From a bacterium (lineage in GTDB: Bacteria; Pseudomonadota; Alphaproteobacteria; Rhizobiales; Aestuariivirgaceae): DNA of 48,857 bases. The notes below the pieces were generated by a model. That model did no database searches. It was not told where the DNA came from and worked only from the letters and a program-made list of their open reading frames with translations. Every line of letters starts with the position of its first letter. The stretch's first letter is position 1. The DNA lies in the NCBI GenBank assembly GCA_022842165.1, contig JALHQC010000026.1:1-48857 (forward strand). Reading direction: 5' to 3'. Below are positions 1 to 48,857 of the stretch, one piece after another. Made by a program: the position numbers and the translations under genes.

Positions 1-138
1 GGCGATCGCCTTCGCATTCTCCGGGTTGCGGCACCACACGCAGACTTGTGCGCCCTCATCGAGGAAGCGCTGGGCAACAGCCGCTCCGATTCCCGTCGAT
101 CCGCCGGTGACGATCACGCGCTTTCCCGCCAGTCTCAT
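1..138 (-). CDS. SDR family oxidoreductase, N-terminal part (runs off left edge)
   Basis: Only the first 46 codons are inside the window. They give a beta-alpha Rossmann start with the dinucleotide-binding glycine motif TGGSTGIG at about residues 11-18, which is the classical short-chain dehydrogenase/reductase cofactor site. The ATG is preceded by GAGGGGAAAAGC on the minus strand, a good ribosome binding site. The catalytic Ser-Tyr-Lys part lies outside the window, so substrate and activity cannot be judged. The glyoxalase-like gene upstream on the same strand ends 14 bases before this start, so the two are probably co-transcribed. Confidence 0.85.
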   Translation of the reverse strand, partial: MRLAGKRVIVTGGSTGIGAAVAQRFLDEGAQVCVWCRNPENAKAIA

Positions 139-152
139 GCTTTTCCCCTCAC

Positions 153-800
153 TCAGATGACATAGCCACGCGGCACCGGCGCGAAGGATGAAAGCTCCAC
201 CCGCCCCTTTTCGCTTTCCAGCGCCGCGATCACTGAAGCCTGCGGCGCCTCCGCCACGGTGATATCGAGGCCCAGCACATCGAAAATCCTGCGCAAGGCC
301 TCGGCCTCCGGCGTCCGCACTTCGAACGAGGCCAGCCTGCCTCCGGAGGGCGCCGTCACCGCTGGATGTTCGCTCTCCATCCAGTCGATGAAGAACGGCA
401 CCAGCGATCCAAAACCATGATTGCGGATGCCAAAGCAGGTCCAGCCCAACCACGTGCCATCGGGCTTCACGCGGCCGCCCGGCACCAGCGCGCTACCTTG
501 AAGGCCGGCTTTCTGCGCACGTGCGGCCACGGCCCCAAGATCGAGGCCGCCCACCGCCCAATGATAAAGCCCCGCGCCGTGAAGCCCCTTCACTTCCGGA
601 TCAAGCCCGCCATCGCCCTGGCCCGGATCGCGCCCGAGAATTTCGAGATAGGTCGAGGCGCCAAGCGCCATCACCGCATTGGCCGTGCCCTCGCCGGGAT
701 GTTCGCCGCCATAGGCAGGCGCGCAATCCATCCGCTCGGCGAAGAACCGGCGCCCCGCGGCGAGGTCGGCCGTGTACCAGACGAGATGATCAATCCTCAT
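153..800 (-). CDS. VOC / glyoxalase-like domain protein
   Basis: A 215-residue cytosolic protein that opens with MRIDHLVWYTADL, the typical first strand of a vicinal-oxygen-chelate (glyoxalase_3-like) domain. A second beta-alpha-beta-beta-beta half begins near GRLASFEVRTPE around residue 150. His-4 and a later glutamate would be candidate metal ligands; no substrate can be assigned. The reading frame stays open upstream to 977, but the residues before the MRIDHL methionine look non-homologous and would overlap the divergent MgtC gene, so I start at 800; an alternative ATG four codons upstream (812) is possible. Probably transcribed with the SDR gene that follows it. Confidence 0.8.
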   Translation of the reverse strand: MRIDHLVWYTADLAAGRRFFAERMDCAPAYGGEHPGEGTANAVMALGASTYLEILGRDPGQGDGGLDPEVKGLHGAGLYHWAVGGLDLGAVAARAQKAGLQGSALVPGGRVKPDGTWLGWTCFGIRNHGFGSLVPFFIDWMESEHPAVTAPSGGRLASFEVRTPEAEALRRIFDVLGLDITVAEAPQASVIAALESEKGRVELSSFAPVPRGYVI

Positions 801-940
801 GATGCGGGCCATGAAACGACAATTCGCACGTGCCGTCCAGCGGCCTCCTGCTTCGGAGAATTGAAGCGCGTGGAACCGCTGCCCGGATGCTGGCGTCATG
901 TTCTTTTGCCGGAAACATTCAAGGGGAGATACAGTCCGCG

Positions 941-1453
941 ATGAACGTCTGGAACAACATTTTGGAGGACATGACACTCGAACGGATCCTTCCGCAGCTC
1001 ATGGCGCTCGCCGTCGCCTATCTGCTGGCGCTTCCCATCGGCTGGAATCGCGAAGTCGAGGAGCGCACTGCGGGCCTTCGCACCTTTCCTCTTGTGGCGG
1101 TCGCCGCCTGCGGCTTCCTCCAGGCAACCGAGAGCATGATGACGGGCAGCCCCGAGGCGACCGCCCGCATCATCGAAGGCGTCATCACCGGGATAGGCTT
1201 CATCGGCGGCGGCGCAATCCTGCAGATGAAAGACCGTGTGCAGGGCACCGCGACGGCGGCGAGCCTGTGGGCAACGGGCGCAATGGGCGTGGCCGTCGGC
1301 GTCGAGAGCTATGATGTCGCCATCATCCTGACGGTCCTAACTTTTATGACGCTGGGCGTTCTCAACCGTCTGAAAAAGCAGGCCGACATCGGCAAACCTG
1401 CCGAGGGAGAGGCGGCGCACGCCGGCGTCCAGCGCGACGATAAATTGAGTTAA
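941..1453 (+). CDS. MgtC/SapB family membrane protein
   Basis: A 170-residue inner-membrane protein of the MgtC/SapB family. Family signatures are visible: the GWNRE segment after the first membrane helix (residues 34-38), AGLRTFPLVA (44-53), GIGFIGGGAIL (84-94) and the AASLWATGAMG helix (107-117). About four membrane helices are predicted by eye, and the C-terminal tail after residue 145 is short and hydrophilic, so the long C-terminal domain of virulence MgtC is absent. The start at 941 follows AAGGGGAG at 921; the longer frame from 830 lacks support. The family is linked to magnesium limitation and acid adaptation, but most short members have no proven substrate. Confidence 0.85.
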   Translation: MNVWNNILEDMTLERILPQLMALAVAYLLALPIGWNREVEERTAGLRTFPLVAVAACGFLQATESMMTGSPEATARIIEGVITGIGFIGGGAILQMKDRVQGTATAASLWATGAMGVAVGVESYDVAIILTVLTFMTLGVLNRLKKQADIGKPAEGEAAHAGVQRDDKLS

Positions 1454-1518
1454 AGCCCGTTGCGCAGCGGCCTGCACTTGGCGATACCAGAGCCAACACC
1501 TTTTACGGAGCTCTGGCG

Positions 1519-2301
1519 ATGAACAACGGCACGATGGCGCTTTTCAGTCTTAAGGGACGCTCGGCAATCGTCACAGGTGCGGGAAGCGGCATCGGCAAGG
1601 CCACGGCATTGCTGCTGGCAGCGGCAGGAGCGCGTGTCACCGTCGCCGACCTAAATGAGGAAGCCGCGGACAGCACCGCCGCAGAAATCAACTCGCAGGG
1701 CGGGTCATCGGCCGCCGACTGCGTCGACGTCACCGACGAGGTAGCCGTCGATCGCCTCTTCGCCGATGTCATGACCCGCGAAAGTCGAGTGGATATCCTC
1801 GTCAACAATGCCGGCCTGGCGATCCGGCAGCCGGCGGTCGATCTCGCCGTTTCCGATTGGCAGCGCGTGGTCGATGTCAACATGACGGCAGTCTTCCTCT
1901 GCGCCAGGGCGGCAGCGCGCTGCATGATAGCCGTGAGAGAAGGCGGCGCGATCGTCAATGTCGCCTCGATCATGGGGCTGTCCGGCGGCGGGCTTTATCC
2001 CAACATCTCATATCAGGCCACGAAGGGCGCCGTCGTGAACATGACGCGTGCACTCGCTGTCGAATGGGCGCCCGAGAAAATCCGTGTCAACGCCGTGGCG
2101 CCCACCTATGTCCGCACCCCATTCATCGCGCCGCTTCTTGGCCAGCCGGAGCTTGTGGAGAAAATCGAAGCGATGACACCGCTCCGCCGCCTCGCCGAGC
2201 CGGAAGAGGTGGCAGCAGCGATCCTGTTCCTCGCCAGCGGCGCGGCATCGATGGTGACGGGCCACACACTCCCCGTCGACGGCGGCTTCCTCGCCCAGTG
2301 A
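1519..2301 (+). CDS. SDR family NAD(P)-dependent oxidoreductase
   Basis: A full-length (260 aa) classical short-chain dehydrogenase. The cofactor motif TGAGSGIG is at residues 19-26, NNAG at 96-99, and the catalytic tetrad is complete as Asn-121, Ser-150, Tyr-165 and Lys-169. An aspartate at the end of the second strand (VADL, about residue 44) suggests a preference for NAD over NADP. The start has GGAG nine bases upstream; a second ATG at 1534 could also be used. Substrate is unknown: the family covers sugar alcohols, 3-oxoacyl-ACPs, gluconate and many others. Confidence 0.88.
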   Translation: MNNGTMALFSLKGRSAIVTGAGSGIGKATALLLAAAGARVTVADLNEEAADSTAAEINSQGGSSAADCVDVTDEVAVDRLFADVMTRESRVDILVNNAGLAIRQPAVDLAVSDWQRVVDVNMTAVFLCARAAARCMIAVREGGAIVNVASIMGLSGGGLYPNISYQATKGAVVNMTRALAVEWAPEKIRVNAVAPTYVRTPFIAPLLGQPELVEKIEAMTPLRRLAEPEEVAAAILFLASGAASMVTGHTLPVDGGFLAQ

Positions 2302-2440
2302 GCCGCCTGCCCGATTGAACGATTCGGTGCGAGCCTCCAGCCTGCTCACGCTGGTCCGGCAGCCGGATTCGGGACCTTCATCGCTTCGTCATGCAGGTCG
2401 CGCAGTTCTATCGTCTTTAGTCGAAACGGCAGGGCACAAG

Positions 2441-3355
2441 ATGATTGAAGCCGCAGAGCGCTTGCTGGGGCGCGAGGACAGTTCGTCGGTTGAAGATATC
2501 CGGTTTTCCTACTCACGCCCCGAACAGCACTGGTTCATTCGCAGCGTGATCAGAGCGATCGAAGGCATCAGCGGCCAGCCGCAGCTCGAACGGCTCTATC
2601 GTGGCTGGGCGCAGAATCCGCTTCTTGGCGAAAACATCTTCAGTGCCGCAATCCGGCTCATGCGGATCGCGATCGCCACCGACGAGGCAGCCTGGCAGCA
2701 GGTGCCACGAGACGGTCCGGTCCTTTTCGTGGCCAACCACCCGTTCGGTGTCGTCGATGGCCTGCTTATGGGCCATCTCGCCACGCGGATAAGGCCCGAC
2801 ACGAAGATCATGACGCACAGCCTGCTATGCCAGCCGCCTGAGGCAAGGGACTTTCTGTTGCCGGTTGATTTTGGCGGCACACCGGAAGCTCTGCAGACAT
2901 CGCTTCTCACCCGCCGGCGCACGCTGGAGTGGCTCACGGCGGGCCATGCCGTGGCGGTGTTTCCGGCAGGGAGTGTTTCCACCGCACAGTCGCCATTCTC
3001 GGGGCCAGCCCTCGATGCGGCGTGGCACCCCTTCGTCGGAAAGCTGGCGCGGACGCCCGGCCTTACGATCATGCCCGTCTGTTTCCACGGCCAGAACTCC
3101 AGGCTCTTTCAGTTCCTGAGCCATGTCCACTATGCGCTGCGGATCGCCCTGCTCTTCCGGGAAACCACCCGCCGCATGGGAACGTCGATCAGCGTATCTG
3201 TTGGCGCGCCAATGAAGCCTGATGAGATCGCCGCGTTTGCCACCCGGGAATCGCTGCTGAAGGCATTGCGCATCCGCACCTTGTCGCTGGCAGGCAGCAG
3301 CGGTGCGGACCCGCTTCAGGAGTTCCGCTGGCCCCGGCACATCTACTCGGGCTAG
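2441..3355 (+). CDS. Lysophospholipid acyltransferase family (PlsC-like)
   Basis: A 304-residue acyltransferase-fold protein. Motif I appears as NHPFGVVDG with His-100 and Asp-106, the HPFG variant of the usual HX4D box, found in a bacterial PlsC-related subgroup. FPAGSVS at 174-180 corresponds to the FPEGTRS substrate motif. It should transfer an acyl chain to a lysophospholipid or lyso-lipid head group at the inner membrane; the acceptor is not known. The frame is open back to a TTG at 2315, but the ATG at 2441 has an AGGG six bases before it and removes a low-complexity leader, so I use it. Confidence 0.78.
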
Positions 3356-3431
3356 GCCTAATCCTCGAACCCTGCACCGTCACTTGATTGTCACAAACCG
3401 TCCCGATAAGTCGCGCCAATCGAGGGGCTCA

Positions 3432-4478
3432 ATGATGAAAGTCGGCATCAATGGAATGGGCCGCATCGGACGGCTGGCCTTGCGCGCCGCCATGGGTGCG
3501 GCAGAGCGTGGCAGCGACGACCCCCGCGCCGGCAACCGCCTCGATATCGTGCATGTCAACGAGATCAAGGGCGGTGCTGCAGCGACGGCGCATTTGCTCG
3601 AATTCGATTCGGTTCAGGGCCGGTGGCGCACCGCCATCTCAGCAGCCAGCGATAGCGCCATTGCCATCGGCGGCAGCAAGATCGGCTTTTCCGCATATGC
3701 CGCCCCGGCTGACATTCCCTGGGGCGATCTGGGCGTCGAACTCGTCCTCGAATGCACGGGGAAATTCATAACCTCCGCCACGATCGACGGTCATCTGAAG
3801 CGCGGCGCGAAGCGGGTGATTGTCGCGGCCCCTGTGAAGGAGCCGCAGGTGCTCAATATTGTGGTGGGCGTCAACCACCAGCTCTACGATCCCGCCAAGC
3901 ACGCGATCGTCACTGCCGCCTCCTGCACCACCAATTGCCTCGCCCCGGTGGTTAAGGTGATCCATGAAGCCCTTGGCATAAAGCACGGGCAGATCACCAC
4001 AATTCACGATCCCACCAATACCAACGTGGTGGTCGATGCGCCCCACAAGGATCTGCGCCGGGCGCGTTCCGCCATGCTGTCGCTGCAGCCGACGACGACC
4101 GGCAGCGCCACCGCCATTGCGCTGATCTATCCCGAACTCAAGGGCAAGCTCGATGGCCATGCGGTGCGCGCCCCCGTGCTGAATGCCTCCCTCACCGATT
4201 GCGTCTTCGAATTGCAGCGCGAAACCACCGCGGCGGAAGTGAACGATCTTTTCGAGGCCGCAGCCAGGGGGCCGCTTGCAGGCATTCTTGGCTACGAACC
4301 GCGTCCGCTGGTCTCGGCGGACTATGCGCGCGATACGCGCTCATCGATTGTCGATGGCCTTTCGACGCTGGTCACCGATGGCACGCTCCTCAAGGTCTAC
4401 GCCTGGTACGACAACGAGATGGGCTATGCCTGCCGCATGGTCGATCTCGCCTGCCATATGCGCGATCTCGGGGTCTGA
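3432..4478 (+). CDS. ArsJ-associated glyceraldehyde-3-phosphate dehydrogenase
   Basis: A 348-residue type I GAPDH with the NAD motif GINGMGRIG at residues 5-13 and the catalytic block SCTTNC at 164-169 (Cys-165 nucleophile, His-192 as base). Its stop codon overlaps the region just before the ArsJ start (4 bases between stop and GTG), a coupling seen in arsenate-detoxifying pairs where this enzyme forms 1-arseno-3-phosphoglycerate from glyceraldehyde-3-phosphate and arsenate. The HDPTNTN stretch after the catalytic His departs from the usual glycolytic HAYTNDQ and fits a specialised subgroup. GAGGGG precedes two adjacent ATGs (3432, 3435). A general glycolytic role cannot be excluded, but adjacency to ArsJ argues for arsenate resistance. 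Confidence 0.9.
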
Positions 4479-4482
4479 TGCC

Positions 4483-5706
4483 GTGACCTCCGGCACGCGC
4501 AATTACACCATCGTCACTGCCGCCTACTGGGGGTTCACACTTACCGATGGCGCACTTCGCATGCTGGTGCTGCTGCATTTTTTCCGGCTCGGCTACTCGC
4601 CCTTCACGCTGTCCTTCCTGTTTCTGCTTTACGAAGCTGCGGGGATTGCTGCCAATTTCATCGGCGGCTGGCTTGCCACGCGCTACGGCATCACGCGGAT
4701 GCTCAGCGTCGGCCTTGCCACCCAGATCATCGGCTTCCTCGTTCTTTCGGCCCTGTCGCCGGATTGGGCAGCCGCCCTGTCGGTTGCATGGGTCGTCGCC
4801 GCGCAAGGCATCTGCGGTGTCGCCAAGGACCTGACGAAGACCGCCTCCAAATCGGCGATCAAGGTGGCGGAGGCCGAAGCCCGGGCAGAGAATTCGGAAG
4901 GCCGCCTGTTCCGCTGGGTGGCGTGGTTCACGGGTTCCAAGAACGCCATGAAGGGTGCGGGCTTCTTCCTCGGCGGCCTGCTTCTCGAACTCCTCGGCTT
5001 CCGGCTTTCGCTCTGGGTGATGGCGGCATCGCTGGCATTGATCCTGCTGGGCGTCGTCATCTCGCTGCCGCCGATGATGGGCAAGCGCAAGGCCAGTTCC
5101 TCGGTGCGCGAACTCTTCGGCAAGTCGAAAGGCGTGAACCTGCTGGCGGCCGCGCGCGTCATGCTGTTTGGCGCGCGCGATGTGTGGTTCGTGGTCGGCG
5201 TGCCGGTGTTCCTCTATGCCAATGGCTGGACCTTCACCATGGTGGGCGCCTTCCTAGCGGTGTGGACGATTTTCTACGGCCTCATCCAGGCCTCGGCGCC
5301 CGCCATCATCACGCGCAGCGCCGATGGCCTGTCGCGCGAAGTGCCGGCGGCGCGGGCGTGGTCGGCGCTGTTGGCGCTGGTGCCCGTCCTCATCATCGCC
5401 ATGCTGGCAAGCAGCCTGCCCTTCAGGCCGGATGTAATCCTCGTCGCGGGCCTCGCCGTCTTCGGCGCCGCCTTCGCCGTCAATTCTTCCGTCCACTCCT
5501 ACCTGATCCTCGCCTATGCCGGTTCGGAAAAGGCGGCGGAAGACGTGGGCTTCTACTACGCCGCCAATGCCGCAGGCCGCTTCGGCGGAACCCTGCTCTC
5601 GGGCCTCCTCTACCAGTGGGGCGGCCTCACGGCCTGCCTCGCGGGCTCCGCCCTCATGCTGGCGGCATGCTTCTTGACGACGCTGCTTCTCCCAGCGAAG
5701 TCTTGA
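4483..5706 (+). CDS. arsJ: Organoarsenical efflux MFS transporter ArsJ
   Basis: A 407-residue major-facilitator protein with about 11-12 hydrophobic helices. It exports 1-arseno-3-phosphoglycerate, the labile product of the preceding GAPDH, which then breaks down outside the cell to release arsenate. Recognisable ArsJ stretches are NYTIVTAAYWGFTLTDGALR at the N-terminus, LTKTASKSAIK and WFTGSKNAMKG in the central loop. The start is the GTG at 4483, just after the GAPDH stop; the longer frame from 4276 only reads through the GAPDH gene. No arsR, arsC or ACR3 gene lies in the window. Confidence 0.92.
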   Translation: MTSGTRNYTIVTAAYWGFTLTDGALRMLVLLHFFRLGYSPFTLSFLFLLYEAAGIAANFIGGWLATRYGITRMLSVGLATQIIGFLVLSALSPDWAAALSVAWVVAAQGICGVAKDLTKTASKSAIKVAEAEARAENSEGRLFRWVAWFTGSKNAMKGAGFFLGGLLLELLGFRLSLWVMAASLALILLGVVISLPPMMGKRKASSSVRELFGKSKGVNLLAAARVMLFGARDVWFVVGVPVFLYANGWTFTMVGAFLAVWTIFYGLIQASAPAIITRSADGLSREVPAARAWSALLALVPVLIIAMLASSLPFRPDVILVAGLAVFGAAFAVNSSVHSYLILAYAGSEKAAEDVGFYYAANAAGRFGGTLLSGLLYQWGGLTACLAGSALMLAACFLTTLLLPAKS

Positions 5707-5736
5707 TACAAACCACAGCAAATTCAAAGAGTTAAC

Positions 5737-5813
5737 TGGTAGCGGGAGAGGGACTCGAACCCCCGACCCCAGGATTATGATTCCCGTGCTCTAACCAACT
5801 GAGCTACCCCGCC
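5737..5813 (-). tRNA. tRNA-Met (CAT anticodon)
   Basis: The minus strand folds as a complete cloverleaf of 77 nt with the 3' CCA encoded. The anticodon stem CGGGA/TCCTG encloses loop ATCATAA, giving anticodon CAT. The D arm (GCTC...GAGC) and T arm (GGGGG TTCGAGT CCCTC) are intact. The acceptor pairs GGCGGGG with TCCCGCT, so positions 1-72 and 7-66 are G-U wobbles. The absence of three consecutive G-C pairs at the base of the anticodon stem suggests elongator rather than initiator Met. A tRNA-Ile with lysidine is the other CAT possibility. It lies convergent to arsJ and downstream of pcs. Confidence 0.93.
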
Positions 5814-5852
5814 ACAGGTGTCGGGGCTTATAGGGAAACCGGCGGCTTGAAG

Positions 5853-6650
5853 TCAAGACGCCTGTCCGGGCTCCTCGGCGGTTTCTTCATCCTTTTTGAA
5901 GAAGGTCCGCCACAGCGAAATGAACACGAAATAGACGCTCGCCGCGATCCACACCCACAATTGTACGTCCTCGACCAGACCCCAGTCGCTGCGGTCCTTC
6001 GCCTGGATGATCAGGCTCAAAGACAATGCCGCCCAGAGAACGGTCAGCGGAATGGTGATCTCGCGCCAGTCGGTGACCCTCAAGGGATGCACGAACTTGA
6101 TCGGTACGAAGGTGAGAACGCAGAGGCAGGCAATGGTGATGAGATTGGCCCAGGGGCCTGACTGCAGGATGAAGAAATAGAGGACGACCACGTTCCACAG
6201 CGCCGGGAAGCCCACGAAATAATAGTCGTCCGATTTCATGCCGACATTGGCAAAGGTATAGCACGATACCGCCATGATGGCCGCCGCCGAGATCAGGCTC
6301 CAGGTCTGGCCGGAGAAGATGAAGTCCACCGGCGTCATATTGAACCAGTAGACCATCAGCGCCGGCACGGCGACATAGGTGAAGAAATCGATGACATTGT
6401 CGAGCGTGCGCCCATCGACATTGGGCGTATACTCCAGCACCCGCGCCTTCCGGGCCAAAGTGCCGTCGACCCCGTCAACGAAGAGGGCAAGGCCCAGCCA
6501 CATGAAGGCGGCCACGGAATCATACTTCAGCACTGAGACCAGAGCCAGAAAGCCGAGGACGATGCCGCAAGTGGTAAAGGCATGCACGGCCCAGGCAACA
6601 CCCTTTTTCACATCCCTGTCGATGTTCGGGTGCAGATTCAGCTTCGCCAC
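5853..6650 (-). CDS. pcs: Phosphatidylcholine synthase
   Basis: A 265-residue integral membrane CDP-alcohol phosphatidyltransferase that condenses CDP-diacylglycerol with choline to give phosphatidylcholine in one step, the Rhizobium-type route. The active-site motif is complete: Asp-59, Asp-62, Gly-63, Ala-66, Arg-67, Gly-80, Asp-84, Asp-88, with the longer spacing between Arg-67 and Gly-80 typical of Pcs. Further Pcs hallmarks are FPALWNVV and FVPIKFVHPLRV. About seven to eight membrane helices follow. It lies 64 bases downstream of pmtA on the same strand, so both phosphatidylcholine routes are probably co-expressed. Confidence 0.95.
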   Translation of the reverse strand: MAKLNLHPNIDRDVKKGVAWAVHAFTTCGIVLGFLALVSVLKYDSVAAFMWLGLALFVDGVDGTLARKARVLEYTPNVDGRTLDNVIDFFTYVAVPALMVYWFNMTPVDFIFSGQTWSLISAAAIMAVSCYTFANVGMKSDDYYFVGFPALWNVVVLYFFILQSGPWANLITIACLCVLTFVPIKFVHPLRVTDWREITIPLTVLWAALSLSLIIQAKDRSDWGLVEDVQLWVWIAASVYFVFISLWRTFFKKDEETAEEPGQAS

Positions 6651-6714
6651 GGCACGGTTACTCCGACTCTTCGGAAGGCGACTATAGGAAAGCCGGTCTG
6701 AGATAGCAAATGGC

Positions 6715-7362
6715 TCAACCGGCCTTGCGGAATTCCAGCATCGTGAAGAAGCCGAACGGCTTGACCGGCGTCTTCCGCAGCAGTTTCAGGTTGTTGCTGA
6801 CGAGGATCGTCTCCACCGGAAATTCCGGCCGCCAGCCCAGCCTCGCGGCATATTTCGCGAGTCCCCTCTCTACTGCGCCCCTGAACCCGTCTTCCACGCT
6901 GAAATGATTGCAGATCAGCACCGTGCCGCCGGGCTTCGTCACCCGTGCCAGTTCCTGCATCACCTTTGCAGGGTCGGGCACCACGGTCATCACGAACATG
7001 GCGGCGGCGACGTCGAAATGATCGTCCGGAAAATCTAGCGCCGTGGCGTCCATCTCAAGTAACGCCTCGATGTTCTGGCGGCGCTCGCGGTCGACCCGCT
7101 CGCGGGCCCGCGCCAGCATGTCGGGCGACAGGTCGATCCCCGTCACCTGCAGGCGGCTGGAATAATGCGGCAGGGCAAGCCCGGTGCCGACGCCCACCTC
7201 CAGAAGCCTGCCGGAAAAAGCATTCGCCCGCGCCGTAACGCTGCGCACAGCGGCTTCCACGAATTTTCCGAAGGTGTGGTCATAGACCGGCGCCCAGCGC
7301 CTGTAGGCGCTCCTGACGTCGGCCACACCGATTTCGGCCAGAGCACGGCTTCGCTGCTGCAT
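6715..7362 (-). CDS. pmtA: Phosphatidylethanolamine N-methyltransferase (Rhodobacter-type PmtA)
   Basis: A 215-residue class I SAM-dependent methyltransferase. The SAM loop EVGVGTG is at residues 55-61 and the acidic ribose ligand Asp-77 follows in GIDLS. The N-terminal YRRWAPVYDHTFG is characteristic of the UbiE-like Rhodobacter PmtA group, which methylates phosphatidylethanolamine three times to phosphatidylcholine; the C-terminal LLRKTPVKPFGFFTML supports the same group. No membrane helix: the enzyme would act at the membrane surface. Co-directional with pcs, which makes phosphatidylcholine by the alternative choline-dependent route. Confidence 0.87.
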   Translation of the reverse strand: MQQRSRALAEIGVADVRSAYRRWAPVYDHTFGKFVEAAVRSVTARANAFSGRLLEVGVGTGLALPHYSSRLQVTGIDLSPDMLARARERVDRERRQNIEALLEMDATALDFPDDHFDVAAAMFVMTVVPDPAKVMQELARVTKPGGTVLICNHFSVEDGFRGAVERGLAKYAARLGWRPEFPVETILVSNNLKLLRKTPVKPFGFFTMLEFRKAG

Positions 7363-7442
7363 GAAACATCCCTCCGCCTGCGGTCAAGTCTCCACATGGG
7401 GCGCCGGTTCCGCCCCGGCAAGGCGCATTTCCGGGGAAAATC

Positions 7443-8594
7443 TCAGCTTCTGGCGATGTAGCCGCCGCCCAGCACGCGGGCCCCGCTTCCCGCGGCATCA
7501 TACAAGACGCAGGCCTGACCGGGAGATACGCCGAATTCACCGGCAGCGATGCTCACCATTGGCCCAGCCTCGGTCTGCCGGATTGCCCCCGGAACCGGCG
7601 GCCGGGTAGACCGGATCTTGGCAAAAAGCGGCGTTTCGTGCCGCCCGACGGCGTCTGTACCCAGCCAGTTCAGACCCGAGACCCGGATATCCTTCCGGAG
7701 CAGGGCCTCGCGCGGGCCGACTATTACCCGCTTGGCATCCGCCTCGATCTTTACGACGTAAAGGGCCTCGCCCTCGGCGATCCCAAGGCCGCGGCGCTGG
7801 CCGATGGTAAAATGGATGATGCCGTCATGCCGGCCCAGCGCGCGCCCGTCGAGGTGGACGATTTCGCCCGGCTCCGCTCCGTCGGGCCGGAGTTTCAGGA
7901 TAAGGTCGGCATAGCGGCCGTCGGGCACGAAGCAGATGTCCTGGCTGTCCGGCTTGTCGGCCACGCTCAAGCCAAGCCCTGCGGCGATCGCCCGCGTTTC
8001 GGCCTTGGTCAGGCCGCCCAGCGGAAAGCGCAGATAGTCGAGCTGGGCTTGTGTGGTGGCGAACAGGAAATAGCTCTGGTCGCGGGAGAGATCGGCTGGC
8101 GTGAACATGTCGCGCCGCCCGCTGCCATCCGCCCTCGCCCGGCTTTCGACATAATGCCCGGTCGCCATCGCCGCCGCATCGAGATCGTAGGACCGCTGCA
8201 GCAAGTCGGCGAATTTCACCGTCCTGTTGCAGGTGACACAGGGGATCGGCGTTTCGCCCGCCAGATAGCTCGAGACGAATTCATCGATCACCGCTTCCTT
8301 GAAGCGCGACTCGAAATCCAGCACATAGTGCGGAATTCCCAGCGCCGCAGCCGCCCGCCGTGCATCGTGAATATCCTGGCCGGCACAGCAGGCGCCTTTC
8401 CGCCGCACGGCCTCGCCATGGTCGTAAAGCTGCAGCGTGATGCCGACGACGTCGAAGCCCGCATGCTTCAGAAGTGCTGCCGTGACGGTTGAGTCCACGC
8501 CCCCCGACATGGCGCAAACAATGCGGATCGAGGACGGGTCGCCAGCCAGGCCAACCGTCTCGCGCACACCGTCTATGAGAGCCTGCCCGATCAT
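7443..8594 (-). CDS. mnmA: tRNA-specific 2-thiouridylase MnmA
   Basis: A 383-residue cytosolic enzyme that thiolates U34 of tRNA Lys, Glu and Gln. The ATP-pyrophosphatase loop SGGVDS is at residues 30-35, the catalytic cysteines are Cys-122 (CVTCN) and Cys-221 (SQDICFVP), and the tRNA-recognition and C-terminal beta-barrel regions ([18 protein letters not shown]) are present. The frame is open to 8669, but the ATG at 8594 is preceded by AGGGCC at a suitable distance and matches the family start. Divergent from sciP across a 185-bp region that contains a CtrA-box-like sequence. Confidence 0.95.
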
Positions 8595-8704
8595 GATTGG
8601 CCCTAGATGGGCGATTGCCCGCCAAAAGTAAACCGCGGACAAGGCTGTTTCTGTGCTGAAATGGTTCAACCCCGCTCAGGCATTCGGGAAATCTTCATTT
8701 GTAC

Positions 8705-8719
8705 TTAGGCGATTTTTAA
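8705..8719. promoter_or_regulatory. Candidate CtrA box in the mnmA-sciP divergent region
   Basis: The sequence is TTAG, seven bases, TTAA. The CtrA consensus is TTAA-N7-TTAA, so this has exact spacing and one mismatch. It lies 60 bases before the sciP start. In Caulobacter, sciP transcription depends on CtrA, which fits. The TTAA half-site faces sciP. It is a motif match only. Confidence 0.5.
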
Positions 8720-8779
8720 GCCAGCAGCCGTAGTGTCGTACCCAGTGAGTACCTTGCGTATTGAGTTGAGTTTGTATCA

Positions 8780-9055
8780 ATGAACGGTCAGTTGCGTCCA
8801 CGCGTAAACTACGTCATCGGGCCCGATGGCAGTCCGCTTACGGTCGCCGATCTTCCTCCCCCCGGCAATCAGCGCTGGGTCATCCGCCGCAAGGCGGAGG
8901 TGGTGGCGGCGGTAAGAGGTGGTTTGTTGAGTCTGGAAGAAGCGTGCGAGCGCTATGTCCTCACCGTCGAGGAGTATCTGAGTTGGCAGCGGTCGATTGA
9001 CCGCCATGGTTTGGCAGGATTGCGGACTACCCGCATCCAGGATTACCGCCAGTAG
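8780..9055 (+). CDS. sciP: CtrA inhibitor SciP (DUF1153)
   Basis: A 91-residue protein with the full DUF1153 fold: RVNYVIGPDGSPLT at the N-terminus, the RWVIRRKAEVVAAVRGGLLS helix-turn-helix entry around residues 32-51 and EACERYVLTVEEYLSW after it. In Caulobacter SciP binds CtrA and blocks its activation of target promoters in G1. The start ATG directly follows a GTATCA stretch and has no strong Shine-Dalgarno sequence. A CtrA-box-like site is upstream, and ctrA itself is 5 kb downstream. A strong terminator hairpin follows the gene at 9078, so it is a single-gene unit. Confidence 0.92.
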   Translation: MNGQLRPRVNYVIGPDGSPLTVADLPPPGNQRWVIRRKAEVVAAVRGGLLSLEEACERYVLTVEEYLSWQRSIDRHGLAGLRTTRIQDYRQ

Positions 9056-9077
9056 CGCACAGCGGCTTTGAAGTTTC

Positions 9078-9115
9078 CGGGGCTGGATCAGAAATGATCC
9101 GGCCCCGCTCGTTTT
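9078..9115 (+). terminator. Rho-independent terminator after sciP
   Basis: CGGGGCTGGATCA and TGATCCGGCCCCG form a 13-bp stem with one G-T wobble around the tetraloop GAAA, followed by CTCGTTTTC. It sits 22 bases after the sciP stop and separates it from kefF. Confidence 0.82.
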
Positions 9116-9159
9116 CGAAGCCGCTTCATCCGCCGCTCTAACTCTGGCACTATGCGGCG

Positions 9160-9759
9160 ATGAAGATCCTTGTCCTCCTCGCCCATCCCCGGCTTCGCAC
9201 CTCCGTCGTCCAGCACGCCATGCACCGGGCCATTGCGGGTCTCGATGGCGTGACGGTCCGCGACCTCTATGCCGATTACCCCGATTTCGGAATCGATGTC
9301 GCGCGCGAACAGCAAAGCCTGCTGGCTCATGACCTGATCGTACTGCAGCACCCCTTTTACTGGTATTCCTCGCCCGCCATCCTGAAGGAATGGCAGGATC
9401 TCGTGCTGGAAAACGGCTGGGCCTATGGTCCGGGCGGAACGGCACTTGCTGGCCGCTTCATGCTATCCGCCATCTCAACCGGCGGCACCGGCGAAGCCTA
9501 TCACCACGAAGGCCGCAATCGTTTCGAAATGGAAGAGCTTCTTGCTCCCTTCAACCAGACCGCCTGGCTCTGCGCGATGGCCTATCTTAGGCCCTTCGTC
9601 ATCCATGCCGGACGCCGCATGCAGCCAGAAGACTTGAGCGCGGCCGTCGAATCCTATCGCGACCTGATCGTCGGCCTGCGCGACAGAAGGATCGACCCCC
9701 TCTCCATGCTGGCGCCGGACTTCAAACTGCCGCCCGCATTCGCAAAGGCTGCCGCCTGA
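9160..9759 (+). CDS. kefF: KefF-like NAD(P)H oxidoreductase, ancillary subunit of Kef
   Basis: A 199-residue flavodoxin-2-fold quinone oxidoreductase. MKILVLLAHPRLRTS at the N-terminus gives the flavin phosphate loop, LQHPFYWYSSPAILKEWQD and GPGGTALAGRF are typical of the KefF/KefG/MdaB family. Such proteins bind and activate KefC/KefB potassium efflux systems. The stop codon overlaps the start of the next gene (ATGA at 9757-9761), so the two are translationally coupled, which strongly supports the ancillary role. Confidence 0.88.
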   Translation: MKILVLLAHPRLRTSVVQHAMHRAIAGLDGVTVRDLYADYPDFGIDVAREQQSLLAHDLIVLQHPFYWYSSPAILKEWQDLVLENGWAYGPGGTALAGRFMLSAISTGGTGEAYHHEGRNRFEMEELLAPFNQTAWLCAMAYLRPFVIHAGRRMQPEDLSAAVESYRDLIVGLRDRRIDPLSMLAPDFKLPPAFAKAAA

Positions 9760-11615
9760 TGCATCTCGAGGACTTCCTGCTCGGCGCCTTCGTCTACCTC
9801 ACGGCCGCCGTTGTGGCGGCCCCGCTGGCCACAAGGCTCGGCCTCGGTTCGGTGCTTGGCTACCTGATCGCTGGCATCATCATCGGCCCCTCCATCATCG
9901 GCCTCGTCGGGCGCGAGGGCCAGGACGTGATGCATTTCGCCGAATTCGGCGTCATCGTCATGCTCTTCCTCGTCGGCCTCGAGCTTCAGCCCTCGAAGCT
10001 CTGGGCGCTGCGGAAGCCGATACTCGGCCTCGGCGGGCTGCAGGTGACCGTCACCGCACTGGTGATCGGCCTTGCCGCCGTCATGCTTGGCGTCACATGG
10101 CAGTCGGCCACGGCCATCGGGCTCATCCTGGCAATGTCCTCGACGGCGATCGTGCTGCAGAGCCTCAACGAACGCGGCATCCTCAAGACATCCGCCGGTC
10201 AATCATCCTTCTCGGTGCTGCTGTTCCAGGATATCGCCGTCATTCCGATCTTCGCGCTGCTGCCGCTCATCGCGACATCCCATGGCGGAGACACTCACAG
10301 CGCCAGCCTTATTGCCGATCTTCCCGGCTGGGCGCAGGGCGTAATCGTTCTTGCTGCCGTCTCGATTATCATCCTCGCCGGGCGCTATCTCATGCGGCCC
10401 CTGTTCCGCCTTGTGGCGTCCTCGGGAATTCGCGAAATCTTCGTGGCTTTTGCCCTCCTGATCGTCGTCGGCATCACGCTGATGATGCAGTTTGTAGGCT
10501 TGTCCGCCGCCCTCGGCACCTTCCTGGCCGGTGTCGTGTTGGCCGAAAGCGAATACCGCCACGAGCTTGAAATGGATCTCGATCCTTTCAAGGGCCTGCT
10601 GCTCGCGGTGTTCTTCATCGCGGTGGGCGCCGGCATCGATTTCTCACTTCTCGCCGGCCAGCCGGGCACCATCTTCGGCCTCGTCTTGGGGCTGGTCGCC
10701 ATCAAGCTCGGCGTTCTCTACGCGCTTGCACGATTGTTCCGCATGAACGCGCCGGATTCCTCGCGCTTCTCCTTCGCGCTGGCGCAAGGCGGTGAATTTG
10801 CTTTCGTGCTGATCACCTTTGCGGCCGGGTTGGGCCTGCTGGCCGTTGCCCAATCGGGCGTTCTGGTCGCCGTCGTGGCGATCTCGATGGCGCTGGCCCC
10901 GCTCCTCATGATTTTCGATGACAAGGTGATGCAGAAGCGTTTCGCCAGTGGCGGGAAGGGCCGGGAGCCAGACGTGATCGACGATAGCGGCGCCAGGGTA
11001 ATCATTGCGGGCCATGGACGCTATGGCATGACGGTGAACCGCATGCTCGGCGCCAGCGGCATCAAGGCCGTGGTTCTCGATCATGACGCCGAGCAGATCG
11101 ATGTGCTGCGCCGCTTCGGCTACAAGGTCTATTACGGCGATGCCTCGCGCCCGGACCTTCTCGAGGCAGCGGGCGCAGGCGACGCGCAGGCCCTCGTCGT
11201 CGCCGTCGATGACCGCGAGAAGATCAACGAAATCATTGACACCGCGAAAAGCCACTTCCCGCACCTGAAGCTGTTTGCCCGCGCTTTCGACCGTGTGCAT
11301 GCCTATGAGCTGCTGAACAAGGGTGTCGAGCATGTCCATCGCGAGGTCTTCGCATCTTCCGTCGATATGGGCGAGGATGTGCTGCAGGCCATGGGCCGCC
11401 ATCCGTTCGAGGCTCATCGCGCCGCGCGCACTTTCAAGGGTCATGACGAAAAACTGGTCCGCATCGCCGCGGCCCATGCCGATGACGACGAGAAACTCGT
11501 CGACCTTGCCCGCAAGGGCCGTGCCGAGATCGAAAATGTACTGGGTGTCGATGTGCGCACCGGCGAACTGCCGCTGGATCACGCCTGGGAAGCACCCGAC
11601 AAGACGCGGGAATAG
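9759..11615 (+). CDS. Glutathione-regulated K+/H+ antiporter KefC/KefB family
   Basis: A 618-residue CPA2 antiporter, close to the 620 residues of E. coli KefC. Residues 5-390 carry about 12-13 membrane helices, including the conserved LFQDIAVIP (155-163) with the ion-translocating Asp-158. Residues 413-530 form a TrkA-N/RCK domain starting with VIIAGHGRYG, the nucleotide and glutathione-binding site in Kef. A soluble tail follows. Kef systems release potassium and acidify the cytoplasm on electrophile stress. It is coupled by a 1-base overlap to kefF. KefB and KefC cannot be told apart from this sequence. Confidence 0.9.
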   Translation: MHLEDFLLGAFVYLTAAVVAAPLATRLGLGSVLGYLIAGIIIGPSIIGLVGREGQDVMHFAEFGVIVMLFLVGLELQPSKLWALRKPILGLGGLQVTVTALVIGLAAVMLGVTWQSATAIGLILAMSSTAIVLQSLNERGILKTSAGQSSFSVLLFQDIAVIPIFALLPLIATSHGGDTHSASLIADLPGWAQGVIVLAAVSIIILAGRYLMRPLFRLVASSGIREIFVAFALLIVVGITLMMQFVGLSAALGTFLAGVVLAESEYRHELEMDLDPFKGLLLAVFFIAVGAGIDFSLLAGQPGTIFGLVLGLVAIKLGVLYALARLFRMNAPDSSRFSFALAQGGEFAFVLITFAAGLGLLAVAQSGVLVAVVAISMALAPLLMIFDDKVMQKRFASGGKGREPDVIDDSGARVIIAGHGRYGMTVNRMLGASGIKAVVLDHDAEQIDVLRRFGYKVYYGDASRPDLLEAAGAGDAQALVVAVDDREKINEIIDTAKSHFPHLKLFARAFDRVHAYELLNKGVEHVHREVFASSVDMGEDVLQAMGRHPFEAHRAARTFKGHDEKLVRIAAAHADDDEKLVDLARKGRAEIENVLGVDVRTGELPLDHAWEAPDKTRE

Positions 11616-11677
11616 AGGCCGCGCGTCCTGACATCCACCCCTTCAAATCCCCCTGACTCACAAGCTATAAGAGCGCC

Positions 11678-12619
11678 ATGCAAACCAACATTCACGACAT
11701 CAGGATCGATCCCCGCAACCTCGACATACTCATCTCGATCAATGGTGAACTGGTGCCGCGGGCACAGGCCATGGTCTCCGTCTTCGACTCGGGCTTCATC
11801 CTCGGCGACGGCGTGTGGGAAGGATTGCGCATGGTGAAGGGCGGCGTGCCCTTCCTGCGCGAGCACATCGAACGCCTCTATGAAGGGGCGAAGGCCATCT
11901 TCATGGACATCGGTGTTCCCCCCGGCGATCTGGTGAAGCGCCTCTTCGATTGCCTTGATGCCAACAAGATGGAAGACGGCGTCCACATCCGCCTGATGGT
12001 GACGCGCGGCGTGAAGGCGACCCCCTATCAGGACCCACGGGTGACGATCTCGCCTGCCACCATCGTCATCATTCCGGAATACAAGACACCGAATCCGGAG
12101 AAGTCCGATAAGGGCCTCACGCTGCACACGGTGAACGTCCGCCGCGGCTACCCGGACGTGCAGGATCAGAAGCTTAATTCACACTCGAAACTCAACTGCA
12201 TAACTGCTTGTATTCAGGCGTCTAATGCCGGCGCGGATGAGGCCCTGATGCTCGATCCGCACGGCTTCGTCGCCACCTGCAACTCGACGCATTTCTTCAT
12301 CGTGCGCCGCGGCGAGTTGTGGACCTCGACCGGGCAATACTGCATCCCCGGCATTACCCGCGGCAACATGATCAGGCTGGCGAAGGAACTGGCAATTCCG
12401 GTCTTCGAGAAGCACTTCTCGCTCTATGACGTCTATGGCGCGGATGAGGCCTTCGTCACCGGCACCTTTGCAGGCCTGATCCCCATACGCGAGATCGACG
12501 GCCGTCCGGTACGGCATCCTCTGTCCACGGATGATTGGTCTGGCGCCGGACCCATCTCGCGAAGGCTTTCCGCCGCCTACAAGGCACTCTGCGTGAAGGA
12601 CGCGAGGAGATCGCTGTGA
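11678..12619 (+). CDS. Class IV aminotransferase (branched-chain or D-amino-acid type)
   Basis: A 313-residue PLP enzyme of fold type IV. The N-terminal FDSGFILGDGVWEGLR (36-51) is the IlvE/Dat/PabC signature, and ADEALMLDPHG (186-195) and GTFAGLIPIREIDG complete the family pattern. Lys-165 in the DQKLNSHSK segment is the likely Schiff-base lysine by alignment with the IKSLN block of IlvE. Substrate (branched-chain, D-alanine or other) cannot be decided. The stop overlaps the GTG of the next gene by 4 bases, so it is translated together with a sulfotransferase-like protein. Confidence 0.85.
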   Translation: MQTNIHDIRIDPRNLDILISINGELVPRAQAMVSVFDSGFILGDGVWEGLRMVKGGVPFLREHIERLYEGAKAIFMDIGVPPGDLVKRLFDCLDANKMEDGVHIRLMVTRGVKATPYQDPRVTISPATIVIIPEYKTPNPEKSDKGLTLHTVNVRRGYPDVQDQKLNSHSKLNCITACIQASNAGADEALMLDPHGFVATCNSTHFFIVRRGELWTSTGQYCIPGITRGNMIRLAKELAIPVFEKHFSLYDVYGADEAFVTGTFAGLIPIREIDGRPVRHPLSTDDWSGAGPISRRLSAAYKALCVKDARRSL

Positions 12620-13335
12620 GCACCAACATCGCCATGTGGTCAGGCCCGCGCAACATCTCGACCGCCATGATGTATGCCTTTGGCAACCGTCCCGACTGCG
12701 AAGCCTGGGACGAGCCCTTCTATGCCTTCTCGCTCGTCCATCACGGCAACGACCACCCGATGCGCGACGAGATTATCGCGGCAAATGACTCGGACTGGAA
12801 CAGTCTGGTGCGGCGCTGCACGGCGCCATCGGCAAAGCCCGTCTTCTACCAGAAGCACATGACGCATCACATGCTGCCCGGCTATGACCGATCGTGGATC
12901 AAGGGTCTCGTCAATGCCTTCCTCATCCGCGAGCCTGAGCGCGTGCTGGCGAGCTACACGCAGAAATGGGCGGACGTGACGCTCCGCGATATCGGCTTCG
13001 TCGAGCAGGCGGAGATTTTCGACATGGTGGCGGAGCACCTCGGCCACGCACCGCCTGTGGTCAACGCCGATGATGTCCTGAACGATCCGGAAGGTGTATT
13101 GACGAAGCTCTGCACTGCCTGCGGCATTTCCTTCGACCGCGCCATGCTGTCTTGGAACGCGGGACCGAAGCCTTTTGACGGCAACTGGGCGCCGCATTGG
13201 TACAATGCCGTGTGGAAATCGACGGGCCTGTCGAAGCCCGAGCCGAAGCACGTGGAATTGCCGGGCGCGTTGCAGAAGATCGCCGATGCCGCCCGGCCCT
13301 ACTATGAAAAGATGAGGCCTTTCCGCATCACCTGA
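12616..13335 (+). CDS. Sulfotransferase-family protein
   Basis: A 239-residue cytosolic protein that starts with a GTG overlapping the aminotransferase stop (GTGA). The N-terminal MWSGPRNISTAMM resembles the 5'-phosphosulfate-binding loop of PAPS-dependent sulfotransferases, and FLIREPERVLASY around residues 103-115 resembles the 3'-phosphate-binding block with a conserved Arg and Ser. Coupling to a class IV aminotransferase suggests both act on one amino-acid-derived compound, but the acceptor is unknown. Its 3' end overlaps the convergent fliJ-like gene by 8 bases. The longer frame from 12535 would lie within the aminotransferase and is rejected. Confidence 0.78.
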   Translation: MSTNIAMWSGPRNISTAMMYAFGNRPDCEAWDEPFYAFSLVHHGNDHPMRDEIIAANDSDWNSLVRRCTAPSAKPVFYQKHMTHHMLPGYDRSWIKGLVNAFLIREPERVLASYTQKWADVTLRDIGFVEQAEIFDMVAEHLGHAPPVVNADDVLNDPEGVLTKLCTACGISFDRAMLSWNAGPKPFDGNWAPHWYNAVWKSTGLSKPEPKHVELPGALQKIADAARPYYEKMRPFRIT

Positions 13336-13711
13336 CGTATTGTGCAGCCAGGGCCTGCGGGATCATCGGCGCCGATGAACCGCCTTCCTTTTCGACCAGC
13401 ATTTCGGCCCGCCGCAATTCCTGCTCTTCGGCTTCGAGTGCTGTCTGCGCATCGTTCAGCTGGTCGCGCAATTCGGCGATCGATCGCATCAGATTGTCGC
13501 GCCGTCCACGCGCCGCCTTGGCCGACAGCGAATAGTTGAAGTGTGCAGGGTCGGTCACACCATTGCGGCTTTCCTCGAACTTCACCTGGGCATCGAGATC
13601 GTCATACTTTCGCATGAAGTCCTGAATCATGCCGTCGATGTCGGCAACCTGCCTGCGCTTGTCCTCGGTGCGAAACCGGTGCAACCTGAGAAGCGTTTCT
13701 CGTGAACGCAT
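13328..13711 (-). CDS. fliJ: FliJ-like flagellar export / coiled-coil protein
   Basis: A 127-residue highly charged helical protein. The N-terminal MRSRETLLRLHRFRTEDKRR matches alphaproteobacterial FliJ, whose role is to act as the central stalk of the flagellar export ATPase and as an escort for export chaperones. Heptad-rich helices cover residues 20-55 and 65-105. The ATG at 13711 has GAGGG nine bases upstream; the four extra residues from 13723 are less likely. It faces ctrA across a 389-bp gap, an arrangement seen in related bacteria. No other flagellar gene is in the window, so the assignment rests on the N-terminus and the position. Confidence 0.75.
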   Translation of the reverse strand: MRSRETLLRLHRFRTEDKRRQVADIDGMIQDFMRKYDDLDAQVKFEESRNGVTDPAHFNYSLSAKAARGRRDNLMRSIAELRDQLNDAQTALEAEEQELRRAEMLVEKEGGSSAPMIPQALAAQYVR

Positions 13712-13831
13712 TTTGACCCTCACTCCACTCTACAAACCGAGGACTTGAAAGCGTCCCCTTTTCACGATTCTCCGAATCAACTACGCAGAAGATTCCAGTG
13801 CTCGTTCGCGTAACATGGTGCACTGGTAAGC

Positions 13832-13846
13832 TTAAGGGTGGGTAAA
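13832..13846. promoter_or_regulatory. Candidate CtrA box between fliJ and ctrA
   Basis: TTAA, seven bases, TAAA: exact CtrA spacing with one mismatch in the second half. It lies 121 bases before the fliJ start and 255 bases before the ctrA start, so it could serve either. Confidence 0.4.
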
Positions 13847-13903
13847 CCGTCGTGTATCGGCGGTTTTTGGCAACATCGGCGCCGTTGCGCCGCGTCACTG
13901 ACT

Positions 13904-13938
13904 AGATGTAGTGGCTTCAGGAGGCCACAGCTACATCT
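13904..13938. repeat. Inverted repeat upstream of ctrA
   Basis: AGATGTAG at 13904 pairs perfectly with CTACATCT at 13931. Inside it TGGC pairs with GCCA, leaving a CAG bulge on one side. Neither strand has a following T-run, so it does not look like a terminator. It could be an operator or an RNA structure in a long ctrA leader. Confidence 0.55.
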
Positions 13939-14100
13939 CGGTTACGGTGCCGACAAGTTGCGGCCGGGGAATTAGGTTTTGTTAACCTTTCCCGGCTTAT
14001 CTTAAGCACGAACGTTAACGGTTAGTTGTGCGCGTATCCAGTCCGGGTGCGCAAAACACAAAGGCTCCGCGGCGGAGTCGGGGACCATAGGGGATTCGAG

Positions 14101-14814
14101 ATGAGGGTACTGCTGATCGAGGACGATACCGCGACGGCTCAGAGCATCGAATTGATGCTCAAGTCGGAGGGGTTCAACGTCTATACGACCGACCTCGGTG
14201 AAGAAGGCGTAGACCTCGGAAAGCTTTATGATTACGACATCATCCTGCTCGACCTGAACCTGCCGGACATGTCCGGATACGAAGTGCTGAAAACGCTGCG
14301 TGTGGCCAAGGTGAACACGCCGATCCTTATCCTCTCCGGCCTTGCCGGCATCGAGGACAAGGTGAAGGGCTTAGGATTCGGCGCTGACGACTACATGACC
14401 AAGCCCTTCCACAAGGACGAGCTGGTGGCACGCATTCACGCCGTCGTCCGCCGCTCCAAGGGCCATGCCCAGTCGGTGATCGTGACGGGCGATCTCTGCG
14501 TCAATCTCGACACCAAGACGGTCGAAGTCGGCGGCGCCCGCGTGCACCTGACCGGCAAGGAATACCAGATGCTGGAATTGCTCTCGCTCAGAAAGGGCAC
14601 CACGCTGACCAAGGAAATGTTCCTGAACCACCTCTATGGCGGCATGGACGAACCGGAATTGAAGATCATCGACGTCTTCATCTGCAAGCTCAGGAAGAAA
14701 CTCGCCAACGCCGCTGGCGGCAAGAATTTCATCGAAACCGTCTGGGGCCGCGGCTACGTGCTGCGCGAGAACGCGCCGCCAATGCACGATAACGAAATCC
14801 GCGAGATCGCCTGA
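14101..14814 (+). CDS. ctrA: Cell-cycle response regulator CtrA
   Basis: A 237-residue OmpR-type response regulator. The receiver domain starts MRVLLIEDD with the acidic pair at 8-9; the phosphoacceptor is Asp-51 in [12 protein letters not shown], the same number as in Caulobacter, and the conserved Thr/Lys switch lies in [10 protein letters not shown]. The DNA-binding winged helix occupies residues 125-230 ([35 protein letters not shown]). CtrA is phosphorylated through CckA-ChpT and controls replication, division, motility and envelope genes. The start at 14101 directly follows GGGGATTCGAG, where a GANTC site overlaps the ribosome-binding region; the longer frame from 14026 is not needed. 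Confidence 0.97.
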
Positions 14815-14875
14815 ACCAGGCATTTTCTTCGATCAGATAAGCCTCGCGGCATCGCCGGCGGCGGGGCCCTTCCGC

Positions 14876-15367
14876 TTGCGGAATGGGCGGGCGCCCTACA
14901 ACGCGTTCGAGGCGGGCGCGGGCGACGACTTCATCTTCGCTCATGCGGAGGTGACGGATGTCGACGCCGGTAGCGGAAACGACGAGATCGGATGCTATGG
15001 ACTTTTCGTATCCGTCATGGCGGGGGCCGGCAACGATCTCGTTCACGGCGGCGACGGAACCTCGGTGATCGATCTTGGCAATGGCCTCAACCGTGTGTTC
15101 TGCGGCGCGGGCACGGAAATCATTCACTTCGACACCGACACATCGGACATCAGAGGCCGCGCGTCGAACTATGTTTTCGATTTCGCGATCGGCATCGACA
15201 AGATCCAGCTCGAAGCGGGCGCGGATATCGCGGCCTTCCTGTCAACAGGAGTTGAAACGGCGATTTCGGACATGGCGGGTGTCCGCTTCGACACCATTTC
15301 GGGCGACACCCTGTTCATCAAGGACGTGACCTTGGCGCAATTGGGCGCGGGCGACTTTCTGGCGTGA
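14876..15367 (+). CDS. Small RTX-type calcium-binding protein or RTX remnant
   Basis: The frame encodes about 163 residues with glycine- and aspartate-rich RTX nonapeptides (EAGAGDDFIF, DAGSGNDEI, MAGAGNDLVHGGDG) at residues 11-62. A C-terminal half (NYVFDFAIGIDKIQL ... LAQLGAGDFLA) resembles the tail of type I secreted RTX proteins. No good start exists: the only candidate is a TTG at 14876 with a weak GGGG nine bases upstream, and the frame stays open into the end of ctrA without an ATG. It may be a short secreted protein or the 3' remnant of a longer one. It converges on a second RTX gene with only 33 bases between their stops. Confidence 0.6.
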   Translation: MRNGRAPYNAFEAGAGDDFIFAHAEVTDVDAGSGNDEIGCYGLFVSVMAGAGNDLVHGGDGTSVIDLGNGLNRVFCGAGTEIIHFDTDTSDIRGRASNYVFDFAIGIDKIQLEAGADIAAFLSTGVETAISDMAGVRFDTISGDTLFIKDVTLAQLGAGDFLA

Positions 15368-15400
15368 ACTGACGCATGCCCCGGGCGCCGCCCGGCCCGC

Positions 15401-17050
15401 TCAAAACATGAAGTCGTCAGCCGTGAAGTTCGCGGCCAAAACGCCCTGGAACAGGATGGAGCCGTTTTCGAGCTTGAGGATTGCGCCGCCGTCGCTGTCC
15501 GTCATCAGCTTCATCACTTCGTCGAAGCTTGCAACACCTTGTCCCGTCAGCCACACGCGGTCGGTGCGGCCCGTACCCGCCTCGAAATCGCCAATCGTAT
15601 CGGCGCCGAAACCGGCCGCGTCATAGACGAAGACATCGGCACCCTTGCCGCCTTCGAGCACATCACCGCCGGCGCCGCCCACGAGATAGTCGTCACCGCC
15701 CTGCCCGGCCAGGTAATCGTCGCCCGCCTTGCCGACGAGGCGGTTCACGTCGTCATTGCCGATGATCTTGTCGGCGTGCCTCGAGCCGTAGACATATTCG
15801 ATGCCGGTGAAGCTGTCGCCTTGTGCCTCACCAGCGAAACCGCCATTGACGAGATCGACGCCGACCCCTTCCGCGGCGCTGCCATAGTCGGCCACGTCAC
15901 GGGTGCCTTCGCCGCCGTCGAACTTGTCAGCGCCCGCCCCGCCGACAAGAATGTCGTTGCCGCCGTTGCCGACCAGTACGTCATCGCCATTTCCGCCGTT
16001 CAGGCGGTTGATGTTGTCGTCCCCGCGGATTTCGTCACCATAAGCGGAACCGACCACGTTCTCGATACTGGTCAGGGTATCGCCCTTGGCCTCGGCGCCC
16101 TGGCCTGTGCCCTTCAGCAGATCGACAATCACGCCGCTCCAGGATCCCGTATAGTCGGCGGTATCGACTCCCGTCCCGCCGTCGAGGTGGTCAGCGCCCG
16201 ACCCGCCCAGCAGCACGTCGTTGCCGCCCGCGCCGAATAAACTGTCATTGCCTTGCCGCCCGACAAGCCTGTTGACCTTGTCATCGCCACCAAGCCAGTC
16301 AGCCGCGCTGGAGCCCGAAAGGTTTTCAATCGAGCGCAGGATATCGCCTTCGGCTTCGCCGCCGGAACCCATGCCCGTCAGCAGATTGACGCTCACACCT
16401 TCTGCCGAGAAGCGATAGTCGGCCCGGTCCTTGCCGCTTCCGCCGTCGAGAACATCGGCATCGGCTCCGCCGGTCAGAATGTCGTTGCCGCCATGGCCGA
16501 GGATCGTGTCGCGGCCCTTGCCGCCATCCAGCGTATCGTTGCCTTCCGTCGATGCGCCGTAGGGTGCGTCATACGAGAAGGTCTGCGTGCCGGCCGCCTT
16601 GGTGCTGGATCCCAGGCTGGACTTCATGACATGCGTGCCGTTGAGGCTCGGGCTGGTGAACAGCGTGTCGCTCTGGGCCTTCGCGAACACCTCGAAGCTG
16701 ATGGCGGTTCCAGGAACGGTGATGACCACGATCTGGTCGGTGCTTGTCTGATTGCGCACCCGCCACACGCTGGCTTGCGTTCCGCTGTTCAGTGTTGTGA
16801 GGCCCATCGACGTGAAAACGATTGTGCTGCCAGCCGGAGCCGCGAACACTGCGCTCCCGGTTTCGCGCAGATGATCGGCGACCGTAAAGATGCCATCGCC
16901 ATGGATCACGTCATTGCCGTCGCCGCCCTCGATCTGGTCTGCCCCGCCATAACCGAGCAGGGTGTCGTCGCCAAGGAGGCCGTAGACAATATCGTCGGCC
17001 GAGGTTGCGCGCAGCACGTCATTCTTGTCGGTGCCCTTCACGATTGCCAT
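15401..17050 (-). CDS. RTX calcium-binding protein with three tandem ~88-residue repeats
   Basis: A 549-residue protein, probably secreted by a type I system and folded outside by calcium. RTX nonapeptides (GGxGxDxLx) occur at residues 24-52, 176-208 and repeatedly to 475. Residues 56-165 form an RTX-free beta-rich region. Three tandem modules begin with ADY at 210, 298 and 387, each running: beta segment with VNLL/VDLL/VDLV, GEAEGD/AEAKGD/GEAQGD, SIENL, VNRLVG, then two or three RTX units. The C-terminus ADDFMF is typical of RTX secretion tails. No signal peptide. The start MAIVKGTDKNDVL at 17050 fits the family better than the ATG 15 codons upstream. No type I secretion genes are nearby. 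Confidence 0.88.
   Translation of the reverse strand: MAIVKGTDKNDVLRATSADDIVYGLLGDDTLLGYGGADQIEGGDGNDVIHGDGIFTVADHLRETGSAVFAAPAGSTIVFTSMGLTTLNSGTQASVWRVRNQTSTDQIVVITVPGTAISFEVFAKAQSDTLFTSPSLNGTHVMKSSLGSSTKAAGTQTFSYDAPYGASTEGNDTLDGGKGRDTILGHGGNDILTGGADADVLDGGSGKDRADYRFSAEGVSVNLLTGMGSGGEAEGDILRSIENLSGSSAADWLGGDDKVNRLVGRQGNDSLFGAGGNDVLLGGSGADHLDGGTGVDTADYTGSWSGVIVDLLKGTGQGAEAKGDTLTSIENVVGSAYGDEIRGDDNINRLNGGNGDDVLVGNGGNDILVGGAGADKFDGGEGTRDVADYGSAAEGVGVDLVNGGFAGEAQGDSFTGIEYVYGSRHADKIIGNDDVNRLVGKAGDDYLAGQGGDDYLVGGAGGDVLEGGKGADVFVYDAAGFGADTIGDFEAGTGRTDRVWLTGQGVASFDEVMKLMTDSDGGAILKLENGSILFQGVLAANFTADDFMF
15640..16423 (-). repeat. Three tandem RTX modules inside the calcium-binding protein gene
   Basis: Read on the minus strand, module 1 covers about 16423-16160, module 2 about 16159-15893 and module 3 about 15892-15640. 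Each encodes 84-89 residues starting ADY and ending with a block of GGxGxD nonapeptides. The modules are diverged at protein level, so the duplication is old. Confidence 0.75.
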
Positions 17051-17178
17051 GACTGGAGATGCCTCTACCTGGTTGCACCGCGGGTATGCGGGCAAACCCC
17101 TGAGAAGGCGATGAAGACGGTTCGTTAAATTGGAACGATCGCCGCGGTGAAAGTTAACGCCGGGTTGAAAAGGCTATC

Positions 17179-17805
17179 TCAGGAGGCTTTCACCAGCACG
17201 TCGGCTCCGTCCATCCCCATGCTCAGCGTCAAACTGGCAGATTGCGCGAGCTGCTTGGCGTAATAGGGCTGAACCAGCCTGGCATCGAGGGCGGCGAGTT
17301 CCATCGAGCCGTCGAGAACCTGGGAGATCGCGTCAGGAACCTTGGCCCGGTCGCCGGCGGCGCGGGCGGTGAACACATCCCCCTCGGCGGCGACCGTCAA
17401 GACGCCTCCGCGCGGGATTCCGGCCATCGCCATCAGCATCATGTTCAGCACCAGCTTCACCTGCTGCTTCGGGCGGTTCTCGCGCGGCGCCAGCCAGTCA
17501 AGCTTCACCTTTTCCTCGCCCACGAAGGCCTTGGCGATTTCGCCGGCCTCGCCCATGTCGATCAGGGCGCCGGCCGAACCCGCGGCGCCGAACGCGATGC
17601 GGCAGAACTTGAGCTTGGCCGATGCCGTGCGCGCCGAAGAGCGCACCATGTCGAGCGCTGTTTCCTTGGTTTCTTCGTCCATCTCGGGATCGTCGATCAG
17701 TTCCAGGCCATTGGCGATGGCGCCAACCGGCGAAATGACATCGTGGCAGACACGGCTGCACAGCAGCGCCGCAAGATCGAGATCGGAGAGTTTCAGTTCG
17801 GACAT
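17179..17805 (-). CDS. chpT: Histidine phosphotransferase ChpT
   Basis: A 208-residue protein with the ChpT dimerisation helix LAALLCSRVCHDVISPVGAI; His-21 is the phosphate-carrying histidine. The helical hairpin (residues 10-75) is followed by a degenerate GHKL-like domain, including LVLNMMLMAMAGIPRGG. ChpT relays phosphate from CckA to CtrA and CpdR. Its position 2.4 kb from ctrA, with sciP also close, makes the assignment secure. The upstream region holds a small dyad around a GANTC site (17819-17840). It is divergent from cysQ. Confidence 0.93.
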   Translation of the reverse strand: MSELKLSDLDLAALLCSRVCHDVISPVGAIANGLELIDDPEMDEETKETALDMVRSSARTASAKLKFCRIAFGAAGSAGALIDMGEAGEIAKAFVGEEKVKLDWLAPRENRPKQQVKLVLNMMLMAMAGIPRGGVLTVAAEGDVFTARAAGDRAKVPDAISQVLDGSMELAALDARLVQPYYAKQLAQSASLTLSMGMDGADVLVKAS

Positions 17806-17818
17806 GTGTCAACCTGGT

Positions 17819-17840
17819 GAAGTGATTCGTCCTTCACTTC
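17819..17840. promoter_or_regulatory. Short dyad with GANTC site between chpT and cysQ
   Basis: GAAGTGA and TCACTTC form a 7-bp inverted repeat around an 8-base centre. The GANTC site GATTC (17824-17828) overlaps its left arm. It begins 14 bases before the chpT start, so it lies in the likely promoter or leader of chpT. Confidence 0.35.
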
Positions 17841-17923
17841 TAGCACCTGCGCCCGGCAATTTCCGCATTGACGCGAGCGCCTGCAGCGTCGATGAAGGCG
17901 CGCCAATCGAGCCGGAGTCGCGA

Positions 17924-18709
17924 ATGCCCAGGTCCATCACCCCCTCACCCCGCATGCAGCCGCTGATCGACTTGTCGATCATCGCGGGCCGGGAGATCAT
18001 GGCGATCTACGCAACCGATTTCTCGGCGAAGGCCAAGGGCGACCTGACCCCCGTCACCGAAGCGGACGAAGCCGCCGAGCGCATCATTCTCGCCGGGCTG
18101 GCGAAGGTCGAGGCCGCCATTCCCGTGATATCGGAAGAAGCTGCCGCGGCCGGCAGGATCCCTGAGATTTCGGCTCGCTTCTTCCTTGTCGACCCGCTGG
18201 ACGGCACCAAGGAATTCATTTCAAGGAATGGCGAGTTCACCGTCAACATCGCCTTGGTGGAAGACGGCACGCCCATCCTGGGCGTTGTCTATGCTCCCGC
18301 TCTCAAGCGCATCTTCTGGGGCGAGAGGGGCGTCGGCGCCGCCCAGGGGACGACCGATGGCGATGTCGCCGGCAACTGGAAGGCGCTTGGCGTCAGGAGC
18401 CTGCCCGCCGAGGGCGCCACCGTGGTGGCCAGCCGCTCGCACCGCGACCAGGCGACGGAGGACTATCTGAAGTCGGTCAAGGTAAAGTCGATCTGTTCGG
18501 CGGGCTCGTCTCTCAAGTTCTGCCTGGTCGCCGCCGCCGAGGCCGATCTCTATCCCCGCTTCGGCCGCACCATGGAATGGGACACGGCCGCAGGCCATGC
18601 CGTTCTGCTGGCCGCCGGCGGCAAGGTTCTGACGGTCGATGGTCCGGTGCTGTCCTACGGCAAGCGTGCCCGTGGCTACGACAATCCCGGCTTCATCGCC
18701 AGCGCCTGA
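17924..18709 (+). CDS. cysQ: 3'(2'),5'-bisphosphate nucleotidase CysQ
   Basis: A 261-residue inositol-monophosphatase-fold enzyme that hydrolyses 3'-phosphoadenosine 5'-phosphate, the by-product of sulfate activation. Metal-binding residues are visible: Glu-71/Glu-72 (ISEE), Asp-90 and Asp-93 in VDPLDGTKEF, and the late WDTAAGHAVL motif. The ATG at 17924 has GGAG six bases upstream; a second ATG at 17954 would remove ten residues and is the alternative. The frame extending back to 17342 is antisense to chpT and is not real. A sulfotransferase-like gene 5 kb upstream would produce its substrate if it uses PAPS. Confidence 0.9.
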   Translation: MPRSITPSPRMQPLIDLSIIAGREIMAIYATDFSAKAKGDLTPVTEADEAAERIILAGLAKVEAAIPVISEEAAAAGRIPEISARFFLVDPLDGTKEFISRNGEFTVNIALVEDGTPILGVVYAPALKRIFWGERGVGAAQGTTDGDVAGNWKALGVRSLPAEGATVVASRSHRDQATEDYLKSVKVKSICSAGSSLKFCLVAAAEADLYPRFGRTMEWDTAAGHAVLLAAGGKVLTVDGPVLSYGKRARGYDNPGFIASA

Positions 18710-18733
18710 GGGCCGCTTGCTCTTGACGAAGCA

Positions 18734-18741
18734 TTAACCAT
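18734..18741 (+). promoter_or_regulatory. CtrA half-site TTAACCAT before the DUF1134 gene
   Basis: TTAACCAT matches the extended CtrA half-site known from Caulobacter. It lies 107 bases before the DUF1134 start. The second half seven bases later (GAAA) is poor. In Brucella the homologous gene eipA is reported to be activated directly by CtrA. Confidence 0.45.
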
Positions 18742-18848
18742 CCCGAAATCACCGCCTGATAGTCTCGTGTCTTCACGGGCCACCTGCCACGGACTTGCCA
18801 TCACCGCATGGCATTCCGGAGCGGCGCCACCGCAATGAGGACTCGACG

Positions 18849-19442
18849 ATGAAAAAGCTGATTGCACCTCTCGCCCTGGGTTTGCTGCTGGGGCTCGGCT
18901 TTCCTGCCGCTGCGCAGAACACAGGCTCGGTGTCGAAGGCGAGCCAGACAGGTTCCGCCGACACCTATACGACCGAAGAGGTGCTCACCGTCGGCCACCA
19001 GTTCTTCGGCAAGACGACGCGCGGCCTCGCCAAGGCGGTCGAATACATTTTCCAGCGCCAGGGCGAACCCACCGCCTATATCGTCGGCGAGGAAGGCTCC
19101 GGTGCCTTCATCGGCGGGCTCCGCTATGGCGAGGGCACGATCTATTACAAGGATGGCACGAAGGAACGGATCTACTGGCAGGGTCCCTCCGTCGGCTTCG
19201 ATTTCGGCGCCAACGGCTCGCGCAGCCTCGTGCTGGTCTATAATTCGTCCAGCCCATCCGACCTTTACGACCGCTTCGCGGGCGTTGAAGGTTCGGCTTA
19301 CATGATCGGCGGCGTGGGGGTCAATTTCCAGCGCCATGACGACATTATCCTGGCTCCGATCCGCACCGGCGTCGGCGCCCGCCTCGGCGCCAATGTCGGC
19401 TATCTCAAATACTCGGGCCGCCCCAACTGGAACCCGTTCTGA
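18849..19442 (+). CDS. eipA: DUF1134 periplasmic envelope protein (EipA-like)
   Basis: A 197-residue protein with a clear Sec signal peptide (MKKLIAPLALGLLLGLGFPAAAQN). The mature part contains the DUF1134 domain: GHQFFGKTTRGLAKAVEY, AYIVGEEGSGAFIGGLRYGEG, GPSVGFDFGANGSR and the C-terminal GARLGANVGYLKYS. In Brucella the family member EipA is a periplasmic protein needed for envelope integrity. The ATG at 18849 has GAGGA eight bases before it; codons from 18795 are leader. A CtrA half-site lies upstream, so it probably belongs to the CtrA regulon along with its neighbours. Confidence 0.9.
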   Translation: MKKLIAPLALGLLLGLGFPAAAQNTGSVSKASQTGSADTYTTEEVLTVGHQFFGKTTRGLAKAVEYIFQRQGEPTAYIVGEEGSGAFIGGLRYGEGTIYYKDGTKERIYWQGPSVGFDFGANGSRSLVLVYNSSSPSDLYDRFAGVEGSAYMIGGVGVNFQRHDDIILAPIRTGVGARLGANVGYLKYSGRPNWNPF

Positions 19443-19538
19443 CGTTTGACCGTTCCTCTCGCGGAAATGCGAAGACGCAGGGTCATGCTTTCGCCATGGT
19501 TCTCCGTTTTTTGGCGGCCAACGAAAGGAACACAATCA

Positions 19539-19976
19539 ATGTTGAACATACTAAAGGGAATGGCTTTCAGCCTTCCGCTTCTGATGGTCGCGGCTGCGGC
19601 GCCGGCCAGTGCCGCCAATCCCGAAGGCATCTGGTCAATGTCCGATGGCAAGGTTACCGTGCGCGTCTCGGACTGCGGCAGTAATCTCTGCGCCAGGATC
19701 GTCGGCCTCAAGGAGCCGATCAGCAAGATCGACGGCAAGCCCAAGGTCGACCGTGAAAATCCCGATGCTGCAAAGCGCAAGCGTCCACTGATCGGCCTGT
19801 CCATCTTGATCGGCATGAAGCCAAATGGCGATGGCCAGTGGAAAGGCGCCATCTACAATCCCGATGATGGCAAGACCTACAGTGCCACCGTCGTTCACAA
19901 TGGCAAGACGATGAAGGTCAAGGGCTGCGTCGCAGGCATCTTCTGCAAAACGAACACATTTGTGAAGTCCAATTGA
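19539..19976 (+). CDS. DUF2147 periplasmic protein
   Basis: A 145-residue secreted protein. The signal peptide covers about residues 1-28 (hydrophobic core AFSLPLLMVAAAAPASA). The DUF2147 domain follows: EGIWSMSDGKVTVRVSDCGSNLCARIVGL, DGKPKVDREN and a C-terminal GxIYNPDDGKTYSATV block ending in MKVKGCVAGIFCKTNTF. Two cysteine pairs could form disulfides in the periplasm. The start at 19539 has AAAGGA nine bases upstream. Function unknown; members are often found with envelope genes. A weak terminator-like hairpin follows. Confidence 0.88.
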   Translation: MLNILKGMAFSLPLLMVAAAAPASAANPEGIWSMSDGKVTVRVSDCGSNLCARIVGLKEPISKIDGKPKVDRENPDAAKRKRPLIGLSILIGMKPNGDGQWKGAIYNPDDGKTYSATVVHNGKTMKVKGCVAGIFCKTNTFVKSN

Positions 19977-19988
19977 CCCTTGGTCTGC

Positions 19989-20030
19989 AGGAAGTCCGTG
20001 ACTCTCCGGGCTTCCTGTGGCCAACCTTTT
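19989..20030 (+). terminator. Possible terminator after the DUF2147 gene
   Basis: AGGAAGTCC and GGGCTTCCT can form a 9-bp stem with one wobble around a 10-base loop. The T-run (TTTT) comes ten bases after the stem, further than usual, so termination is uncertain. Confidence 0.4.
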
Positions 20031-20078
20031 GCAACGAAACCGGAAACTGGTTAGTAAAGGGTTGATACCGGAGGTCAT

Positions 20079-20942
20079 ATGTCTCAGACCGAGACACTTT
20101 TGTTGGTTGTGTTGGGATTTGCCCTTGCCACTTTGGTCGCCTTGTTCATCGGGCGTTTCTTGTGGTCGGCTGCATTGAGGCTGGGCGCTCGGCGGATGCA
20201 GAAGCAGGTCCCCTCATCTCTGGTTGGCCTGCAGACGGAGAGAGACAGGCTGCGTGCCGAGTATGCAATGCTGTCGCAGCGCCTTGGCTCGCGGCTCGAA
20301 GCCGCGAAAATTCGCATGGCCGAACAGATGGCCGAAGTGAGCCGTCATCGCAACCGGCTCGAGAAACTCGAAGCCACGGTGAGCGAACGTGACGCGGCAA
20401 TCGAGGTTCTGAAGGAACAGGTGTCGGAACTTACATCGCAACTTGCCAATGCGCAGGCGGCGTCCGCCGTGCTGCAGCAGAACCTTGCGGAGCGGCAGGC
20501 CGAGGTCGATCATTTGCGCCTCTATCAGTCGTCCTCCGGCTGGACGGGCCTGCCATCGACCCCTGCCGAATTCAAGCTTCCCGTAGCAGCCAATCCCGAA
20601 GACCGCCTTCGCCAGCGCATCGGCAAGCTCAACGAACTGGCACAGAACGTGGCGCATGATCGCCAGCATCCTGATTTGCCGGATGTGCCGCTGCCCGCCG
20701 TCATCATCCCGCCCACCGATCCCGATGTCATCGAGAAGCTGGCCGAGGCAGAACAGGCAACGGGCGACCTTCAGCGCGAACTCGAAAAGCTCGATGCGGA
20801 ATGGGCGAAGCAGCTTGGCGGGCTGAAGGAAGCCGATCAGGTCGCCGAACCGGCCCCGTCCGGCCCGACTGCCGTTGCCAATGTCATCTCGCTCGCCAAC
20901 CGCATTCGCGACCTGCGCAAGGGCTTCGGTCCGAATTCCTGA
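20079..20942 (+). CDS. Uncharacterised membrane-anchored coiled-coil protein
   Basis: A 287-residue protein of no recognised family. One membrane helix at about residues 7-30 is followed by a basic stretch (RLGARRMQKQ) that would be cytoplasmic. A long coiled coil covers about residues 50-150, a proline-rich segment lies at 157-225 (LPDVPLPAVIIPPTDPD), and a second shorter helix is at 215-245. The C-terminus ends in NVISLANRIRDLRKGF, a likely conserved peptide. GGAGG five bases before the ATG is a strong ribosome binding site. The build is like that of division or polarity scaffolds, but this is only a shape comparison. Confidence 0.75.
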   Translation: MSQTETLLLVVLGFALATLVALFIGRFLWSAALRLGARRMQKQVPSSLVGLQTERDRLRAEYAMLSQRLGSRLEAAKIRMAEQMAEVSRHRNRLEKLEATVSERDAAIEVLKEQVSELTSQLANAQAASAVLQQNLAERQAEVDHLRLYQSSSGWTGLPSTPAEFKLPVAANPEDRLRQRIGKLNELAQNVAHDRQHPDLPDVPLPAVIIPPTDPDVIEKLAEAEQATGDLQRELEKLDAEWAKQLGGLKEADQVAEPAPSGPTAVANVISLANRIRDLRKGFGPNS

Positions 20943-20956
20943 GCTTCGTGTAGAAA

Positions 20957-21373
20957 CTATTCGTCCGTCGATGGGAGTGTTTCCACATTGCGGCGCGACA
21001 GCGCCTTGAGGTCGGCGCCGGCCTCGTCCAGAAACAGCAGCAGCGTGTGGTCGACCTTCACGCCGCGCACTTTGGCGAGAATATCGAAGAATTCGGTTTC
21101 CTTCTGCATCTTGTCCGGCGGGCAGGCCATCTTGGTGGCCGCCAGCGGCGAGATCGTCAGGTGCTCGTCATGTTGCTCGTAAGATCCGCTGAACCTGTTG
21201 CAGCCGCCAAAGCCGAACACCCGGCCAGACCCTGCGAAGCTGATGAACCGCCCGCCCTCGGCCGGATCGCCGATGACGGTCCATTCCGACCCCTGCAGCA
21301 TTTCCTGATGCGCCAGAGCGGGCACCGCGCAGAGCGACATGGCGGCGACGGACAGAAATGCAATGCAACGCAT
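20957..21373 (-). CDS. META domain periplasmic protein
   Basis: A 138-residue protein with a signal peptide (MRCIAFLSVAAMSLCAVPALA) and a META/HslJ-like domain: LQGSEWTVIGD, FISFAGSGRVFGFGGCNRFSGSY and ISPLAATKMACP. These are small beta-barrel proteins of the envelope linked to stress or heat resistance; the two cysteines in GGCNR and MACP are conserved in the family. The ATG at 21373 is preceded by AAGGAGG, a near-perfect ribosome binding site, so the frame beginning at 21472 is rejected. Convergent with the coiled-coil gene. Confidence 0.85.
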   Translation of the reverse strand: MRCIAFLSVAAMSLCAVPALAHQEMLQGSEWTVIGDPAEGGRFISFAGSGRVFGFGGCNRFSGSYEQHDEHLTISPLAATKMACPPDKMQKETEFFDILAKVRGVKVDHTLLLFLDEAGADLKALSRRNVETLPSTDE

Positions 21374-21437
21374 CGAGGCCTCCTTGAGGACAAGAACCAT
21401 TCTTACGGGCTGCAACCTCTGATCCGCAAGTGTCCGC

Positions 21438-24400
21438 TCAAGCCGAAAGCGCATCTGCCAGCGCATCTGCAAGAATATCGGCTTCCCTGATGCCGAACTG
21501 CATCGGTGGTTTGATCTTCAGCACATTGTCGAAGGGCCCGTCGGTCGAGATCAGCACGCCATTCTCCCGCATGTGATTGGCAATGCGCGAGGCGTCCTCC
21601 GTCGCAGGCGCAAGCGTCTTGCGGTCGCGCACCAGCTCGACGCCCATGAACAGCCCCTGCCCGCGCACATGGCCGATCAGGTCATGCGTCTCCGCCAGCT
21701 TCTCGAAGCGCGCCTTCAGGTGTTCTCCCGTCACGCGCGCCCTCTCTTGCAGATTTTCGTTCTCCAGAACGTCAAGCACCGCCATGCCGACGGCGGCCGA
21801 AACCGGATTGCCACCGAATGATGAGAAGAACTCCATGCCATTGGCAAAGGCTTTTGCGATCTCCGGCGTGGTAATGACGGCGGCCATCGGGTGGCCATTG
21901 CCGATGGGTTTCCCAAGCGTGACGATATCGGGAACGACACCCTGCGGCCCATGCGCCCACATGTGGTTGCCTACGCGCCCGAAGCCCGTCTGCACTTCAT
22001 CGACGATCATGAGGCCACCCGCCTTCCTGACATGCGCGGCGGCAGTGGCAAGATATTCATCGGGGAAGAACACCTGCCCTCCGCAGCCCGAAATCGCCTC
22101 GGCGATCAGCGCCGCCGGCCCCTCACCCGTCCGTGAACGGATGAGTTCCGCCTTCTCGGCCACCGACTGCGCATAGGCGATGCCGGCATTGGCGCCATAG
22201 CCCTTGAAACGTCCGCGATAGGGATCCGCCAGTTCGGCGATCTCCACATGATCGGGCTTGCCGCGCCCGCCCTTGCGGTTGAACTTGTAGGGGCTCACTT
22301 CGATCAGCCCGGTGGTGTTGCCATGATAACCCCAGTCGAGCGTGATGGTGCCGCGCCGCCCCGTCACGGTCCGCGCGATGCGCAACGCCAGTTCATTGGC
22401 CTCGGAGCCTGAACACACGAGATAGACGACCGATAGCGGCTTCGGGAAATACGAACCCAGCCGCTCGGCATAGTCCAGGATGTTGTCGTGGAGATAGCGC
22501 GTGTTGGTGTTGAGCACGGAAGCCTGCCGCGACAGCGCCTCCACCACATGCGGATGCGCATGGCCCACATGGCAGATGTTGTTGACGCCATCGAGGAAAG
22601 CGCGGCCCGTGTGGTCATAGAGATAGGCGCCCATGCCCCGCACGATCTTCAGCTTCTTCTGGTAGCTGATCGACAGCGATGGCCCCAGCACCGCCGCACG
22701 GCGCCTCAGCAGCACGTCAGGCGGCGTCTTGTCCTTGCGATAGCTTTCTGGCGCAAGCCTGAGAATCAGGTTGGGATCGGGCGCAATGCGAGACCACAGC
22801 GGCCACAGCGAAGGCTGCCCCACGCCATGGAACTCGCCCGTCTTGCCGAGGCGATCCGTGATGATCTGGAAATGCAGGTGCGGCGCCCATCCGCCATTGA
22901 CGCGATGATCGCCGATCGAACCGATCCGCTGCCCGGCCTTCACCTCCATCCCGTCTTTCACGATGGCCAGCGTCTCGCGCGAGAGATGGCCATAGAGCGT
23001 CCAGAACTTCAGGCCATTTTCCCCTGCGGAATGCTCGAGGATCACCGTCGGCCCGTAGTCGAAGGGCAGATCATTGTCGACGGCACTCAGCACCCTGCCA
23101 CCGAGCGGCGCATAAAGCGGCGTGTCGGCGGCAATGAAGATGTCGATGCCGAGATGCTGCGAGCGCCACTCGGGCGATGCGGCGGTCTTGAACTGGTCGC
23201 CCTTGTAGACGTCGCGGTCCTCGCCATAGAGCCCGATGCCGAAGCGTGCGCCTTCAGCCGCGAAGCGCTGCTCAAGCCAGTTCCAGTAGCCGGCCGGATC
23301 GCCCGCATGCTCCATCCCCGGTTCGCCGCGGTTCAACGAAAGCAGAATGCGCCCGCTGCGATCAAGATCGATATCGAACATCGGCGCGGGCTGGCAATCG
23401 GGTGACGACAGCCATGAGACGACGGCATCATGCGTCGGCACCGGATCGAGCCCCGCCGCATGCCGCGCGAACACCGCGAGAAATTCGGGACTGGTTTGAT
23501 CGAGCCGTTCCAGCAGGCGAAAAGCCGGCGCCTGCGAAATCGTCAGGTACTCATTATCCGGGAAATCCTTGGCGCGGTGCGATGAGATGCACACGCTCGC
23601 CGCCAGCCTCGCGGCTACGAGATCGAACAGTACATCCGCCTCTTCCGCCTCCAGCGGAAACTCCTTCGCATAGGCGGCGATCAGCGGCGCCGCGGATTTA
23701 TAGACATCCTCGACATCGAGCAGCGCATAGGCGAGCGTCACCGCCAGTTCGTTGACCTGGCGGCCATAGGTCATGTCGCCGAAATCGATAAGTCCGGTCA
23801 CTGTCTCAGCGCCATCGGCCACGATGTTGTTGTCGTTGGCATCCTGATGCAGCACCGCACCCCGTAACGCAAAGAGGCGCGGCAGCGCGCGCGCCTCGTA
23901 GCGGGCAAACATCCGCTCCACCAGACCGCGCCGTTCCGGCGTCACGTCATCGGCCCAGCCCTTCAGCTTCATCACCTCGTCGAGGTTCCACAGGAAGCCA
24001 AGCCGATGCGCCGCCGGATGACCGAAACCCCGCATGGCGCGTGACAGCCGCCCCATGAAGGTCCCCAGGCTCTCAAGCAGCGCGGGCGTGTTCGCAATCG
24101 AGGAAAACAGTTGCCCCGGCAAAAAGGTCAGAAGCCGCACTGCATGGCGGCCGCTGGCCGACGTCCAGAAAACCATGTCAGCGCCATCCTTGCCCCGGAC
24201 GAGACGCTGAACGCCGAGGCCGGGGTCGACCGCCGCCAGATGCAGCAAGGCCGCATTCTGCAACGTCAGGAAACTCTCGTCTTCCGCCGCATTGGCGATC
24301 TTGAGGACGAAGCGCCCGGCTGCGCCGTCCACCAGGAAGTTCTGGTCGCGTTCGCTCACCAGTTCCTTTATGGCGCCCGAAACGCCGTAGTCGCGGAGCA

Positions 24401-24467
24401 GCAGTTCCGCCGCCGCGGCGGGGCTGAAACCGGGCTTCGGGTGATCGAACACGGAGATCTGGTTCAC
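21438..24467 (-). CDS. Three-domain fusion: APH kinase, M23 peptidase, class III aminotransferase
   Basis: About 1009 residues. Residues 15-330 form an aminoglycoside-phosphotransferase/hydroxylysine-kinase-like domain with His-207, Asp-209, Asn-214 (HQDANDNN) and the metal Asp-228 (LIDFGD). Residues 420-540 are an M23/LytM peptidase with both zinc motifs intact (His-438/Asp-442 and His-530/His-532). Residues 590-1009 are a class III PLP aminotransferase with Lys-853 (TLGKPIGNG) and Asp-823, close to ethanolamine-phosphate/phosphohydroxylysine phospho-lyases. Kinase plus phospho-lyase suggests an amino alcohol is phosphorylated and then eliminated. No signal peptide, so the peptidase is in the cytosol. 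I start at the GTG with AAAGG eight bases upstream; an ATG at 24509 is the alternative. Confidence 0.87.
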   Translation of the reverse strand: MNQISVFDHPKPGFSPAAAAELLLRDYGVSGAIKELVSERDQNFLVDGAAGRFVLKIANAAEDESFLTLQNAALLHLAAVDPGLGVQRLVRGKDGADMVFWTSASGRHAVRLLTFLPGQLFSSIANTPALLESLGTFMGRLSRAMRGFGHPAAHRLGFLWNLDEVMKLKGWADDVTPERRGLVERMFARYEARALPRLFALRGAVLHQDANDNNIVADGAETVTGLIDFGDMTYGRQVNELAVTLAYALLDVEDVYKSAAPLIAAYAKEFPLEAEEADVLFDLVAARLAASVCISSHRAKDFPDNEYLTISQAPAFRLLERLDQTSPEFLAVFARHAAGLDPVPTHDAVVSWLSSPDCQPAPMFDIDLDRSGRILLSLNRGEPGMEHAGDPAGYWNWLEQRFAAEGARFGIGLYGEDRDVYKGDQFKTAASPEWRSQHLGIDIFIAADTPLYAPLGGRVLSAVDNDLPFDYGPTVILEHSAGENGLKFWTLYGHLSRETLAIVKDGMEVKAGQRIGSIGDHRVNGGWAPHLHFQIITDRLGKTGEFHGVGQPSLWPLWSRIAPDPNLILRLAPESYRKDKTPPDVLLRRRAAVLGPSLSISYQKKLKIVRGMGAYLYDHTGRAFLDGVNNICHVGHAHPHVVEALSRQASVLNTNTRYLHDNILDYAERLGSYFPKPLSVVYLVCSGSEANELALRIARTVTGRRGTITLDWGYHGNTTGLIEVSPYKFNRKGGRGKPDHVEIAELADPYRGRFKGYGANAGIAYAQSVAEKAELIRSRTGEGPAALIAEAISGCGGQVFFPDEYLATAAAHVRKAGGLMIVDEVQTGFGRVGNHMWAHGPQGVVPDIVTLGKPIGNGHPMAAVITTPEIAKAFANGMEFFSSFGGNPVSAAVGMAVLDVLENENLQERARVTGEHLKARFEKLAETHDLIGHVRGQGLFMGVELVRDRKTLAPATEDASRIANHMRENGVLISTDGPFDNVLKIKPPMQFGIREADILADALADALSA

Positions 24468-24747
24468 GTGCGGGACCTTTCGAGTCTGGCTGTTGCGACG
24501 TTCTTCCATATCAGTGCGGCAGCTGTCGAGGAAACCCGGCATTGCGCAATTCTCATGGGGTACCGTCATTTCATTCGCCCAAAGTCGCACAACCAAAGGC
24601 GACTTTCTGCGGACATTACCAAAGTGTAATTGGTCTGCCAGCAGCAAAGGCATTTTGGCAGCGCGCGCCGCACGGGATCAAGCGATTCCGGGCACCGCCG
24701 AAGGCTTGTCCGAACCCCGTCCAACCCGCTGCGAATGGGAGAACATC

Positions 24748-25056
24748 ATGGCTCAATCACCAACCGAGCGGATCAGCCAGAATCCGCACTTCAGGGAACT
24801 GGTATCGAAACGCTCGCGCTTCGCGTGGACGCTCACCCTTTGCATGCTGGCCGTCTATTTCGGCTTCATCCTGCTCGTCGCCTTCGGCAAGGGCTTCCTT
24901 GGAACCCCCATCGGCAGCGGCGTCACCACGATCGGCATCCCCATCGGCATCGCCGTCATCGTCTCGGCCTTCCTGCTCACCGGCATCTATGTGCGGCGCG
25001 CCAACACCGAATTCGATGCCCTCACCGAAAAGATCAAGAAGGAAGCCGTGAAATGA
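24748..25056 (+). CDS. DUF485 membrane protein, ActP partner (YjcH-like)
   Basis: A 102-residue inner-membrane protein with two membrane helices (about 28-48 and 60-82) and the DUF485 pattern [19 protein letters not shown]. It is the small partner that regularly precedes the acetate symporter ActP; its own activity is unknown. The start has GGGAG seven bases upstream. Its stop overlaps the actP start (ATGA at 25053-25056), so the two are translationally coupled. Confidence 0.92.
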
Positions 25057-26762
25057 ATAGGCTCGTCCTTGCAGCCTCAACGGCGATTGCCGCCATGGGC
25101 ATCAGCGTCGTCACCACTGTCGCCGCCACGATTGAAGGCGATGTAGCAAAGCAGGCCACCAACTGGCCGGCAATCGGAATGTTCTTCGTCTTCGTGCTGC
25201 TGACGCTCGGCATCACCAAGTGGGCAGCAGCCCAGACGAAATCCGCCGCCCAATTCTATTCGGCTGGCGGCGGCATCACCGGCTTCCAGAATGGCCTGGC
25301 GATCGCCGGCGACTATATGTCGGCAGCCTCCTTCCTCGGCATTTCGGGCCTCGTCTTCACCAGCGGTTACGACGGCCTGATCTTCTCGGTCGGCTGGCTC
25401 GTCGGCTGGCCCATCATCCTGTTCCTGATCGCCGAGCGTCTCCGCAATCTCGGCAAATACACCTTCGCCGACGTGGCTTCGTTCAGGCTCGAACAGGCTC
25501 CCATCCGCAAACTCTCGGCCATCGGCACGCTGGCCGTCGTCGCCTTCTATCTGATCGCCCAGATGGTGGGCGCGGGCAAGCTGATCCAGCTTCTCTTCGG
25601 CATGGACTATGGCTACGCCGTCATCATCGTCGGCGCGCTGATGATCGTCTACGTGGCCTTCGGCGGCATGGTCGCCACCACCTGGGTGCAGATCATCAAG
25701 GCCGTCATGCTGCTAGGCGGCGCCACCGTCATGGCGCTCATGGTGCTCTTCCACTTCGGCTTCAACCCCGAGGCGCTGTTCAGGACGGCGACCGAAATCC
25801 ACCCCAAGGGCGGCGCCATCATGTCTCCCGGCGGCCTCGTCACCGATCCTGTCTCGGCGATCTCGCTGGGCCTCGCGTTGATGTTCGGAACTGCCGGCCT
25901 CCCCCACATCCTGATGCGCTTCTTCACCGTGTCGGATGCCAAGGCCGCGCGCAAATCCGTGTTCTACGCCACCGGCTTCATCGGCTACTTCTATATCCTC
26001 ACCTTCATCATCGGCTTCGGCGCCATCACCTTCCTGATGAACGATCCGGCCTTCTACAAGACGATCGTCAGCGCCGAAGGCGTCACCAACTACGACAAGA
26101 TCAAGGACATCCTCGGCGGCACCAACATGCCCGCCATCCACTTGGCCAAGGCGGTGCTGGGGTCTTATTTCCTGGGCTTCATCTCGGCGGTGGCCTTCGC
26201 AACGATCCTCGCCGTGGTCGCGGGCCTCACGCTTGCCGGCGCAACGGCGATCAGCCACGACCTCTATGCCTCGGTCATCGCCAAGGGCCATACGGATGAG
26301 GCAAAGGAAGTTCGCATCTCGAAGATCTCGGCGGTCATCATCGGCATCGTCGCCATCGCCCTGGGCTATGTCTTCGAGACGATTAACGTCGCCTTCATGG
26401 TCGGCCTTGCCTTCGCGGTTGCCGCAAGCTGCAACTTCCCCATCCTGCTGACCACGACCTTCTGGAAGGGAACGACCAGCCGTGGCGCTCAGATCGGCGG
26501 CTACCTGGGCCTCGCTTCCTCGGTGCTGCTGACGATCGTCAGCCCCGGCGTGTGGGAAGCAACACTCGGCTTCGAGAAGGGAACGGCACTGTTCCCCTAT
26601 TCGAACCCGGCGCTGTTCTCGATGACCATTGCCTTCCTTGGCATCTGGCTCGGCTCGGTCACCGACAAGTCGAAGACCGCGACCCGCGAGAAGGCCGGCT
26701 ACGACGCACAATATGTGCGATCCGAAACCGGCATCGGTGCCGCGGGCGCCGTCTCGCACTGA
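25053..26762 (+). CDS. actP: Cation/acetate symporter ActP
   Basis: A 569-residue sodium:solute symporter with about 13-14 membrane helices. The N-terminal helix may be a cleaved signal. SSS-family marks include [45 protein letters not shown] and [22 protein letters not shown], all typical of ActP rather than proline symporters. It takes up acetate, glycolate or related short carboxylates driven by a cation gradient. It is coupled to DUF485 and followed by a strong terminator at 26774. Confidence 0.94.
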
Positions 26763-26773
26763 CAATGCAACTG

Positions 26774-26809
26774 ATGGGCTGGGAAGCTTTCCCGGCCCAT
26801 TGCTTTTTT
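26774..26809 (+). terminator. Rho-independent terminator after actP
   Basis: ATGGGCTGGGAA and TTCCCGGCCCAT form a 12-bp stem with one wobble around loop GCT, followed by TGCTTTTTT. It ends the DUF485-actP transcript only 29 bases before the DUF294 gene, so that gene needs its own promoter or read-through. Confidence 0.88.
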
Positions 26810-26837
26810 CGCAACAGCCTGATGGAAGTTGCAAGCC

Positions 26838-28649
26838 ATGCCCAATGCCTTTGATGCGCGAAACCCGCCCTTCGACCGGCTCGATGCGGAGGAGATCGAC
26901 CGCCTCCGCGCCGAACTCGACATCGGCTATTTCGCGCCCGAACAGGTGATCGTCGCCGCCGACAGTCCGGCGGCGTTTTTCCATGTCGTCATCAAGGGCG
27001 CTGTCGAGGAACGCATCGGCACGTCGGTCGAATCCGTGCTCGGTCCCAAGGAATGCTTCGATGCCCGCGCCCTCCTCCATGCCAAACCCGGCTCGTCTTT
27101 CATCGCCGCGGAAGAAACCCTCTGCTACCTGATCCCGCGCGATCTCGTCATCGACCTGGCGCAGAGCAATCCGGCTTTCGGCGCCTTCTTCTATTCCGAG
27201 ATTTCCCGCAAGCTCGATGCCATGGCGCGCACGAAGGATGCCCAGGGCGTCGACTCGGTGCTGCGCTCGCGCATCGGCGATGCCAGGTTGCAGCCCGCCG
27301 TCTTCATCGATGGTTCGGCCTCGATCAAGACCGCCGGCCACCGCATGCAGGACGCCGGCACCAACTCGCTCTTCGTGCGTGATGGCGAGCGCGTCGGCGT
27401 CATCACCGGCATGAACCTCGCCAAGGCCGTGGTGCTGGGCGGCATGCCGCTCGATGCGCCGATCCGCGATGTCTGCAGCTTCGATGTGGTAAGCGCCGCA
27501 AAGGACGATTTCATCTTCGATGCGCTGATCGTCATGACCCGAAACAACAAGCGCCGCCTCGCCGTGACGGACGGTGGCGAATATGTCGGCATGCTGGAGG
27601 ATATCGGCATTCTCGGCCTCTTCGCGGGCAATTCGCAATTGATCCCTGGCCGTATCGACCGCGCCCGCGCCATTGCCGATCTTGCCTCTGCCGCGGCCGA
27701 CATCCAGTCGCAGGTCGATCACCTGCACCGGCAGGACGTGAAGGTCGACGTCATTGCCGAGATCACGTCCGACCTCAACCGAAGGCTCTTCACCAGGCTC
27801 TTTTCCATGATCGCGCCGGATAGCATCCGCGACAAGGGCTGCCTCATCATCATGGGCTCCGAAGGCCGCGGCGAGCAGACGGTTCGCACCGATCAGGACA
27901 ATGGCCTGCTGCTCTCTGGCCCCGTGCCAGAGGCCGATCTCGCCAGGTTCCGCGCCGATTTCACAGAAGCCCTCGAGCGTTTCGGCTTCCCGCCCTGCCC
28001 CGGCAATGTGATGGTGCGCAACCCGCAATGGTCGCAGCCCATCGATGATTTCATCCGCCAGCTGAAAACCTGGGTGATCTCGCCGGACGAGGACTCGCCC
28101 ATGAACCTAGGAATTTTTGTCGACGCCGTAGGTATCGGCCTCAACCAGGAACTCCTCACCCGTGCCAAGTCCGCACTCTTCGAAACCTTGCGCGGCGAAA
28201 GCGCTTATCTCTCGCACTTCGCGCGCGCCATCGATCTGTTTCCCGGTTCGGGCGGCATGCTGAACGCCATCATGGCAACCGTGGGCCGCGAAGAGAGCAT
28301 CGACATCAAGAAGGCCGGCGTCTTCCCCATCGTCCATGGCATCCGCACGCTGGCGATCGAGCGCGGCATCGTCGAAACGCCTACCACGCGCCGCATCGAG
28401 GCACTGGCAACCGAAGGCATCCTCAGCCAGAACTTCGCGCGGGAACTCGCCGGAGCGCTCCGCTTCTTCATGGAGATGCGGCTCCGTTCGCAGCTTCGCG
28501 CCAGCAGGCTTGGCACGGTCGAAGGCGAATCGCTAGTGAAGCCGAGCGACCTCACCACACTCGAACGCGACCTTCTGCGCGATGCCCTGCGCGTGGTGAA
28601 GGAGTTCCGCGAATTCGTGCGCGGCCACTTCAACCTGCGCATGTTCTGA
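26838..28649 (+). CDS. DUF294 nucleotidyltransferase-like signalling protein with cNMP and CBS domains
   Basis: A 603-residue cytosolic protein. Residues 12-125 form a cyclic-nucleotide-binding-like domain, 145-265 a pair of CBS domains, and 335-460 a DUF294/GlnD-like nucleotidyltransferase core with GSEGRGEQ (340-347) and DQDN (352-355), the usual GS...DxD metal site. A helical DUF294_C domain ends the protein. Such proteins are commonly found near acetate and other SSS symporters together with a DnaQ-like exonuclease, as here, and are thought to regulate uptake by an unknown modification. The ATG at 26838 has GGAAG nine bases upstream; a TTG at 26829 is less likely. Confidence 0.9.
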   Translation: MPNAFDARNPPFDRLDAEEIDRLRAELDIGYFAPEQVIVAADSPAAFFHVVIKGAVEERIGTSVESVLGPKECFDARALLHAKPGSSFIAAEETLCYLIPRDLVIDLAQSNPAFGAFFYSEISRKLDAMARTKDAQGVDSVLRSRIGDARLQPAVFIDGSASIKTAGHRMQDAGTNSLFVRDGERVGVITGMNLAKAVVLGGMPLDAPIRDVCSFDVVSAAKDDFIFDALIVMTRNNKRRLAVTDGGEYVGMLEDIGILGLFAGNSQLIPGRIDRARAIADLASAAADIQSQVDHLHRQDVKVDVIAEITSDLNRRLFTRLFSMIAPDSIRDKGCLIIMGSEGRGEQTVRTDQDNGLLLSGPVPEADLARFRADFTEALERFGFPPCPGNVMVRNPQWSQPIDDFIRQLKTWVISPDEDSPMNLGIFVDAVGIGLNQELLTRAKSALFETLRGESAYLSHFARAIDLFPGSGGMLNAIMATVGREESIDIKKAGVFPIVHGIRTLAIERGIVETPTTRRIEALATEGILSQNFARELAGALRFFMEMRLRSQLRASRLGTVEGESLVKPSDLTTLERDLLRDALRVVKEFREFVRGHFNLRMF

Positions 28650-28659
28650 GGCAGGCCAT

Positions 28660-29313
28660 ATGCTTGGCTGGTTCCGCCGCAAGATCGACCGTCTCGTCAT
28701 CCGCGACCGGAGTTTCAAGTTCCTGTTCGACGAGGACAAGAGCGGCGAAGTTGTCTCGCTCGACTGCGAGACCACCGGCTTCGACCCCTGGGTGGATGAT
28801 GTGATCTCGGTCGCCGCCATCCGCATCAAGGGCAACCGCATATTGACGCGTGAAGCCTTCCGCGCCGTGATCAGGCCGGAAGCCCGCATGCGGGTCGAAT
28901 CGATGAAGGTCCACCGGTTGCTGAAGTCCGATGTCGAAACCGGCCGCAGCATGGAGGACGTCTTCCCCGAACTCCTGCGCTTCATCGGTGGCCGCCCGAT
29001 CCTCGGCTACTGGATCGATTTCGATATGAGCATGCTCGACAAATACGCGCTGCAATATCTTGGCATCCGCCTGCCCAATCCGCGGATCGAGGTTTCGCGC
29101 CTCTATTACGAGCGGAAATACACGGGTGCGCCCCAGGGCACCGAGATCGACCTCCGCTTCAACGCCATCCGCGACGATCTGAAGCTTCCACCCATCAACC
29201 AGCATGATGCCTTCGAGGATGCGCTGCTGGCCGCCGAGATGTACGTGATCCTGCGCGACATGAAAGACCGCAACATCCGCATTCCCCGCCGCAGGGCCGC
29301 CGGCGCTCCATGA
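28660..29313 (+). CDS. 3'-5' exonuclease, DnaQ/DEDDh family
   Basis: A 217-residue exonuclease domain protein. Exo I is SLDCETTG with Asp-35 and Glu-37, Exo II is in GYWIDFDMSML (Asp-122) and Exo III is HDAFEDA with His-182 and Asp-187, so the DEDDh site is complete. It differs from the replicative epsilon subunit by a basic N-terminal helix (WFRRKIDRLVIRDR). It starts 10 bases after the DUF294 stop behind GAGGCAGG and is likely in the same operon. The pairing is recurrent in proteobacteria; its target is unknown. Confidence 0.92.
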   Translation: MLGWFRRKIDRLVIRDRSFKFLFDEDKSGEVVSLDCETTGFDPWVDDVISVAAIRIKGNRILTREAFRAVIRPEARMRVESMKVHRLLKSDVETGRSMEDVFPELLRFIGGRPILGYWIDFDMSMLDKYALQYLGIRLPNPRIEVSRLYYERKYTGAPQGTEIDLRFNAIRDDLKLPPINQHDAFEDALLAAEMYVILRDMKDRNIRIPRRRAAGAP

Positions 29314-29384
29314 TCGCGGGAGTGCGAGGGAACCGGATTGCCGCCATGCCGTTTTCCTTCACACCCGAAAGACGAGGCGCGCCG

Positions 29385-29561
29385 ATGGCCAGAAAATTCC
29401 AGTTTCAGAAGATTCGAACGAAGGATGGCAAGCCCGGCCGCAGGCCCGAGGAAGAGAACGGTCAGCATTGGGAGATTTCGCCGCTCGATGTCGCTCTCCT
29501 CGCCGTCATTCTGCTGATCGTGATCTGGTTGCAGTGGCTGACAGGCGTTATGTCGAACTAG
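29385..29561 (+). CDS. Small single-helix membrane protein
   Basis: A 58-residue protein with a charged N-terminal half (KFQFQKIRTKDGKPGRRPEEE) and one membrane helix at about residues 35-54 (VALLAVILLIVIWLQWLTGV). The ATG at 29385 has GAGG seven bases upstream. The frame also reads back to an ATG at 29310 that overlaps the exonuclease stop (ATGA), which would add 25 residues by translational coupling; either could be the true start. No family is recognised. Likely the last gene of the DUF294-exonuclease operon. Confidence 0.55.
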   Translation: MARKFQFQKIRTKDGKPGRRPEEENGQHWEISPLDVALLAVILLIVIWLQWLTGVMSN

Positions 29562-29603
29562 GCGCTGCCGCCGACCGGCCGCACCCTTTCGCTCTGAATT
29601 CGA

Positions 29604-30392
29604 TCAACGGCGGCCTGTTGCGCCCGCAGCCTTCCGCTCGAAAACGAAATCCGCTCCCTTGGGATTGTCGCACCACAAGACGCCGTGCAAAATGTAGCTG
29701 GTAACGGATGGGAATTTGGCCAGCCTCGGCGCATCGAAGGCATCCCTCAGGACCCTGCTCAGCTGCCACACCCGCAAGGCGGTCTTTAGCTTCCTCGCCA
29801 GCCTTCCACCGCTCAGGCTCTTTTCCAGAAGCTGGGGATGCACCGCCAGCTGCAGACCTCGCACGTTATGGTTCCGCAGCTTGGAAATCTCCGCGAGCAG
29901 TTCGAATTCATAGCCTTCGATGTCGATCTTGACGAAGGTGGGGTCAGGCCCCGCCTGCCGCATGATCTCGTCGATGCCGATTCCCGGAACGATGGCATGT
30001 TCGCCATCGCCGATGTTGAGCGCGCTCGACTCCGAACTGCCGAACCCATCGACGGCATTGAGCGTAACGCTCGGCGCGGACGATAGCGCGGCGCCATAAA
30101 CCTCGACATTGGCGTAACTCGCGCTCAGTTCGCGTAGCAGCGCAAGGCATTTCGGATCCGGCTCATATGCCAGAACCCGCTTTGCCTGACCGCTGGCCCA
30201 TAGCGGCGTCACTCCGATCCACGCTCCGATATCGACATAGACCGTGCCGCGGTCGAGATTGCGCCCGAGGATTTCGAAAGTCCGCGGCTCCCATTGCCCT
30301 GCTTCCAGCTTCCCATAGAACTTGCGGTATTCCGGCAGGTCGGGCAGCGCGACGGTGCGCCCGGCATAATGCAGGTCTCGGGTCTTGAGCAT
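29604..30392 (-). CDS. FkbM family methyltransferase
   Basis: A 262-residue SAM-dependent methyltransferase of the FkbM family. The SAM site is VYVDIGAWIGV at residues 51-61 with the acidic partner in AYEPDP (75-80); KIDIEGYEFELL at 155-166 is the family's second hallmark. FkbM enzymes in bacterial surface loci usually O-methylate sugars or lipids. The C-terminal ~60 residues are basic. No signal or membrane segment. It begins the accessory locus on the left and is transcribed in the same direction as the DUF3095 gene upstream of it, with 100 bases between them. Confidence 0.85.
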   Translation of the reverse strand: MLKTRDLHYAGRTVALPDLPEYRKFYGKLEAGQWEPRTFEILGRNLDRGTVYVDIGAWIGVTPLWASGQAKRVLAYEPDPKCLALLRELSASYANVEVYGAALSSAPSVTLNAVDGFGSSESSALNIGDGEHAIVPGIGIDEIMRQAGPDPTFVKIDIEGYEFELLAEISKLRNHNVRGLQLAVHPQLLEKSLSGGRLARKLKTALRVWQLSRVLRDAFDAPRLAKFPSVTSYILHGVLWCDNPKGADFVFERKAAGATGRR

Positions 30393-30492
30393 TCCAGGCG
30401 ATGATCCGCTTACAAGCTCATGCGCTTAGCGGTCTTCCGCGCGGCAGTCCAGCAGCGCGGGCGGCAGCGAACGGAGCCACTCCGGCCTGCGG

Positions 30493-31656
30493 TCATGTCG
30501 CTGGCAGCGGCTTGGCCTTGAGATTGATTGCCGCCTGGGCGTAGCCGCCGGAACCGCCGTCGATGAAATGCATATGGTCGCGCTGCAGGGCGGTGGGTAC
30601 GAGGCAGGTCATGATCGCGGTCTCCTGCCGGTGCAGGCCATAGCGGCAAATCCCCCGGCGGGCCGCGCCTTCAAGCAGGTCCTCGATCTGGCGCGAGCGT
30701 CCGGTATCAAGGTCGACGGTCATCTTCAGCCCGTCATCGAACTTGCGGAAATCCGAGTTCTGCGCCACGTCGCGGCGGTAAAGCCGCGCATCGAAGCGTC
30801 CGAGAGGCCGATTGAGCCGGTCGAGAATTGCCACCAGCCAGACCTGCAGGATGATCGTCAGTTTTCGCTTCAGGCGGGGCAGGCCCGCCGGCCGCGCGCT
30901 TGCCTCATAGCTGGTGTTGCCGGCCTTGAAGCTGGACTTTGGCCCTTCCGATGGCAGGGGATGGCCCTGCCGCGTCTCGCCGCCGGTGAGTGCGATGACA
31001 CTGGAAACGAGCTTTGCGAAATCGCTTGCTGTCGCCTGCGGGCCGGGCAGCGCAATGATGGAAAGAATCTCGCCATGGCGGCTCTCGATCGGATTCCACC
31101 GGCATGACAATCCGCTGATGTCGGGCCGCGTTCCAGGTGGGGCGGGCGGCACCCCGAAGGCGCCAGCCTTCATCTGTGACTCGGCCCAATTTGCGCCCCC
31201 GCCGGCAAACATCGCGAACGACACATCCGGCGCAGCCCGGAAGCGCGCCACGCGTACGTCCAGTCCGCGAGCGCGAATATCCGCGACCGGCACCAGCGCG
31301 GCACGGAGCGTCAGTTGCAGCTCCTCCGCGACCCAGACCTGCACCGCCGCCAGCGCCGTCCGGGTAGCCTCGACCGCTTCCTGCGGTATGGCGATGACAG
31401 CACCATCGCCGCCGAACACGAAGGGATAATGAAATCCGCCGATGGCGTTCAACACGGCGGCGATGGCGCCTGCCCCCGCCATGTTGACTGCCTTGTAGCG
31501 GCCGGCCTCGATCGCCCCGCTCGATCCGACGACATCGGTCGCCGCCAGAAACCAGCCCCCGGGCAGCGGCCGGAAATGGTCAAGATCGGTCACTTGTTCG
31601 AAGGCCTCGAAGGCAGGCAGGGTGTCGAAGAATGCCCGGGTTTCCATCTTGGTCAT
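30493..31656 (-). CDS. DUF3095 protein with nucleotidyl-cyclase-like motifs
   Basis: A 387-residue protein matching DUF3095. Residues 38-46 (AATDVVGSS) and 80-86 (VFGGDGA) look like the two metal-binding Asp motifs of class III nucleotidyl cyclases (Asp-41 and Asp-84). The middle part is poorly conserved; the C-terminal third holds RFDARLYRRDVAQNSDFRKFDDGLKMTVD and ends with HFIDGGSGGYAQAA. No signal peptide or membrane helix is evident. Whether it makes a cyclic nucleotide is not known. It is divergent from a second FkbM gene and lies 1.2 kb from a true class III cyclase gene, so it may act in the same signalling circuit. Confidence 0.85.
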   Translation of the reverse strand: MTKMETRAFFDTLPAFEAFEQVTDLDHFRPLPGGWFLAATDVVGSSGAIEAGRYKAVNMAGAGAIAAVLNAIGGFHYPFVFGGDGAVIAIPQEAVEATRTALAAVQVWVAEELQLTLRAALVPVADIRARGLDVRVARFRAAPDVSFAMFAGGGANWAESQMKAGAFGVPPAPPGTRPDISGLSCRWNPIESRHGEILSIIALPGPQATASDFAKLVSSVIALTGGETRQGHPLPSEGPKSSFKAGNTSYEASARPAGLPRLKRKLTIILQVWLVAILDRLNRPLGRFDARLYRRDVAQNSDFRKFDDGLKMTVDLDTGRSRQIEDLLEGAARRGICRYGLHRQETAIMTCLVPTALQRDHMHFIDGGSGGYAQAAINLKAKPLPAT

Positions 31657-31812
31657 GGGTCAGACACTAGCACGCGCTGTCTGAGCGGGCGACTCCCGCT
31701 ACCGCCGATTGCAATAATGTGAAGGGAATATTGCAGGTCCGACCGGAGTTGAGGCGCAATCGGAAGTGGTCTAACAAGCGCCGGCCGCCGCGCCGTCGGC
31801 GAAAGGATGAGA

Positions 31813-32697
31813 ATGACGCTGGACAGAGCCATAAAGACCCTGAAGAGGCATCTGGCTTATGCCATCCTTCGCCCGCTTTTCTCCTTTCATTTCATCAGGC
31901 GCAGGGCTCTTGCCGTCCTCAATCGCCACTATCGGAAGGGCCGGCTGACGCTGCGCTACGAGATGGCCGACCACACCCTGTTTCTCGATCCAGCCGATGA
32001 TGTCATCGCCGCCCGCGTTCTGTTGCGGGGAGATTGGCAGCGCCGCGACTTGAAGCGCGCGGTCAGCCTGCTGCAGTCGCATGTCTCGCCCCCCAAGGGC
32101 CATGTCTTCATCGATGCCGGCGCCAATATCGGCACCGAAACCATTTATGCCCTGCTCACCGGGTATTTTTCGGCCGCCGTGTCGATCGAGCCTGAGCCTG
32201 GCAACTTCGCGCTGCTGACGGCCAATCTCTCCGTCAACGGGCTGGAAGGCAAAGTCCGCGCCATCAACTGTGCCATCGGCGCGGCGGCGGGACAGGGGCT
32301 TCTGGCCCGCAGCGGCACCAACAAGGGCGGCCACGCGCTGGCGGCAGCGTCAACGCCCGTTGCCGCATCGGACACCATCGCCGTCACCGTGCTGCCGCTG
32401 CATGGCATTCTCCAACAGGCCGGTTACAGCGCCGATGACGCCGGCCTCGTGTGGATCGACGTGAACGGCAGCGAGTTCGAGGTTCTGACAGGAATGCCGG
32501 AACTCCTCGAGCGCGGCGTGCCGCTCGTGCTCGAACACCTTCCGGAACTGATCGCGCCTGAAGCGGCGCGCAACATCCATGCCCTGCTGTCCCGCCACTA
32601 CAAGTTCTGCTGCCGGATCGACGATGTCGACGAGGAGCCAAAGTCCATTGCCGCGATGAATCCCCTGACCGACAGTGGCGACTTCCTGTTCTTTTGA
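31813..32697 (+). CDS. FkbM family methyltransferase
   Basis: A 294-residue protein with a basic N-terminal helix region (residues 1-45, KTLKRHLAYAILRPLFSFHFIRRR) that may bind membranes, then the SAM site FIDAGANIGTET (99-110), SIEPEPGNFALLTANL (124-139) and the second FkbM block VWIDVNGSEFEVL near 215-228. The C-terminus has a DVDEEPKSI segment. It is unlike the FkbM at 29604 except in the core. The ATG at 31813 follows AAAGGATGAGA; an ATG six bases upstream sits too close to that Shine-Dalgarno sequence. A terminator follows directly. Confidence 0.87.
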   Translation: MTLDRAIKTLKRHLAYAILRPLFSFHFIRRRALAVLNRHYRKGRLTLRYEMADHTLFLDPADDVIAARVLLRGDWQRRDLKRAVSLLQSHVSPPKGHVFIDAGANIGTETIYALLTGYFSAAVSIEPEPGNFALLTANLSVNGLEGKVRAINCAIGAAAGQGLLARSGTNKGGHALAAASTPVAASDTIAVTVLPLHGILQQAGYSADDAGLVWIDVNGSEFEVLTGMPELLERGVPLVLEHLPELIAPEAARNIHALLSRHYKFCCRIDDVDEEPKSIAAMNPLTDSGDFLFF

Positions 32698-32702
32698 TCG
32701 CC

Positions 32703-32735
32703 GCCGGAGCCTGTTGGGCTCCCGGCTGGTTTTTT
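32703..32735 (+). terminator. Rho-independent terminator after FkbM gene
   Basis: GCCGGAGCC pairs with GGCTCCCGGC, leaving one C bulged, around loop TGTTG. It is followed by TGGTTTTTTC, which contains six T. It lies five bases after the FkbM stop and isolates it from the cyclase gene. Confidence 0.83.
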
Positions 32736-32873
32736 CAAGGGCTTGATTTCGCTGTTTTAAATAGCCAGATTGCACAACAACACAGTATCGTTTCCGTCAC
32801 TGCCCGATCCTGCATCAGCCTCTATGCCTGGATTTACCGTGCGCGGGCCACCGGTTAGCAGAAAGAACACGTG

Positions 32874-34202
32874 ATGATTCAATGGAGCGATACTTCGACT
32901 GTGCTCGTCGATCACGTCGGTGACTGGCTGATGAAGAGCGCCTTGGCTGGCACCGATGTGTCCGAGATTTTCAGCGGCTTCTGCGAACGGCTCACATCCG
33001 CCGGACTGCCGCTCGTCCGGGTGCACCTGTCGTTTTCCATCCTGCATCCGCTCTATCGCGCGGCCGGCTTCACCTGGCGGCGCGGCAAGGGATCGACGAG
33101 CCAGCAGGTGAGCCATGCCGGGGCCGGCACGTCCGACGCCTTCGCCCGCAGCCCCTACTTTTATCTGCTCAACAACAATCTTGACCACCTGCGCCGCCGC
33201 ATCGATGGCGACGCATCGCCGGAATTTCCGATCCTCGGGGAACTGAAGGCGGAAGGCATCACCGATTACATAGCCTTCGTGCACAAGTTCGAAGTCAACT
33301 CCTCCCAGGGCATGATGGGTTCGTGGTCGACCGACCGTCCCGAAGGTTTCAGCGAGGGCGCCATTGCCGCGCTGCTGCGGCTGCAGAACCAGCTCGCCGT
33401 GGCGATCAAGATGTCGGTCCTCGGCAAGCTCGCCAGCAACATGCTGACCACCTATCTCGGCAGCGAAGCCGGCAGGCGGGTGCTGAGCGGTCAGATCAAG
33501 CGCGGCGACACCGAGACGATCCGGGCGGCGCTGGTCATGGTCGACATGCGAAATTCCACTGCCGTGGCCGACATGCACGGCAGGCAGGTATTCATCGACA
33601 CGCTCAATCTCTTTTTCGACGCCATTGCCGCCTCCTTCCACCGCAATGGCGGCCAGATCCTCAGTTTCATGGGCGACGGCTTCCTGGCCGTCTACCCCTG
33701 CGAACGCAACAAGCAGCAGTCGCAGGCCGCCTGCCGGGCCGCCCTCGCCGCCGTCAAGGCCGGCCTCTCGCGCATGAACGAGCTGAACCAGAAGCGCTTG
33801 GCCGAAGGCTTGTGGGAGATCGACTTCGGCATTGGCCTCCATGTCGGCAACGTCATCTTCGGCAATGTCGGCCTCGCCGACCGCATGACCTTCTCGACCT
33901 TCGGCGCCGCTGTCAACGAGGTGCAGCGTCTCGAATCCCTCACCAAGAAATTCCAGACGAAAGTCATCGGCAGCGACGACTTCGTCGGTTACTGCGGCGG
34001 CAGATGGATGCCGCTCGGCATTGAAAACCTGAAAGGCATCGAACAGCCCGTCAAGATCTTCACGCCGCAGTTCAAGCGCCTGCAGGACCCGGCCACGTCC
34101 CAGCAGAATGGCGCGGCCGAGGATACGCTGTCAGATGCCGAACATCTGATGATGATGCATCGCGCCGCCCGCCAGGGCGCGGAAAAGCAGCCGGTGCAAT
34201 GA
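32874..34202 (+). CDS. Class III adenylate/guanylate cyclase with N-terminal sensor-like region
   Basis: A 442-residue cytosolic protein. The C-terminal cyclase domain (about 215-400) keeps both metal aspartates, Asp-224 (VMVDMRNST) and Asp-268 (FMGDGFLAVY), and the transition-state pair Asn-348/Arg-352 (VNEVQRLE). The position of the base-selecting lysine is Ser-264, so ATP/GTP preference is unclear. Residues 1-200 form a globular region that resembles the N-terminal part of CyaA-type soluble bacterial cyclases (WSDTSTVLVDHVGDWLM ... SSQGMMGSWSTDRPEGFS), perhaps GAF-like. The start at 32874 follows a GAAAGAAC stretch; a GTG one codon upstream is possible. It precedes the lyase gene by 48 bases. 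Confidence 0.9.
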   Translation: MIQWSDTSTVLVDHVGDWLMKSALAGTDVSEIFSGFCERLTSAGLPLVRVHLSFSILHPLYRAAGFTWRRGKGSTSQQVSHAGAGTSDAFARSPYFYLLNNNLDHLRRRIDGDASPEFPILGELKAEGITDYIAFVHKFEVNSSQGMMGSWSTDRPEGFSEGAIAALLRLQNQLAVAIKMSVLGKLASNMLTTYLGSEAGRRVLSGQIKRGDTETIRAALVMVDMRNSTAVADMHGRQVFIDTLNLFFDAIAASFHRNGGQILSFMGDGFLAVYPCERNKQQSQAACRAALAAVKAGLSRMNELNQKRLAEGLWEIDFGIGLHVGNVIFGNVGLADRMTFSTFGAAVNEVQRLESLTKKFQTKVIGSDDFVGYCGGRWMPLGIENLKGIEQPVKIFTPQFKRLQDPATSQQNGAAEDTLSDAEHLMMMHRAARQGAEKQPVQ

Positions 34203-34250
34203 GCCGGCGGCTGCACTGTCTTGTCTCGCTTTGAAACTCCGGTCTGAGCA

Positions 34251-35147
34251 ATGGCGGAGCCGGAGATGACTTTCGAGGACGTGCTGGTCGACGGGTTCGA
34301 CGGCGAGGATTTTTCCCCGGCCGGCGGCCTTTATTACAAGACCACCTTCGAGCAGAGCGCAGGCACCGTGGAGTTCCAGAAAGAAGTGTCGCGCGGCCTC
34401 GGCGGAGCGCTCAAGCTCTCGGTCAATCCGCTGAGCGAGGTTCCACCCGGCACCGATTTCAGCGAACGCGCGGAAATCTGGGAACGGCCTCGCCTCAGGG
34501 TGCCCTACGACCGGGGCATCTGGTACGGCTTCGCTGTCAAGTTCGCCGATCCGCTGCCCGAGGACGAGCATCGCTGCCTGATTGCCCAGTGGAAACGTGA
34601 GATCGACCCAGGCCATCCCCTGAACTTCAGCCCGTTTTTCGCGCTTAGATTGAATCGCGGCAAACTGTTTGCAACCGTCGAGACCAATTTTCATCAGCCG
34701 CGGATCGATCATAGGTCCCCCTCCAGCCAACTGGTGCCGGTGTGGCTGCGGCCGGAGACCAATCAGATGCGGGCACTGGTCGCCACTCCATCGGATTGGA
34801 CCGCTGCCGACGGCAAGCTCTTCGATGTCCATTCAAGCGACCTGACGGTGACCAGCCATGGCAACCCGATGCCCGACCCGCGCTCCGGCTGGATCGATTT
34901 CGTCGTCTATACCAAGCCTGGCCCCGATGGCAGCGGCCATATCGAATTGTTTGCCAACGGCAAATGGATCGTCACCGTCAAGGGTCATATCGGCCATAAC
35001 GACTCCGGGCTCGGCCGAAACCAGTATTTCAAGTTCGGGCCTTACCGGGCTGGTGGCCAGTCCGGCACCTGGACGCTCTACTATGATGACTTCCGGCGCT
35101 CGCCGCGCTGCGCCGATGTCATGCGCGGCGTCCCCTGCCCGTTCTGA
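34251..35147 (+). CDS. Heparin lyase I-like polysaccharide lyase
   Basis: A 298-residue protein of the Polysacc_lyase (heparin lyase I-like) family, a concanavalin-like beta jelly roll. Characteristic pieces are RAEIWERPRLRVPYDRGIWYGFAVKF (residues 71-96), LIAQWKREIDPGHP, SGWIDFVVYTKPGPDGSGHIELFANG and the C-terminal GxYRAGGQSGTWTLYYDDFRR. It would cleave an acidic or sulfated glycan by beta-elimination, or only bind one. No signal peptide is visible, unusual for a lyase meant for external polymers. It lies between a cyclase and a transporter operon. Confidence 0.83.
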   Translation: MAEPEMTFEDVLVDGFDGEDFSPAGGLYYKTTFEQSAGTVEFQKEVSRGLGGALKLSVNPLSEVPPGTDFSERAEIWERPRLRVPYDRGIWYGFAVKFADPLPEDEHRCLIAQWKREIDPGHPLNFSPFFALRLNRGKLFATVETNFHQPRIDHRSPSSQLVPVWLRPETNQMRALVATPSDWTAADGKLFDVHSSDLTVTSHGNPMPDPRSGWIDFVVYTKPGPDGSGHIELFANGKWIVTVKGHIGHNDSGLGRNQYFKFGPYRAGGQSGTWTLYYDDFRRSPRCADVMRGVPCPF

Positions 35148-35340
35148 CGGCCGGATTGTGAGGATATTCCGCTGGCTGCCGCCCTTCTGGCGCCGCCGGC
35201 AGGTGCCGGATGGCGCCGCCCTGCCGGTGCCACACCGTCATGAAATCCCTCTGGCGCCAGGTCGGGAAATATGCAGATTGTCAAACCGCACACTTCTTCA
35301 CGGCGCCGGCAGGCAGAACTGTCACTGAAATGGTTTATCG
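35148..35340. other. Intergenic region before the ABC importer operon
   Basis: This 193-bp stretch has no supported gene. It contains an 8-bp inverted repeat, CCGGCAGG at 35196 and CCTGCCGG at 35220, without a T-run, so it is not a clear terminator. A promoter for the importer operon is expected here but none was recognised. Confidence 0.4.
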
Positions 35341-37242
35341 ATGACGTCATCCACCGACCTCTTGCGGATCGAAAATCTTCGGGTCCGGATCAAGCTGCAG
35401 TCGGCACATATTGAACCTGTGAAGGGCGCGAGCCTGCGCATCCTGCCAGGCAAGGTGACGGCCCTGGTGGGCGAGTCGGGGTCGGGCAAGTCGATCATCG
35501 CGCAGGCCATCATGGGCATCCTGCCGCCGGTCGCAAGCATTACCGGCGGCCGCATATTGTTCAGCGATCCCCAATCCGGCGAGCCGCCAATCGATCTTGC
35601 CAGCCTCGACAGCCGCAGCGAACGCTACCGGGCGATCCGCGGCCATCGCGCCGCCATGATCTTCCAGGAGCCGATGACGGCACTGTCGCCGCTGCACACG
35701 ATCGGCGACCAGATTGGCGAAACCTTGCGCATTCATTCGGATCTGCCGGCCGCTGAAGTGCGCCGCCGCACCGAGGAGATCATCGAACTGGTCGGGATCC
35801 CCGATCCCGGCCGCGCTTACGACAAATACCCCTTCGAACTGTCGGGAGGCCTCAGGCAGAGGGCGGTGATCGCCATGGCGCTGATCTGCCGTCCGGCACT
35901 GATCGTTGCCGACGAACCGACGACCGCTCTCGACGTCACCATCCAGGCACAAATCCTGCAGCTTTTGGGCGAACTTCAGTCGAAACTCAAGATGGCGATG
36001 TTGCTCATCACCCACGATCTCGGGATCGTCGCCAACATGGCCGACGAGGTCGTGGTGATCTATCACGGCGAAATCGTCGAATCCGGGACGGTGTCCGACA
36101 TCTTCCGCAATCCGCAGCATCCCTATCTGAAAGGCCTGCTGCGGGCGGTGCCGCATTTCGACATGAAGCCGAACGAGCGCCTGAAATCGCTGCGCGACGT
36201 CGAGGTTCACACCGGCGCCCTGATGAACCGGGAGAAGCAGGCAAAGCCGGCGGACGGCGCGGTCATGCTGCGGGCGAGCCATCTCAGCAAGTCGTTCATG
36301 GCCAAGAACGATGCCGGCTGGTTCGGCAAGCGGAGCGGAAGCGGCTTGCGCGCTCTCGACGACGTCAGCCTCGAGATCCGGCAGGGCGAATGCCTCGGCC
36401 TGGTGGGCGAAAGCGGCTGCGGCAAGACCACCTTCAGCAAGATCGTCATGCGCGCCATGCGCCCTGACGGCGGTTCGCTCAGCTTTGACGACGGCACCGG
36501 CCCCATCGACGTTCTCGACGCCGAAGGCAGCGAATTGCACAAGCTGCGGACCAAGATCCAGATGGTGTTCCAGGATCCGTTCTCGTCCCTGTCGCCGCGC
36601 ATGACGGTGAAGAATATCCTGAGCGAACCTCTGGAAATTCACAACATCGGAGATGCCGCGTCCCGGCTGGAAAGGGTCACGGCGCTGATGAACGCCGTAG
36701 GGCTCGATCCGCGATTTCTGAGCCGCTATCCGCACAGTTTTTCCGGCGGGCAGAGGCAGCGCGTCGGCATCGCGCGGGCCTTGGCGCTCGGCCCCGACCT
36801 GCTGATCTGCGACGAGCCGGTGTCGGCGCTCGACGTGTCGGTCCAGGCGCAGATCCTCAATCTGCTGAAGGATCTGCAGGCCCAGCTTGGCCTCACATAT
36901 CTGTTCATTTCCCACAATCTTGCCGTGGTCGACTACATGGCCGACCGCATCGCCGTCATGTGCCGTGGACGGATCGTCGAAATCGCGCCACGGGAAACCC
37001 TGTTCCGGACCCCCGCTCATCCCTATACCCGCACCCTGCTTGCTGCGGTGCCGTTCCCCGATCTCGACCGGCCGCTCGACTACTCGGTTCTGCAGCTCGG
37101 CACCGCCTCCGATCCGCGAAGCTGGCCACGAAGTTTTTCGCGCGGCGAGGAAGACGCGCCTCTGGTACCGGCGAGCCTCGGCGAGGATCATTACGTCCTG
37201 GCCCGGGCGGATGCGAGGGCGGAGGATTTGCGATCTTGGTAA
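35341..37242 (+). CDS. Fused double ATPase of a peptide/oligosaccharide ABC importer (DppD-DppF type)
   Basis: A 633-residue protein with two complete nucleotide-binding domains of the oligopeptide/nickel family. Domain 1: Walker A GESGSGKS (44-51), signature LSGGLRQR (167-174), Walker B LIVADEP (187-193). Domain 2: Walker A GESGCGKTT (356-364), signature FSGGQRQR (467-474), Walker B LLICDEP (487-493). Each is followed by a typical oligopeptide C-terminal segment (NPQHPYLKGLLRAVP, TPAHPYTRTLLAAVP). It powers the permeases encoded downstream. The gene overlaps the solute-binding protein gene by 7 bases. Substrate may be peptide or oligosaccharide. Confidence 0.93.
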   Translation: MTSSTDLLRIENLRVRIKLQSAHIEPVKGASLRILPGKVTALVGESGSGKSIIAQAIMGILPPVASITGGRILFSDPQSGEPPIDLASLDSRSERYRAIRGHRAAMIFQEPMTALSPLHTIGDQIGETLRIHSDLPAAEVRRRTEEIIELVGIPDPGRAYDKYPFELSGGLRQRAVIAMALICRPALIVADEPTTALDVTIQAQILQLLGELQSKLKMAMLLITHDLGIVANMADEVVVIYHGEIVESGTVSDIFRNPQHPYLKGLLRAVPHFDMKPNERLKSLRDVEVHTGALMNREKQAKPADGAVMLRASHLSKSFMAKNDAGWFGKRSGSGLRALDDVSLEIRQGECLGLVGESGCGKTTFSKIVMRAMRPDGGSLSFDDGTGPIDVLDAEGSELHKLRTKIQMVFQDPFSSLSPRMTVKNILSEPLEIHNIGDAASRLERVTALMNAVGLDPRFLSRYPHSFSGGQRQRVGIARALALGPDLLICDEPVSALDVSVQAQILNLLKDLQAQLGLTYLFISHNLAVVDYMADRIAVMCRGRIVEIAPRETLFRTPAHPYTRTLLAAVPFPDLDRPLDYSVLQLGTASDPRSWPRSFSRGEEDAPLVPASLGEDHYVLARADARAEDLRSW

Positions 37243-39137
37243 ACCGCCGCACGGTTCTCGGCTGCCTGGGCTCGCTGCCGCTTGCCTCCGCGGCGCGCAG
37301 CGCAAGCCTCGAGGCGCCCTTCCTCGAGCCCCACATCGCCAGCGGCGAGTTGCCGCCTCTGGCGCAGCGCTTGCCGAAGGTGCCCCGTGTCGTGAACCTC
37401 GCTGCGATGGGCCGCCAGCCCGGCAGCCATGGCGGCGACATGCGCGTCCTCATTGCCGGACAGAAGGACATCCGCCTGATGACCATCAATGGTTACGCGC
37501 GGCTCGTCGGCTTCAACGAAAAACTCGAACTGCAGGCCGACATCCTCGAGCGCTTCGACAATGTCGAGGACCGCGTCTTTACCTTCAGGATCCGCGAAGG
37601 CCACCGATGGTCCGACGGCTCCCTGCTGACGGCGGACGATTTCCGCTACGCCTGGGACGACATGCTGATGGACACCGACGTGTCGCCCCGCGGCCTGTCT
37701 CCCGACATGCTGTCGGACGGCAAGCCGCCGGTCTTCGAAGTTCTCGATGCCCTCACCGTCCGCTACAGCTGGGAACATCCCAATCCGGATTTTCTGCCCC
37801 GGCTCGCCGCGGCCCAGCCTCTCTACCTGGTGTTTCCCGCCGCCTATCTCAGGCAATTCCACAAGAAACATCAGAGCGAGGACAAGCTCGCGGCACTGGT
37901 CGAAGAATTCAGGGTCAAGAACTGGGTGGCGCTGCACACCCGCATGAGCCGCCAGTACCGGCCGGAAAATCCCGATCTCCCCACCCTCGACCCGTGGCGC
38001 AACACCACCAATCCGCCAGCCGAGCAGTTCGTCTTCGAACGCAATCCGTATTTCCACCGTGTCGACGAGCGCGGCCGGCAGCTCCCCTACATCGATCGTT
38101 TCATTCTCAATGTCAGTTCCTCCGCGATCATCCCGGCCAAGACGGGCGCGGGCGACTCCGATCTGCAGGCCACCGGCATCGACTTCAATGACTACGCATT
38201 CCTCAAGGATGCCGAGACGCGCCATCCGATCAAGGTCAGCCTGTGGAAGAAGACGCAAGCCTCGCGCATCGCCCTGTTGCCCAACCTGAATTTCAAGGAC
38301 GACACCTGGCGCGGCCTGTTCCGCGATGTCCGGTTCCGCAGGGCCTTGTCGGTCGCCATCAACCGGCACGAGGTCAACATGGCCATGTTCTTTGGCCTCG
38401 GCACCGAAAGCGGCGACACGCTGATGCCGGAAAGCCCGCTCTACCGGCGCGAATTCGCGGAAGCCTGGTCCAGGTACGACCCTGCCCTCGCCAACGCACT
38501 TCTTGACGAGGTGGGGCTGACGGAACGCGGTTCGGACGGCATCCGTCTGCTGCCCGACGGCGGCCGCGCCGAAATCATCGTCGAAACCGCTGGCGAGAGC
38601 ACGCTCGAAACCGATGTTCTCGAACTGATCGAGGACTACTGGCACAAGATCGGCATCAAGCTGTTTATCCGCACCTCGCAGCGCGACGTCTTCCGCAGCC
38701 GGGCGATCGGCGGCGAGATCATGGTGGCGATCTGGTCCGGCATGGACAACGGCGTCGCCACGGCGGCCATGAACCCCGGCCAGCTGGCGCCAACATCGGA
38801 CGACCGGCTGCAGTGGCCGGTATGGGGCCTCCATAATCAGTCGAACGGTCAGGCAGGAAGCCCGCCGGACATCGTCGAGGCAGCCGAGCTGCTCGATCTC
38901 TACAAGGCCTGGCGCCGCTCGACCGAAACCGCCCAGCGTACCGAGATCTGGACGAAGATGCTGTCGATCTATGCCGATCAGGTGTTCTCGATCGGTCTGA
39001 TCAACGGCACCTTGCAGCCCATCGTCAGGACCGCCAGGCTCGTCAACCTTCCTGAAAACGGACTCTTCGGCTTCGAGCCGACCTGCTATTTCGGCGTCTA
39101 CATGCCCGACACGTTCTGGTTAAGGGGCGAGGCCTGA
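37236..39137 (+). CDS. ABC importer solute-binding protein, SBP_bac_5 family
   Basis: A 633-residue periplasmic binding protein. It starts at a TTG inside the end of the ATPase gene, with GGAGGA nine bases upstream (37221), and runs NRRTVLGCLGSLPLASAARS, a Tat-like or Sec signal peptide. The SBP_bac_5 fold is marked by FTFRIREGHRWSDGSLLTADDFRYAWDDM, RNPYFHRVDERGRQLPYIDR and DVRFRRALSVAINRHEVN. It is longer than the usual ~530 residues, as in members for larger ligands. Its context between glycan-related genes suggests an oligosaccharide, but peptide is equally compatible. Confidence 0.9.
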   Translation: MVNRRTVLGCLGSLPLASAARSASLEAPFLEPHIASGELPPLAQRLPKVPRVVNLAAMGRQPGSHGGDMRVLIAGQKDIRLMTINGYARLVGFNEKLELQADILERFDNVEDRVFTFRIREGHRWSDGSLLTADDFRYAWDDMLMDTDVSPRGLSPDMLSDGKPPVFEVLDALTVRYSWEHPNPDFLPRLAAAQPLYLVFPAAYLRQFHKKHQSEDKLAALVEEFRVKNWVALHTRMSRQYRPENPDLPTLDPWRNTTNPPAEQFVFERNPYFHRVDERGRQLPYIDRFILNVSSSAIIPAKTGAGDSDLQATGIDFNDYAFLKDAETRHPIKVSLWKKTQASRIALLPNLNFKDDTWRGLFRDVRFRRALSVAINRHEVNMAMFFGLGTESGDTLMPESPLYRREFAEAWSRYDPALANALLDEVGLTERGSDGIRLLPDGGRAEIIVETAGESTLETDVLELIEDYWHKIGIKLFIRTSQRDVFRSRAIGGEIMVAIWSGMDNGVATAAMNPGQLAPTSDDRLQWPVWGLHNQSNGQAGSPPDIVEAAELLDLYKAWRRSTETAQRTEIWTKMLSIYADQVFSIGLINGTLQPIVRTARLVNLPENGLFGFEPTCYFGVYMPDTFWLRGEA

Positions 39138-39139
39138 AG

Positions 39140-40138
39140 ATGCTGCGATACATTCTCTGGCGCATCGCCATCATGATCCCGACGCTGCTGATCATTTCAG
39201 CCGTGATCTTCATCATCATCGAACTCCCGCCGGGCGACTATTTCGAGAGCTATATCGCCGAACTCAAGGCCGCGGGCGAAAGCGTCAACCTCGAACAGAT
39301 CGAGGAGTTGCGCGCCCAGTACGGCTTCGACCAGCCCCTGGTTCTCCGCTACGTCTACTGGGTCTTCGGCATGCTCCAGGGTGATTTCGGCTACTCCTTC
39401 GAGTATCAGATCCCGGTCAGCGACGTGGTGGGAGACCGCCTCTGGCTCACCATCCTCGTCTCCTTCGTGACGATCATCTTCACCTGGCTGCTGGCCTTTC
39501 CGATCGGCATCTACTCCGCCACCCATCAATACAGCTGGAGCGATTACGGCCTCACCTTTCTGGGGCTGCTGGGCCTTGCCATTCCGAATTTCATGCTGGC
39601 CCTGATCCTGATGTATTTTGCCAACATCTGGTTTGGCGTGTCCATCGGCCATCTTATGGACCGTGAGTTCCTGAACGAACCGATGAGCCTGGCGAAGGCC
39701 CAGTCGATACTGTCGCACCTGTGGATTCCGGTGATCATCATCGGCACGGCGGGCACCGCCGGCATGATCCGCAGGCTGCGTGCCAATCTCCTCGATGAAT
39801 TGCGCAAGCAATATGTGACCACCGCGCTCGCCAAGGGCGTGCCGCCGCTCCGGGCGCTCGTGAAGTATCCGCTGCGCATGTCGCTGAATTTCTTCATATC
39901 CGACATCGGCTCGATCCTGCCGGCCATCATCTCGGGCGCCGAAATCACGGCGATCGTGCTGTCCCTCGAAACCACGGGTCCGATGCTGATCCGCGCGCTC
40001 CAAAGCCAGGATATGTATCTGGCCGGGTCGTTCCTCATGTTCCTGGCCTTTCTGACGGTCATCGGCGTGCTGATCTCGGATATCGCGCTGGCCATCCTCG
40101 ATCCCCGCATCCGCCTACAGGGCAAGAGCCAGAAATGA
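39140..40138 (+). CDS. ABC importer permease, DppB type
   Basis: A 332-residue inner-membrane permease with six membrane helices and the DppB N-terminal domain (MLRYILWRIAIMIPTLLIISAVIF, FDQPLVLRYVYWVFGMLQGDFGYSF). The BPD signature with the EAA loop lies in RRLRANLLDELRKQYVTTALAKGVPPLRALVKYPLR (about 210-245). It follows the binding-protein gene by 2 bases and its stop overlaps the next permease start (ATGA). It forms the channel with the DppC-type partner. Confidence 0.92.
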   Translation: MLRYILWRIAIMIPTLLIISAVIFIIIELPPGDYFESYIAELKAAGESVNLEQIEELRAQYGFDQPLVLRYVYWVFGMLQGDFGYSFEYQIPVSDVVGDRLWLTILVSFVTIIFTWLLAFPIGIYSATHQYSWSDYGLTFLGLLGLAIPNFMLALILMYFANIWFGVSIGHLMDREFLNEPMSLAKAQSILSHLWIPVIIIGTAGTAGMIRRLRANLLDELRKQYVTTALAKGVPPLRALVKYPLRMSLNFFISDIGSILPAIISGAEITAIVLSLETTGPMLIRALQSQDMYLAGSFLMFLAFLTVIGVLISDIALAILDPRIRLQGKSQK

Positions 40139-41310
40139 CATCTCCCCTTCCCGCTCCGGGCGAACCGCTGCCGCACTTTGTTTCTGCGGCGCCGTTCGAC
40201 CCCTACACGATCGAGAAGATGTCGGAGGCCCAGTCGAAGGTCTACCTGGCCTCGCAGTGGCAGCTCATCTGGTGGAAGTTCAAGCGCCACAGGGTCGCCC
40301 TCTGGTGCGGCATCTTCATCGCATTGGTCTATTTCACGGCACTCATCAGCGAGTTTCTTGCGCCGTACAACCTGCACACCCGCAACGTCGAATTCATTCA
40401 TTCGCCGCCGCAGATGATCCACCTGTTTCATGACGGCGCGTTCGTCGGCCCCTTCGTCTACGGGCGCGATGCCACGCTCAACATGACCACCATGAAGCGC
40501 GAGTACGCCGACAACCCCGCGAAGATCATGCCGCTTCGCTTCTTCTGCCGCGGCGACAGCTACGAATTCTGGGGCCTCTGGCCGGCCGATGTGCATCTGT
40601 TCTGCCCTGCCGAAGGCGGCCAGGTCTTTCTCCTCGGCACCGACAGGCTCGGCCGCGATCTGCTGTCGCGCATCATTTATGGCACGCGGATCTCGATGAC
40701 CATCGGCCTCATCGGCATCACCGTCAGCTTTATCCTCGGCATCATCATCGGCGGCATCGCGGGCTACCGCGGCGGCTGGATCGATCTCGGCGTCCAGCGC
40801 CTGATCGAAGTGCTGCAGTCGATCCCGAGCATACCGCTGTGGATGGCTTTGGCCGCCATCATGCCGGTGTCATGGAGTCCGATCGTCATCTATTTCGGGA
40901 TGACCATCATCCTCGGCCTGCTGGACTGGACAGGGCTTGCCCGTGCCGTCCGGTCCAAGCTGCTGTCGCTCCGCGAGGAGGAATATGTTCTTGCCGCGCA
41001 ACTCATGGGGGCGTCGACCAGCCGCATCATCGGCCGCCATCTCGTTCCGGGCTTCATGTCGCATCTGATCGCCACGGCGACGATCGCCATCCCCGGCATG
41101 ATCCTGGGCGAAACGGCGTTGAGCTTCCTCGGCCTCGGCCTGCGCGCGCCCATCACCAGCTGGGGCATACTTCTCACCGAAGCCAAGAACGTCAATGTCG
41201 TGGCGATCTATCCCTGGCTTCTGTTTCCCGTTGTTCCGGTCATCTTGGTGATCATCGCCTTCAACTTCTTCGGAGACGGTCTGCGCGATGCGGCCGACCC
41301 CTACAATTGA
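40135..41310 (+). CDS. ABC importer permease, DppC type
   Basis: A 391-residue permease, longer than usual (about 300) because of a soluble region between the first helix and the core (residues 75-165, including RDATLNMTTMKREYADNP and RGDSYEFWGLWPADVHLFCPA). This insertion occurs in DppC relatives of a subgroup. Core: GTDRLGRDLLSRIIYGTRISM, GGWIDLGVQRLIEVLQSIPSIPLWMAL and the EAA loop RSKLLSLREEEYVLAAQLMGAS. Coupled to the DppB gene by a 4-base overlap and probably the last gene of the importer operon. Confidence 0.92.
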   Translation: MTSPLPAPGEPLPHFVSAAPFDPYTIEKMSEAQSKVYLASQWQLIWWKFKRHRVALWCGIFIALVYFTALISEFLAPYNLHTRNVEFIHSPPQMIHLFHDGAFVGPFVYGRDATLNMTTMKREYADNPAKIMPLRFFCRGDSYEFWGLWPADVHLFCPAEGGQVFLLGTDRLGRDLLSRIIYGTRISMTIGLIGITVSFILGIIIGGIAGYRGGWIDLGVQRLIEVLQSIPSIPLWMALAAIMPVSWSPIVIYFGMTIILGLLDWTGLARAVRSKLLSLREEEYVLAAQLMGASTSRIIGRHLVPGFMSHLIATATIAIPGMILGETALSFLGLGLRAPITSWGILLTEAKNVNVVAIYPWLLFPVVPVILVIIAFNFFGDGLRDAADPYN

Positions 41311-41392
41311 AAGCGGTCACGCGTGTGCGGTACATCGCAGGAACCGGGCAGCAACCGCCCCGTCCCGCCATATCCAGGGAAAGGCTGAAGTG

Positions 41393-42601
41393 ATGATGCG
41401 GCGTTACGAGAATGCCCGGATCCTGATGTACAGCCACGATACCTTCGGGCTTGGCCATCTCCGCCGCTGCCGCGCGATCGCCCATGCGCTGGTGCAGGAT
41501 TACCGCGGCCTCAGCGTGCTGATCATTTCGGGCTCCTCGATTGCCGGCGCTTTCGACTACCGCGCCCGCGTCGACTTCGTGAAGATCCCCAGCGTCATCA
41601 AGCTGCGGAACGGGGAATACACCTCCCTTGCCCGCCATATCGATCTGCAGGAAACCCTGCTGATGCGCCAGTCGATCATCAGGCACACGGCGGAATCTTT
41701 CCAGCCCGACATATTCATCGTCGACAAGGAACCGCTCGGCCTTCACGCCGAGGTCGAGGATACCCTGGCCTACTTGAAGACCAAGGGCACGATCCTCATC
41801 CTTGGCCTGCGCGACGTGATGGACGCGCCGCACCTGCTGGACGCGGAGTGGAAGCGCCGCGACGTGCTGGGCAAGATCGGCAGGCTGTATGACGACATCT
41901 GGGTCTATGGCCCTGCCGATTTCTACAATCCGCTCACCGATCTCGACGTTCCCGACCAGGTCGCCTCGAAGCTCAATTACGTAGGCTTCTTGCACCGCGA
42001 ACTTTCAAACAGCGAGAACCTGAGCCACGTACCGGAGGGCGACTACATGCTGGTCACGCCCGGCGGCGGCGGCGATGGTGCCGAACTCATTCACAACGTT
42101 CTCCACGCCTATCAGCAGGATCCCGAGCTCACATATAAATCCGTCATCGTGCTCGGTCCCTACATGCCGATCCGCCAGCGCCGCAAGCTCATCAAGAAAG
42201 GGCAGAAAATTCCTTCGGTGCAGATCATCGAGTTCGACAATCACATGGAAGATCTGGTGGCGGGCGCCAAGGCCGTGGTGGCGATGGCTGGCTACAACAC
42301 GTTCTGCGAAATCCTGTCGTTCGACAAGCCGGCCCTCGTCGTGCCGCGCGTCGAACCGCGTCAGGAACAGTTGATCCGGGCGCGGCGCGGCGCCGAATTC
42401 GGCCTCGTCGACATGCTGCTGCCCGATGAGGCCGCCGACCCCCTGCGCCTCGCGGCAGCACTGAAAGCCCTGCCCGCCCGTCTGCGGCCTTCGCAGTGCA
42501 GCCCCGGGCTCAGGCTTGAAGGCCTGACGCGCATTTCGGAGATCACCGGTTCATGGCTTGACAAGCGCACCCGACAGCATCTGGCAGTCGTCGAGAATTA
42601 G
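41393..42601 (+). CDS. Glycosyltransferase, GT28/MurG-like (first copy)
   Basis: A 402-residue cytosolic GT-B fold protein. The N-terminal MYSHDTFGLGHLRRCRAIAHAL (12-33) has the GHL motif of MurG-type enzymes; the nucleotide-sugar domain has GDYMLVTPGGGGDG and MAGYNTFCEILSFDKPALVVPR with a trailing EQLIRA, as in UDP-sugar transferases. It starts at the first of two ATGs behind AAAGG at 41384; codons from 41288 are not supported. The gap to the importer is 82 bases. It is related in plan to the gene at 43857. Acceptor and sugar are unknown. Confidence 0.85.
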   Translation: MMRRYENARILMYSHDTFGLGHLRRCRAIAHALVQDYRGLSVLIISGSSIAGAFDYRARVDFVKIPSVIKLRNGEYTSLARHIDLQETLLMRQSIIRHTAESFQPDIFIVDKEPLGLHAEVEDTLAYLKTKGTILILGLRDVMDAPHLLDAEWKRRDVLGKIGRLYDDIWVYGPADFYNPLTDLDVPDQVASKLNYVGFLHRELSNSENLSHVPEGDYMLVTPGGGGDGAELIHNVLHAYQQDPELTYKSVIVLGPYMPIRQRRKLIKKGQKIPSVQIIEFDNHMEDLVAGAKAVVAMAGYNTFCEILSFDKPALVVPRVEPRQEQLIRARRGAEFGLVDMLLPDEAADPLRLAAALKALPARLRPSQCSPGLRLEGLTRISEITGSWLDKRTRQHLAVVEN

Positions 42602-42621
42602 AGCCAGAGCGCTCGCAGGCC

Positions 42622-43860
42622 ATGACAAAGACCATCATCGTTCTCAAGGGCTATCCCCGGCTTTCCGAAACTTTCATTGCCCAGGAACTGCTGGGGCTCG
42701 AGCAAGCCGGAATGAACCTGGAGATTGTCTCCATGCGGCAGCCGACAGACACCCGCCGCCACCCCGTGCATGACGAGATCAAGGCACCGGTCCGCTATCT
42801 GCCGGAATACCTCCACGACGACTGGCCGCGCGTGATCCGTGGGTTCTTCACCTGCTTGAAACATCCCGGCTTCTTCAAGGTGCTCCTGCCCTTCTGGCGT
42901 GACCTGCGCCGCGACTGGACCCGCCATCGCGCAAGGCGGCTGGGCCAGGCCATGGTGCTGGCCGCCGAATTGCCGTCCGATGCCGGGTGGATTCACGCGC
43001 ACTTCATTCACACGCCGGCCTCGGTTGCAGCCTATGCCAGCGTGATCAGCGGAATCCCATGGTCCTGCTCGGCCCATGCCAAGGATATCTGGACCTCGCC
43101 CGGCTGGGAATTGAAAGACAAGCTATCAACCGCGCGTGGCGTCGTCACCTGCACCGCGTCGGGCTTTGCGCATCTGCGCGGCCTTGCCGCCGATCAACGC
43201 AGGGTCCACCTCAGCTATCATGGGCTCGACCTCGACAGGTTCTCGCCCTTCACGTCGCAGCGTTCCAGCCGTCGGGGCGACGATCCCGCCGATCCCCTGA
43301 TCGTACTGAGCGTTGGCCGGGCGGTGCCAAAGAAGGGTTTCGACGTGCTGCTCCATGCGCTGGCGCTGCTCAAGAACGACTTCTCGTTTCGTTTGGTCCA
43401 CGTGGGAGGTGGCGAAATTCTGGCTGACCTGCAGGCCCTTGCGGCCAAGCTTGACCTCGCAGGCATGATAGACTGGAAAGGCGCGCTCACCCAGGGCGAG
43501 GTGCTTGAGCTCTATCGCCAAGCGGATGTTTTCGCACTCGCTTGCCGCGTGACGGACGATGGCGACCGCGATGGATTGCCAAACGTGCTGGTTGAAGCCT
43601 GCAGCCAGGGGCTCGTCTGTGTCTCGACTGCAATTTCCGGCGTGCCCGAACTGTTGAGTGATGGCGAGAATGGCAAGCTGGTCGAGCCGGAAAATCCCGC
43701 CGCCCTTGCCGTGGCATTGTCCGAACTCATGCGCGATCCCTCCCTTCGCCAGAGGCTTGGCGCGGCGGCAGAACGGCGGGTGCGCCAGCACTTCGACTAT
43801 CACACCAGCGTCAGCCAGCTAGACGCGCTGTTCCGTTCCGGCTGGCGCTCCGAAACATGA
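42622..43860 (+). CDS. Glycosyltransferase, GT4 family
   Basis: A 412-residue GT-B glycosyltransferase. The N-terminus MTKTIIVLKGYPRLSETFIAQEL is typical of GT4 enzymes of exopolysaccharide and colanic-acid type; the C-terminal domain has LSVGRAVPKKGFDVLLHAL, the sugar-nucleotide site DGLPNVLVEACSQGLVCVSTAISGVPELL and the usual E-X7-E region. It is 20 bases after the first GT28-like gene, and its stop overlaps the next start (ATGA at 43857). It probably adds one sugar during glycan or glycolipid assembly on the cytoplasmic side. Confidence 0.9.
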   Translation: MTKTIIVLKGYPRLSETFIAQELLGLEQAGMNLEIVSMRQPTDTRRHPVHDEIKAPVRYLPEYLHDDWPRVIRGFFTCLKHPGFFKVLLPFWRDLRRDWTRHRARRLGQAMVLAAELPSDAGWIHAHFIHTPASVAAYASVISGIPWSCSAHAKDIWTSPGWELKDKLSTARGVVTCTASGFAHLRGLAADQRRVHLSYHGLDLDRFSPFTSQRSSRRGDDPADPLIVLSVGRAVPKKGFDVLLHALALLKNDFSFRLVHVGGGEILADLQALAAKLDLAGMIDWKGALTQGEVLELYRQADVFALACRVTDDGDRDGLPNVLVEACSQGLVCVSTAISGVPELLSDGENGKLVEPENPAALAVALSELMRDPSLRQRLGAAAERRVRQHFDYHTSVSQLDALFRSGWRSET

Positions 43861-44990
43861 AAGCCCGCCGCGTCCTCCTCTACGTCCAGCATCTTCTGGG
43901 CATCGGCCATCTGGCGCGAACCAATCACATTGCCATGGCCTTGAAAGCCGCCGGCTTCGGCGTGACCATCGTCATGGGCGGAACGCCAGTGGCTGGTTTT
44001 CCAAATGCCGGCATCGATGTCGTGCAGCTGCCGCCGGTAAAGGCCGGAGGCGATGGCTTCGCAAGCCTTGTGGATACCAAGGGCAAGGCCATCGATGAAA
44101 ACTTCAGGATGGAACGGACCCGTCAGCTCTTGTCGGCCTTTCAGCAAATCGCTCCGGACATTCTGATGATCGAAGCCTTCCCCTTCGGGCGCCGCGCCAT
44201 GCGCTTCGAACTCATTCCATTGCTTGAACACGCTGCCACCATGAGGCAGCGTCCGCTCATCGTGTGTTCCATCAGGGACATCCTGCAGGAAAACCTGAAA
44301 CCCGGCCGCGCAGAGGAAACCGTCGAAACGATCGAGCGCTATTTCGATCTGGTGCTCGTGCATGGCGATCCCGCCTTTGCCGGCTTATCCGCGAGCTTCG
44401 CGCTGGCCGGCGCCATCGCCAAGGAGATCCGCCACACCGGCCTCGTGGCCGGGCCGCCGCCCGAGCCATCGCCCGAGCAATTCGACATCGTCATATCGGC
44501 AGGCGGCGGTGCCGCGGGCCTGCCCCTGATCCGCGCTGCGGCAGCTATGTCCGGGAACATGAAGGCCGGCCTTCGCTGCTGCCTGATCACCGGACCAAAT
44601 CTGCAACACCCCGAGGTCGAGGCCCTGTTGACGCAGCCGGCAGATGGCCTCAAGGTCTTCTCCTTCCGGCCGGATTTTCCGGCACTGCTGGCGGCAGCGA
44701 AACTGTCCATTTCGCAGGCGGGGTACAACACGGTCTGCGATATCTTGCAGGCCCGCTGCCGCTCTCTCCTCATTCCCTTTGCAGCAGGCGGTGAAACCGA
44801 ACAATCGGTCAGGGCGGCAAGACTGGCGCAACTTGGGCTCGCCGCCGTTCTCTCCGAAAATGACGTCAGTCCGCAAACGCTGGAACGTGCCGCATCCCAG
44901 CTGCTCGCCGGTCCTCCGCCGCCCCCCACCACGCTGGACCTTGAAGGCGCGCGCCATACGGCAGAGATTCTGCGTGCCAGGCTACTTTAG
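43857..44990 (+). CDS. Glycosyltransferase, GT28/MurG-like (second copy)
   Basis: A 377-residue GT-B protein with the GIGHLARTNHIAMALKAAGF segment (15-34) and ISQAGYNTVCDILQARCRSLLIPFAAGGETEQSVRA in the C-terminal domain, the same scheme as the gene at 41393 but clearly diverged. The central VISAGGGAAGLPLI marks the hinge between domains. It overlaps the GT4 stop by 4 bases, so the three glycosyltransferases form one unit. Its stop is directly followed by the stop of a convergent gene (TAGCTAG), with no terminator seen. Confidence 0.85.
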   Translation: MKARRVLLYVQHLLGIGHLARTNHIAMALKAAGFGVTIVMGGTPVAGFPNAGIDVVQLPPVKAGGDGFASLVDTKGKAIDENFRMERTRQLLSAFQQIAPDILMIEAFPFGRRAMRFELIPLLEHAATMRQRPLIVCSIRDILQENLKPGRAEETVETIERYFDLVLVHGDPAFAGLSASFALAGAIAKEIRHTGLVAGPPPEPSPEQFDIVISAGGGAAGLPLIRAAAAMSGNMKAGLRCCLITGPNLQHPEVEALLTQPADGLKVFSFRPDFPALLAAAKLSISQAGYNTVCDILQARCRSLLIPFAAGGETEQSVRAARLAQLGLAAVLSENDVSPQTLERAASQLLAGPPPPPTTLDLEGARHTAEILRARLL

Positions 44991-45674
44991 CTAGGTTCGG
45001 CCAATCAGCATGAAGCGCGTGTATTTCTTCTGCGGCAGTTGCCCGGCATAGAGCACCTCGGAAAGCTTCGCATCCGCTGCAAAGGCTTCGAGAGTCGGCA
45101 TCGCGTTCACATGCGTGGGTTCCGCAAAGTAATCATTGGATTGCAGCAGCACCCTGCAGCCCTGCGGCAAAAGCGAGAGCCAGGCCCCGATGTCCGGAAT
45201 ATGTTCACAGCTCGTGTTGATGACGAGGTCAGGCCGGGCCGCCCTGTAGTCGAGACCGTACATGTCCGCCGTGATCGCCTGGAAGGCGCTGGAATGCGCC
45301 GCAGTCAGCGTTCGTGCTATGGCCTCGACACCGGGGTCGATGTCGAAGCTCTCGATCATTCCGATCTCGAAGCGCGGGTCGTCGAACAGCATGCCCGCCA
45401 GCACGCCATACCAGCCGCCCATGAGCCAGATGCGGGTATAGCGCCCGCCCAATGTTTCATGAAGCTGGTCCCGCGCCCACATCTTGCAGGCCACCTGCTT
45501 GTGGTTGAAGGCCGTTCCAATTTCTGCATCCGGATGTTTCGCAATGACCCGCGCAACAGCGGCGGCCAAGCTGTTGCCGGTATAGGCGGCAAGGCCCCGG
45601 ACAAGGTCATGGGCCAGCTCCCGCGGATCATCCGCCGGGCGTTGCGTCGGCGTCGACGTGGTAGCGTTCACCAT
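44991..45674 (-). CDS. Class I SAM-dependent methyltransferase-like protein
   Basis: A 227-residue protein with a Rossmann methyltransferase core: a glycine loop in RIWLMGGWYGVLAGMLF (about 81-97), the acidic strand ESFDIDPGVEAIA, and the motif-IV-like PDLVINTSCEHIPD (about 149-162). The loop GGWYG is an unusual form of the GxGxG motif. The C-terminal EVLYAGQLPQKKYTRFMLIGR is a typical last strand pair. Substrate unknown. It is convergent with the glycosyltransferase operon and divergent from another methyltransferase-like gene, with under 50 bases between starts. Confidence 0.78.
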   Translation of the reverse strand: MVNATTSTPTQRPADDPRELAHDLVRGLAAYTGNSLAAAVARVIAKHPDAEIGTAFNHKQVACKMWARDQLHETLGGRYTRIWLMGGWYGVLAGMLFDDPRFEIGMIESFDIDPGVEAIARTLTAAHSSAFQAITADMYGLDYRAARPDLVINTSCEHIPDIGAWLSLLPQGCRVLLQSNDYFAEPTHVNAMPTLEAFAADAKLSEVLYAGQLPQKKYTRFMLIGRT

Positions 45675-45722
45675 CAGGATACTGTAGTTTTGTCAAAGGG
45701 AACGCGCAAGGGGTTGCATATT

Positions 45723-46310
45723 TTGCAAGGCTACGAAACGGGTCCGGCAGGCGCGGCAGAGCCACCGGCATGGCAGGGACTGGAACATTTGTCCGGTCCC
45801 GCCGCTGAAGTGCGGCAAGTTCTGGCGGCGCACTTCCTGCGCGGTTGCCCGCACGTGCTCGAAATCGGCGGCCACCTGCGGCCGGTCACGTCCTACCTCA
45901 CGCACCAGCCGCAATCGGTGCTGTCGGTCGACCCCAAGATCGTGCCGTATGAAGCTGAAGAACTGAACGGTTTCCCCTGCCACGTCCGCCATGTCGGCAG
46001 CAAGTTCCAGCACGTCGATTACACCTATGCCCCCGAAAGCTATGGCCTCGTCATGCTGGGGCTGTCGCTCAAACCCTATGGCAGCCGTAGCGCCACCGGC
46101 GAACTGCTGTTGTCTCTGGTCCGCAACGCCCGCGTCGTCATCCTCGACTTTGCCGTCGAACTCGGCCGCGCCGCGACGCAATCGGCTGAACTGCTGTCGC
46201 AGCCGGGGCTTTCCATCCATTGTAGCCTCGAACTTCAACTCAACGATACAATGATCGGCCACTCACCATACGCGGCACGGCGCTTCATCGTGTTGCGGCC
46301 AGCGGCTTAA
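45723..46310 (+). CDS. Small SAM-methyltransferase-like protein
   Basis: About 195 residues with a Rossmann-like core: PHVLEIGGHLRPVTSYLT for the SAM loop (EIGG) and SVDPKIVPYEAEEL for the acidic strand, then a YAPESYGLVMLGLSLKPYG block, and a C-terminal pair of strands. It may have lost catalysis, as the glycine loop is incomplete. Starts are all TTG: I use 45723, which has AAGGGG nine bases upstream; 45714 and 45690 are alternatives. The frame continuing to 45039 is antisense to the neighbour. It ends 15 bases before the exporter-like gene. Confidence 0.72.
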   Translation: MQGYETGPAGAAEPPAWQGLEHLSGPAAEVRQVLAAHFLRGCPHVLEIGGHLRPVTSYLTHQPQSVLSVDPKIVPYEAEELNGFPCHVRHVGSKFQHVDYTYAPESYGLVMLGLSLKPYGSRSATGELLLSLVRNARVVILDFAVELGRAATQSAELLSQPGLSIHCSLELQLNDTMIGHSPYAARRFIVLRPAA

Positions 46311-46325
46311 GGGGCGCCGCAACCG

Positions 46326-48857
46326 ATGAACAAATCCCTTGCGCGCTACATCTGGTCCAACACGCGCCGGCAGCAGATATGGATTCTGATTATCGTTCTG
46401 GTGTCGATGTACACCTATTTCCTCTCGCTCGACCTGCCGAAGCTCATCGTCAACGGACCGATCCAGGGTACGGGGTTCGAGGCGCCCGGCGTCACGCAGA
46501 CCTACATGGTGCTCAATTTCGACCTGCCCTACTGGGGCAAGGTCGAGCTGTTTGAAGGTGTCAATCTCGATCGCTTCGGTTCGCTTATATATCTCAGCCT
46601 GCTCTTCCTCCTGCTGGTGATCGTCAACGGCACCTTCAAATTCTATATCAACACCTACAAGGGCCGGCTTGGCGAGCGCATGCTGCGGCGCCTGCGTTTC
46701 GACCTTGTTGACAGGATACTGCGTTTCCCGCCGTCCCAGTTCAAACGCGTCAAGCCTGCCGAACTGTCAACGATGGTCAAGGACGAGGTCGAACCCCTGG
46801 GCGGATTCATCGGCGATGCCTTTGTCCAGCCAGTGTTGCTCGGCGGCCAGGCGGCAACATCGCTGTTCTTCATCGTCGTGCAGAACCGCTGGCTTGGCCT
46901 CATCGCCGCGGCGATCGTGGCCTTGCAGCTCGTCATCATCCCCAGAATGCGGCGGCGGCTGCTCGTCCTCGGGCGCGAACGGCAGCTGACGGCACGCGAA
47001 CTTTCAGGCCGGATCAGCGAGATATCCGAAGGCATCTCCACCATCCGCAACCACGATACTTCGAATTACGAGCGCGCCGATATCTCGGCGAGGCTCGGCC
47101 GTATCTTCAAGATCCGCTACGATCTCTATCAGTGGAAGTTCATGGTGAAGTTCATCAACAACTTCCTCGCACAGGTTACGCCGTTCCTGTTTTACCTCGT
47201 CGGCGGCTATCTCGTCATCGTCGGCTCGCTCGACGTCGGTCAGCTGGTCGCGGTGATTGCGGCCTACAAGGATCTGCCCGCCCCGCTCAAGGATCTCATC
47301 GACTGGGACCAGGCACGTCAGGACGTCCAGATCAAATACGCGCAGGTCTACGAGCAGTTCGACGTCAAGGACATGATCGACAGCCGCATCCACGCAGTCG
47401 AACACAATCCCGCGCCGCCGCTCGGACATTCGCTTCATGTCACCAATCTGACAGTGACCGACGACGGTGGCGCGCAGGTTCTGGACCGCGCGACACTCGA
47501 GATCAAGCCGGGCGAACGGGTTGCGATCATCGGCAGCGGCGGCGAGGCGTTGCTCGAAGCCATGGCGCGGATCGTCTGGCCGGACGGCGGGCGTGTTCTG
47601 CTCGGCTCGCAGGATATCCGCGAACTTCCCGAATCGGTCATCGGCCGCCGCATGGCCTATGCCGGCTCCGACGCTTACCTGTTCCAGGGCACGCTGGGCG
47701 ACAATCTGTTCTACGGGTTGAAGCACGCGCCTCTGCAGCCCAAGACATATGAAGGCACGATGGCCACCCGGCGGAAGTGGGAACTGAGCGAGGCACTGAA
47801 GTCAGGCAATGTCGATTTCGACATCAATGCCGATTGGGTTGACTATACGTCCGCGGGCGCGTCTGGCCCTCACGACCTGTCGAACTCCCTGATGCCCATT
47901 CTCGATGCCCTGATGCTTTCTGGCGATCTTCTTGAACTGGGGTTGAGGTCGCGCGTCGATCCGATCAAGCATTCCCGGCTTGCCGGCCTCACCGTGCAGG
48001 TCCGCCAGGCATTCCGCGAACGTCTGCAGTCTGAAAATCTTGATCACGTCGTCGTGCCCTTCAAGGCGGGCGCGTACAATCCCGAAGCGACAGTGAGCGA
48101 GAACCTGCTCTTCGGCGCGGCGACCGGGCCGATGCTGAACAACGAGGCGCTCTGCGGCAATGCCCATTTCCGCGCAGCCCTGGCCGAAACCAAAACCGTG
48201 GACCTCTTCTACAAGATGGGTCTCGAGATCGCCGAAAACGTCATCGAACTGTTTCGCGACTTGCCGCCCGACCATCCGTTTTTCCACGATCTCACCTTCA
48301 TGTCCTCAGAACAGCTTCCCCAGTATCAGGCCCTGCTCAAAAAGATCGAGGGCAAGCCCGCCGCAGAAGTGAACGAACAGGACCTGTCGAAGATCATCGC
48401 ACTGACCTTCACCTACATCGAATCCCGGCACCGCTTTGGCCTGCTCGACGACGAGACGAGGCGGCGCATCGTCGAGGTCCGCGAAAGATTCTTCGCCAAT
48501 CTTCCTGCCGAACTCAAGGGAAGCATCGAGCTTTACGATCCGGAACGCTTCATTGCTGCCGCCAGCCTGAACGACAACATCCTGCTCGGCCGCATCGCGC
48601 ACCAGTATTCCGATGAGATCGAGCACATCCGGGCCATTCTCCACGACCTTCTCGACAAGCAGGGCCTGCGCAACGACGTTATCGACGTCGGCCTCTCCTT
48701 CAACGTTGGTGTCGGCGGCCGCCGCCTCACCGCAAGCCAACGCCAGAAGGTCAGTTTCGCAAGGGCGCTGTTGAAGCGGCCCGAATATCTGCTCGTCAAC
48801 CGGCCGCTTTCCGCGTTGGACCAGCAGGCCCAGATGAGGATCATCATGAACCTGATG
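46326..48857 (+). CDS. ABC exporter-like protein with degenerate, expanded nucleotide-binding domain (partial)
   Basis: The frame is open from the ATG to the window end (844 codons). Residues 1-325 are an exporter-type membrane domain with helices near 17-35, 86-104, 166-205 and 282-312. Residues 368-844 are a nucleotide-binding domain with eroded motifs: at the Walker A place GERVAIIGSGGEALL (396-410) lacks the lysine; the Q-loop is YAGSDAYLFQGTLGDN; the signature is LTASQ (801-805) instead of LSGGQ; Walker B is YLLVNRPLSALD (821-832) with Asn and Arg for the Asp and Glu. Between Q-loop and signature lie about 330 extra residues with two more ENLLFG/DNILLG segments (591-597, 750-755). It may not hydrolyse ATP. 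Confidence 0.85.
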   Translation, partial: MNKSLARYIWSNTRRQQIWILIIVLVSMYTYFLSLDLPKLIVNGPIQGTGFEAPGVTQTYMVLNFDLPYWGKVELFEGVNLDRFGSLIYLSLLFLLLVIVNGTFKFYINTYKGRLGERMLRRLRFDLVDRILRFPPSQFKRVKPAELSTMVKDEVEPLGGFIGDAFVQPVLLGGQAATSLFFIVVQNRWLGLIAAAIVALQLVIIPRMRRRLLVLGRERQLTARELSGRISEISEGISTIRNHDTSNYERADISARLGRIFKIRYDLYQWKFMVKFINNFLAQVTPFLFYLVGGYLVIVGSLDVGQLVAVIAAYKDLPAPLKDLIDWDQARQDVQIKYAQVYEQFDVKDMIDSRIHAVEHNPAPPLGHSLHVTNLTVTDDGGAQVLDRATLEIKPGERVAIIGSGGEALLEAMARIVWPDGGRVLLGSQDIRELPESVIGRRMAYAGSDAYLFQGTLGDNLFYGLKHAPLQPKTYEGTMATRRKWELSEALKSGNVDFDINADWVDYTSAGASGPHDLSNSLMPILDALMLSGDLLELGLRSRVDPIKHSRLAGLTVQVRQAFRERLQSENLDHVVVPFKAGAYNPEATVSENLLFGAATGPMLNNEALCGNAHFRAALAETKTVDLFYKMGLEIAENVIELFRDLPPDHPFFHDLTFMSSEQLPQYQALLKKIEGKPAAEVNEQDLSKIIALTFTYIESRHRFGLLDDETRRRIVEVRERFFANLPAELKGSIELYDPERFIAAASLNDNILLGRIAHQYSDEIEHIRAILHDLLDKQGLRNDVIDVGLSFNVGVGGRRLTASQRQKVSFARALLKRPEYLLVNRPLSALDQQAQMRIIMNLM

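Follow-up and report, generated by a model that had tools for sequence, protein, structure and literature searches.

Gene Content and Distribution of the Locus

The window, i.e., the whole stretch of DNA that was analyzed (48,857 nucleotides), is one complete contig (C26) of the source genome and ends within an open reading frame on the forward strand (46326–48857, +), which encodes an MsbA-like ABC exporter. Of this protein, 844 residues are present here, since the contig stops before the 3' end of the frame. The remainder is probably on contig C28, because the last 229 bases of C28 match the last 229 bases of the window with 7 differences (97%), and because the gene order beyond the overlap is that of locus L036, the nearest relative: a gene for a cyclic nucleotide (cNMP)-binding protein is followed by a deacetylase-like gene in inverted orientation and by a GT4 gene.

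Upstream of the exporter gene lies a cluster of glycan-related genes. A gene for a class III adenylate/guanylate cyclase (32871–34202, +; PF00211, 3.2e-9, 37.1 bits with a cut-off of 21.9), the activity of which is predicted, is followed by a polysaccharide lyase gene (34251–35147, +; PF14099, 9.1e-31), and the lyase also comes after the cyclase in S. meliloti and Phyllobacterium. Next to these are four genes for an oligopeptide-type ABC importer (35341–41310, +), comprising the ATPase (35341–37242), a binding protein (about 37245–39137) and two permeases (39140–40138 and 40135–41310). Three glycosyltransferase genes follow: GT_A (Glyco_tran_28_C; 41288–42601, +, start uncertain), GT_B (Glycos_transf_1; 42622–43860, +) and GT_C (Glyco_tran_28_C; 43857–44990, +). 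Between these and the exporter gene lies a methyltransferase-like gene on the opposite strand (44991–45674, −), which has no Pfam match and has a homologue in 46/80 loci; the S. meliloti gene in this position is annotated as a class I SAM-dependent methyltransferase. A DUF3095 protein (30493–31656, −; PF11294, 8.8e-128) was considered as a general partner of the exporter and rejected, as it occurs in only 20/131 genomes. The original prediction mentioned neither the glycan gene cluster nor the cyclase and the cNMP-binding partner. In S. meliloti, SMb20813 is termed an msbA homologue in passages of one paper (PMC10945364), and mutations in SMb20804/SMb20805 affect KPS according to passages of another (PMC5539429); the former may be a different gene, and the latter may lie outside this cluster.

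Of 385 alphaproteobacterial genomes sampled, 131 contain the ABC family. In total, 140 loci were examined: 80 of the window type, a clade found mostly in Rhizobium, Mesorhizobium and Sinorhizobium, and 60 diverse loci, which were hand-picked for variety, some from one genome, and are not a random sample. Homologues of GT_A, GT_B and GT_C occur in 76, 77 and 77 of the 80 window-type loci and in 33, 33 and 34 of the 60 diverse loci, respectively. As the flanks of 26–27 of the 60 diverse loci yielded no glycosyltransferase homologues, some of these flanks being shortened by contig ends, a glycan substrate may not be universal in the family. When recurrent neighbors of the diverse loci were clustered from mechanical ORFs, those other than the ABC, cNMP and glycosyltransferase genes appeared in 5 to 19 loci, by a method that recovered the ABC cluster itself in only 50/60 loci and the cNMP cluster in only 18/60.

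An Exporter With an Enlarged Nucleotide-Binding Domain

The N-terminal part of the protein is a transmembrane domain (TMD; residues 1–345, 46326–47360, +) with a type IV exporter fold by sequence, and matches ABC_membrane (PF00664) over residues 87–311 (3e-20, 73.5 bits with a cut-off of 28). The remainder is a nucleotide-binding domain (NBD) by descent, matching ABC_tran (PF00005) at 3.4e-8 (34.6 bits with a cut-off of 25), and both Pfam families were matched in 21/21 aligned family members at E up to 0.1. All motifs and elements of the ABC skeleton listed in the original prediction are present in the frame: IIGSGGEALL at residue 401, LFQGTLGDN at 452, ATVSENLLFG at 588 (given as 589 before), SLNDNILLG at 747, LTASQ at 801, ARALLKRPEYLL at 812, LVNRP at 823 and SALD at 829. 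The eroded Walker A motif (residues 401–410, 47526–47555, +) lacks its lysine. The second half of the NBD (48597–48857, +) contains the signature LTASQ, LVNRP at the Walker B position and the D-loop SALD, and residues 738–844 match the canonical NBD profile at E 1.4e-21.

From the Q-equivalent residue to the signature, the protein spans 353 residues, as opposed to 56 in canonical exporters (n = 14 measured). The long insertion described earlier is thus real, but with an excess of about 295–300 residues it is smaller than the 330 originally proposed. Profile comparison indicates that it arose by tandem triplication of the Q-loop-to-signature segment, in line with the earlier suggestion that parts of the domain are repeated. 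Unit U1 (residues 466–598, 47721–48119, +) carries ATVSENLLFG near its end and unit U2 (residues 599–757, 48120–48596, +) carries SLNDNILLG near its end; U1 matches U2 with E 1.5e-14. Together with the comparisons of Q1 with U1 and U2, and of U1/U2 with U3, this match carries the case for triplication. By these tests, the repetition of Q-loop-like segments goes beyond chance: in 8/8 comparisons, which overlap, the true profile scores exceeded all 30 column shuffles. However, the shuffles overstate how secure the weaker matches (24–30) are, because two reversed-profile controls exceeded their shuffles: U1 without its Q segment scored 20.2 against reversed U3 (true order 28.4, best shuffle 12.5), and Q1 scored 17.0 against reversed U2 (true order 30.0, best shuffle 14.5). 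Direct matches of the insert to the canonical NBD profile are weak (E 1.3e-4, 3.7e-3 and 0.53; U1 alone 4.3e-3). The third Q-loop-like segment is continuous with the genuine second half of the NBD, and the exact register of the insert is therefore a convention. No PDB entry matched the insert at E up to 10, and a Pfam search with the window's own insert was likewise empty; six Pfam families, each matching the insert of one of 21 members (best E 0.023), were treated as chance.

Selection on the Exporter Gene

The absence of a stop codon over 2.5 kb was previously taken as a sign of selection. While an open frame alone is no proof, the median dN/dS of 0.11–0.15 in every domain (686–692 pairs) supports purifying selection on the gene, so that selection holds on other grounds and the protein is not the product of a decaying pseudogene. 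The position of the gene at a contig end, and a contig overlap of only 97%, might raise the suspicion of a chance-mutated copy or an assembly artefact. Given the same architecture in L036 and the other 79 loci, along with the low dN/dS, this explanation is already refuted by the relatives and deserves practically no credence.

Constraint is unevenly distributed along the protein. Among 3916 window-type pairs, median identity is 0.83 in the TMD and 0.60 in the NBD core, with the TMD higher in 3691, and residues 85–345 are the most conserved of the parts compared. In canonical exporters, by contrast, the two are nearly equal (TMD 0.67, NBD 0.68; TMD higher in 40 of 92 orthologue-like pairs, which come from 17 proteins, mostly of one family, and hence are not independent). 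These pairs replaced an earlier and stronger contrast with eight heterogeneous canonical exporters (TMD 0.22, NBD 0.52). The pattern bears on the idea that the exporter fold does not transport at all, but is a membrane scaffold that merely organizes the glycosyltransferases and the cNMP-binding protein. The loss of catalytic residues, the large conserved cytoplasmic insert and the neighboring glycosyltransferase genes would all fit such a scaffold; however, it is the TMD rather than the cytoplasmic part that is most conserved, which hints at a substrate path, and the glycosyltransferases are not linked in every locus. A pure scaffold is therefore considered unlikely.

Loss of the Catalytic Motifs

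A functional ABC ATPase has the Walker A consensus GxxGxGK[S/T], a Walker B aspartate with the catalytic glutamate, a Q-loop glutamine and an H-loop histidine. Window-type members have none of these: the lysine and S/T of Walker A, the Q-loop glutamine, and the Walker B aspartate and glutamate are each present in 0/89 members scored, and the H-loop histidine in 0/88, this position of the window's own protein lying off the contig. In the window itself, IIGSGGEALL and LVNRP stand in place of Walker A and B. The motif losses are shared by the window-type relatives, which answers the check proposed earlier. The D-loop aspartate, on the other hand, is retained in 89/89 window-type and 51/67 other members. 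In the remainder of the family, a Walker A lysine is present in 28/68, the Walker B glutamate in 24/69 and the H-loop histidine in 15/68 members, and part of the family, as judged by these residues, may still use ATP. Homologues combining the insert with standard motifs, which would have marked the window's copy as simply mutated, exist in part: L162–L164 and L197 have the same insert and yet keep GKS and the Walker B DE pair, and one protein (L139/L190) has the insert plus GSGK, LDE and the H-loop histidine. However, none of the 158 aligned family members retains more than five of the seven scored catalytic features, and the range extends down to none. Since other members keep some catalytic residues, the alignment argues that motif erosion is derived within the insert-bearing family and occurred repeatedly, rather than being a fault of the window's copy.

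Could the protein nevertheless be an ATP-driven exporter with unusual residues, in which other groups or the insert replace the missing lysine and acids? The residues retained outside the window-type set, the GKS and DE of L197, and the conserved D-loop aspartate could be read in this way. Against it, the position of the Walker A lysine is occupied by A or G in 89/89 window-type members, Walker B reads N followed by R or Q in 89/89, and the P-loop of the window protein has three residues fewer than that of the relatives compared; for the window protein, we regard this reading as improbable.

A further possibility is a heterodimer of the kind formed by TM287/288 and TmrAB, in which the protein would contribute the degenerate site and an unlinked, ATPase-competent half-transporter would be its partner. 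Passages of PMC7756269 describe such heterodimers, with one degenerate site, as common, and the source genome has other exporter-like genes (13 matches, including this gene and its fragment on C28). However, the previously suggested partnership with another ATPase finds no support nearby, a linked second exporter half-transporter being present in the flanks of 0/80 window-type and 1/60 diverse loci. Moreover, no Walker A, Q-loop, Walker B or H-loop motif survives here, and even the signature, on which the partner's site would depend, has changed: its serine is kept in 2/89 and its two glycines in 36/89 and 47/89 window-type members. A heterodimer thus appears rather unlikely.

A Cyclic Nucleotide-Binding Partner and a Linked Cyclase

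In 137/140 loci (80/80 window-type, 57/60 diverse), the ABC gene is either fused to or flanked by a sequence encoding a cNMP-binding domain. This domain is fused in 13 loci, at the C-terminus of the ABC protein in some relatives, encoded directly downstream in 87, found in mechanical ORFs overlapping the ABC frame in 37, and absent in 3. The partner protein of the source genome, a putative ligand binder, matches PF00027 at 6.9e-20 and has the arginine and glutamate of the phosphate-binding cassette; across the family, cassette arginine and glycine are present in 101/101 and glutamate in 96/101 sequences. The class III cyclase is linked in 78/80 window-type loci, lying within the fetched flanks in 40 and at a distance of 10.0–12.2 kb upstream in 38 of the remaining 40. 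Counting against a general role, a homologue occurs in the flanks of only 6/60 diverse loci, one of them weak. In the class sample, the cyclase was found in 115/131 genomes with the ABC gene versus 14/254 (Fisher p 3e-63, uncorrected for kinship and genome size), and among relatives in 10/11 versus 2/50, counts that may include paralogues. The cyclic nucleotide is assumed to be cAMP or cGMP. Full-text searches of a library with few subscription journals turned up no paper describing a pathway of cyclase, cNMP-binding protein and pseudo-transporter.

A Possible Mechanism

The exporter ancestry, repeated segment, motif loss, conserved partner gene, linked cyclase gene and glycan gene context are all apparent from sequence comparison. 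They are best explained, with about even confidence, by an ABC exporter-derived pseudo-ATPase, which is encoded in a surface-glycan cluster and would be placed under a dedicated cyclic-nucleotide circuit. The starting point would have been a half-transporter of the MsbA/PglK-like exporter type, the NBD of which turned into a pseudo-ATPase. In an alphaproteobacterial ancestor, the Q-loop-to-signature segment, i.e., the helical ABC-alpha subdomain, which faces the coupling helices in known exporters, would have been triplicated in tandem; stepwise loss of catalytic residues would have followed, complete in the window-type clade, while the TMD was kept under stronger constraint. The present-day protein may form an inner-membrane homodimer through which a glycan intermediate from the neighboring glycosyltransferases, probably a lipid-linked one, is passed or flipped. 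Its opening would be set by a cyclic nucleotide made by the linked cyclase, rather than triggered by ATP hydrolysis: the adjacent cNMP-binding protein would bind the nucleotide and dock on the enlarged NBD. We infer the homodimeric state, the lack of ATP hydrolysis, docking, gating, substrate and energy source.

A more far-reaching and distinctly tentative reading is that the family has swapped ATP as control input for cyclic-nucleotide signaling, with the triplicated ABC-alpha subdomain as adaptor, and works as an ATP-free, ligand-gated glycan flippase or channel. Such a system would be carried by roughly one in three of the alphaproteobacterial genomes sampled, and the replacement would be full in the window-type clade. 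ABC transporters are defined by their ATPase, and a family that ranges from five of seven catalytic features to zero makes it testable how the fold can function free of ATP, and what takes the place of ATP. A second implication is that a cyclic-nucleotide pathway may operate at the envelope of rhizobia and other alphaproteobacteria.

Comparison With Known Systems

Exporters of the MsbA/PglK type (TIGR02203, NF050066) share the TMD and the NBD skeleton with the window protein, the best NCBIfam match of which is MsbA, and the glycan gene context would fit PglK-like flipping. However, its 140 bits fall far below the TIGR02203 cut-off of 602, to which the missing C-terminal residues contribute little, and the protein differs by its about 295 extra residues and the lack of catalytic motifs. 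TM287/288, TmrAB, TAP and BmrCD likewise have a degenerate ATP site in an exporter NBD, but keep an active second site, as described in passages of PMC7756269, whereas the window-type set has lost all scored motif groups and no partner gene was found in its flanks. In bacteriocin-type export of the NHLP class (TIGR03896), as at this locus, the exporter is accompanied by a cNMP-domain protein. Here, the cNMP gene matches TIGR03896 at 6.9e-11, yet its 42.1 bits are below the cut-off of 161.05, and the ABC protein reaches 108.5 of 853.3 and 93.3 of 709.4 bits against TIGR03796 and TIGR03797 (NHLP/NHLM); moreover, the neighbors here are glycan genes and a cyclase, and the ATPase motifs are dead. 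CFTR (ABCC7) and SUR (ABCC8/9) are eukaryotic ABCC proteins that still bind ATP, and we know of no triplicated segment in them, but in both the fold of an ABC exporter has come to serve as a gated channel or regulator, as is proposed here for the window protein.

Motif Erosion in the ABC Protein

The exporter-like frame starts with an ATG at 46326 and runs off the contig end at 48857 (forward strand). Its product is matched by the Pfam models ABC_membrane and ABC_tran, and the best NCBIfam model is MsbA, at a score far under the cut-off. The protein is descended from ABC exporters and, judging from its residues, is not a functional ABC ATPase in the window-type clade, i.e., in the window protein and its close relatives. 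A motif alignment of 158 family members includes 89 window-type proteins, a closely related set used without thinning. None of the 89 has the Walker A lysine or the Ser/Thr after it, the Q-loop Gln, or either acid of Walker B (Asp, Glu), and the H-loop His is likewise absent (0/88); the D-loop Asp is present in 89/89 and the last signature Gln in 88/89. The other 69 members are graded: Walker A has K in 28/68 (R in 26) and S/T in 10/68, followed by Q-loop Q in 10/68, Walker B D in 21/69 and E in 24/69, and H-loop H in 15/68. L190 retains K, D, E and H, and L197 and its kin retain GKS and DE, with neither H-loop nor signature. All seven scored features occur together in none of the 158 members (the maximum is five, in four members), and 13 of the 69 have none left.

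A tree was built from 69 rows under 72% identity after thinning, with motif and insert columns removed and L178, L186 and L236, which were judged incomplete, left out. The insert-bearing proteins group together against 8 canonical exporters, and the window's lysine-free clade (14 rows) is supported by an SH-aLRT of 100, obtained with a quick method without bootstrap. On this tree, 18 changes of state are needed at the Walker A lysine position, and erosion was therefore repeated; the rooting is uncertain, since, according to a program warning, the root joins long branches (L170–L172 and those of the canonical set).

Repeats in the Insert and Selection

The Q-loop position and the signature are 353 residues apart; in the 14 canonical exporters that were measured, this distance is 56. 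The original prediction of two additional Q-loop-like segments is borne out by profile comparison of U1 (residues 466–598) with U2 (599–757), at E 1.5e-14, or 5e-15 in a larger alignment (score 88.2; best shuffled 20.4; E-values here and below refer to single comparisons). At E ~1e-5 each, the ends of U1 and of U2 are matched by the first Q-loop segment, and further matches (E 1.7e-5 and 4.6e-5) link their helical parts to the region that precedes the signature in the true second half of the nucleotide-binding domain (NBD). All true repeat comparisons exceed 30 shuffles; since two of the reversed controls (scores 20.2 and 17.0) likewise outscore their shuffled counterparts, the weaker matches carry less weight. 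The simplest reading of these profiles is that the ABC-alpha segment was triplicated in tandem. No relatives of the insert were found in the PDB at E up to 10, and Pfam gave no credible match.

Across 686–692 pairs at 86–95% identity, the transmembrane domain (TMD) has a median dN/dS of 0.144 and the insert one of 0.153; the two parts of the NBD give 0.110 and 0.126, with single pairs of these short parts reaching 1.2 and 1.1. Median identity among window-type proteins is 0.83 in the TMD vs. 0.60 in the NBD core (3916 pairs), and 0.58 vs. 0.42 among lysine-keeping members (378 pairs). The canonical comparison gives 0.67 vs. 0.68 (92 orthologue-like pairs, picked by TMD identity >0.35, which slightly favors the TMD). 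This order of conservation, TMD over NBD, is unusual.

Probable Gene Continuation and Distribution

The window is contig C26 of a 4.3-Mb genome, and the end of C28, another contig of this genome, repeats the window's final 229 bases with 7 differences. Beyond this overlap, C28 carries ~57 more residues in unchanged frame, and then genes for a 153-residue cyclic-nucleotide-binding (cNMP) protein, a deacetylase-like product and a GT4-type product. In L036, the nearest relative at 69% identity, the same gene order is found on a single contig, which makes the join likely; the two contigs were kept separate in the analysis, and the window gene likely continues on C28. Seven differences in the overlap with the C28 end (L004) are unusual for a clean assembly, and perhaps reflect a strain mixture. 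The short frame at 45783–46310, between the methyltransferase-like and ABC genes, has a homologue in 20/80 relatives and no Pfam match.

A search with only the insert as query finds matches at 1e-5 in 131 of the 385 genomes sampled from the class; 31/398 match in the phylum sample, all within the same class (the share of the 398 outside the class is not given). In the window's genus, 2/37 genomes have a full-length match, so the gene comes and goes within the genus. Matches at 1e-60 occur in 262 plasmid records, mostly of Rhizobium (144) and Sinorhizobium (80); two plasmid records annotate the gene as "ABC transporter ATP-binding protein". The homologous gene on S. meliloti 1021 pSymB (L116, ~11944–14710) is split between two frames in that reference, whereas the match is uninterrupted in strain 2011 and many others. 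Strongly diverged copies (L207–L210, L230, L231), one to three per genome, were also seen in genome family f49 (G391, G214, G082): in all six examined, the cNMP domain is fused and the motifs are very poor.

The Cyclic-Nucleotide Partner, Cyclase and Glycan Genes

By tblastn with neighbor genes, the cNMP gene was found in 80/80 window-type and 57/60 diverse loci, and not in L203, L226 and L228. Across the 140 loci, it is fused to the ABC C-terminus in 13 and forms a separate ORF ≤1.5 kb downstream in 87; the remainder comprises 37 with mechanical ORFs overlapping the ABC frame and 3 without cNMP. Its cassette keeps Gly in 101/101, Glu in 96/101 and Arg in 101/101 (100 loci plus the window genome's own copy). 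At 153 residues, the protein would be too short to include a Crp-type helix-turn-helix.

A class III cyclase lies within the window at 32871–34202, followed by a polysaccharide lyase and an importer, an order that recurs on pSymB of S. meliloti and on a plasmid of Phyllobacterium. For 40/80 window-type loci, the fetched flanks include the cyclase, at a typical distance of 6.5 kb downstream from the ABC gene. The remaining 40 genomes have one strong orthologue each (57–71%): in 38 it lies 10.0–12.2 kb upstream of the ABC gene, on the same contig to judge by coordinates, and in L078 and L107 its position does not fit this pattern. In the class sample, 115 genomes have both genes, 16 the ABC gene alone, 14 the cyclase alone and 240 neither. 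These counts carry no correction for kinship or genome size, and the cyclase search (1e-30) may include paralogues. Among diverse loci, only 6/60 have a cyclase homologue in their flanks. The window cyclase has Asp, Asn and Arg at what we take to be the cyclase motif positions. It shares one block with a DUF3095 gene (30493–31656), and in genome G361 a cyclase homologue and a DUF3095 gene are 37 bases apart.

Three glycosyltransferases accompany 76–77/80 window-type and 33–34/60 diverse loci, in the latter mostly as a divergent block with GT4-type and deacetylase-like genes. The importer (35341–41310), which lies inside the glycan cluster, is an oligopeptide-type ABC system whose ATPase has two domains; our guess is that it could recover oligosaccharide or peptide fragments.

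Proposed Function and Known Systems

As read from sequence, this is an exporter-type protein lacking ATPase residues; its ABC-alpha region is enlarged, its cNMP partner is almost constant and a cyclase is linked. The surrounding cluster has genes for making and trimming a surface glycan, and perhaps for taking it up again. We infer that the cyclic nucleotide replaced ATP as gating ligand and that the TMD still carries a substrate, with energy possibly supplied by a gradient or by polymerisation. Possible alternatives are a scaffold without transport and pairing with an unlinked ATPase partner.

No description of this family of ABC-exporter relatives was found in the full-text literature, among the matches listed. 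Heterodimeric exporters often have a degenerate ATP site (PMC7756269), and TIGR03896 is a known cNMP-domain accessory family of bacteriocin-type transport.
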